Below, in pieces: positions 1-34,188 of a DNA stretch of 34,188 bases (position 1 is the stretch's first letter; every line of letters starts with the position of its first letter). The notes under the pieces were generated by a model. That model saw nothing but the letters and a program-made list of their open reading frames with translations, did not search any database and was not told the DNA's origin. The stretch spans positions 1 to 34,188 of the forward strand of contig JACPQF010000157.1 of assembly GCA_016190625.1 (NCBI GenBank), in the 5' to 3' direction. The translations under genes were made by a program, and so were the position numbers. The DNA comes from Chloroflexota bacterium. Lineage in GTDB: Bacteria; Chloroflexota; Dehalococcoidia; JACPQF01.

Positions 1-111
1 GAAAAAGCGGTGGGGAATCGCATCCGCTTTTTGGCACTATGTGGGGGGCAACAGCAGGTCTGGCAAACAATTCAGACCTCCTAGTGGGGACAGAATTCGC
101 GGGTCTCTGCA
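1..111. repeat. Terminal direct repeat, left copy
   Basis: Bases 1-111 are identical to 34078-34188. The repeat opens with a hairpin: AAAAAGCGG (2-10) pairs with CCGCTTTTT (24-32). Identical contig ends usually mean a circular assembly or an assembler overlap. A dispersed repeat copied at two genomic places would look the same, and the hairpin favours that reading somewhat. Nothing coding is recognised in it. Confidence 0.9.
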
Positions 112-359
112 TATTGCCAGTTTTCGGCTGCATTTCTAGAGCGGGTGCTAGGGCGAGGATAGAAGTAATTCAAACAGGCGTCATTGATTGGTGTTACGCG
201 GTGGACATCGCGACGAACGCGATTTGCAGCCGACCGTGTAGGGGCAAAGCACTCGCAATCCAGCCTGGTTCAGCACTTCCAGCACCCTTTGCGAGCGCTT
301 TGCCCCTACGATCTCGGATGATCGGACCCGTCTTTGGAGGACCACCGCTTAACTCCTCG
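112..359. other. Non-coding stretch with a palindromic repeat
   Basis: No convincing gene lies here. The only structure seen is an inverted repeat at 238-309. Its left arm is GTAGGGGCAAAGCACTCGCAA apart from the final A, and the right arm is its complement with one mismatch over 21 bases. The tract lies directly downstream of the minus-strand AbrB-type gene, where a partner toxin gene would be expected. Confidence 0.6.
238..309. repeat. GTAGGGGC-type inverted repeat
   Basis: The 21-base arms at 238-258 and 289-309 are complementary with one mismatch, separated by about 30 bases. The outer GTAGGGGC/GCCCCTAC ends are shared with the palindromes at 6909, 9205, 16036, 26404 and 28749, so they form one dispersed family. 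Confidence 0.85.
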
Positions 360-653
360 TCATTGATCGGTTTCCTCGTAGACACGCCGCCCGATCTCCT
401 CCTTCACGATCCTCTCGACCTCATGCCATTCAGGCGGTGTATAGGGAACCTTCGGTCGGGCGATGCCTGCTGTAGCCTCGATTAGGGAATCACATCGACG
501 AACCTCGATCACCCGGCTATCGCCCGTCTCGCTCGCACGCACCTCGACCAGGTCACCCGGCACCATCCCCAGCAACTGACGCAGTTCCGCCGGCAGAGTG
601 ATCCGACCATTGGCGGTAACCTCGCTGTAGTAATTGTGTCCACGCATCGGCAT
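360..653 (-). CDS. AbrB/SpoVT-type DNA-binding regulator (orphan antitoxin-like)
   Basis: This 97-aa protein has a swapped-hairpin AbrB domain near its N-terminus, with the hallmark stretch TANGRITLPAELRQLLGMVP at about residues 11-30 followed by GDLVEVR. Such proteins bind DNA as dimers and often act as the antitoxin of a PIN-domain toxin. The start chosen is the ATG at 653, which has a GGGAGGT Shine-Dalgarno just upstream. A longer in-frame extension reaches 950 but runs through repeat DNA. The C-terminal half (PPEWHEVERIVKEEIGRRV) is a typical helical tail. No PIN toxin follows. An ATG overlapping the stop (ATGA-like) opens only four codons before TAA, which may be the stump of a lost partner gene; that part is inference. 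Confidence 0.8.
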   Translation of the reverse strand: MPMRGHNYYSEVTANGRITLPAELRQLLGMVPGDLVEVRASETGDSRVIEVRRCDSLIEATAGIARPKVPYTPPEWHEVERIVKEEIGRRVYEETDQ

Positions 654-1195
654 GCGCACCTCCCTGGTTGGAGCGTCCATTGGAAGTATGTCATACGAGG
701 TGGAATACAGCAAGTCAGCGTTGGGAAAAGGGTGCACGCCACGTTTTTGCGGCGGCTGGCCGTGTGGGGAACGACTGTCAACGGATTTTGGGATCGGATT
801 GAACGGATGGATGGCAGCCTGCTTTGGGCAAGAAGTGAGATGGATCAAGACCTCGCCTCCTACCGCGGTCATCCGTGCAATCCGTTCCAAGAATCCGTTG
901 ACAGCAACGTCCTCGCCGCACAAGACCGCGGCGCGAATTCTTGGGAGCACCCTTGGTAAGAGATGGCTGAAAGTTCAAGGTTCCGCACCATGCGAACGAA
1001 CAATAGTTGGAGGTTTGGGATCAGCAAATGGACAGCCAGAACCGCTGCACGTTCATTGCCCGACATACCTTCGAGCAATAGCCCACTTATTCGCTTATTC
1101 ACTGCCCATTCGCTGACGCCGTGCTCCTACCCGCCCGTCTCCGCGCAACCCTGAATCCTCCTCCCTGGCACCCGTTTCCGGCCTGCTGCGATTCC
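654..1195. other. Intergenic stretch with imperfect inverted repeat
   Basis: No gene is supported between the AbrB-type gene and the WD40 fragment. The main structure is the inverted repeat at 775-904. The open frames running through it on both strands have no recognisable domain and no ribosome-binding site. Confidence 0.5.
775..904. repeat. 35-bp imperfect inverted repeat (MITE-like)
   Basis: Arm 775-809 starts CTGTCAACGGATT and ends CGGATG. Arm 870-904 is its reverse complement with about five mismatches in 35 bases. The loop is about 60 bases. A related string, GTCAACGGATATTCAACGG, occurs near 26319 inside the disrupted ORF of the RiPP cluster, so this is probably a dispersed element. 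Confidence 0.75.
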
Positions 1196-1504
1196 CTATT
1201 CCGCCACTCCCCAGAGCCGCACCGTACCGTCGCCACTCCCCGAGGCGAGGGTCTTCCCGTCGGGGGAGAAGGACGCGCTTCTGACCCAGAAAGTGTGTCC
1301 GGCGAGAGTGCGGAGGACGCGGCCGCTGGCCACCTCCCACAGCTTGACCGTCCTGTCCCAACTCCCCGAGGCGAGGGTCATCCCATCGGGGGAGAAGGCC
1401 ACGCTGAAGACCAGATTAGAGTGTCCGGCGAGGGTGCGGAGTTCGCGGCCGCTGGCCACCTCCCACAGCTTCACCGTGTTGTCATCGCTCCCCGAGGCGA
1501 GGGT
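1196..1504 (-). pseudogene. WD40 continuation of the kinase, third frame (C-terminal blades)
   Basis: Last part of the WD40 propeller, in a third frame. It begins TLASGSDDNTVKLWEVASG, continues with VFSVAFSPDG and VRSASFSPDG blades, and ends GTVRLWGVAE before a TAG. Together with the two upstream segments it gives roughly nine blades. The shift relative to the previous segment has the same direction and the same sequence context as the first. Confidence 0.8.
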
Positions 1505-1881
1505 CCCCCGTCGGAGGAGAAGGCCACGGCCTCTACCGCTTTAGAGTGCCCTGCGAGGGTGCGGAGTTCGCGGCCGCTGACCACCTCCCACGGCTTGACT
1601 GTCTTGTCGCCGCTCGCTGAGGCGAGGGTCATCCCGTCGGGGGAGAAGGCCACGCTCGTGACCGAGCCAGAGTGCCCTGCGAGGGTGCGGAGTTCGCGGC
1701 CGGTGGCCACCTCCCACTGCTTGACCATCTTGTCGCCGCTACCCGAGGCGAGGCGTCTCCCGTCGGGGGAGAAGGCCACGGCGTCTACTGCTTCAGAGTG
1801 CCCTGCGAGGGTGCGGAGTTCGCGGCCGGTGGCCACCTCCCGCAGCTTGACCGTGCCGTCGTCGCCCCCCGAGGCGAGGGT
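1471..1881 (-). pseudogene. WD40 continuation of the kinase, second frame
   Basis: From the ACC codon at 1881 the WD40 repeats resume one frame away, reading TLASGGDDGTVKLREVATG and then blades containing VDAVAFSPDGRRLASG and VTSVAFSPDGMTLASA. The segment then meets a second copy of the same GACGGGGGACC motif (near 1504-1509) and again loses frame, reaching a stop at 1471. One missing base per motif explains both breaks. Repair of both would fuse this segment to the kinase. It has no start or ribosome-binding site of its own at the junction. Confidence 0.8.
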
Positions 1882-3890
1882 CCCCCGTCGGAGGAGAAGG
1901 CCACGGCCTCTACCGCTTTAGAGTGCCCGGCGGGGGTGCGGAGTTCGCGGCCGGTGGCCACCTCCCACAGCTTGACCGTCTTGTCCCCGCTCGCTGAGGC
2001 GAGGGTCATCCCATCGCGGGCGAAGGCCACGTCGTACACCGAATCGGAGTGCCCTGCGAGGGTGCGGAGTTCGCGGCCGGTGGCCACTTCCCACAGTTTG
2101 ACCGTATCGTTATCGCTCCCCGAGGCGAGGATCTTCCCGTCAGGGGAGAAGGACACGCTTCTGACCCGGGCCTGTGTGTCGGCCAACCACACTTCATCCA
2201 GAGTATCGGCGGCATAAAGGTACACGCCAATAAACGAGCCGACGGCAAGGTACTTCCCATCGTTAGACCAGGCCGCGCTGACGACTCGGCCCTTGTCCCA
2301 ACGCGCCAGTTGCGCCACGCGGGCGGCGTTGGCGGGCGAAATCGGGGCCAACGAGGGCGGCCGCGACGTCGGTGACGGGCCGGCCACCAGCGTCGAGGCT
2401 GAGGCGCTGGGGGTCGCCACGGGGGTTGCCGCGGAAGAAGGGGACGAAGGGGGCGCATATGTTGGGCCGGCCAGCGCTGCTGCGGCCGTGCCGGTCGGGA
2501 AAGGGGTCGAGATTGACTCGCCGGATCTGGCGGTTTGCCCGCCATTTCCTCGCGACAACAGCACTGCCGCGGCAATGAGAACCAGAAGCGCGGCGGTGGC
2601 AAGACCGGCGATGACGTTTGTGCGGCGGCGCCGGGCAAGGACGGCCTCAGCCTGAGCGAGAAGCTCCGCGGCTGTCCGGCCCTCGCGCCAGTAGCCATCA
2701 GGGCAGCGATGCACCACGGCGCTCAGGCGACTTCTCGCCAGCGACCATTCCCGCCGCTGTAATGCTGCCAGCCCTTCGTCGAAGAGACGGGCCAGTTCGG
2801 CTTCCTCGGCTTTGTGACGCTCCTCGGCCTCCCTTTCCGCCTGCTCCCGCTTACGACGCGCCGCTGCCTCCGCGGCCGCCTCGCGCGCCGCCCTGTCCCT
2901 CTCCTCTTGCTTTCGCCGTTTCTCCGCCTCCCGCTGCTGTCTGGCCTCCTCGTCTGCCTTGGCCCTGGCCTCCCGCTTGGCCTGCTCTGCCGCCTCACGC
3001 CGCCTGCGGCTCTCCTCTTCGGCCTGTTCCTGCTCGGCCTGCCAGACCCGCTCTATCCCCGTCCGAACGGCGCTAGCCGTGCGGTAGCGCGTGGCGACGT
3101 CCGGGTCGTCCTCGGGAACCCTGCCGGCCTGCTCCCTCAGCGCCCTGGCCACGATCCCGTCGAGCCAGTCCGGCGTCTCCTGCCGGTGGTCGCTCACCCG
3201 GCTTCCGTACACCGACTTGTAGGGTATCCCCGTAAGCGCTTCGAAGAGGACGCAGCCGAGGGAGAAGATGTCCGAGCCCGGCAGGAGGTAGTCCCTGCTG
3301 ATCCCCTGCTCGGGGGACATGTAGGCGGGCGTACCGGGATGGTAACTGGCCAAGCTGCCCAATAGCGACCGGCGGCTGAGACCGCTGGCCACCTGGGCGA
3401 GACCCAAATCCCCGACCTTGGCGGCGCCGTCCTGCCCGAAGAGGATGTTGGACGGCTTGAGGTCCCGGTGCACGGCCCGCAACTGCTCGTGGATGGCCGT
3501 GAGCCCGTCGCAGAGGTGCAGAGCAAGACGAACGGCCTCCGCGACGGAGAGCGGCCCCTGCTCTTTCAGCCTCTTTTCCAGGCTGCCGCCGGGCGCCCAC
3601 TCCATGACGAGGCAGAGGTCGTCGCCCGCCTCCTCGAAGTCGTGGACCTTGACGACGTTGGGATGGTCGAGCTTCGCTCCCAGTTGGGCCTCAAAGTCGA
3701 ACTGCTCGCGGTAGTCCTGGAAGTCGCTGCTGCCCACGCCGGGCATGTCGCGCCGGAGGACCTTGAGGGCGCGGGGCGCGTTCAGCCGGAGGTGGGTGAC
3801 CCGGTAGACCTCGGCAAAAGCGCCCTTACCCGCCAGCTCCTCTACCCGGTATTTGCCGTTGAGGATGATGTCGCCAGCCGGAAAGATCAT
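1785..3890 (-). CDS. Membrane-anchored Ser/Thr protein kinase with WD40 sensor domain (frame broken in WD40)
   Basis: The protein is 701 aa as read. An N-terminal Hanks-type kinase shows the glycine loop GKGAFAEVY (about 21-29), lysine in ALKVL (43), HRDLKPSN (about 141-148) and DLG in place of DFG (about 161). A long Glu/Arg/Ala-rich coiled coil (about 285-370) follows, then a transmembrane helix (about 422-445), a Pro/Ser/Thr-rich linker and WD40 blades. It probably senses through the external propeller and phosphorylates cytoplasmic Ser/Thr targets. The frame runs off at GACGGGGGACC (near 1881). After VAFSSDGG the protein reads nonsense to a stop at 1785, while WD40 coding continues at once in another frame. 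A promoter lies at 3933-3961. Kinase call sure; whether the C-terminus is made intact is unknown. Confidence 0.92.
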   Translation of the reverse strand: MIFPAGDIILNGKYRVEELAGKGAFAEVYRVTHLRLNAPRALKVLRRDMPGVGSSDFQDYREQFDFEAQLGAKLDHPNVVKVHDFEEAGDDLCLVMEWAPGGSLEKRLKEQGPLSVAEAVRLALHLCDGLTAIHEQLRAVHRDLKPSNILFGQDGAAKVGDLGLAQVASGLSRRSLLGSLASYHPGTPAYMSPEQGISRDYLLPGSDIFSLGCVLFEALTGIPYKSVYGSRVSDHRQETPDWLDGIVARALREQAGRVPEDDPDVATRYRTASAVRTGIERVWQAEQEQAEEESRRRREAAEQAKREARAKADEEARQQREAEKRRKQEERDRAAREAAAEAAARRKREQAEREAEERHKAEEAELARLFDEGLAALQRREWSLARSRLSAVVHRCPDGYWREGRTAAELLAQAEAVLARRRRTNVIAGLATAALLVLIAAAVLLSRGNGGQTARSGESISTPFPTGTAAAALAGPTYAPPSSPSSAATPVATPSASASTLVAGPSPTSRPPSLAPISPANAARVAQLARWDKGRVVSAAWSNDGKYLAVGSFIGVYLYAADTLDEVWLADTQARVRSVSFSPDGKILASGSDNDTVKLWEVATGRELRTLAGHSDSVYDVAFARDGMTLASASGDKTVKLWEVATGRELRTPAGHSKAVEAVAFSSDGGPSPRGATTARSSCGRWPPAANSAPSQGTLKQ

Positions 3891-3932
3891 AAGTACCCTG
3901 CCACCTTCGCGATGAACCGTTTGGCCGCAGAT

Positions 3933-3961
3933 ATACTAAACCAAACCAGCCAAAAGGTCAA
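3933..3961 (-). promoter_or_regulatory. Sigma-70-type promoter of the WD40 kinase
   Basis: On the minus strand TTGACC is followed after 17 bases by TAGTAT, about 40 bases before the kinase ATG. Confidence 0.7.
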
Positions 3962-3992
3962 TCAGCCCTGACGATCAATCGTTAGGCTAAAA

Positions 3993-4009
3993 GTCCTTCT
4001 TGGAAGGAC
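3993..4009. repeat. Short hairpin beside the transposase remnant
   Basis: GTCCTTC, three bases, GAAGGAC. It lies between TTAGGCTA and GGCTAG strings on the 3' side of the Y1 transposase ORF. The stem core GTCCTTC/GAAGGAC is also the core of the palindromes at 9205 and 16036. Confidence 0.6.
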
Positions 4010-4118
4010 GGCTAGAGCAGGCTATAGAGCGATCAAATCATCGTAGCGATCATGCTCAGCGCGCTTGAGCCATCGGTCTGAGACCCGCGTGGTAACTTTC
4101 GGATCCCCCACGGTCGCG

Positions 4119-4598
4119 CTATTGCCTCGCTTCGCCAAGCTGTGGATGGTCGTCATCGTCGCTGACTCGCTCCAGCCATTCGTTCGTGCTACCTTCACGG
4201 TGATGCTCTTCTTGACAGCGGACGTAAGACACCGCATTCGGCAACTGACGGGACCCGAGGGAGAAGATACCATATCCCCGCTGCCAGGCAAATTCTTGCC
4301 CGTGACCTATCTGTTCGCTGGCCCAGTGGCTGCTCGCGCCTTTTAGGTGTCCGATCGTCTGCGACACAGACAGCTTAGGCGGAATAGATAGAACTAGGTG
4401 GAGATGATCCTCGGTTCCGTTGATGGCGTGCACTATTGTTTCCAAAGCGACGGCCTTGCCTGTAACATACTCGATAAGGGAGGAATCCAGGTCGGGCGTA
4501 ATCAGGGGAATGCGATTCTTCGTCGTCCATACGATGTGATAGTAGAGGAGCCAAAGCGGATTGGCTGTTCTCCGTCGTCCAAGCGACCCCCGGTTGGT
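4119..4598 (-). mobile_element. REP-associated tyrosine (Y1) transposase, probably degenerate
   Basis: The frame open from 4598 to the stop at 4119 reads YYHIVWTTKNRIPLITPDL, GTEDHLHLVLSIPP (the HxH metal motif), FAWQRGYGIFS, then VSYVRCQEEHHR, with the presumed catalytic Tyr in NAVSYV. This is the standard order of a RAYT/IS200-like Y1 transposase, single-strand HUH-type enzymes that mobilise REP palindromes. No ATG, GTG or TTG lies between the upstream stop (4599-4601) and HIVWTT, so the normal start seems lost; the first TTG in frame is already past the N-terminal strand. Palindromes lie on both sides (3993-4009 and 4747-4845), fitting a REP-RAYT unit. Confidence 0.8.
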
Positions 4599-4917
4599 TC
4601 AACTAATAAGCATCGGAGCTATCGGTCTGCTGAATATCATATGCCTCTGCCAAGCTCCAGGGCAAGGAGACCCTCAATGCCAGGCTGCGACAAACGCTAT
4701 CGATGGTGAACCCGCCTCTTAGCCTGTTTCCAGCAGGCTTGAGCTATTAGCCTGAGGATTGACTCAGGTGCACCCGAAGAAACGCACAGCCCGGAACAGG
4801 CGCTCAGCCCGGCTCAGGCCGCCTCAGGATCAATCCTGAGGCTAGTAACGGAAGCGCGCTGAAGCGTGCTCACGGACCGCTACCGAACGACCCAACGGTT
4901 TTGGAAATGTCTCAGAC
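4599..4917. other. Palindrome-rich intergenic stretch upstream of the transposase
   Basis: No gene is recognised. AGCCTG/CAGGCT (near 4720-4738) forms a small hairpin, and a larger inverted repeat spans 4747-4845. Short CTCAGGC and CCTGAGG strings recur between the arms. Confidence 0.6.
4747..4845. repeat. Inverted repeat, REP-like
   Basis: TTAGCCTGAGGATTGA (4747-4762) is matched by TCAATCCTGAGGCTAG (4830-4845) as an inverted copy with two mismatches. It is a likely substrate or relic of the neighbouring Y1 transposase. Confidence 0.65.
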
Positions 4918-5328
4918 TCACTTCGTCTTTCCCGCTACCTCTACCCAGCCCTCGCCAAGCTCCAGGCTGGTCACTCTCACCGGTATCTGCTCCGGGTCGA
5001 GCTTTTCGTTGATGGCGTTGGCGATCTGAGCCCGCATGAAGTCGGGCGCCGTCCGCCCGTTAATGCTCAGGCTATCCATGTCGAAGCGAAGGCGGCCATC
5101 CTCGAGCATGGGCGTGCCTGCTATCTGCACATCCATGGTCAGCGCGGCCATCTTCGTCTTGCCGCTCACGCTTATCGCCTGACGAGTAACGCTTACCGAT
5201 ACGTTACTGGCAAGGGAGCCGATCTTCTCATTGGCGAATCGAGCGATCTCCGCCTCATTCAGCTTCAGGCCAAAGGGCACCCCGTGTTGGCCCGATTCGA
5301 TTATCTGGGCCAGTTCCTGCAAGTCCAT
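4918..5328 (-). CDS. Conserved hypothetical protein, DUF2993/LmeA-like in appearance
   Basis: 136 aa, no signal peptide or membrane segment. Alternating hydrophobic strands (VSVSVTRQAISVSG, LTMDVQIAG, LRFDMDSLSING) and a helix (DFMRAQIANAINEKL) followed by VRVTSLELGEGWVEVAG resemble small lipid-binding-like DUF2993 domains. That resemblance is by pattern only. Its ATG directly abuts the TAA of the upstream SAM hydrolase gene, so the two are co-transcribed and probably translationally coupled. Function unknown. Confidence 0.65.
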   Translation of the reverse strand: MDLQELAQIIESGQHGVPFGLKLNEAEIARFANEKIGSLASNVSVSVTRQAISVSGKTKMAALTMDVQIAGTPMLEDGRLRFDMDSLSINGRTAPDFMRAQIANAINEKLDPEQIPVRVTSLELGEGWVEVAGKTK

Positions 5329-6198
5329 TTAGCCGATCCTTTCTATCTTCACGACCTCTCCCGGTCCGGCGTCCAGCGTCCGGGCGGCGCTGCCGTTCCT
5401 CAGGGCTATCTCCAGCCGGTCGCCGCTGTTTATTAGGGCCAGCAGCGCCCCACCCTCGGCGTAGGAGGCGCTCAAGCCGGAAATGATGCGGTCCCGAATG
5501 GAGATGGCTAGCGGTGGCGGTGGGAGGTCCTCGGGCCTGGCGTCGGTGGTCAAATTGCCGAAACGGTCGACGTAGACGACGTGCGCAAGCAACATGCCGG
5601 CAGCTACTCTGTTCGGCTGAGACAGGGGAGAGACCTCGAGTGAATCGATGGCCTCGCCGAGTTGCCCGAGCGGCACGCCAAGAGATAGGTGAGCGGCGAC
5701 GGGGGCGAAGATGTCCCTACCGTGAAAAGTAGCGCTGACCTTGGGAAGCCAAAAGCGAAGCTCGGTAAGGTGGACGGCCTTGAGATCAGGGTAGAGGGTA
5801 GAGGGTAGAGGGTATAGGGACCTCCCCTCTACCCTATACCCTCTACCCTCTACCGTACCCCCTGCACCCTCTACCCTAACCCCGAAATCGGCGAGGACGC
5901 AGGTGAGTAGGCCGTTATCGGGGGCGACGAAGAGGCCCTTGGGAGTGGCGAGAGCTATCGGGCGACGGCCGCTGCCAACACCCGGATCTACCACGGCAAG
6001 GTGAATCGTGTCCGGCGGAAAGTAGGGGTAGGCGCTGGCCAGGACGAAGGCTCCTTCCTGGATACCTTGTGAGGATACGTTGTGGCAGATATCGACAATT
6101 CTGGCATTTGGGTTGATGCTGAGGATGACACCCTTCATCACTCCCACAAATGAATCGTCGAGGCCGAAATCTGTGGTCAACGTGATCAGACTGCTCAA
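5329..6198 (-). CDS. SAM hydroxide adenosyltransferase (DUF62 family) with in-frame repeat insertion
   Basis: 289 aa. Family motifs are clear: LTTDFGLDDSFVG at the N-terminus, DPGVGSGRRPIA (about 71-82), APDNGLLT (about 91-98), then FHGRDIFAPVAAHL and VDRFGNLTTD. These enzymes hydrolyse S-adenosylmethionine to adenosine and methionine. Right after APDNGLLTCVLADFG there is an insert of about 30 residues, rich in VEG and YPLPSTLYP, encoded by a CTCTACCC-type inverted repeat (5791-5880). The family motif order resumes after it (AVHLTELRFW). Apart from the insert the length is normal. Whether the enzyme tolerates the insert is unknown. It heads a two-gene unit with the small protein at 4918. Confidence 0.9.
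   Translation of the reverse strand: MSSLITLTTDFGLDDSFVGVMKGVILSINPNARIVDICHNVSSQGIQEGAFVLASAYPYFPPDTIHLAVVDPGVGSGRRPIALATPKGLFVAPDNGLLTCVLADFGVRVEGAGGTVEGRGYRVEGRSLYPLPSTLYPDLKAVHLTELRFWLPKVSATFHGRDIFAPVAAHLSLGVPLGQLGEAIDSLEVSPLSQPNRVAAGMLLAHVVYVDRFGNLTTDARPEDLPPPPLAISIRDRIISGLSASYAEGGALLALINSGDRLEIALRNGSAARTLDAGPGEVVKIERIG
5791..5880. repeat. CTCTACCC microsatellite-like inverted repeat inside a gene
   Basis: Tandem GTAGAGG units on one side are mirrored by CCTCTAC units on the other. A 22-base arm at 5798-5819 is perfectly complementary to 5832-5853, with further CTCTACC units to about 5876. The whole insertion keeps the reading frame of the SAM hydrolase gene open. Confidence 0.85.
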
Positions 6199-6269
6199 AC
6201 TACCCCTGCCAGGCTTGTTCTACACCATATCTTATCACAGAGGCGCAGCAAAAGTAAGCCCATCGGCCC

Positions 6270-6298
6270 TTGACAGACCGGTGGCGATGTGATAGAAA
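6270..6298 (+). promoter_or_regulatory. Probable promoter of the PNPOx-like gene
   Basis: TTGACA, 17 bases, TAGAAA. The -35 box is perfect and the -10 is weak. It lies about 50 bases before the ATG. Confidence 0.45.
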
Positions 6299-6349
6299 AT
6301 GAACGTAGGGTGTTCATGGCCCGTCCAGATAACTGTTAAGGAGGAAACG

Positions 6350-6748
6350 ATGGCGAAGCTCACGGCGGAAATCAAGGACTTCCTCAAGGGCAAAATGGCT
6401 TACATTGCTACTATCAGCCCCGAGGGCCTGCCCAACATCGGTCCCAAGGGCAGTTTCGCAGTATTTGACGACGAGCATATCGGCTGGAACGAATCCACAG
6501 GAAAGCAGACCTGGGCAAACCTCCAGAAGAATCCCAACGTGGCTGTGGCGGTGGTGGACAGGGAAACCCGCATCGGGTACCGTTTCACCGGCAAGGCGCA
6601 GTTGATCACCGACGGCCCTCTCTACGACAGCAGGGCCGCGGACTACTTAAAGCGGGGAAGCAAGGCTCCCCTTGCCGTGGTCTGTATCGCCGTCGACGGA
6701 GTCTACGACGTCGGCGCTGGCACCAGCCGGGGGAAGAAGCTGGCATAG
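6350..6748 (+). CDS. Pyridoxamine 5'-phosphate oxidase-fold flavoprotein
   Basis: 132 aa. The split-barrel pattern is clear: FLKGKMAYIATISPEGLPNI, then FAVFDDEHIGWNES, NPNVAVAVVDRETRIGYRFTGKA, and VCIAVDGVYDVGAG. Small members of this family bind FMN or F420 and reduce diverse small molecules; the substrate cannot be read from sequence. The start is the ATG at 6350 because AAGGAGG precedes it by seven bases; an upstream ATG at 6299 lacks this. It stands alone between divergent and repeat-rich flanks. Confidence 0.85.
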   Translation: MAKLTAEIKDFLKGKMAYIATISPEGLPNIGPKGSFAVFDDEHIGWNESTGKQTWANLQKNPNVAVAVVDRETRIGYRFTGKAQLITDGPLYDSRAADYLKRGSKAPLAVVCIAVDGVYDVGAGTSRGKKLA

Positions 6749-7078
6749 GTAGCAGTCAGCGGTCAGCTATCAGCCGGGGAGCGGCAGAAAGTGCGCAGGG
6801 GAGAATGGCCGTTCGCCCCTGTGGTGATCGTGGTCGCCATCTCTGCTTGTCTCGCATTGTTCCGCACCCTTGAGAGCGTTCGGCAGCAACCGCTGCGTAC
6901 TAATACTCGTAGGGGCGAACGGCCGTTCGCCCCTACGGTGTCGTGAGGCAACCTGCGTTTCTCGCGAATCGTCCCGCCCCATCTGCGATTGGGCTCGCTT
7001 CTTGCAATCGGTCGAGGTGAAGAAGCGGTTGATGGGGTCCCGTGGCTTGCGATCACCTGTCCACTCTTTCCCCGATAC
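6749..7078. other. Repeat-bearing intergenic stretch upstream of glyA
   Basis: No gene is recognised. It holds a half copy of the GTAGGGGCG palindrome family (GGCCGTTCGCCCCTG near 6808) and a perfect full copy at 6909-6936. GTCAGCGGTCAGC-type strings follow the upstream gene. Confidence 0.6.
6909..6936. repeat. Perfect 28-bp GTAGGGGCGAACGG palindrome
   Basis: GTAGGGGCGAACGG is followed directly by its reverse complement, with no loop. An identical copy occurs at 28749-28776 in the RiPP cluster. Confidence 0.9.
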
Positions 7079-7107
7079 TTGCTTGACTAGCAGAAAAACA
7101 TTATACT
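7079..7107 (+). promoter_or_regulatory. glyA promoter
   Basis: TTGCTT, 17 bases, TATACT. The -10 box touches the first in-frame ATG (7108), so transcription should begin after that codon. This supports the ATG at 7135 as the true start. Confidence 0.7.
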
Positions 7108-7134
7108 ATGGCGAGAATCTTCTGGGGAGAGTCT

Positions 7135-8394
7135 ATGGATATTCTGCCACATTCGGATCCGGAGATAGCCTCCGCGATCGAGGAAGAAGAGCTGAGGCAG
7201 CGCAGCAAGATAGAGCTGATCGCCTCCGAGAACTACGCCAGCGCAGCGGTGCTGGAGGCCCAGGGGTCGGTGCTCACCAACAAGTACGCCGAAGGGTATC
7301 CAAGGCACCGCTATTATAACGGCTGCGAGTACATCGACAAGGTCGAGGATTTGGCCATCCAGCGGGCCAAGGTCCTGTTCAAGGCCAGCCACGCCAACGT
7401 TCAGCCTCACAGCGGATCGCAGGCCAATATGGCCGCTTATTTCACCTTATTGGAGCCCGGCGATGTTGTGCTAGCCATGAACCTCGAGCACGGGGGCCAC
7501 CTCACACACGGCCGGTCGGTTAACTTTTCCGGCAGGCTCTACCGCTTCGTGCCGTACGGCGTACACAGGGACACGGAGCGTCTGGATTACGACGAAATAG
7601 AGAGACTGGCCGTGGCGCATAAACCCAAGCTCATTGTCGCTGGCGCCACAGCCTACTCGAGAATTATTGATTTTCCTCGCTTTCGCGAGATCGCCAATAG
7701 GGTGGGAGCTCTTCTCATGGCGGACATGGCCCACATTGCCGGCCTCGTCGCCACCGGCCTCCATCCGAGCCCCGCGCCTTACGCTCACGTGGTAACCTCC
7801 ACCACCCACAAGACCTTGCGCGGTCCCCGCGGCGGATTCATTCTCTGTGGCGCCGATTTGGCCCAGCAGCTCGACAAGGGCGTCTTCCCCGGAATACAGG
7901 GCGGGCCTCTCATGCACGTCATCGCGGCCAAGGCCGTGGCTTTTGGCGAGGCTCTCCATCCCAGCTTTGTGGCATACCAGCACATGGTGGTGGAGAATGC
8001 CAGAGTTCTGGCCGAGGAACTGCAGCGGTTGGGGCTGCGCATCGTTTCCGGCGGTACCGACAACCATCTCATGCTGGTGGACCTAACGGCGATCGGCGTG
8101 ACGGGCGGCAAGGCGGCTCAGGTCCTCGACGAGGTAGGCATCACCGCCAACAAGAACGCCATTCCCTTTGACCCTCGACCGCCAACCGTCACCAGTGGCA
8201 TCCGGCTGGGTGTTCCGGCGGTCACCAGTCGGGGATTCGGCACGGAGGAGATGCGACTCATCGCCTCTCTCATAGTGCGAACGCTGCGCAGCTTCGGCGA
8301 CGACAGAGAACTAGATCGGATCCGTGAGGAGGTCGCCAAACTGAGCGGCCAGTTCCCCGTGCCGGGCTTGACGCGGCTGATAGCCCATACCTAG
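7135..8394 (+). CDS. glyA: Serine hydroxymethyltransferase
   Basis: 419 aa, a normal length for the family. This PLP enzyme interconverts serine and glycine with tetrahydrofolate and supplies one-carbon units in the cytoplasm. Motifs seen: [10 protein letters not shown] (substrate loop), [39 protein letters not shown], and [14 protein letters not shown] with the PLP-binding lysine. The ATG at 7135 was chosen because GGGGAG lies just before it and the promoter -10 overlaps the earlier ATG at 7108. It appears monocistronic. Confidence 0.97.
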
Positions 8395-8428
8395 CGGTCA
8401 GCGGTCGGTGGGGGAGCCAAAGAACGAG

Positions 8429-8458
8429 TTGACTTTAGGGGCAGCGGTGATGTATCAT
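8429..8458 (+). promoter_or_regulatory. Promoter of the zinc-ribbon gene, long leader
   Basis: TTGACT, 18 bases, TATCAT. It leaves a 5' leader of about 110 bases before the ATG at 8577, long enough for post-transcriptional control. No known element is recognised in that leader. Confidence 0.6.
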
Positions 8459-8576
8459 ACGACAAGGTGTATATCTTCTTGTTGTGCCTCCTAAGTCTAG
8501 CCTCTAACGGCGGGGGATTGCTCCAGAGGGCCACAATCAGAGAGTAAGACCAACAACCTTGAAAGGGGGACTCCCA

Positions 8577-8894
8577 ATGGCGTACGCCGACAAGACCCTC
8601 ACCTGCCGTGACTGTGGCGCCCAATTCCAGTTCACCGCTCGCGAACAGGAGTTCTACGCATCCAAGGGCTTCGAGAACGAGCCTAGCCGATGCCCTGACT
8701 GTCGAGCGGCAAAACAGCGGAGACCTGCCTCCGGCAATCGGCGTACCGCTCGCTCTGATGGCGACACCCGAACCATGTATCCGGCCGTTTGTGCGGCGTG
8801 TGGCGCTCAGACTCAGGTGCCCTTTGTTCCCAAAGAGGATCGCCCGGTCTTCTGCAGCAACTGCTTCAGCCAGCGTCGAAAGTCCCGGTATTAG
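8577..8894 (+). CDS. Double zinc-ribbon domain protein
   Basis: 105 aa with two CxxC pairs in each half. The N-terminal part (YADKTLTCRDCGAQFQFTA, EQEFYASKGFENEPSRCPDC) is the 'probable zinc-ribbon' domain. The C-terminal part (AVCAACGAQTQVPFVP, RPVFCSNCF) is the second ribbon. Families with this layout are small, abundant, nucleic-acid- or translation-associated proteins of undefined role. The start is the ATG at 8577, behind GAAAGGGGG. It lies next to rpsU, which fits a link to translation, but that is inference. Confidence 0.9.
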   Translation: MAYADKTLTCRDCGAQFQFTAREQEFYASKGFENEPSRCPDCRAAKQRRPASGNRRTARSDGDTRTMYPAVCAACGAQTQVPFVPKEDRPVFCSNCFSQRRKSRY

Positions 8895-9007
8895 TCCTGC
8901 TCCAAGTTAACGTTGGGGCGAATCCTTCCACAGAAGGAATCGCCCTGCACGAGGCGCAGTTATTTTGGCCCGCGGGAATATCCAGAAGGGAAGGATAAGT
9001 ATTTATT

Positions 9008-9190
9008 GTGCAAGTAACCCTGCGAGATGGGGAGACCCAGGAAAGCCTCTTGGCGAGGTTCACCAAGGTAATTCAGCGAGAAGGCATCCTCAAAGAGGCC
9101 CGGTCGAGGCAGCATTTCATATCCAATCGTGACAAGGCCAGGGCTGCCGAGCGCAAGTCTGCCAAGCGCAGACGTCGGGGCATCCGCTAG
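9008..9190 (+). CDS. rpsU: Small ribosomal subunit protein bS21
   Basis: 60 aa with a GTG start (VQVTLRDGETQESLLARF). The basic second half (FISNRDKARAAERKSAKRRRRGIR) is typical of bS21, which binds the 30S platform and helps mRNA start selection. AAGGATAAG upstream can serve as ribosome-binding site. A strong terminator follows within 15 bases of the stop. Confidence 0.92.
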   Translation: MQVTLRDGETQESLLARFTKVIQREGILKEARSRQHFISNRDKARAAERKSAKRRRRGIR

Positions 9191-9204
9191 ACACGGACCA
9201 GAAA

Positions 9205-9246
9205 CCGTAGGGGCGTCCTTCGGCTGAAGGACGCCCCTACGGTTTT
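9205..9246 (+). terminator. Intrinsic terminator of rpsU built from a dispersed palindrome
   Basis: The stem starts CCGTAGGGGCGTCCTTC; a four-base loop and the perfect complement follow, then six T residues. It gives 17 paired bases. The same GTAGGGGCGTCCTTC palindrome recurs at 16036-16069 without the T tract. Confidence 0.92.
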
Positions 9247-9270
9247 TTGCCTCTTGTGCATGTCCAGCCG

Positions 9271-10593
9271 TCAACGGACAGCAGCGTAGAAATCTATTCT
9301 GCCCGCCCCCAATTTCCCCCGATATTGGGTGTAGTTCAACTGATCGATGTTTACGGCAGCGTGGGTGAGACGCGAGACGACGGCGTCGCCCGTCCAGTCC
9401 GGATGGAGTCCCTTCACCAGCGCCACTCCTCCAGACACGAAGGCCGCCGACATCGAAGTCCCGCTCCACCAGGCGTATCCCCCGTTCCAGTAGGTGCTGT
9501 AGATCCCCGAGCCGGGAGCGGAGAGGTCGGTCTCTTTCCCCCAGTTGGAATAGGAAGCTTTCAGATCGTCGCTGTCGGTGGCGGCCACGGCCACGGCGTT
9601 GGCGTAGCGAGCCGGATATAGCACGCTGCCGCTCCTCTCCTTTGGCGAGCGATTCCCACCCGATGCCACAAGGGTGAGGTTTTTGGCATGGGCATAATCT
9701 ACCCCATCCTCGACTACGTGCGAGCTGCGATTCATGCCCAGGCTCACGTTGACGACATCCGCTCCGTGGTCGACGGCGTAGCGAATACCCGCGGCGAGGT
9801 TGAACACCGTGCCCGTGCCATCGGAGTCGAGTATCCTCACTGGCATGAGCGCGGCTTCGGGCGCCACTAGAGCGACGATTCCGGCGAGAAAGGTCCCGTG
9901 GCCGGTTGCTTCGTCGACGTAACCGTCTCCGTCGTCGTCAACGCCATTGGGCAGGTCGGAAGGATCCCCATCGCCGTCGACGAAATCCCACCGCGCCGCC
10001 GTTAGCCTGCCCGCCAGCGCGGGGTGCGCCAGATCTACGCCGGTATCGAGGATGGCAACAGTCGTCCCCCGGCCAGTAGCCAGGGTCTGCGCCTGAGCCA
10101 GCCGCGTTCGAGCCACGGCCCATTGTCCTTTGTAGAGGGCTGGCGCATCATCTCCCGAGGTGGCTTGAGCGTACTGGCCGTCGAATGCCAGCGAGAACTG
10201 CTGCGCCTCCGGGCTCTTGATAGTCGCGTTCTCTTCCGCCTGGACAACAGACCTGTCGCCTTTAAGCGTCTCGACCATCTGTGCGGCGGACACGTCGGTC
10301 GAGAGCAGATAGATCGAAGTGCCGGAGATACGTCTGACAGTCGAGGTACCGAAGCGGGCGTTGAGTTTCTCTATGGATTCTCCGTCGCGTAGCTTGACGA
10401 CCACTTCGCTGTCGGCAGGCATCCCGGCCGGCTTGTCGGCTAAAGCCGGTGAAATGAAGAAAAATACCAGTAAGCACGCGAGAACCAGGGACGAGATGAA
10501 GGGTACGTCAGGGAGCCGCCTCGTGCCTCTTCGTACCTCTTGCTTCTTTGGCAAGATAGCCTTAACCCTCAAACCTCTTAACCTCCTTCTCAT
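9271..10593 (-). CDS. Secreted subtilisin-like serine protease (S8)
   Basis: 440 aa from the ATG at 10593. A basic N-terminus is followed by the export helix SSLVLACLLVFFFISPALA, an inhibitor-I9-like propeptide (EVVVKLRDGESIEKLNARFG) and the S8 catalytic domain with Asp in ILDTGVDLAHP (about 181), His in GHGTFLAG (about 233) and Ser in GTSMSAAF (about 381). DGDGDPSDLPNGVDDDGDGY is a calcium-site-like stretch. A longer frame reaches 10680 but crosses a partial GCCCCTACG repeat and overlaps the CHAT gene, so the later start is preferred. It is the last gene of the sigma/anti-sigma/CHAT unit, 50 bases after the CHAT stop. Convergent with rpsU. Confidence 0.93.
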   Translation of the reverse strand: MRRRLRGLRVKAILPKKQEVRRGTRRLPDVPFISSLVLACLLVFFFISPALADKPAGMPADSEVVVKLRDGESIEKLNARFGTSTVRRISGTSIYLLSTDVSAAQMVETLKGDRSVVQAEENATIKSPEAQQFSLAFDGQYAQATSGDDAPALYKGQWAVARTRLAQAQTLATGRGTTVAILDTGVDLAHPALAGRLTAARWDFVDGDGDPSDLPNGVDDDGDGYVDEATGHGTFLAGIVALVAPEAALMPVRILDSDGTGTVFNLAAGIRYAVDHGADVVNVSLGMNRSSHVVEDGVDYAHAKNLTLVASGGNRSPKERSGSVLYPARYANAVAVAATDSDDLKASYSNWGKETDLSAPGSGIYSTYWNGGYAWWSGTSMSAAFVSGGVALVKGLHPDWTGDAVVSRLTHAAVNIDQLNYTQYRGKLGAGRIDFYAAVR

Positions 10594-10643
10594 TATCGTC
10601 TTTCCGCCGAAGGATTTGCCCCTACGTATCCTGAAGTGATCTG

Positions 10644-13490
10644 TCAATTGCTCCTCCCCACCAAGACAAATGGCGCCCAATAATAGGGATGGCCGTATTC
10701 AGCTTCCATCTGAATTTGAGCCGATCGCAATGCCGATCGCTTGCTTGCACCATGCACCAGGTTTTGGTAAAAGGTTCTCATCAGATTGGCCGTCGAGAGA
10801 TCGTTAACCGCCCAAAGACTCGCCAGCAGCGAGGCAGCTCCGGCGTAGAGGAAACCGCGGGAAATGCCGATGATCTCGTCGCTTCCCACGATCTTGCTCA
10901 CGCCGGTTTGGCAGGAGCTCAGGGTGACCAGCGATGCATTGAGACGAAGGTTGTAGATGTCATAGACGTTGAGCCAGCCATCAGCCAGCCGAAGCCTCGA
11001 GAACATGGGGTTGCCCGACGAAAACAGGGCGTGGGAGGCGATGTGGACAATGTCCCAGGAGCCCGAATTTGCCCGCAGTGCACTCATCGTGGCGGCCTTG
11101 CCTGTCACACAGCGGTGTTTGGGGAGGAGGTGGCGAATGGACTCGATTTCCTCCTCCACAGCAGGCGCCCTCTCATCGGATACGCCCACGAGCAGACAAC
11201 TCCGGAAATCGGCGGGTTTCCTGTCGACGACGAACCTAAGAACACCTGCGCTGGGCGAATAGGAGACGTCGTGATGCTGGATGACGTACTGGTCCCCATC
11301 CCGGAAGGCGTGAAACGGCAGGGCGTGAAGCCCGCCGTGAGGCACGAATACCAGCTTCATTCCCTCTATCCGGCCCTCGATGGGCCGCAGCAACTCGTCG
11401 TAGAGGTGGGACAGACAATCGTTGGTGGCCGCCAGCAACTGGTCGAAATGGTCGGCGATGTACCGGTCGCCATAGTTGAATTTGCCGAACTGGAAGCTTA
11501 ACCGTCGCGCCAGGGCAGCGACGACCTCCGGGTTGGCTACTCCCCGCTGCACGTGCAGGCTGCTCCTCGTCACGACGAAGCAGAGAATCTCTTGGCCGGC
11601 ATCATAGTATTCGACGAGGGCCTCGTCGCCGTCCAGCGCCGATTGGACCTCCTCCAAACAAGGGAGACTCCTGCCGTATAAGCCAGAGTATTCCGGGCTC
11701 GCCAACTGCAGCCGGTCCATGCATTGAGCCAGTTGTCTCTCCCGAACTCGCACTTCGGCCGCAATGTGCTCCAAGCGCTGGGAGCTGAGACGCTGGCCCT
11801 TGCCGTCGCCTTCGTCCAGCCGGTTATAGAACCAGTTTAGCTCCTCCCGCAGCGCCTGTATCCTCCTCACCAGGCCCTGGTCCGCCTCCCCTCTCACTCT
11901 GACCTCAAGCTCGCCCCGGAGAAGGTCGACCAGCGCCCTCGACTTGGCCCTCTCGACGTACTGGAAAGCCCTCCTCACACCGTCGTCGCCCTTGTCGAGC
12001 AACAGGAGAACGAGGTCCCGGTATGCCTGCAGCTTGTCGCCGAGGAAGAGGTTACGAGCGCCTTCGGACCGGAGCTCCTCCCGCATGCCTTCCAGCACGC
12101 CGATGGCCTCCTCTAAACACTGGACTGCCTGATCGGCATTGACGGTGCTCAGGAGGCGCCCTTTGGCGTGGAGAACCTGGTGGGTGAGCCAGGGCAGGCC
12201 AAACCTTGTGGCAAGACCGAGAGCGTAGTCATAAGATAGGACCGCTCGGTGCGTCTCGCCTCGAAGGGCGTGGACTTGCCCCTCGACAAGGGAGGTAACG
12301 CCAATCTTGCCGGCAATGCCATGCTTGCGAAAGACTTCCGCCGACTGTTTTGCCAGCTTGAGGGCCTGATCTAAGGCCGTGGAATTTGGCCGCGATTTAA
12401 CGAGCAAGACAGCCCGGCTGAGGTCAGCGGAGGCGGCCCTCACCTCGTTTTCCTCGAGATGGCATAGCGCCCCGCTCTCCTCCAAAAGCTGCAGCGCCTC
12501 TTGGCTCTGGCCCAGCCTTGCCCGGCCCAGAGCCATTACGGCCAGGGCCTGAGCCTTCTCCGCCCGCATGCCGAGTCGCTCGAAGACGGCCAGAGCGCTC
12601 TCACAGAGGGCTAGGCACTCCGACGGCATGTTCAGGTCCAGATGCACTTGCGCCAGGTCGAGGTCCACCGTGGCGGCGTTCTTGACAATACCGAGGTCCA
12701 GGAAGGTCGTCGCCGCGGCCGTGTAGAGCTCCAGCGCCCGGTTGAGCCTTCCCATTTGGTGGAATAGAAAGCCCATGTTGGCATCTATCATGGCTACCAC
12801 CGCCTTCGCTCCGCTTTGATCGAAGACAGCCCGCGCCCGCCTGTAGGCCCCGAGGGCGGTGGAGAAGCGATCCACGAGGGTGAGAACGTTCGCTCTGTTG
12901 ACGTCCACCTGGGCAACCAATACTTTCTCTCCCAGTTGGAAAAACGTCCGGCGCGCCCGGCCGTACCTTTGCAGAGCAGCTCGATAGTGATCGGTGCGGT
13001 GATAGAGGTTGCCCATGTTGGCGTCGACCTTGGCAGCCAGGAGAACCTCACCCTGCTCGAGGAAAAGTTGCCTGGCCTTTCTGGCGGCGGCGGATGCCTC
13101 GCCATACTTGCTCAGGTACATCAGGGCATCGATCTTCCCGATGAGGGTGCTGGCGACGTCCATTGGATCATCAGCGCGGGCAAGCACGCTCTCGGCCTGG
13201 CCATAGTGGGAAAGGGCGTCATCGTACTCCCCCAGCTCGCGCAGCACATTGGCTTTAGCCCACAGACTGAGGCCGGAGCAGACCAGATCAGCCGTCGAGC
13301 GGCAGGCCATGAGCATGATATCCGCGATCTTCAGGGCGGCTTGAGGGTCCGCTCGTTTCAAGACATCGATTTCCCCTTTGAGCAGCCGCATTGATGTCTG
13401 ATCGATAGCGCCAAGCTTGCTCTCGAGAAGGCCAATGGCGTCGCCATCGCCACGAGCTTCCAGCAAGCCTGCGATGAGTTCTTGCTCCAT
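10644..13490 (-). CDS. TPR-CHAT protease (caspase-like)
   Basis: 948 aa. Residues 1 to about 480 are consecutive tetratricopeptide repeats (for example ANVLRELGEYDDALSHYGQA and ANMGNLYHRTDHYRAALQRY). A helical connector containing VERAKSRALVDLLRGELE follows, then the C-terminal CHAT domain with the His of VHIASHALF (about 817) and the Cys of LSSCQTGVS (about 861). Both catalytic residues are present, so it should be an active cysteine peptidase. CHAT proteins act in bacterial signalling and cell-death or immunity modules, cutting specific partners. The immediate upstream genes encode a zinc-finger anti-sigma-like protein and an ECF sigma factor, which suggests a partner. No signal peptide; cytoplasmic. 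Confidence 0.93.
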   Translation of the reverse strand: MEQELIAGLLEARGDGDAIGLLESKLGAIDQTSMRLLKGEIDVLKRADPQAALKIADIMLMACRSTADLVCSGLSLWAKANVLRELGEYDDALSHYGQAESVLARADDPMDVASTLIGKIDALMYLSKYGEASAAARKARQLFLEQGEVLLAAKVDANMGNLYHRTDHYRAALQRYGRARRTFFQLGEKVLVAQVDVNRANVLTLVDRFSTALGAYRRARAVFDQSGAKAVVAMIDANMGFLFHQMGRLNRALELYTAAATTFLDLGIVKNAATVDLDLAQVHLDLNMPSECLALCESALAVFERLGMRAEKAQALAVMALGRARLGQSQEALQLLEESGALCHLEENEVRAASADLSRAVLLVKSRPNSTALDQALKLAKQSAEVFRKHGIAGKIGVTSLVEGQVHALRGETHRAVLSYDYALGLATRFGLPWLTHQVLHAKGRLLSTVNADQAVQCLEEAIGVLEGMREELRSEGARNLFLGDKLQAYRDLVLLLLDKGDDGVRRAFQYVERAKSRALVDLLRGELEVRVRGEADQGLVRRIQALREELNWFYNRLDEGDGKGQRLSSQRLEHIAAEVRVRERQLAQCMDRLQLASPEYSGLYGRSLPCLEEVQSALDGDEALVEYYDAGQEILCFVVTRSSLHVQRGVANPEVVAALARRLSFQFGKFNYGDRYIADHFDQLLAATNDCLSHLYDELLRPIEGRIEGMKLVFVPHGGLHALPFHAFRDGDQYVIQHHDVSYSPSAGVLRFVVDRKPADFRSCLLVGVSDERAPAVEEEIESIRHLLPKHRCVTGKAATMSALRANSGSWDIVHIASHALFSSGNPMFSRLRLADGWLNVYDIYNLRLNASLVTLSSCQTGVSKIVGSDEIIGISRGFLYAGAASLLASLWAVNDLSTANLMRTFYQNLVHGASKRSALRSAQIQMEAEYGHPYYWAPFVLVGRSN

Positions 13491-13600
13491 CCAAGCTGCC
13501 TTTCTTGAGACGTGTAGGTCGCCTGAGATGCCTGCCCCCGTCCCCCCGTCCTTCCAAGAAGGTCTGAGGGTCGGCCACTACACCAAGATAGAGGCCGGCG

Positions 13601-14260
13601 TCAAGGCTTGCTTGTTTTCAGCTCGAGTCCCTCGATGACTAGTCCCCCATCCTCCCCGGAAACCTGCAATTCGTAACTGTCAGAGGACAGGTTGTCGACC
13701 GTGAACTCTCCCAAAGGGCTAGTGCGGCCGCAAAAGACACACTCGTGTCCTCTCATGATGGCGATATCGTAGTTCAGGCTGCCATCCTGTTTACCGCTGC
13801 GTCGCAGGACCTGCCCCATGAGGTTCACTCTCGACAGTGGGGGAAGGCCGAAAGCCAGCTCGAAGGCTTCGGCCTCCTCGATCAGTAGATCCACGTCGAG
13901 CTCCTCCGTGCCGTACAAAACCTGGCGAGTCATCGTCGGGCCGGATCTCACGCCGACGAGACTGGACTGCAGGCCCGTACCAAATAGGCTATCGAAGAAC
14001 AGACTGGCAACCGTTCTTTTTGACTGGGGTTTGCGCTCCTTAAGCAACTTCACAGCGCGATTCATCAGCGGACGCGGTGGCGCCAGCGAGGTATCGTTTC
14101 TCATCACGTTGATCGTCCGGCTCAACCAGCCCAAGGTTTGCTGGCACTGCTGGCAATCGGTGGCGAGGTGCGATTCGAGCCTCGCCCGCCCCTCGCCTTC
14201 AAGCTTGCCATCAACATAGTCCGCCAGCGTCTCAAGCGTTTCGTCGCAGTTCCTCTTCAC
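13601..14260 (-). CDS. Zinc-finger anti-sigma-like protein with C-terminal beta-sandwich
   Basis: 219 aa with a GTG start behind an ideal AAGGAGGT nine bases upstream. The N-terminal zf-HC2/ZAS-like region reads LADYVDGKLEGEGRARLESH followed by LATDCQQC. The spacing is H-x4-C-x2-C rather than the usual H-x3-C-x2-C. No membrane helix is seen, so it is probably soluble. The C-terminal part (LMGQVLRRSG, LGEFTVDNLSSDSYELQVSG, GLVIEGLEL) looks like a carboxypeptidase-regulatory or Ig-like sandwich. Placed between an ECF sigma gene and the CHAT protease, it is the likely sigma inhibitor and a candidate CHAT substrate; the latter is inference. Confidence 0.8.
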   Translation of the reverse strand: MKRNCDETLETLADYVDGKLEGEGRARLESHLATDCQQCQQTLGWLSRTINVMRNDTSLAPPRPLMNRAVKLLKERKPQSKRTVASLFFDSLFGTGLQSSLVGVRSGPTMTRQVLYGTEELDVDLLIEEAEAFELAFGLPPLSRVNLMGQVLRRSGKQDGSLNYDIAIMRGHECVFCGRTSPLGEFTVDNLSSDSYELQVSGEDGGLVIEGLELKTSKP

Positions 14261-14334
14261 TCACCTTACCTCCTTCAGCGCAATTCTGGACCTGATCCAT
14301 TAGATGGCGGAAGAGGCAGGAAAATACATTGAAT

Positions 14335-14955
14335 TCAGGCCAGGTCCGCTTCTTCTAAAAGAGCCCGAAGTTTTCCAAGGCAGCGGGCCCGTGAGGGGCC
14401 GACACTTCCTTCGGGAATGCCCAAGCGCCTGCCGATCTCGGCGTAGGACAAACCCGTCTTGTCGTAGTAGAGATACCAGAGAAGATGCTGGCATCGCTCC
14501 GGCAGGAGCCGAAAAGCATGCGCCATGGTCTGCTGCTCCTCCAGCTCCAGAATAGTCTCCTCGGGCAAGGGAGAGGGGTCCAACTGCTCGCCGTGCCTCT
14601 CCTCGTCATCGGCGTAGTCGTGTCCCCGCGAGATCGTCGCCAGTCTGCGGATGACGCCCCAACATTCCCGGCTGGTCGTAGTGATAAGCCAGGATGAAAG
14701 CTTGCTCGAGTCGCGCAGTTTAGGGAGGTTCTCCAGTAGTTTCAGGCAGACGGATTGAAAGATGTCGGCAGCCTCGCTATCGGGCAAACCGTAGCGGAAG
14801 GGGATCGAATAGATCAGCCTGTTGTATTTCTCGACGAGGTTCTTCCACGCCTGCTCGTCGCCGGCGAGGCACTCTGCGATCAAGCCCCCGTCCGATTGCG
14901 AGCGGCGTGCTGGGGAGTTCGGGCAATTTTGGTGTGTAACTCTGCTGGCCAGCAT
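14335..14955 (-). CDS. ECF-type RNA polymerase sigma factor
   Basis: 206 aa. Sigma region 2 is seen in AWKNLVEKYNRLIYSIPFRY and SEAADIFQSVCLKLLENL. Region 4 is seen in LPERCQHLLWYLYYDKTGLS followed by YAEIGRRLGIPEGSVGPSRA, a helix-turn-helix for -35 recognition. The spacer between them is longer than average. It heads the minus-strand unit and lies 74 bases before the anti-sigma gene, as expected for a sigma/anti-sigma pair. A sigma-70-like promoter is visible at 15003-15030; autoregulation cannot be judged. Confidence 0.93.
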   Translation of the reverse strand: MLASRVTHQNCPNSPARRSQSDGGLIAECLAGDEQAWKNLVEKYNRLIYSIPFRYGLPDSEAADIFQSVCLKLLENLPKLRDSSKLSSWLITTTSRECWGVIRRLATISRGHDYADDEERHGEQLDPSPLPEETILELEEQQTMAHAFRLLPERCQHLLWYLYYDKTGLSYAEIGRRLGIPEGSVGPSRARCLGKLRALLEEADLA

Positions 14956-15002
14956 CTTCTTCCAACGACCTGCCTGGAGTATGCACGATCCTCACTGCAA
15001 CA

Positions 15003-15030
15003 AGTATATCAGTCGTCTGCCTACTCACAA
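15003..15030 (-). promoter_or_regulatory. Promoter of the sigma/anti-sigma/CHAT/subtilase unit
   Basis: On the minus strand TTGTGA, 16 bases, TATACT, about 50 bases before the sigma-factor ATG. It resembles a housekeeping promoter. Confidence 0.55.
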
Positions 15031-15096
15031 TGGCAAAAGAGTACCTGAAAGAAGGCTACATTTGTCCTGGGAAATCCTGGTGAGGGGAAATAGCGG

Positions 15097-15912
15097 CTAC
15101 TTGATAGGCGGCTGGAGAGCCATCTTCGCGTAAATTCGGTCCTCGGCCACCACATCTGCCCCGCCACCAAGTTCGACGGCGAGCCGCTCGCGGGGGTCGC
15201 CGTACCCTTTGTCCTCGATGTCGCTGACGAAGGAATAGCGGTCGAGAAGTATTCCCCAGCACTCCTTGGCCTCCGGCCTGGCGCTCTTCATGAGGCGCTG
15301 CATCCGGCCGGCCAGCTCCTCGACGAGCCAGGCGGGAACGAAGTCCTTCTCTCCGGGAAAGACGAAGCCGAACAAGAGGACGTTGGCAAAGAGCAACTGC
15401 CAGTGCTCGTCCAGGCGCTTTAGGAGATGGCTCCAGTCGAGCCTGCCGTGCAGCCCGTGAATTAGATGAACGATATCGGTGGCCTCGAATCGCTCCCGGC
15501 TGGCGATGAAGGACGAAAACCAAATGATCTCTTCCGGGGCAAGCAATTGGATTGGCACGCCGAGAACATCGCCCTTGGTTCCTCGTTGGAAGAAGGAATC
15601 ATCCACCTGCGCTGTCCAGTTGCCAAAGCCAAAGATCAGGTTGACGAGGTTGTCATCTTTCGACGCTTTGGCCAGCCAGTGATGGTGGCCATTCCGCGAG
15701 GCAAATCCCACCTCGTCGATCTTGTCAACGGCCTCGTCCACATCCGCCTGTCGGAGGTAGATATCGAGGAACTTGGGATAGCGCAGGTAGCCAGTATAGT
15801 AATCCACGGCATATGCTCCACCCACGAGGAAAGGAACGCCGGCAGATTTGAGCGCCTTTAACGCCGCCCGGAAACCCTCTTTGGTAGACCTGGTAGGCTC
15901 CATCTTCTTCAC
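15097..15912 (-). CDS. Nucleotidyltransferase-fold protein with altered catalytic motif
   Basis: 271 aa. The N-terminus carries the GG signature of the pol-beta-type nucleotidyltransferase fold (FLVGGAYAVDYYTGYLRYPK, then FLDIYL). In active relatives the following motif is usually K-D-x-D; here the first Asp position is Phe, leaving one Asp. The middle (IQLLAPEEIIWFSSFIASRE) and FEATDIVHLIHGLHGRLDW resemble AbiEii-like or DUF1814-like nucleotidyltransferase proteins. Function unknown; catalysis may be lost or depend on other residues. The start used is a GTG at 15912; an ATG three codons later is equally possible. Standalone, upstream of the sigma operon on the same strand. Confidence 0.65.
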   Translation of the reverse strand: MKKMEPTRSTKEGFRAALKALKSAGVPFLVGGAYAVDYYTGYLRYPKFLDIYLRQADVDEAVDKIDEVGFASRNGHHHWLAKASKDDNLVNLIFGFGNWTAQVDDSFFQRGTKGDVLGVPIQLLAPEEIIWFSSFIASRERFEATDIVHLIHGLHGRLDWSHLLKRLDEHWQLLFANVLLFGFVFPGEKDFVPAWLVEELAGRMQRLMKSARPEAKECWGILLDRYSFVSDIEDKGYGDPRERLAVELGGGADVVAEDRIYAKMALQPPIK

Positions 15913-16225
15913 CGCGATTCATCCAGATTGTTGGGGCACAGTTGCAAGTTCCATGCCGTCACAGACACCCGTGAGGCATCGTTCAATAACGGCGTTGCAG
16001 TTGAAGGACAAATCGGCGATGGTGCTTCTTCAGGAGTAGGGGCGTCCTTCGGCGGAAGGACGCCCCTACGGTGACTGTAACTACCACCTATGCCTTTCCT
16101 AAACCGTGCCATGAGGTAGAGCGTGCTGGTATGGGAATTGCCAGTGTGACAGGGAGGGTTGGATGAGGAAACGACGCATCCACCAATTCAGCAAAACCAG
16201 ACACTCGTTTTTGAGGAAAGTCCGA
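15913..16225. other. Divergent intergenic stretch with palindrome
   Basis: No gene is recognised. It holds a perfect GTAGGGGCGTCCTTC hairpin at 16036-16069 and the 5' leader of the cupredoxin-like gene. Confidence 0.5.
16036..16069. repeat. GTAGGGGCGTCCTTC hairpin
   Basis: Two perfect 15-base arms around the loop GGCG. Its stem is the same as the inner 15 pairs of the rpsU terminator at 9205, but no T tract follows. Confidence 0.9.
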
Positions 16226-16510
16226 ATGAGGGAAATTGAGATAACACTCACCGACTCCGAGATAAAGCCAAAAGAGATACGAATCCATGCCAACGAGCCC
16301 GTTAGGCTGCTGGTGATCAACTTTGGCAGTGTGGAACACCAGTTCGCCGTAGAGGGAGGGTCGTGCGGGATCGAGATAGATTGCCTGAAACCGGGCCAGA
16401 CCAGGTCCCTGGAGCATGTTTTCGACGAGCCGGGCTACTTCAAAACCGCCTGTGCCGACGGCCAAGACAACGGCCACGACCTATGTGGCAGACTGGTAGT
16501 CGAATCCTAG
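16226..16510 (+). CDS. Cupredoxin-like small protein
   Basis: 94 aa. The start is the ATG at 16226, behind GAGGAAAG. The pattern EIKPKEIRIHANEPVRLLVI, GSVEHQFAVEG, LKPGQTRSLEHVFDEPGYFK, then TACADGQDNGHDLCGRLVV is that of a single cupredoxin domain. His in VEHQF and the Cys/His cluster near the C-terminus are possible copper ligands. The usual Met ligand is not obvious and there is no signal peptide, so the location would be cytoplasmic, which is unusual for a copper protein. Metal binding is inferred. Flanked by unrelated genes. Confidence 0.7.
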   Translation: MREIEITLTDSEIKPKEIRIHANEPVRLLVINFGSVEHQFAVEGGSCGIEIDCLKPGQTRSLEHVFDEPGYFKTACADGQDNGHDLCGRLVVES

Positions 16511-16900
16511 GTCAATCCGAATTCGCATCTCGAAGACTCAAACGGTGAGGCGTTTTGGTCAGGCGCGCGCGAGACGTCGACAATCTGGGACATGCCGTTG
16601 CGAACCCCTATTATCTCCTGCTCGACCAGAGACTTGACCGGGTCATACTCCACCTCCTAACCGCCTGTGATACCATAACGCCTAGCCATTGGTCGATAGC
16701 AAGCTATTTTGCCCGAAGAGATGCTTCCCCCGCTGGGTGAACGCTGGTGCATCCTAGAGCATCCTCCGGACTTGCTCCCACAGGCACCCCATGCTATAAT
16801 TTGCCTAACTGCGAATATGGGATATTGTCCCTTTCTGCTTCAGGGCGCCGCGGGGGTGGAGCTGCCTTGGGGCAAACCCAGAGAAAGGAGAATCAACTGC
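16511..16900. other. Intergenic stretch upstream of rpsF
   Basis: No gene is supported. The stretch ends with the rpsF promoter (16772-16800) and a leader of about 95 bases containing a G-rich tract (GCGGGGGTGGAGC). No tRNA is seen. Confidence 0.5.
16772..16800 (+). promoter_or_regulatory. Promoter of the rpsF-ssb-rpsR operon
   Basis: TTGCTC, 17 bases, TATAAT, with a perfect -10 box. It gives a leader of about 95 bases before the TTG start of rpsF, where an S6:S18 binding site could sit. I could not identify that site. Confidence 0.75.
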
Positions 16901-17188
16901 TTGCGCGACTATGAGGTAGTCATTATTGTCAGCCCTCAAGTTGAAGAAGAGAGGGTTGGCAGCGTCGTCGACCGGGTGACAGGCTGGATCACCGGTCGAG
17001 GGGGAACCATCGACAAGGTCGAGCCCTGGGGCAGGAAAAGGCTGGCCTACACCATCAAGGATTTCCGAGAGGGAAGTTACTTTCTCATCCGGACCAAGAT
17101 GGAACCCGCTCAGGTCGACGAACTCGAGAGCAACTTGCGCCTATCTGAGGACGTCATCAGACATCTGGTGGTTCGCGCAGAAGGCTAG
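16901..17188 (+). CDS. rpsF: Small ribosomal subunit protein bS6
   Basis: 95 aa. The TTG start at 16901 is ten bases after AAAGGAG and gives the family N-terminus LRDYEVVIIVSPQVEEERV. Further hallmarks are IDKVEPWGRKRLAYTIKDFR, EGSYFLIRTKM and RLSEDVIRHLVVRAEG. bS6 pairs with bS18 on the 30S platform. First gene of the conserved rpsF-ssb-rpsR order. A longer upstream frame is not needed. Confidence 0.96.
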   Translation: MRDYEVVIIVSPQVEEERVGSVVDRVTGWITGRGGTIDKVEPWGRKRLAYTIKDFREGSYFLIRTKMEPAQVDELESNLRLSEDVIRHLVVRAEG

Positions 17189-17287
17189 GGCAGGCGGGTG
17201 CGCCATCCCAAGGGTTTCTTTGGGCGGTGGCCTCCCCCGTCGGTTGCGTTATCGGTCGTTGTTTAGTTGTAGAAGGAGAGCTGTGAG

Positions 17288-17683
17288 ATGGCGGGATTGA
17301 ACAAGATGATGATCATTGGCAACTTGGGGAGCGATCCGGAGATGCGGTTTACCGCTAACGGGACGCCCGTGGCCTCGTTTCGCGTTGCCGTCAACCTGTC
17401 GTATCAGGGGCAGGATGGCGAGCGCAAGGAGGAGACCGAGTGGTTTAGGGTCGTGGCCTGGCGGAAGCTGGCCGAGACCTGCACTCAGTTTCTGACGAAA
17501 GGAAGCAAGGCTTACGTCGAGGGCAGGCTGCGAACCCAAACCTGGGACGGCGCCGATGGTCAGAAGAGATTCACGCTAGAGATAATCGCCGACAAGGTTC
17601 TCTTCCTCGACCGGGCTAAGGCCAGCGCCACCCTGCCCGGAAGCAGCGACGGCGACCTCGAGCCGGACGAATTGCCATTCTAA
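17288..17683 (+). CDS. ssb: Single-stranded DNA-binding protein
   Basis: 131 aa. The OB fold starts MAGLNKMMIIGNLGSDPEMR, with TEWFRVVAWRKLAETC and AYVEGRLRTQTWDG. The acidic C-terminal tip ends DELPF, the partner-docking tail of bacterial SSB. It coats single-stranded DNA in replication and repair. The linker is short, giving a protein of below-average length. AAGGAG precedes the ATG. Second gene of the ribosomal operon, 99 bases after rpsF. Confidence 0.97.
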   Translation: MAGLNKMMIIGNLGSDPEMRFTANGTPVASFRVAVNLSYQGQDGERKEETEWFRVVAWRKLAETCTQFLTKGSKAYVEGRLRTQTWDGADGQKRFTLEIIADKVLFLDRAKASATLPGSSDGDLEPDELPF

Positions 17684-17699
17684 CGTTGGTGCTTAGCCG

Positions 17700-17722
17700 T
17701 TCATCCTTCTTAGGAGGATGAA
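17700..17722. repeat. Hairpin between ssb and rpsR
   Basis: TTCATCCT and AGGATGAA flank a seven-base loop. It has no T tract, so it may modulate rpsR expression or mRNA stability rather than terminate. Confidence 0.5.
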
Positions 17723-17755
17723 CCATTTGCGAGAAAGCAGGAACTGGAGGAAGAT

Positions 17756-18106
17756 TTGACACAGGAAGCTACAAGATCTGTAGGGCCAGCCGGAGGAGCT
17801 GGCGGTAGACCGCCAGGAGGACCGCGGCCAAGAAGACACGGCGACGGGAAACCCCGGTACGCCCCAAGGCGCAAGGTTTGCACCTTTTGCGTCGATAAGG
17901 TGAAGGTTATCGATTACAAGGACGTAGCGAGGCTACGTCGTTTTCTCTCGGATCGGGGGAAGATCGAGCCGCGGCGCAAGACAGGGACCTGCGCCCGGCA
18001 CCAGCGCGTCCTAACCATCGCCCTCAAGAGGGCCCGCCATATCGCTTTGCTGCCCTACACCGCCGAACACATCAGGATCAGCGGCGGGGCGGGCGCCCGG
18101 AGCTAG
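17756..18106 (+). CDS. rpsR: Small ribosomal subunit protein bS18, extended N-terminus
   Basis: 116 aa with a TTG start shortly after CTGGAGGAAGA. The conserved core is [60 protein letters not shown] and PYT. The CxxC plus Cys/His pattern fits a zinc-binding form. Before the core lies a Gly/Pro/Arg-rich extension of about 40 residues ([20 protein letters not shown]), longer than in most bS18. Third gene of the operon, binding 16S rRNA with bS6. Confidence 0.96.
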
Positions 18107-18189
18107 AGACTTATCGTTAAGAACAGGGGGCAGAGTGGGAGGAACAGCGTCCACTCGTGCCCTTTTTGTTGCTAGAAGGAAGGCCAACG

Positions 18190-19305
18190 GTGCCAAAGAA
18201 GTCGAGAGCGCAGGTTATAAGAACGCCGACCAAACGTCAGTTGACCCGCTGGGAAAGGGAGCGGCGGATCAAGCGCGCTTTCATTATCGGCGTGGCGTTC
18301 GTCGTGGCTCTCGTCGTCGTCATTCCCGCTTACGGTTACTACAAGGAGGTCATCGCCAAGGGACTGGAGCCCATAGCCAAGGTGAACGACAAATCGTTCA
18401 CTCTCGACGCCTACGCCCGGCACCTCAGCCTCCGCGAGTATCAATTGGATGCCGTCACGAGCAGCTTCAGTCAGCAATCGGGCAACGATTCCAATGCCAA
18501 TGCGCTGATCCAGCAGTTGCGTCTCCAGCGCGCTTCCTTGCCTTCGACTGTAGTAACCGATTGGGTAAATGGCGAGGTGATCTCTTTGGCCGCTCCGAGA
18601 ATGGGCGTTGCCGTGTCGGACGCCGACGTCCAGCAGGAGTTGAAGCGGCAGTTGCTCGGTGATCCCAAAGCGGACGAGCCGGTGGATGAGGCCAAGCGAG
18701 ATGCCGACGCCAAGGAGCAGCTCAAGCGTCTCGGCGAGGTTACCGGTATTTCCACCGACGAGTATCGACGTCTCGTCCAAATCGGCTTGCTCCAGGACAG
18801 GGTGGAGAATCAGATCAGAGACCAGGTGCTTACCACGACTGTCCAGGCGAGGGTTCAGGCCATTCTGACGAGCGGCGAAGAAGAAGCCAAGAAAGCTTAC
18901 CAGCGCCTTCAAGATGGGGAGGACTTCGCCAAAGTGGCTCAAGAGGTTACCGTTGACACCCAATCCAAGGAAAAAGGTGGCGAGCTAGGCTGGGTGCCAA
19001 AGGGGCTCCTCTCCGACGAGTTCGACAAGGCGGTCTTTGGCCTGAGCCCCGGCCAGACCAGCGAGCCTTTCAGTACCCCCGAGGGCTACTACATCGTGAA
19101 GCTGCTCGAGCGCGACGAAGCGCGCCCCATTGAGGCTTCCATTCTCGACCAGGTGAAGGCAAAGGCCATCACGCAGTGGCTGAACGAGGAGAAGGGGAAG
19201 CAGAAGGTGCTGTACTACATCTCCTCCGACAAGCAGCTCTGGGCCCAGGACAAGGTAGACAGGGAGAGAGCCCAGCAGCTAAAGAGGGTGCAGCAACCCA
19301 GATAG
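18190..19305 (+). CDS. Membrane-anchored PpiC-type peptidyl-prolyl isomerase / foldase
   Basis: 371 aa from the GTG at 18190, which follows GAAGGAAGG; an earlier TTG is possible. A positively charged N-terminus precedes one transmembrane segment (AFIIGVAFVVALVVVIPAYG). A SurA/PrsA-like N-domain (VNDKSFTLDAYARHLSLRE) follows. The parvulin PpiC domain reads FAKVAQEVTVDTQSKEKGGE, LGWVPKG, EFDKAVFGLSPGQTSEPFST and YYIVKLLERDEARP. It should catalyse prolyl isomerisation and folding of exported proteins on the outer face. It lies 84 bases after rpsR and may be read through from that operon. Confidence 0.92.
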   Translation: MPKKSRAQVIRTPTKRQLTRWERERRIKRAFIIGVAFVVALVVVIPAYGYYKEVIAKGLEPIAKVNDKSFTLDAYARHLSLREYQLDAVTSSFSQQSGNDSNANALIQQLRLQRASLPSTVVTDWVNGEVISLAAPRMGVAVSDADVQQELKRQLLGDPKADEPVDEAKRDADAKEQLKRLGEVTGISTDEYRRLVQIGLLQDRVENQIRDQVLTTTVQARVQAILTSGEEEAKKAYQRLQDGEDFAKVAQEVTVDTQSKEKGGELGWVPKGLLSDEFDKAVFGLSPGQTSEPFSTPEGYYIVKLLERDEARPIEASILDQVKAKAITQWLNEEKGKQKVLYYISSDKQLWAQDKVDRERAQQLKRVQQPR

Positions 19306-19328
19306 GGCGGCCTGCTGGTTAGGCCGCC
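19306..19328. terminator. Candidate terminator hairpin between convergent genes
   Basis: GGCGGCCT and AGGCCGCC flank a seven-base loop just after the ppiC-type stop, overlapping the last codons of the convergent XRE gene. The T tract is poor, so efficiency is doubtful. Confidence 0.4.
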
Positions 19329-19645
19329 TTGTGGGGATGGCGCGCTCGTGCTTGCAGGGGTTCCAGCGCGGTGATGGTGAAGTCGATATCGAGGACCCGC
19401 GCCAGCTTCTGAAGGGTGCTCAAGGTCGGCCAGCTTCTACCGTTCTCCAGCCGCGCGACTGCGGCCTGCGATGTCCCCATTTTTTCGGCGAGCTGCTTTT
19501 GCGTCAATCCCAAGGCGAGCCTGGCGCCGATCAAGGCTTTTCTGAACTCAAACTGAGGGCGCAGTCTTTCTCGTTCGGCGCGAAAACCCGGATCGCTGGC
19601 TTCCATCTCAGCGACGTATCGCCCGAGATCGTCATCGTGGTTCAT
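19319..19645 (-). CDS. XRE-family antitoxin (HigA-like)
   Basis: 108 aa. The helix-turn-helix is RKALIGARLALGLTQKQLAE followed by KMGTSQAAVARLENGRSWPT, at about residues 35-75. An N-terminal helical arm (DPGFRAERERLRPQFEF) is typical of antitoxins paired with HigB/RelE toxins. The ATG overlaps the stop of the truncated upstream toxin ORF (ATGA), so translation is coupled. It probably represses its own promoter at 19801-19829. Confidence 0.88.
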   Translation of the reverse strand: MNHDDDLGRYVAEMEASDPGFRAERERLRPQFEFRKALIGARLALGLTQKQLAEKMGTSQAAVARLENGRSWPTLSTLQKLARVLDIDFTITALEPLQARARHPHKAA

Positions 19646-19794
19646 GCGTCCACCCTTTCTGGCCCGTAGGTCGCAAGCAGTTGGAGGTCGAATGTCACTT
19701 TCGCTCTTTCACGAAAGTCCAGCCCGCTCAAGTATTCCTCGACCGGAGACCTTCCAGATGCCGTTCGGTAGAAAACCAATTGCCAGACGGCCAT
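19642..19794 (-). pseudogene. Truncated HigB/RelE-like toxin (50 aa)
   Basis: The ORF reads MAVWQLVFYRTASGRSPVEE, YLSGLDFRERAKVTFDLQLL, ATYGPERVDA and stops. This matches the N-terminal half of phage-Gp49/HigB-type toxins (FYxTxSGRSPVEEFL...). The usual C-terminal half with the WELR and Y/F-R-x-x-Y-type RNase residues is absent. Its TGA overlaps the antitoxin ATG, so the normal toxin-antitoxin arrangement is kept although the toxin lost about half its length. It is likely inactive as an RNase but may still bind the antitoxin. Confidence 0.75.
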
Positions 19795-19800
19795 GTCCGA

Positions 19801-19829
19801 ATTATACCAGGCGCGATATGTTCTGTCAC
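19801..19829 (-). promoter_or_regulatory. Promoter of the HigBA-like module, leaderless
   Basis: On the minus strand GTGACA, 17 bases, TATAAT. The -10 ends six bases before the ATG at 19794, so the mRNA should start at or within the start codon (leaderless). The antitoxin is the expected repressor. Confidence 0.75.
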
Positions 19830-19997
19830 CCCCAGCTGCATAGCCTGTCTGGCGGGTAGGGGCGAACTGGTCGGCATCAGCGTTCAGCTCCAGTACCAGG
19901 CCGGGGTTCCGCGCCGATACAGTAGGTGGTAACCGAATCCAGCATCAAGGCGGCCAAGCTCCAATTACAGGCGTCTTAACAAATTCTATTCTCCGGC

Positions 19998-21512
19998 ATG
20001 ACTCTTGCATCCGCCCTGATGGTTGCGATGCGAAGAAGAACTATCGTCCTGATCCTGTTGGCCGTGGCGGCCATTTGGGGGGGAATCGCCTACTTCCATC
20101 CCTTCCTGAACCCCGTGCACGTCGACGCGACCCGCGTGGAGCGGAGCTCCCTCTTCCCAACCGTCAAAGGGACGGGGCAGGTAACGCCCAAGGGCCAGGT
20201 GCCAGTTCAGGCCCCTGCCGCCGCCAGGGTGATCGCCATAACCGTCAGCCTCGGACAGGAGGTGAAGAAAGGGGAGGAGCTCGCCACCGTCGAGTTCCTA
20301 GCCGCCGGGCCGCCAGCTCCCTCTTCTCCCGCCGCGACAACGACGCCCGGCCCACCCAGGGCGTCTTCATCACCTTCTGCCCCGCCGCCGACCTCGACGC
20401 CCACGCCGCGACCGGAGAGCACCGTTTCGCCCGCGGCGGTTCCGCCGAGACAGGCGACCACGACCCCTGCAGCGCCATCGGCGACGTCGACCACGCCGGC
20501 CAGCCCGCCGCCAGCGCCGACCGCTCCTCCGGCTACAGCCGCGCCAACTCAGGCCGGGCCATCGCCTATGCCGACTTCCCCGTCTACCCAAGTAGCGCCG
20601 GCGCCTTCGCCTTCGGCCACCCAGCCCGCGCCGACACCGCCGGCTCAAGCGACGCCTTCGTCCACTCCACCTGGGCCGGCAGGGCCATCGCCAACACCGT
20701 CACCGGCGACGCCCGCCCCAAGCTCCTACACCGTGCAGCCGGGTGATACCCTCAGCGAAATCGCCCGACGAAACGGGGCGACGGTGGAGGAGATCGCCCG
20801 CACCAACGGCATCGCCAATCCCGACCTCATCTTTCCGGGCCAGCAATTGAGCATTCCCCAGCACCGCCCGCCTCAGGGGGGAATTCCGATCGCGCCACCC
20901 CTCGTCGGCAGCAGGGCTGCATCGGCCATCGCCAGCCCCATCGACGGGCAGGTAGTTGGCATCGAGGCCAAAGCAGGCCAGACGGTGGCGGCATCGGCAA
21001 CTCTCGCCACGCTGGCCGATACGAGCGCGGTCTTCCTCGAGATGGTAGTCAGTCAGGAGAACCGGCGCGACCTTGCCAAAGGGCAAACCGCCCAGATCAT
21101 CTTCGACGCCCTGCCCCGGGAGACCGTGCGGGGAAAGGTGGAGGAGATCGGGACAGCGCCGGTCACCGCCACGTCAGGCGTGTCCGGCTACCCGGTTAAG
21201 TTAACGCTGGAGATCCCGCCAAAAGGTCTGCGGCTGGGAATGGCCGGACAAGCCGAGATCGTGACCAAGCAGCTCGCCAACGTGTTGTTCGTTCCCCGCC
21301 GCTCGGTCGTGCAGCAAAGCGGCGAGGCCTACGTTTTCGTGGTGGAGGACGATCAGGTCAATAAGACCGCCGTCACTCTCGGCCAGCAAACCCGGGACTA
21401 TTACGAGGTCAAGTCCGGCCTGAGCGAAGGGCAGACCGTCGTGGCAAGCAACGTCGACGAAATGTACGACGGCCTCCGCGTCGCCGTCGACAACATCCTC
21501 GGCCCCAAGTAA
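19998..21512 (+). CDS. HlyD/RND-type membrane-fusion adaptor with an inserted LysM domain
   Basis: 504 aa. An N-terminal transmembrane anchor (TIVLILLAVAAIWGGIAYF) is followed by a lipoyl half-motif (VPVQAPAAARVIAITVSLGQ, EVKKGEELATVE). In place of the usual coiled-coil hairpin there is a Pro/Ser/Thr-rich tract of about 135 residues and one complete LysM domain (YTVQPGDTLSEIARRNGATV to GQQLSIP, about 244-288). Then come the second lipoyl half-motif (AIASPIDGQVVGIEAKAGQT), a beta-barrel (AQIIFDALPRETVRGKVEEI) and a membrane-proximal domain (VLFVPRRSVVQQSGEAYVFV). LysM binds peptidoglycan, so the adaptor may be tethered to the wall. No transporter gene follows. Start uncertain; the ATG at 20028 is also possible. 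Confidence 0.88.
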   Translation: MTLASALMVAMRRRTIVLILLAVAAIWGGIAYFHPFLNPVHVDATRVERSSLFPTVKGTGQVTPKGQVPVQAPAAARVIAITVSLGQEVKKGEELATVEFLAAGPPAPSSPAATTTPGPPRASSSPSAPPPTSTPTPRPESTVSPAAVPPRQATTTPAAPSATSTTPASPPPAPTAPPATAAPTQAGPSPMPTSPSTQVAPAPSPSATQPAPTPPAQATPSSTPPGPAGPSPTPSPATPAPSSYTVQPGDTLSEIARRNGATVEEIARTNGIANPDLIFPGQQLSIPQHRPPQGGIPIAPPLVGSRAASAIASPIDGQVVGIEAKAGQTVAASATLATLADTSAVFLEMVVSQENRRDLAKGQTAQIIFDALPRETVRGKVEEIGTAPVTATSGVSGYPVKLTLEIPPKGLRLGMAGQAEIVTKQLANVLFVPRRSVVQQSGEAYVFVVEDDQVNKTAVTLGQQTRDYYEVKSGLSEGQTVVASNVDEMYDGLRVAVDNILGPK

Positions 21513-21786
21513 TGTTCACCGCGGGGTAAGGGTAGCACCTAGGCTGCATGGACTGAAAGTGCACAAAGTTCTCTTCCGTTCTTTCCCCGGTACTGTGCCT
21601 TTGTGGTTACCGTCCCTTCTCACCCAGCGTCTTACCGTGCCAGTAAGCCACCGTAACCCGCCTTTGTGACTCGATGCCGTGCTGATCGTGCCCACGTTTC
21701 GGCAGCTTCGTCGGCCTCTCGTGCTTCACCGGACCAGCTCAGCAGCGTGCACTAATCGCACCCCCTCCAACCACAAGCCGCAACCC
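21513..21786. other. Intergenic stretch, possibly structured RNA on the minus strand
   Basis: No ORF is supported. Read on the minus strand, it is purine-rich with GGTGAAG, CCGAAACG, GGTAACC and GGGGAAAG strings and CACAAAG...CTTTGTG complementarity. It begins near GGGGGTGCGATTAGTGCAC, which is reminiscent of a group II intron 5' end. No intron reverse transcriptase follows, so at most this would be a fragment. Confidence 0.2.
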
Positions 21787-22221
21787 CTAGAAAGTCACGC
21801 AGTTCCCCTCGTCGATGGCTTTGTTTGCCAGGGCGTCCGCGGTGCGGTTTTGCTCCCGTGGCACGTGGAGGATCTGGTAGCGGCGAAACCGGCGCAGGAG
21901 ATTCGTGGCTGCTTCAAAGAGAGGTCTAAGGTCGGCGCTCTTCACGGCGTATCGTCCGGTCAACTGCCGCACTATCAGCTCTGAGTCGGACCGCACGATA
22001 ACCTCGTCGGCCCCCAACCTGAGAGCCGCCTGCAGGCCCTCGATCATGGCGAGATACTCTGCCCGGTTGTTCGTCGCCTGGCCTATCGCCTTGGCCAGGC
22101 TGTCGACCAGGTTGCCGCTGGAATCGAAGATGGCAGCGCCAATTCCCGCCGGGCCGGGGTTTCCCCTTGCCGCACCATCGGTATGGACTACCAGCCGGCG
22201 ATTGTCGGAAGAAGCTTTCAT
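21787..22221 (-). CDS. Ribonuclease HI-like protein
   Basis: 144 aa from the ATG at 22221. RNase H fold with the acidic residues of TDGAARGNPGPAGIGAAIF, the Glu of NNRAEYLAMIEGLQAAL, the Asp of VRSDSELIVRQLTGRY, and the Asp of NRTADALANKA. These should bind Mg2+ and cut RNA in RNA-DNA hybrids. It lacks the basic protrusion of E. coli RnhA, as is common in short RNase HI homologues. The start follows the stop of the zinc-ribbon gene by seven bases, so the two form an operon. Confidence 0.9.
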   Translation of the reverse strand: MKASSDNRRLVVHTDGAARGNPGPAGIGAAIFDSSGNLVDSLAKAIGQATNNRAEYLAMIEGLQAALRLGADEVIVRSDSELIVRQLTGRYAVKSADLRPLFEAATNLLRRFRRYQILHVPREQNRTADALANKAIDEGNCVTF

Positions 22222-22228
22222 GTTCCCA

Positions 22229-22933
22229 TCACCCCACCACGAGGATGCGGCCGCAACTGCTGCAGCGAGCAGGGGCGACACTAACGCGCACGCGCTGGAT
22301 CTCGTTCATCGACAGGCTGATGCGACAGCCCTGACACATGCCTCTCTCCACTCGGGCCACCGCCCGGCCTCTCCTGGTTTCCCGAAGCTCGGCGTAGAGG
22401 TCGAGATCAGCCTGAGGAATCAGCCTAACCAGAGCCCTTTTCCTTTCTTCTGCAGCCTGAATGTCCGCTTTCAGACGCGTCTGCTCGCCCTGAAGCCTCT
22501 GCTGGTCCTCTCGCCAAGCGGCTTCGACCCTAGCCAGGTCCGCTTGCATCCGCTCGAGCCCTGGCAGGCTATCGTCGAGCTCCGCCATTAATTCGAGCTG
22601 TTGATCCTCTGCCTTTCGCCGTCTATCCTTTAGGCCTTCGACCTCATGCTGCAAGCCGGTAAGTTCTTTCGGGTTTTTCACCCGCCCGCTATACAGCTTT
22701 TCTTCGAGGGGAGCGATCTTCGACCCGAGATCCTCGGTTTCCCATTCGAGAGATCGCAGGTCGCTTTCGAGCCGCCGCCGCCTTTCCGTTTCCCCAAGCA
22801 CCGTGTCGCGAGCGTCGGTCAGCTCCTCGGTCTCGCCCAACTGGCTTTCCACCCTAGCCAGGGTCTCTGACTGGGAGTCGATCTCCGAGTCCAGTTGCTG
22901 CAACTCGAAAAGCTTCTGTGCCCTTATGCTCAT
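22229..22933 (-). CDS. Coiled-coil C4 zinc-ribbon protein (CT398-like)
   Basis: 234 aa. Long N-terminal coiled coil (FELQQLDSEIDSQSETLARV onward to about residue 170), then a C-terminal zinc ribbon with CQGCRISLS and CSSCGRILVV. This layout is that of the conserved zf-RING_7/CT398 family, whose role is undefined though nucleic-acid contact is assumed. It is cotranscribed with the RNase HI-like gene, a pairing that supports a role in RNA/DNA metabolism. Promoter at 22976-23005. Confidence 0.88.
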   Translation of the reverse strand: MSIRAQKLFELQQLDSEIDSQSETLARVESQLGETEELTDARDTVLGETERRRRLESDLRSLEWETEDLGSKIAPLEEKLYSGRVKNPKELTGLQHEVEGLKDRRRKAEDQQLELMAELDDSLPGLERMQADLARVEAAWREDQQRLQGEQTRLKADIQAAEERKRALVRLIPQADLDLYAELRETRRGRAVARVERGMCQGCRISLSMNEIQRVRVSVAPARCSSCGRILVVG

Positions 22934-22975
22934 TTGTCATCACCTGGCGTCTACATAGGTTCGACTTGCTGTCGT

Positions 22976-23005
22976 ATGATAGCCGCCAGGGCCTGCCGGC
23001 GTCAA
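22976..23005 (-). promoter_or_regulatory. Promoter of the zinc-ribbon/RNase HI operon
   Basis: On the minus strand TTGACG, 18 bases, TATCAT, about 45 bases before the ATG. It is divergent from the riboswitch promoter, 30 bases away. Confidence 0.7.
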
Positions 23006-23036
23006 GCCCAGTCCATTGAAAGTCGCCGTAGAGCTG

Positions 23037-23065
23037 TTGACCTCTAGTTGAGATTGTGCTAGCAT
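23037..23065 (+). promoter_or_regulatory. Promoter of the cobalamin riboswitch transcript
   Basis: TTGACC, 17 bases, TAGCAT, placing the RNA start near 23072, just upstream of the aptamer. Confidence 0.7.
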
Positions 23066-23071
23066 AACGCT

Positions 23072-23285
23072 GGAAACAGAATAGTCCTGGGTGCCCTTCG
23101 CGGGGAGAATAGGGAAGCCGGTGAGATTCCGGCGCACGCCCGGTACTGTGAGTGGGGAGCGAGCCCGCAGGATACGTCACTGTCCTTTCGCAAGAAAGGA
23201 CGGGAAGGCGCGGGTGAGCGGCGATCCACGAGCCAGGAGACCTGCCTAGGTCTGGCGACGATGCGCCGACGGTCTAAGCGCGAGC
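23072..23285 (+). ncRNA. Cobalamin (B12) riboswitch
   Basis: The aptamer hallmarks appear in order: GGTGCC near 23090, AATAGGGAAGCCGGTGAGAT, a GCACGCCCGGTACTGTGAG stretch, GTCACTGTCC, GGGAAGGCGCGGG, and the B12 box AGCCAGGAGACCTGCC near 23231-23246. It binds adenosyl- or another cobalamin and controls the downstream gene. A terminator follows at 23316, so the design is an OFF switch by premature termination. Exact ends are approximate. Confidence 0.95.
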
Positions 23286-23315
23286 CCCCTGTTTCCCCAT
23301 ATGATTTTCCCATGG

Positions 23316-23345
23316 CTCCGACTGGTCGTCCGTCGGAGTTTTTTT
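23316..23345 (+). terminator. Riboswitch expression-platform terminator
   Basis: CTCCGAC and GTCGGAG flank a nine-base loop and are followed by seven T residues. It lies between the aptamer and the amidohydrolase ATG, as expected for ligand-dependent attenuation. Confidence 0.92.
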
Positions 23346-23416
23346 GTCGTCGCCAGTTAACGTCTTCGGCGAGCTCGAACGGGCAGTTGAGCAAATAACA
23401 GAAGGGGGAGAATCGA

Positions 23417-24304
23417 ATGATCACAGTAGACATCCATGTTCATCTGGCAGAGATACCGGACCAGGTGCCAAAGTGGTGGGCCGAGGAGCTCTACCGGCCC
23501 TTCGGCCTGGAGTTCCCGCCGACCAATGGCAAGCTAGCGGTAGAGCTCTTGGACGAGGCAGGAATCGACGTCGGCTGCGTTATGGCCGCCGACTACCGCC
23601 GGACCACCCACCATCCCGACCATCCCCACGAGCACGAGCTGCTGATCTCCAATGACTACGTCGCCGCCGAGGTGCGGAAACACCCCGGCCGGCTGGTGGG
23701 AGTGGCCAGCGTGGACCCCTTGAGAGACCCTCAGGGCGCCGTCATCGAGCTGGAAAGGTGTGTAAAGGAGCTGGACATGAGGGCCCTCAAGCTCTATCCA
23801 ACCTATAACCACTTCTATCCCGCCGACGAACGCCTATTTCCCCTGTACGAGAAAGCCATCGAGCTCGACATCCCGGTCCACTTTCACATGGGTTGGACGC
23901 CTCTCATCAACGCTCCGATGAAGTTCCAAGACCCCGTCCTCTTGGACGACGTGGGCATAGCCTTTAGGCAGCTCAAGGTAATCGTGGCTCATCTGGGCTA
24001 TCCCTGGGTCGACCAGGGCATCTGCTTGGTGGCAAAGCATCCTAACTTCTATTGCGACATGGCCTACTGGGGCGGTTTCGGCCCCGAGTTCCTCTATCAG
24101 GCGCTGCTGAAGCTGAAGTCAATCAACGCCATTGGCAGGGTGCTCTACGGCTCGGAAAACGTGTGCACCACCACCTTCCCGGAGGTTTACCGGCAGGTGA
24201 ACGGCGCGGCCGAGCGGCTGGGCCTGCCCCGAATCACCGCCGAGGAGATGGCCAACATCATGGGAGGGACGGCGGCTGAGCTTTATAAGATAGGGAAGAG
24301 TTAG
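23417..24304 (+). CDS. Amidohydrolase-2 family protein under B12 riboswitch control
   Basis: 295 aa. A TIM-barrel amidohydrolase of the ACMSD-like/Amidohydro_2 group, with N-terminal HxH in VDIHVHLAEIP, His in PVHFHMGWTP, and His in VIVAHLGYPWVDQG. The usual late Asp of LxGSD is Glu here (VLYGSENVCTT). Such enzymes decarboxylate or hydrolyse small acids with a divalent metal; the substrate is unknown. GAAGGGGGAG precedes the ATG. It is the only gene downstream of the cobalamin riboswitch, an unusual target: it implies the reaction is needed when B12 is scarce, or that it acts in corrinoid-ligand metabolism. That is inference. Confidence 0.88.
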   Translation: MITVDIHVHLAEIPDQVPKWWAEELYRPFGLEFPPTNGKLAVELLDEAGIDVGCVMAADYRRTTHHPDHPHEHELLISNDYVAAEVRKHPGRLVGVASVDPLRDPQGAVIELERCVKELDMRALKLYPTYNHFYPADERLFPLYEKAIELDIPVHFHMGWTPLINAPMKFQDPVLLDDVGIAFRQLKVIVAHLGYPWVDQGICLVAKHPNFYCDMAYWGGFGPEFLYQALLKLKSINAIGRVLYGSENVCTTTFPEVYRQVNGAAERLGLPRITAEEMANIMGGTAAELYKIGKS

Positions 24305-24306
24305 CC

Positions 24307-24503
24307 TTACCGCGATGCCTTCTGATACGTCCCCACGAGCTGCGCTTGCGCCAGAATGTGGCCTTGCATGGCGTCGAGCCCGGCGTTGGTGCTTGTCCTG
24401 GCGCCGGGCTAGGTCCGGGCGCTCCGGCGCAGGCCGTGGCCGTTAGCTCTAATGCCAGGTAGATTGCTGCCAAGAGATATCCGGCGCGCTTGTCCGCAAT
24501 CAT
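24307..24503 (-). pseudogene. Probable lipoprotein remnant
   Basis: The ATG at 24503 opens a lipoprotein-type signal (KRAGYLLAAIYLALELTATA followed by CAG) and a Pro-rich stretch (PSPAPGQAPTPG). In another frame the same DNA ends with a plausible C-terminus (DAMQGHILAQAQLVGTYQKA, then SR and TAA at 24307). This looks like the two ends of a secreted protein joined by a large deletion with a frame change. No domain is left to name it. It lies tail to tail against the amidohydrolase. Confidence 0.35.
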
Positions 24504-24504
24504 G

Positions 24505-24806
24505 GTTTCCACCCAATGTCCACGGTTACCAACCCAGCAAGAAACATCTGCTCTGCCGCTCGGATTGTACGGTATTTCCGAGGGGGAGTCAACTCGGTTG
24601 CAACATGGCCTGGCCCTTGGCTACTGGCCGTTGACTACTTTACATCGTTCTCCAAATTAGCTATACTCCACCCATGCAAACGGACCGACGAGGCGCAGAT
24701 CGGGCCTTGTGTGGCGGGGGTACGGCAAAGCCCTCGACCAATAGAACGGCATGCCGGTTGAGTGGCGTCAGTGGGGCGAACGGCAGAACGCGAAGGAAAC
24801 CAGGCG
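24505..24806. other. Intergenic stretch upstream of the RiPP cluster
   Basis: No gene is recognised; the small open frames here lack ribosome-binding sites and domains. It contains the probable cluster promoter at 24639-24667. Confidence 0.5.
24639..24667 (+). promoter_or_regulatory. Probable promoter of the RiPP cluster
   Basis: TTTACA, 17 bases, TATACT, about 140 bases before the PqqD-like start. Confidence 0.6.
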
Positions 24807-25118
24807 ATGAGATCGAATAGGTCTTCCGGGGTCGGCCTGCTGTCCCGCATAGCCAGGGGCAAGCGACAGGTTTCCGCCGATCTGGGGAAGGAAGTTGTCC
24901 TCCTTGGCCTCGACTCAGAGGAGTACTACGGACTGGAAGGCGTGGGGGCGCGGATCTGGGAGGCCATCGCCGAACCGCGCACGGTGGAGGAGATCCTGGC
25001 TATCGTTCTAGACGAGTACGACGTGGACCCCGGTCGGTGCGAGCGGGATCTGCTGGCGTTGGTGCAGGAGCTCACGGCTACGGGGCTCGTACAGGTCACG
25101 GATGGGGCGGACGCGTAG
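24807..25118 (+). CDS. PqqD-like RiPP recognition element (lasso B1-type)
   Basis: 103 aa from the ATG at 24807 with AAGGAA upstream. The winged-helix RRE pattern is clear: QVSADLGKEVVLLGLDSEEY, YGLEGVGARIWEAIAEPRTV, EEILAIVLDEYDV, then CERDLLALVQELTATGLVQV. Such proteins bind the leader peptide of a RiPP precursor and bring it to the processing enzymes. A lasso-type precursor with a matching leader is encoded 3.7 kb downstream. In lasso systems the RRE (B1) is normally followed by, or fused to, the B2 protease; no B2 is present here. Confidence 0.92.
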   Translation: MRSNRSSGVGLLSRIARGKRQVSADLGKEVVLLGLDSEEYYGLEGVGARIWEAIAEPRTVEEILAIVLDEYDVDPGRCERDLLALVQELTATGLVQVTDGADA

Positions 25119-25210
25119 GTTTTGGTCCTGCGCCCCCAGCTCCGGCGAGCGGGGGGTGCTGACTAGCGGCGCCCTGTGGCTGGCCGGCTCTGTCCCGCCT
25201 CTGGCCTTTC

Positions 25211-26287
25211 TTGGCGACGAAGAGGAACCCGAAGGGCGGTGAGAAGAAAGCCGTGGTCCAAGGCTGTTCGGCGTCAGGGCGCGTCTTGGGAGACGACGGG
25301 CGAGGGGATCACCTACGGGAGTACACCCTCTACGGACTCCGCGTTCGCTCGGAGGTCCCGCTTCCGGCATCGATCTGCCAGCGCTTCTCGCCGTGGGATG
25401 ACCACGACATAGAGCTCCGGTGGGGCGAGCGAACCACGCTACCTGACCGGCCACCGTCCGGAAGGGTCGTGGCAGAGCTGGTGCCCGGCCACGGACGGGG
25501 CTACGTTCTTGTGGATGCCGGGACCGGCTACGCGCTTCGCTTCCACGGGACGTGTCAGTTCTGGATTGCTCGCGATCTGCGTTCGGTTTGGGTTCACCTC
25601 CCACCGGAGGTAGCGCCTGATTTGGCCGCCTTGCTGTTTGTCGGAAATGTGCTTGCTTGTATTCTTACCTTGGCCGGCGAGTACGTCCTGCACGCCAGCG
25701 CCGTCGAGGTGGGAAACGTGGCGCTGGCCTTTGTCGGCGGCTCGGGGATGGGGAAGTCCACCCTCGCGGCCCTGCTTTGCGCCAGCGGCGCCCGCCTCAT
25801 CGCCGACGACCTGCTCCGGCTGCAACCTCAAGGGCGGCGCTTTCTCTGCTATCCCGGCGCAGGGGAGATCCGGCTGCGCCAGCAGGCCGCCGAACTCGCC
25901 CGCGGCCTTCCGGCTCTGGCATCGGAAACGACGGCGGATGGGCGCGTGGGCGTGAAGCTGGACCATCCGGGTTCCCGGCCGGCGTTGGGCGCGATCGTGA
26001 TCCCTCGCCCGTCACGGCAATGTCACGCGGTACGGCTCGAGCGGCTGACCTGTTCCAGTGCGCTCCTTTTGTTGATGACTCACCGCAGAGTGCAGGGGCT
26101 GCGGCAGGTTGAGCATGTTCAAGCCCAGTTCCAGCAGTTTGCCCATGTCACCGCCAGCGTTCCGGTCTTCGAGGCGGAGATTCCTTGGGGACCGCCGTTC
26201 TCTCCCGCCATAGCGGAGGAGTTGTTGCAGGGTGTCGGTTTGGTGGTGCACCAAACGGAAACCGACGCGATCAGGAGTCGAGGCTGA
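25211..26287 (+). CDS. HPr-kinase-like tail kinase 1 (lasso K-type)
   Basis: 358 aa as drawn. The beginning (YTLYGLRVRSEVPLP) and the pairing of LHASAVEV with the Walker A loop FVGGSGMGKSTLAALL (about 178-190), then LIADDLLRL, are the signature of HprK-related kinases in RiPP clusters. Known relatives phosphorylate the C-terminal Ser of lasso peptides (paeninodin type). The core here has Thr12 and Ser14. The start is uncertain: the TTG at 25211 has no good ribosome-binding site, and a GTG at 25253 is also possible. Its TGA overlaps the ATG of the next ORF by one base, so translation is coupled. Confidence 0.85.
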   Translation: MATKRNPKGGEKKAVVQGCSASGRVLGDDGRGDHLREYTLYGLRVRSEVPLPASICQRFSPWDDHDIELRWGERTTLPDRPPSGRVVAELVPGHGRGYVLVDAGTGYALRFHGTCQFWIARDLRSVWVHLPPEVAPDLAALLFVGNVLACILTLAGEYVLHASAVEVGNVALAFVGGSGMGKSTLAALLCASGARLIADDLLRLQPQGRRFLCYPGAGEIRLRQQAAELARGLPALASETTADGRVGVKLDHPGSRPALGAIVIPRPSRQCHAVRLERLTCSSALLLLMTHRRVQGLRQVEHVQAQFQQFAHVTASVPVFEAEIPWGPPFSPAIAEELLQGVGLVVHQTETDAIRSRG

Positions 26288-26832
26288 TGTTCGACAAGCT
26301 GCGCGGGTACGGCGTCAACGGATATTCAACGGATAAACGGATAGGCGACCATTCCCCAGCCGTTTATCCTAGATTCTGCATTAACTCGCGAGTCGCCGAG
26401 GCTGTAGGGGCGAAGCATTGGCGCAAGGCCTTCGACCTATCCTTCACGCTCCTTCGCCAATGCTTCGCCCGCCCCGCTCTCGCCCTGCGACCAAGCTTGT
26501 CCGATAGGACCAGGCCCCTCGCGCCAATGCACCGGGCGGGCGAAGTCCTTCTCGGAAGGACAAAGTTTGTTGGGAGCTCCGAAGCAACTGGTTCCGTCCT
26601 TCCGGGAAGGGCTTCGCCCCTACGACTTTGGTCAGCCGCACTGCTGTCCCAAGCTAAGTGGCATGGCTCTTTCGAGTTAGTGCGAAATCTAGGTTATCCG
26701 TTGCCCCATCCGGTGACGCCTTACCCGGTGCGCCGTCGCCCGCTCTTCTTGTTGAAGGCCATTGGCGGGAGCGTGGCGGCACAAATCACGCGTCGCCAGG
26801 CGCTGGGGCGGACGGCGGAGGTGGGCCTATGA
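26287..26832 (+). CDS. Coupled ORF invaded by repeats, function unknown
   Basis: 181 aa. The ATG overlaps the upstream kinase stop (TGATG) and the TGA overlaps the cyclase ATG (ATGA), so this is a genuine coupled gene position. The middle (about codons 12-113) is repeat DNA: a GTCAACGGATATTCAACGG element and the large GTAGGGGCGAAG inverted repeat at 26404-26623, read through without a stop. Only the first codons (MFDKLRGYG) and the last part (LGYPLPHPVTPYPVRRRPLF, LLKAIGGSVAAQITRRQALG, RTAEVGL), with strongly GC-biased third positions, look like original coding sequence. It sits where a B2 leader peptidase could stand, but no Cys-His-Asp transglutaminase motif is visible. Confidence 0.5.
   Translation: MFDKLRGYGVNGYSTDKRIGDHSPAVYPRFCINSRVAEAVGAKHWRKAFDLSFTLLRQCFARPALALRPSLSDRTRPLAPMHRAGEVLLGRTKFVGSSEATGSVLPGRASPLRLWSAALLSQAKWHGSFELVRNLGYPLPHPVTPYPVRRRPLFLLKAIGGSVAAQITRRQALGRTAEVGL
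26404..26623. repeat. Composite GTAGGGGCGAAG inverted repeat (MITE-like)
   Basis: GTAGGGGCGAAG at the left end is answered by CTTCGCCCCTAC at the right end, 220 bases overall. Inside are nested pairs such as GGCGAAGCATTGGCG with CGCCAATGCTTCGCC and GTCCTTCTCGGAAGGAC. It is the largest member of the dispersed palindrome family in this window and lies in frame in a coupled ORF. Confidence 0.85.
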
Positions 26833-28649
26833 CCGTACCGCCGCTGGCGAACCTGTTTGCCATCCACGACCCCGACCCGGCGATGCTGGACGCCACCAGG
26901 CGAGACCTGCAGGGCAGCGAGGAGTTTGCGGAGGTGTGGCGTCCCGCCCCCGGCTGGGTGGCTGCCGCCGCGCCGTTGCCCCATGGAACACCCGACGATA
27001 ATCGCGTTCGTCAGCATCGACTCGCCTTTGCCGAGGGGCGGGATGTGGTGCTAGATCGGTGCGGCGAAGACCCGACCCTGCGTATAGGTGAGATCGCGGA
27101 GCTTGCCGACTTCAACCCTGGCCGCCTGTCTTCGCTGCCCGGCGACTTTGGCTTCATCCGCTTTCGGGCGGATGGGTGCGCCACGGTGGTGCGCTCTTGC
27201 GGCGGGCTGGTGCCGTTCTACATGGGGCGATTTGGGGACCGTTTCGCCATCTCCACCCGGCTGGGGGACTTCGTCCGCTATCTTCCCGACGAGCCGCGGC
27301 TGGACGCGCTGGTGAACGCGACCTGGGCCGTCGGTTGGGGCCTTTTCCCCGACGGGAGAACGCCGGTGGCCGGCGTGTCCCTGCTGGAGCGGGGGTGGTT
27401 TGCCCTGATAGAGGACGGGGAGCAGAAGGCGACCGGATCCTACTGGAACCCCCGGCCAAGGCGGATCCCCTATCCCACGCCGGCGTTGGCCCGCGAGCAC
27501 GCCCAGCGTCTGCGGAGCCTGCTCGTCGAAAAGCTGTCGCGGGACCTGGACCCCGACGACGGGAATCTCCTCACCTTGAGTGGCGGGGTGGATTCCTCCT
27601 CTCTGGCCGCCCTGGCCGCCGGCGTGGTGGGCCGCAAGGTATGGACCTGGTCCTTGCTGCCCCCCAAAGATAGGGAGGATCTGATCCAGCATGAGATGTC
27701 CTACATAGAGCCGCTGGCCGAGCGGTACGGGTTCGCCCGGCGTTGGTCCGTTTACTACCGCCAGGGGATGGGGTTGGACCTGTGGCGCGCCTTTCCCCCG
27801 CCCGCCTTTCCCGTCCTCCATCCGGCGCTTTGCAGTCTGCCGGCGGTGGTCCGTGAGGCGCCGGTGCGCGTGCTGTTTGGCGGCGAGTTTGCCGACGAGG
27901 TGTGTGGCTCGATCTTCACTTTGCCGGATTGGGCGGAGCACCTATCGGCGTCTAGGATGCTGCCAGACCCCGGGCTGTGGCTGAGACATCCGCGAAGGCT
28001 GGAGTGGTGGGCGACACATCGCCTGGCGGCGCGGCGGGGACAAGAAGCGTTGCCCGTTCTCAGGGATCTCCTCCAGATGGATCTGGCGACAAGAAAGCCT
28101 CTGGTCTTCTTTCACCCCACGGTGCAGGAGGAGTATCTGAACTGGTGGGAGCAGAAGAGAAAGGAGCTAAGGGCGGATCCAGGTCCCTGGCGGCACTTGT
28201 CGCTACGGGCGAGTACGACGGATGCTTTTGTCCCCATGAACTGGGAGGCGTGCAGCGCCCTGGGGATAAGGCGCTCCTTGCCTTTCTTCAATCGGGAGGT
28301 GCTGGAGCTCGCCTTCGCCTGCCACCCGGCAGAGCTCTACGGCCCCGGCACCAAGAAGCTACTCCGGACGGCGGTCTCTGGCGATGTCCCGCCGCGGAAC
28401 CTTTACCGGGCGGACAAGGGCGGGTGGGGCGCTTTCCTAACTAGATCAAGGGAGTCTGTACAGGAGCCGCTGCCGCAGGAGCCGCTGCCAGTCGAGCTGG
28501 AGGCTGTTCTGGCTCCTCAGGTTCTCTTGCGGACGCTAGAATCGGTTGGCTACTGGCAGTTTGGCTGCCTTACCCGCCTTATCTTGTTCGTCGAGTCCGT
28601 GCGGTCCCGGCGGTTTGGGCGGGGGACAGGAAAACCCTTGAGGGATTGA
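26829..28649 (+). CDS. Asparagine-synthetase-like macrolactam cyclase (lasso C-type)
   Basis: 606 aa from the ATG at 26829. The N-terminal third is a class-II glutaminase-like fold (LSSLPGDFGFIRFRADG), but no Cys follows the initiator Met, so ammonia is not made. The C-terminal part is an ATP-pyrophosphatase with the PP loop LSGGVDSSSLAALAAG (about 250-265), LFGGEFADEVCG, and later RSLPFFNREVLELAFACHP. Lasso cyclases use this fold to adenylate an Asp/Glu side chain and close a macrolactam with residue 1 of the core. GCGGAGG lies upstream. It directly precedes the precursor gene. Among Asn-synthase-like proteins the context makes the cyclase role likely. Confidence 0.88.
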   Translation: MTVPPLANLFAIHDPDPAMLDATRRDLQGSEEFAEVWRPAPGWVAAAAPLPHGTPDDNRVRQHRLAFAEGRDVVLDRCGEDPTLRIGEIAELADFNPGRLSSLPGDFGFIRFRADGCATVVRSCGGLVPFYMGRFGDRFAISTRLGDFVRYLPDEPRLDALVNATWAVGWGLFPDGRTPVAGVSLLERGWFALIEDGEQKATGSYWNPRPRRIPYPTPALAREHAQRLRSLLVEKLSRDLDPDDGNLLTLSGGVDSSSLAALAAGVVGRKVWTWSLLPPKDREDLIQHEMSYIEPLAERYGFARRWSVYYRQGMGLDLWRAFPPPAFPVLHPALCSLPAVVREAPVRVLFGGEFADEVCGSIFTLPDWAEHLSASRMLPDPGLWLRHPRRLEWWATHRLAARRGQEALPVLRDLLQMDLATRKPLVFFHPTVQEEYLNWWEQKRKELRADPGPWRHLSLRASTTDAFVPMNWEACSALGIRRSLPFFNREVLELAFACHPAELYGPGTKKLLRTAVSGDVPPRNLYRADKGGWGAFLTRSRESVQEPLPQEPLPVELEAVLAPQVLLRTLESVGYWQFGCLTRLILFVESVRSRRFGRGTGKPLRD

Positions 28650-28748
28650 GGTGAGAGCGGATGTCTACGCAGTATCGTTGCAGCAGTTCGCATCGACATT
28701 GAGCGGCCAAGCTCATTGTTGCGACGGAGCAGTTCGCACCATTAGGCT

Positions 28749-28776
28749 GTAGGGGCGAACGGCCGTTCGCCCCTAC
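28749..28776. repeat. Perfect 28-bp GTAGGGGCGAACGG palindrome, second copy
   Basis: Identical to 6909-6936. It lies between the cyclase and precursor genes, 50 bases before the precursor ATG. Nearby, AGCAGTTCGCA occurs as a direct repeat at 28682 and 28728. No T tract; it could attenuate or separate expression of the precursor. Confidence 0.9.
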
Positions 28777-28828
28777 GATCGCTCAATACCTTAGCAGTTG
28801 GCTATAGAGAAGGAGGCTGGTCAGAGGA

Positions 28829-29002
28829 ATGGAGAAGGAAGAGCGGAAGTCCACGGCTGGCGAGAGACACCAGGGGGGAGTGAGGGGCCATGAGAGAAAA
28901 CCCTACGCAACCCCAAAGTTGTCCAAGCTAGGGAATGTAAAGGAATGGACAAAGGGAAGTGCTTATGTGGCGGAGCCTGACGCAGGTACCATCAGTGGCT
29001 GA
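28829..29002 (+). CDS. Lasso-peptide-like RiPP precursor (57 aa)
   Basis: The ATG at 28829 follows AGGAGG (12 bases) and AGAGGA. The C-terminal half carries a textbook lasso leader motif, YATPKLSKLGNVKEWT (Y-x-x-P-x-L-x-x-L-G-x-V, then Thr at position -2). Next come K and the predicted core GSAYVAEPDAGTISG of 15 residues. Gly1 can form a macrolactam with Glu7 or Asp9. Tyr4, Thr12 and Ser14 are the possible decoration sites. The leader is longer and more charged at its N-terminus than usual (MEKEERKSTAGERHQGG). A GTG at codon 18 is an alternative start that would trim it to 40 aa. It is the natural partner of the RRE, cyclase and tailoring genes around it. Confidence 0.85.
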   Translation: MEKEERKSTAGERHQGGVRGHERKPYATPKLSKLGNVKEWTKGSAYVAEPDAGTISG

Positions 29003-29062
29003 TTCCGAGGTACCACCTGCCGCGTGACTGGGAGATGGCGAACAGGGCGGCGCTTGGGATAA

Positions 29063-30205
29063 ATGAACAACAGTTGGTCCAGTGATGTGGGTAAGCGTCT
29101 TTTCTTCGTCTACCGTTTCCCAGTTCGCCGCACCCTGGCGGCAATCGAACGGGGCGAGCTGCCAGAATCTTATGCAATGGGCTACCACAGATGCGGGCAG
29201 CACGGATTCGACGTGTCTTGCTTCGACGGCGAGGACTGGAGCAGATCGTGGCAGGCGCTGGCTCGCGCCATCAACCCGCCAATGGCGAAGCTGCTGGGCG
29301 TTCCCTTTGACGCTTCCGGCGCCTTGCATTCTCTGGGCGCCATGAGAGATAGGGACCTGGTGTTCACCATCTTGGATGGGGCGGGACTGCCCGTGATGTT
29401 GCTCCGGCTTTTCAGGCTGCTGCGAACGCCGGTCGTCCACCACACCGGGGAGCTGATCAAGCAGTTCCGGACGGCGCAAGGGAGTCTGCGCTGGCGGCTG
29501 GCCCGGCGGCTGCTGCGCCAGGCGACCTGCATCGTGTGCGATACCCGGACCCAAGAGGAGTGGCTGACCGGATTCATGCAGATTCCCTCCAGCAGCGTCT
29601 TGTGTCTGAACTCCATCGCCGGCGTCGACCTGGAGTTCCTCGACGGGAGGCCGGTCACCGACGAAGGGTTTGTCTTGTGCGTGGGCCGGGAGCGGCATCG
29701 GGACTTTGAACTGCTGTTTCAGGTAGCGCGGCAGCTTCCTCACGTGGATTTCGTCGCCGTGGGCACTGGCAAGCGATTCGCCGGCCTCGACGCTCCTGCC
29801 AACGTCCGGACCTTCGTCGACCTTCCCTACCTGAAGGTGGTGGATCTCTATCGGTCCGCCCGGCTGGTGGCGTTGCCCCTCAAGGACAACCGTTATTCCA
29901 TGGCGGGCCGCGTGGTCGGGGAGGCCATGGCTTTGGGCAAGGCGGTCGTGCTCTCGAACGTCGAGGCGCTACGCGGTATCGGTCCGCTGGAGTCGGGAGA
30001 ATGCTGCGTGCTCGTCGATCCCGGCGACCTCGGCCAGTTGACCGAGGCGGTTCGACGGCTTTACAATGACGCCGCCCTGCGGGAGACGTTGGGCCAAAAG
30101 GCGAAGGTTGTGGCGAGAGATTGCTTCAGTCTCGACCAGTACGTTGCGCGTATGTCGCAATTGTTCACAAGGATAGCCGGGGAACGCCAGATCACGCGTT
30201 GGTAG
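29063..30205 (+). CDS. GT4-like glycosyltransferase in the RiPP cluster
   Basis: 380 aa, GT-B type. The C-terminal Rossmann domain reads GFVLCVGRERHRDFELLFQV, VRTFVDLPYLKVVDLYRSAR and YSMAGRVVGEAMALGKAVVL followed by SNVEALRG, the nucleotide-sugar site of GT4-like enzymes. The N-terminal domain carries TPVVHHTGELIKQF. No signal peptide; cytoplasmic. It begins 60 bases after the precursor stop, so the peptide or a lipid/sugar carrier linked to it is the probable acceptor. Sugar and acceptor are unknown. The ribosome-binding site is weak (GGGATAA). Confidence 0.85.
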   Translation: MNNSWSSDVGKRLFFVYRFPVRRTLAAIERGELPESYAMGYHRCGQHGFDVSCFDGEDWSRSWQALARAINPPMAKLLGVPFDASGALHSLGAMRDRDLVFTILDGAGLPVMLLRLFRLLRTPVVHHTGELIKQFRTAQGSLRWRLARRLLRQATCIVCDTRTQEEWLTGFMQIPSSSVLCLNSIAGVDLEFLDGRPVTDEGFVLCVGRERHRDFELLFQVARQLPHVDFVAVGTGKRFAGLDAPANVRTFVDLPYLKVVDLYRSARLVALPLKDNRYSMAGRVVGEAMALGKAVVLSNVEALRGIGPLESGECCVLVDPGDLGQLTEAVRRLYNDAALRETLGQKAKVVARDCFSLDQYVARMSQLFTRIAGERQITRW

Positions 30206-30300
30206 GAGACGCTGGCGGTCTTGGAACACGGCGGCGGGCGGCCCCCACCCTCGAGGAGGGTGACCGGAAGAGTTTTCACCCGGTCAGCAATGAGAAGGAA

Positions 30301-32256
30301 ATGAAGGGCATTATCTGGCTTGCTTCATATCCCCGGTCTGGTAACACCTGGCTGCGTGTGGTCCTCAGCCACTTGACGGAGAAGGAGTGGGACCCGGAAG
30401 AGCTGAACTCCCTTCCGATTGGACATGCCGCCAGTCGTGAGCTTTTTGACGATATCGCTGGCGTCGAGGCTTCAGACCTGACCGAGGCGCAGATCGCCCT
30501 GTTGCGCCCCTGCGTCTACCAGCATCTTGTGACGGGTTTGGAGCAGCCCCTCTTCCTCAAGACTCACGACGCCTGGACCTTCAATGTGGCGGGCGAGCCG
30601 GTGCTTTCTGCCACCGCCACTGCCGGCGCCATTTACCTGGTACGGAATCCGCTGGATGTGGCCGTGAGTTTCGCTCACTTCTTGGGAACGGACACAGAAC
30701 ATGCTATCCGAGCCATGGAGGATCCCACTTACGTCTGGTACGAAGCAAAGACGCGCCTGACTGGGCAATTGCCCCAGAGGCTGCTGCCCTGGTCAGCCCA
30801 TGTCCGCAGTTGGCTCGATGAAGCCCATATCCCCATCTACGTAATGCGCTACGAGGATATGAAGGCGCGACCTCTTGAAACGTTTTCCGATGCGGTCCGC
30901 TTCTGCGGGCTGAAGCATACCGAGGCGGAAATTGAGATGGCGCTACAGGTAAGCCGCCTCAGTCGCCTCCAGGACTTGGAGAGGAGCAAAGGTTTTCGCG
31001 AGAAGCCTGTTACGGCTACTCGTTTCTTCAGAGAAGGGGCGGTCGGCGCCTGGCGAGAAGCGCTGAGCGAGTCGCAGGTGCAGCGCCTCATCGCAGTACA
31101 CGGCAAGGTGATGCGCCGCCTCGGCTACCTTGACGCCACGGACGACCCGATACGTCGAAAGAGGTCCTTGCGTATGACTTGGCACCAAAAGAACCGTGCG
31201 CCGGAGTGCCCTCACCCCAAACCTCTTCGCGCCGTGGCACCCAGCCCTTTAGCTGGGTCAGCACCCGGACGGGAGAGGGAACAGGACGACCCTCCCGTTT
31301 TCACTGATGGTGGCGCCTGCCAGGGCATGAATGACTACTCAGTCTATGGGATGCACATCGCATTGGCTATTGACCTCCCACTGCCCAGGGCGACTTCTTC
31401 GGTCAGCAGCCAACCCGACGTCGTCATTCGCTTTGGCGACGTGCCAGCCACGCTGGACGACCCGGCGATGAGCACGCCGATCTTGGCGGCCCGGCCAGAC
31501 GCGTTTCTCTTATCCTTGCCCGGCGTCGGTCGGTTTTTCGTCCGGGATGGGCGGGAGGTGTGCATTCAGCCCGAGAATGCCGTCCCGAAGGACGTCATCA
31601 GCTTGCACCTTCTGCACACAGTCCTGGCCGCCTTGCTTCACCAGCGCGGGCAACTACCACTGCACGCCTGTGGGGTGCTTGTCGACGGCGGCTGCGTCGC
31701 GTTTCTGGGCCACTCGAGCGCGGGGAAGTCCACCCTGGCGGCAAGACTACACGAGCGAGGTTACCCGGTCCTGTGTGACGACATCTGTGCAGTGGCTTGC
31801 ACCGAAGGCGTAGTCGCTGTCTACCCGGGCATCCAGCGGTTGCAGCTCTGGTCGGACGCTATTCAAGCCCTCGGCTTGAGCGCTGAGGTGGCGACGCCGA
31901 CTCATCCAGAGGCCGCACGCTACGGTTTCCCGGTGGATGCGCCCCTCTTGGACCAGCCATACCCACTGCGGCGGATCTACGTGCTGCGTGAAGCGAGGGT
32001 AGAGCCGGAAGGGTTCACCCGGTTACGACGCGTCAAGGCGTTCGAGACCCTGCTCACCCTTACCCACGGCCAGAGATACATGCCGACGCTGGTTGGGAAA
32101 GAGGCGCACTTCGGGAGGTATGCCGGGATCGCCCGCTCCGTCCCAGTCTTTGAATGGTGGCGCCCCTGGGGTCTGGACCGGCTGGGCGTCACGCTTGGTC
32201 ACTTGGAGAAGCATCTGAAGTCCGAGCCCAGTTCAAAAGAGGCCAAGCAAGCATAG
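30301..32256 (+). CDS. Sulfotransferase fused to a second HPr-kinase-like domain
   Basis: 651 aa from the ATG at 30301 (GAGAAGGAA just upstream). Residues 1 to about 285 are a PAPS-dependent sulfotransferase, with the 5'-phosphosulfate loop WLASYPRSGNTWLRVVLSHL, FLKTHDAW and the 3'-phosphate motif YLVRNPLDVAVSFAHFLG. Residues about 343-640 are an HprK-related kinase with LPLHACGVLVDGG, Walker A FLGHSSAGKSTLAARLHERG and VLCDDICAV. The joining linker (PKPLRAVAPSPLAGSAPGRE) is repeat-like DNA with CAGCCC...GGGCTG-type complementarity, so two genes may have been fused by a repeat; an ATG at 31327 would start the kinase alone. Likely acts on Ser, Thr or Tyr of the core peptide. Confidence 0.85.
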   Translation: MKGIIWLASYPRSGNTWLRVVLSHLTEKEWDPEELNSLPIGHAASRELFDDIAGVEASDLTEAQIALLRPCVYQHLVTGLEQPLFLKTHDAWTFNVAGEPVLSATATAGAIYLVRNPLDVAVSFAHFLGTDTEHAIRAMEDPTYVWYEAKTRLTGQLPQRLLPWSAHVRSWLDEAHIPIYVMRYEDMKARPLETFSDAVRFCGLKHTEAEIEMALQVSRLSRLQDLERSKGFREKPVTATRFFREGAVGAWREALSESQVQRLIAVHGKVMRRLGYLDATDDPIRRKRSLRMTWHQKNRAPECPHPKPLRAVAPSPLAGSAPGREREQDDPPVFTDGGACQGMNDYSVYGMHIALAIDLPLPRATSSVSSQPDVVIRFGDVPATLDDPAMSTPILAARPDAFLLSLPGVGRFFVRDGREVCIQPENAVPKDVISLHLLHTVLAALLHQRGQLPLHACGVLVDGGCVAFLGHSSAGKSTLAARLHERGYPVLCDDICAVACTEGVVAVYPGIQRLQLWSDAIQALGLSAEVATPTHPEAARYGFPVDAPLLDQPYPLRRIYVLREARVEPEGFTRLRRVKAFETLLTLTHGQRYMPTLVGKEAHFGRYAGIARSVPVFEWWRPWGLDRLGVTLGHLEKHLKSEPSSKEAKQA

Positions 32257-32267
32257 GAGACGAAGAT

Positions 32268-33512
32268 ATGGTCTCGATACGTACTCTGCCGCTTCTCCTA
32301 GCCTACTTGCGGGCAATTCTCACCGGGGAAGGGGCGCTGACGCCAACAGAGGCCCTGTCGGACGAGGTAGATTGGCCATCCCTTGTCGATTTCGCCGTGG
32401 CGCATCGGGTAGCGCCGCTGCTCTATCACAGCCTGGTTAGCGCCGGTCCGCCGCGTCTGCCGGAGCCGGCCCTGGACCGCCTGAGGCAACACGTTCGCAC
32501 CGCCGCACGCCACGGCCTTCTTCTGACCGGCGAGCTGCTGCGATTCCTCGGGCGCCTGGAAGCGCAGGGGATTCCCGCCGTCCCCTTCAAGGGTCCCGCC
32601 CTGGCCTCTCTGCTCTACGGCGACCCGGCGCTCCGCCAATACGATGACCTGGACATCCTGTTGCGGCGGGAAGACCTGCCCACCGCCGAAAGTCTCCTCG
32701 CCTCTTTGGGATACCAGCCGCAGGAGCCGTCGTCGTGCTTGACGCCACGTCGGGCCAGGGCCATCCGGCCGAGGAACCCCCATCTAACCTTCATTCTCGC
32801 CTGCGGGGATGCCAGGGTTGGCGTCGAGCTGCACTCGAACGTCGTGGCGGGTGAAGTTCCCTTTCACGCGAATCTGGACGACATCTGGGAGCGGTGTCGA
32901 ACGGTGAACTTCGCAGGCGAGGAGGTGGCGACCCTCTCGCCGGAAGATCTACTGCTTCTTCTCTGCGTACACGGCGCCAAGCATTACTGGGACCGTTTGC
33001 AGTGGCTGTGCGACGTGGCTCAATTGGTGAAGACCCAACCGGCTATGGACTGGAGTCGGGCCTGGCAGGAGGCGACGACCGCCGGCGCCCAGCGGCGGTT
33101 GTCTCTGGGCCTGCTCCTGGCAAACCAACTACTGGCGGCGCCGCTTCCCGACGAGGTCGAGCAGAAGATACGGCGCGACCGGCCGGCGGCAAGAGCGGCC
33201 ACGCAGATCATGAACCGTCTGCTGGCCGGAGTCCCGGCCGACTTCGAATCCTGGGAAATGATGGTCTTCCACTCGCGTTTGCTGGAGCGTCTGCCGGACC
33301 GCCTCTCGTTTTGCCTCTGGGCCTCGCTGACTCCCGGCCCTCCCGAATGGAGCCTCGTCTCACTTCCCGACCGTCTCTTTCCCCTGTACTACCTGCTCCG
33401 TCCCCTGCGGCTGGCGGCAAAGCATATCGGGAGGTCGGCGCGAGGGCGCCAGCGATCAACCGAGCATATCGGCCACGGCGAAGGAGCGGTCGGGGAAGGC
33501 GGCGGGAGCTAG
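32268..33512 (+). CDS. NTP_transf_5 nucleotidyltransferase (lasso tailoring type)
   Basis: 414 aa from the ATG at 32268, nine bases after AGGAG and 11 bases after the previous stop. Signature: PAVPFKGPALASLLYGDPAL followed by RQYDDLDILLRREDL, the G-x-x-L and D-x-D motif of the pol-beta fold; later VGVELHSNV and LLLLLCVHGAKHYWDRLQWL. Members occur next to HprK-like kinases in lasso clusters, where relatives modify the phosphorylated tail (pseudomycoidin type). Here it probably extends a phosphate set by one of the two kinases. Its last 57 bases overlap the convergent Uma2 gene, and the tail after about residue 395 (STEHIGHGEGAVGEGGGS) looks non-conserved. Confidence 0.87.
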   Translation: MVSIRTLPLLLAYLRAILTGEGALTPTEALSDEVDWPSLVDFAVAHRVAPLLYHSLVSAGPPRLPEPALDRLRQHVRTAARHGLLLTGELLRFLGRLEAQGIPAVPFKGPALASLLYGDPALRQYDDLDILLRREDLPTAESLLASLGYQPQEPSSCLTPRRARAIRPRNPHLTFILACGDARVGVELHSNVVAGEVPFHANLDDIWERCRTVNFAGEEVATLSPEDLLLLLCVHGAKHYWDRLQWLCDVAQLVKTQPAMDWSRAWQEATTAGAQRRLSLGLLLANQLLAAPLPDEVEQKIRRDRPAARAATQIMNRLLAGVPADFESWEMMVFHSRLLERLPDRLSFCLWASLTPGPPEWSLVSLPDRLFPLYYLLRPLRLAAKHIGRSARGRQRSTEHIGHGEGAVGEGGGS

Positions 33513-34016
33513 TTGTTCGTCGCGGCGATAGACGCGGGCAGTGCGATAGCCGTCGGCGGAAGGATCGCGATAGTCGGTGATGGTCTCTTCCTCCAGATCG
33601 ATGAGCCAGAACTCGGCGATGCCTTTCCTGGCATAGAGGGGAGTTTTGACCCGGCGGTCGGGATCCGCCGAGCTATAGGCCACCTCGACAAGGAAGAAGA
33701 CATCGGCCGGCGTGGGAAGGGCTGAAGCGTAGAAGTCGGCCTTGGGGTGAAGAACGGCCAGATCGGGCTGCGGCTCCGAGCGCTCGTCCAGAACGACGGG
33801 ATTCTGGGCGGCAACCACGGCCTCTTTCCCGAAGGTGGTCACAAACAAGTTGACCAGTCGGTTTACAGCCGCAGCGTGTAGGCGGCCAATCGGCGTCATT
33901 TCCGTGATCTCCCCCTCGATGAGCTCGACGCGATCGTCCTCCCCCAAGATGCCTGCCTCGGCCATCCTGTGATACTCGTCTACTGTGAACCGCCTTCGCG
34001 GTACGTGAAGCGCCAT
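33456..34016 (-). CDS. Uma2-family (DUF820) putative restriction-fold endonuclease
   Basis: 186 aa. Family pattern: RFTVDEYHRMAEAGILGEDD, RVELIEGEITEMTPIGRLHA, then EPQPDLAVLHPKADFY and DVFFLVEVAYSSADPDRRVK, followed by KTPLYARKGIAEFWLIDLEE. The conserved Glu/Asp and ExA positions fit a PD-(D/E)XK nuclease core, although no function is proven for the family. Uma2 genes are abundant in Cyanobacteria and Chloroflexota and often stand alone, as here. Convergent with, and overlapping, the NTP_transf_5 gene by 57 bases. Confidence 0.9.
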   Translation of the reverse strand: MALHVPRRRFTVDEYHRMAEAGILGEDDRVELIEGEITEMTPIGRLHAAAVNRLVNLFVTTFGKEAVVAAQNPVVLDERSEPQPDLAVLHPKADFYASALPTPADVFFLVEVAYSSADPDRRVKTPLYARKGIAEFWLIDLEEETITDYRDPSADGYRTARVYRRDEQLAPAAFPDRSFAVADMLG

Positions 34017-34077
34017 GAGCAGCCTCCTCGCGTCGTTCCTCGCACCACCCTAGAAGCGCAGCCGAAAAGCCCCTTTT

Positions 34078-34188
34078 GAAAAAGCGGTGGGGAATCGCAT
34101 CCGCTTTTTGGCACTATGTGGGGGGCAACAGCAGGTCTGGCAAACAATTCAGACCTCCTAGTGGGGACAGAATTCGCGGGTCTCTGCA
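34078..34188. repeat. Terminal direct repeat, right copy
   Basis: Exact second copy of bases 1-111, including the AAAAAGCGG/CCGCTTTTT hairpin. It starts about 60 bases upstream of the Uma2-type gene. See the left copy for interpretation. Confidence 0.9.

Follow-up and report, generated by a model that had tools for sequence, protein, structure and literature searches.

Gene content of the locus

The window, i.e. the entire stretch of DNA under study, is the 34,188-bp contig C142; the assembly to which it belongs measures 3.18 Mb and has a completeness of 64.9%. It harbours a cluster of genes, all on the forward strand, in the order B1, K1, C, A, GT4, sulfotransferase/second kinase and NTP_transf_5 (Table 1).

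Table 1 Coordinates of the cluster genes in the window and of related features on other contigs of the same genome
Feature	Position	Strand	Remarks
B1, PqqD-type leader-binding protein	24762..25118	+	PF05402 68.0 bits (cut-off 23.4)
Possible B2 remnant	25102..25242	+	46 codons, 17-nt overlap with B1
K1, HPr-kinase-like protein with P-loop	25211..26287	+	all scores below cut-off
Genome-wide repeat between K1 and C	26290..26660	none	matches in own genome
C, Asn-synthetase-type macrolactam cyclase	26826..28649	+	PF00733 55.3 bits (cut-off 21)
A, putative lasso precursor	28829..29002	+	57 aa; leader 1-42, core 43-57 GSAYVAEPDAGTISG
GT4-type glycosyltransferase	29063..30205	+	PF13692 49.0, PF00534 45.1 bits
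Sulfotransferase and second HPr-kinase-like domain (from about 31327)	30301..32256	+	PF00685 87.1 bits
NTP_transf_5 nucleotidyltransferase-like protein	32154..33512	+	PF14907 228.4 bits
Second RiPP-like locus, L067 (contig C85)	2433-10828		GT4 83% identical to that of the window
Precursor-like ORFs, L067 (contig C85)	11317, 9501, 6916, 5590, 3196	-	W..PT leader
Third locus, L010 (contig C105)	3063-11204		two B1/B2 pairs on opposite strands
Precursor-like ORF, L010 (contig C105)	9182	+	W..PT leader
Precursor-like ORFs, L068 (contig C105)	16659, 16088, 15527	-	W..PT leader

The PqqD-type B1 protein typical of lasso clusters is present; it also scores 66.3 bits with NF033536 (lasso_PqqD_Bac; below the cut-off of 80) and resembles the solved lasso B1 proteins TbiB1 (5v1u, E 2.1e-11) and 9x90 (E 1.4e-13). 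K1 represents the HPr-type kinase known from paeninodin-type clusters, with weak but recognisable family scores (TIGR04352 33.5, TIGR00679 30.3 and PF07475 30.9 bits). The repeat behind it recurs in at least 44 places of the genome at E<=1e-5, with 40 of the 154 candidates scored, and separates K1 from C; in relatives of the cluster, kinase and cyclase genes adjoin or overlap. The cyclase frame is open from 26658, homology starting near 26826, and its alignment displays the motifs SGGVDSS and GTKKLLR. PF00733 identifies the Asn-synthetase-type cyclase expected of a lasso cluster; the lasso-specific NCBIfam models remain below cut-off, and sequence comparison with solved cyclase structures gave no match.

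Kinase, sulfotransferase, glycosyltransferase and nucleotidyltransferase genes beside the precursor, as originally predicted, were recovered as family matches, with the kinases below cut-off. The second kinase-like domain (PF07475 17.5, TIGR04352 24.6 bits, likewise below cut-off) shares one stop-free frame with the sulfotransferase, which may represent either a fusion or two genes. The NTP_transf_5 protein is 33% identical over 375 aa to a protein encoded beside the precursor of L071, a related cluster described below. The genes recognised in the cluster do not include one for a transporter.

Putative precursor gene A

The ORF of A translates to MEKEERKSTAGERHQGGVRGHERKPYATPKLSKLGNVKEWTKGSAYVAEPDAGTISG, followed by a stop codon, with an AAGGAGG ribosome site 12 nt 5' of its ATG. 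It is located 179 bp 3' of the cyclase ORF and 60 bp 5' of the GT4 ORF. Its leader, YATPKLSKLGNVKEWTK, shows the published lasso-precursor pattern (PMC10368454): YxxPxL, with Tyr(-17), Pro(-14) and Leu(-12), occupies -17 to -12, and Thr lies at -2. ORF, leader including Thr(-2), and gene order thus agree with the original prediction of a 57-aa lasso-type precursor between cyclase and glycosyltransferase.

The check with lasso-leader models that had been proposed turned out in part: lasso_leader_L3 (16.0 bits) and lasso_cyano (16.2 bits) both match A, but fall below their cut-offs of 19 and 33, respectively; Pfam profiles did not match the 57-aa protein. A is the sole lasso_leader_L3 match at E<=10 in its own, 64.9% complete, assembly. 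By itself this score proves little, since weak matches are common: at E<=0.5 they occur in 94 of 400 genomes sampled from the phylum (above cut-off in 9), and among 14 control genomes 7 have weak matches at E<=10 and 1 at E<=0.5. The full leader pattern has a single match in the whole window, the loose one three. Dinucleotide shuffling of the 413-bp gap holding A (n=20,000, either strand) yielded the full pattern 8 times and the looser one 265 times, counts that are indicative only, because the patterns were defined after the ORF had been seen. Stronger evidence for A is provided by the short ORFs with a like leader directly 3' of homologous cyclases in other genomes.

Related clusters in other phyla

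A search of the genome collection with one cyclase protein as query, which therefore finds close relatives only, revealed three relatives in other phyla, namely L069 (Methylomirabilota; 67% identity over the best segment), L070 (Acidobacteria; 51%) and L071 (labelled Proteobacteria; 48%). No homologue was found in 99 other genomes of the class at E<=1e-20, nor, at E<=1e-25, in a sample of 399 other genomes of the phylum that partly overlaps this set. In the groups of the relatives, matches occurred in 3 of 396 genomes (G465 itself and two further relatives, G830, i.e. L081, with 43% and G472, i.e. L082, with 38% identity), 1 of 95 (G464 itself) and 1 of 384 (G466 itself), the sets of 396 and 384 being samples of these groups and that of 95 not. 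The spread of the relatives over phyla suggests that the cluster core was spread by horizontal transfer.

A kinase-like gene lies directly beside the cyclase gene in all five relatives. L069, L070, L071 and L082 also carry B1 and B2; around L081, the only B2-like match is a weak one some 4 kb upstream, and B1 gave no match. Kinase and cyclase frames are broken in L071, whereas the stop in the G830 match is no break, as it coincides with the C terminus of an open frame of 633 aa.

Short ORFs with a lasso-type leader follow the cyclase directly in 3/3 relatives with sufficient contig: L070 (leader YARPEFRELGDVEELTR, core GSGASTDAAPLVGSAV), L071 (leader YETPELSLFGTVEDLTQ, core GGTAGAVGDGTTST) and L081 (leader YEAPTIVVLGTFAELTQ, core QGQAPTDELFNDGSTV). 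This count omits L082, the contig of which ends inside the cyclase gene, and L069, which ends 128 bp past it; these 128 bp contain no leader-like ORF, and A itself starts only at 179 bp. The L070 ORF has GTG starts only, without a good ribosome site. The original prediction was to fall if related genomes lacked a short ORF between cyclase and glycosyltransferase; this check, run in part, did not refute it, for the short ORF recurs, though in none of the three (0/3) is a GT4 gene located directly behind it. In L082, a weak precursor match was noted at 6018-5914 (E 0.003).

Absence of a B2 leader peptidase from the window

The original prediction overlooked that the window is devoid of a B2 leader peptidase, a usual member of lasso clusters: a search with PF13471 returned none. 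Elsewhere in the genome, two B2 genes score above the PF13471 cut-off, both on contig C105 and each beside a PqqD gene.

Judged from sequence similarity, the short frame overlapping the end of B1 is likely, though not securely, a truncated B2. Over its first 27 codons it can be aligned with the N-terminal end of the L069 B2, and the aligned L069 Met likewise overlaps B1 by 17 nt. Of 32 aligned columns 41% are identical (E 5e-4 by tblastn, with a 401-nt stretch searched), and an equal score was reached in 55/5000 shuffles. Resemblance to other B2 proteins is at chance level (L071, 854/1000; L070, 324/1000; B2a, 200/1000; B2b, 435/1000 shuffles). An assembly error may also account for the truncation.

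Core peptide and ring size

The 15-residue core of A (GSAYVAEPDAGTISG) contains, as had been predicted, Gly1 together with Glu7 and Asp9 as candidate ring acids, which agrees with the Gly1 and the Asp or Glu at position 7-9 sought in lasso cores; usual lasso rings comprise 7-9 residues (PMC5067487, PMC10368454). In a MAFFT alignment of three precursors (window, L070 and L071; L081 was left out), window Asp9, L070 Asp7 (past a two-residue gap) and L071 Asp9 share one invariant column, and Glu7 is not conserved. The proposed comparison of cores therefore speaks, within these three sequences, for one of the two acids named and not for the other. L070 possesses Asp7 only and L071 Asp9 only; the L081 core has Asp7, Glu8 and Asp12 if its Thr is counted as -2. 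Capistruin and paeninodin likewise have PDA at core positions 8-10.

The invariant Asp9 column and the lack of conservation of Glu7 favour a Gly1-Asp9 over a Gly1-Glu7 ring. A is accordingly read as the precursor of a lasso peptide of class II type, free of cysteine, with a nine-residue Gly1-Asp9 ring, a reading to which a probability of roughly 0.55 is assigned; that A is a true lasso-type precursor, both ring sizes taken together, is considered likely.

The tail AGTISG contains no residue larger than Ile and hence no large plug. Larger lasso rings as a general rule need larger plugs to stay threaded than small rings do (PMC7549694), so that this tail is poorly suited to keeping a nine-residue ring threaded and would favour Glu7. 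A seven-residue ring had been regarded as new, but xanthomonins I-III already possess one (PMC4675943) and provide a precedent for closure at Glu7; for the window peptide, in which Asp9 is the better-supported acceptor, such a ring is less likely than one of nine residues. The literature consulted on lasso plugs and decoration yielded nothing specific.

Comparison with known lasso systems

Paeninodin and its relatives in Firmicutes share with the window the HPr-type kinase and the split B1/B2 type. Some paeninodin-type clusters also resemble it in carrying sulfotransferase and nucleotidyltransferase genes; no sulfated product is named in the part of that account drawn upon (PMC8498205). In contrast to paeninodin, which carries its phosphate on the C-terminal Ser and has a B1/B2 pair, the window lacks B2 and the core of A ends in ISG. 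Since this core terminates in Ser14-Gly15, without a C-terminal Ser, candidate phosphate positions are Ser14, Thr12 or Ser2.

Pseudomycoidin likewise combines a kinase with a nucleotidyltransferase, whereas the window adds GT4 and the sulfotransferase and its core lacks the C-terminal Ser. Synthesis of pseudomycoidin is reportedly possible without leader and leader peptidase. In the paeninodin and pseudomycoidin systems, an HPr-type kinase is described as adding phosphate and a nucleotidyltransferase as transferring hexose, the phosphorylated Ser of pseudomycoidin bearing one or two hexose units (PMC8498205, PMC9266682). The novelty originally ascribed to the decorations consequently does not extend to phosphate and hexose. 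Sulfation, glycosylation and nucleotidyl transfer on the window peptide are predictions from gene neighbours.

The Bsf system of Bradymonas also has YxxPxL at -17 to -12, and its kinase works without a C-terminal Ser, on Ser3, to which Ser2 of the window core is comparable (PMC10368454). It differs by Ile(-2), in place of Thr, and by an Asp8 ring.

Further RiPP-like loci

Apart from the window, nine precursor-like ORFs with a W..PT leader were detected in the same genome (Table 1). With the core cut set, by the authors' choice, two residues past T/S/A, their acids are Asp8 (6/9), Asp9 (2/9) and Glu8 (1/9), residue 1 is G, V, N, S, H, F, S, L and G, and eight end in Ser; two of the nine show a weak likeness, below cut-off, to the paeninodin family. 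Should these ORFs be lasso precursors, several of the first residues would be unusual, Asn1 being already known from metanodin (PMC12670498).

The locus on contig C85 also encodes an Asn-synthetase-type protein in which Arg replaces the Lys shared by the other eight cyclases of the alignment, a kinase-like protein, B1 and a sulfotransferase 43% identical to that of the window; its B2 match spans only residues 1-77 of 156. The C105 locus comprises in addition an NTP_transf_5-like protein and, as read from sequence, putative genes of the sulfate-activation type and a family 2 type glycosyltransferase; no cyclase was recognised near positions 3063-11204.

In other genomes of the phylum, 19 regions (L048-L066) surround leader matches; at E<=0.01, 11 of them have a PqqD-type match and 7 a cyclase match. 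In lasso-type precursors of other genomes, the Gly that follows Thr(-2) and one further residue is replaced by Asn in L056 (6933) and by Gln in L061 (9967) and L081 (7568).

Proposed biosynthesis and alternative explanations

By analogy with known B1 proteins, B1 would bind YxxPxL of the leader of A. One or both HPr-type kinases would add phosphate to a hydroxyl of the core, probably while the peptide is still unfolded. Cleavage by B2 would follow Lys(-1), the residue next to Thr(-2); as the window has no B2, the enzyme would most likely act in trans from the C105 locus, or its gene may reside in unassembled DNA. The cyclase would then activate Asp9 (alternatively Glu7) with ATP and couple this residue to the Gly1 amino group, so that a nine-residue ring would form around the tail AGTISG. 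Glycosyltransferase, sulfotransferase and nucleotidyltransferase, to go by their proximity, may decorate a hydroxyl or the phosphate.

The lasso reading is supported by the leader, the families of B1, kinase and cyclase, the gene core common to the relatives, the short ORFs with lasso-type leaders in L070, L071 and L081 and the B2 genes on C105. Against the nine-residue ring peptide stand leader and cyclase scores below the curated lasso cut-offs, the lack of a match to solved cyclases, the absence of a recognised B2 or transporter, the restriction of the alignment to three precursors, one with a two-residue gap, the GTG starts of L070 and the small tail. Closure of the same precursor at Glu7, giving a xanthomonin-like seven-residue ring with the tail PDAGTISG, is a possible but rather doubtful variant: Glu7 is in place, the only L070 acid is at position 7 and the tail suits the smaller plug of small rings (PMC7549694), but L070 Asp7 aligns with window Asp9 instead of the non-conserved Glu7, and L071 has its acid at 9 only. 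Missing B2, possible B2 remnant and repeat could together mark a decayed cluster, with B2 truncated, the repeat inserted between K1 and C and no lasso peptide made; open frames for kinase, cyclase, B1, precursor, glycosyltransferase and NTP_transf_5 and the B2 genes elsewhere in the genome make this unlikely.

That the cyclase forms an unthreaded macrolactam or another amide of a different RiPP would accord with its weak matches to lasso-specific models and with the short tail lacking a clear plug, yet leader and Thr(-2) fit the lasso pattern at each position and B1 resembles solved lasso B1 proteins, which leaves this explanation decidedly improbable. Least credible of all is a chance ORF, as its size of 57 aa and the sub-threshold leader score might suggest: the pattern is rare among shuffles, even if chosen post hoc, and like ORFs 3' of homologous cyclases in other genomes argue for rejection.

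Significance

The locus thus very probably specifies a lasso peptide of already known kind, with an ambiguous ring size, a tail with little to hold the knot and no B2 beside A. It places two kinase-like genes and genes for a sulfotransferase, a GT4 and a nucleotidyltransferase beside one lasso precursor. A more far-reaching reading, at present unlikely as a whole, would have one cyclase family close rings of seven (L070) and nine residues (L071 and window), with B2 borrowed in trans from a different RiPP locus in the genome and a decorated Thr or Ser serving as plug; in tails without a large residue, a sugar, phosphate or sulfate on Thr or Ser would hold the knot. Homologous cyclases facing Asp7 or Asp9 in different genomes would offer a handle on what sets ring size, and the combination of a cluster without B2 and B2 genes elsewhere in the same genome would provide a test of leader-peptidase sharing between RiPP loci.
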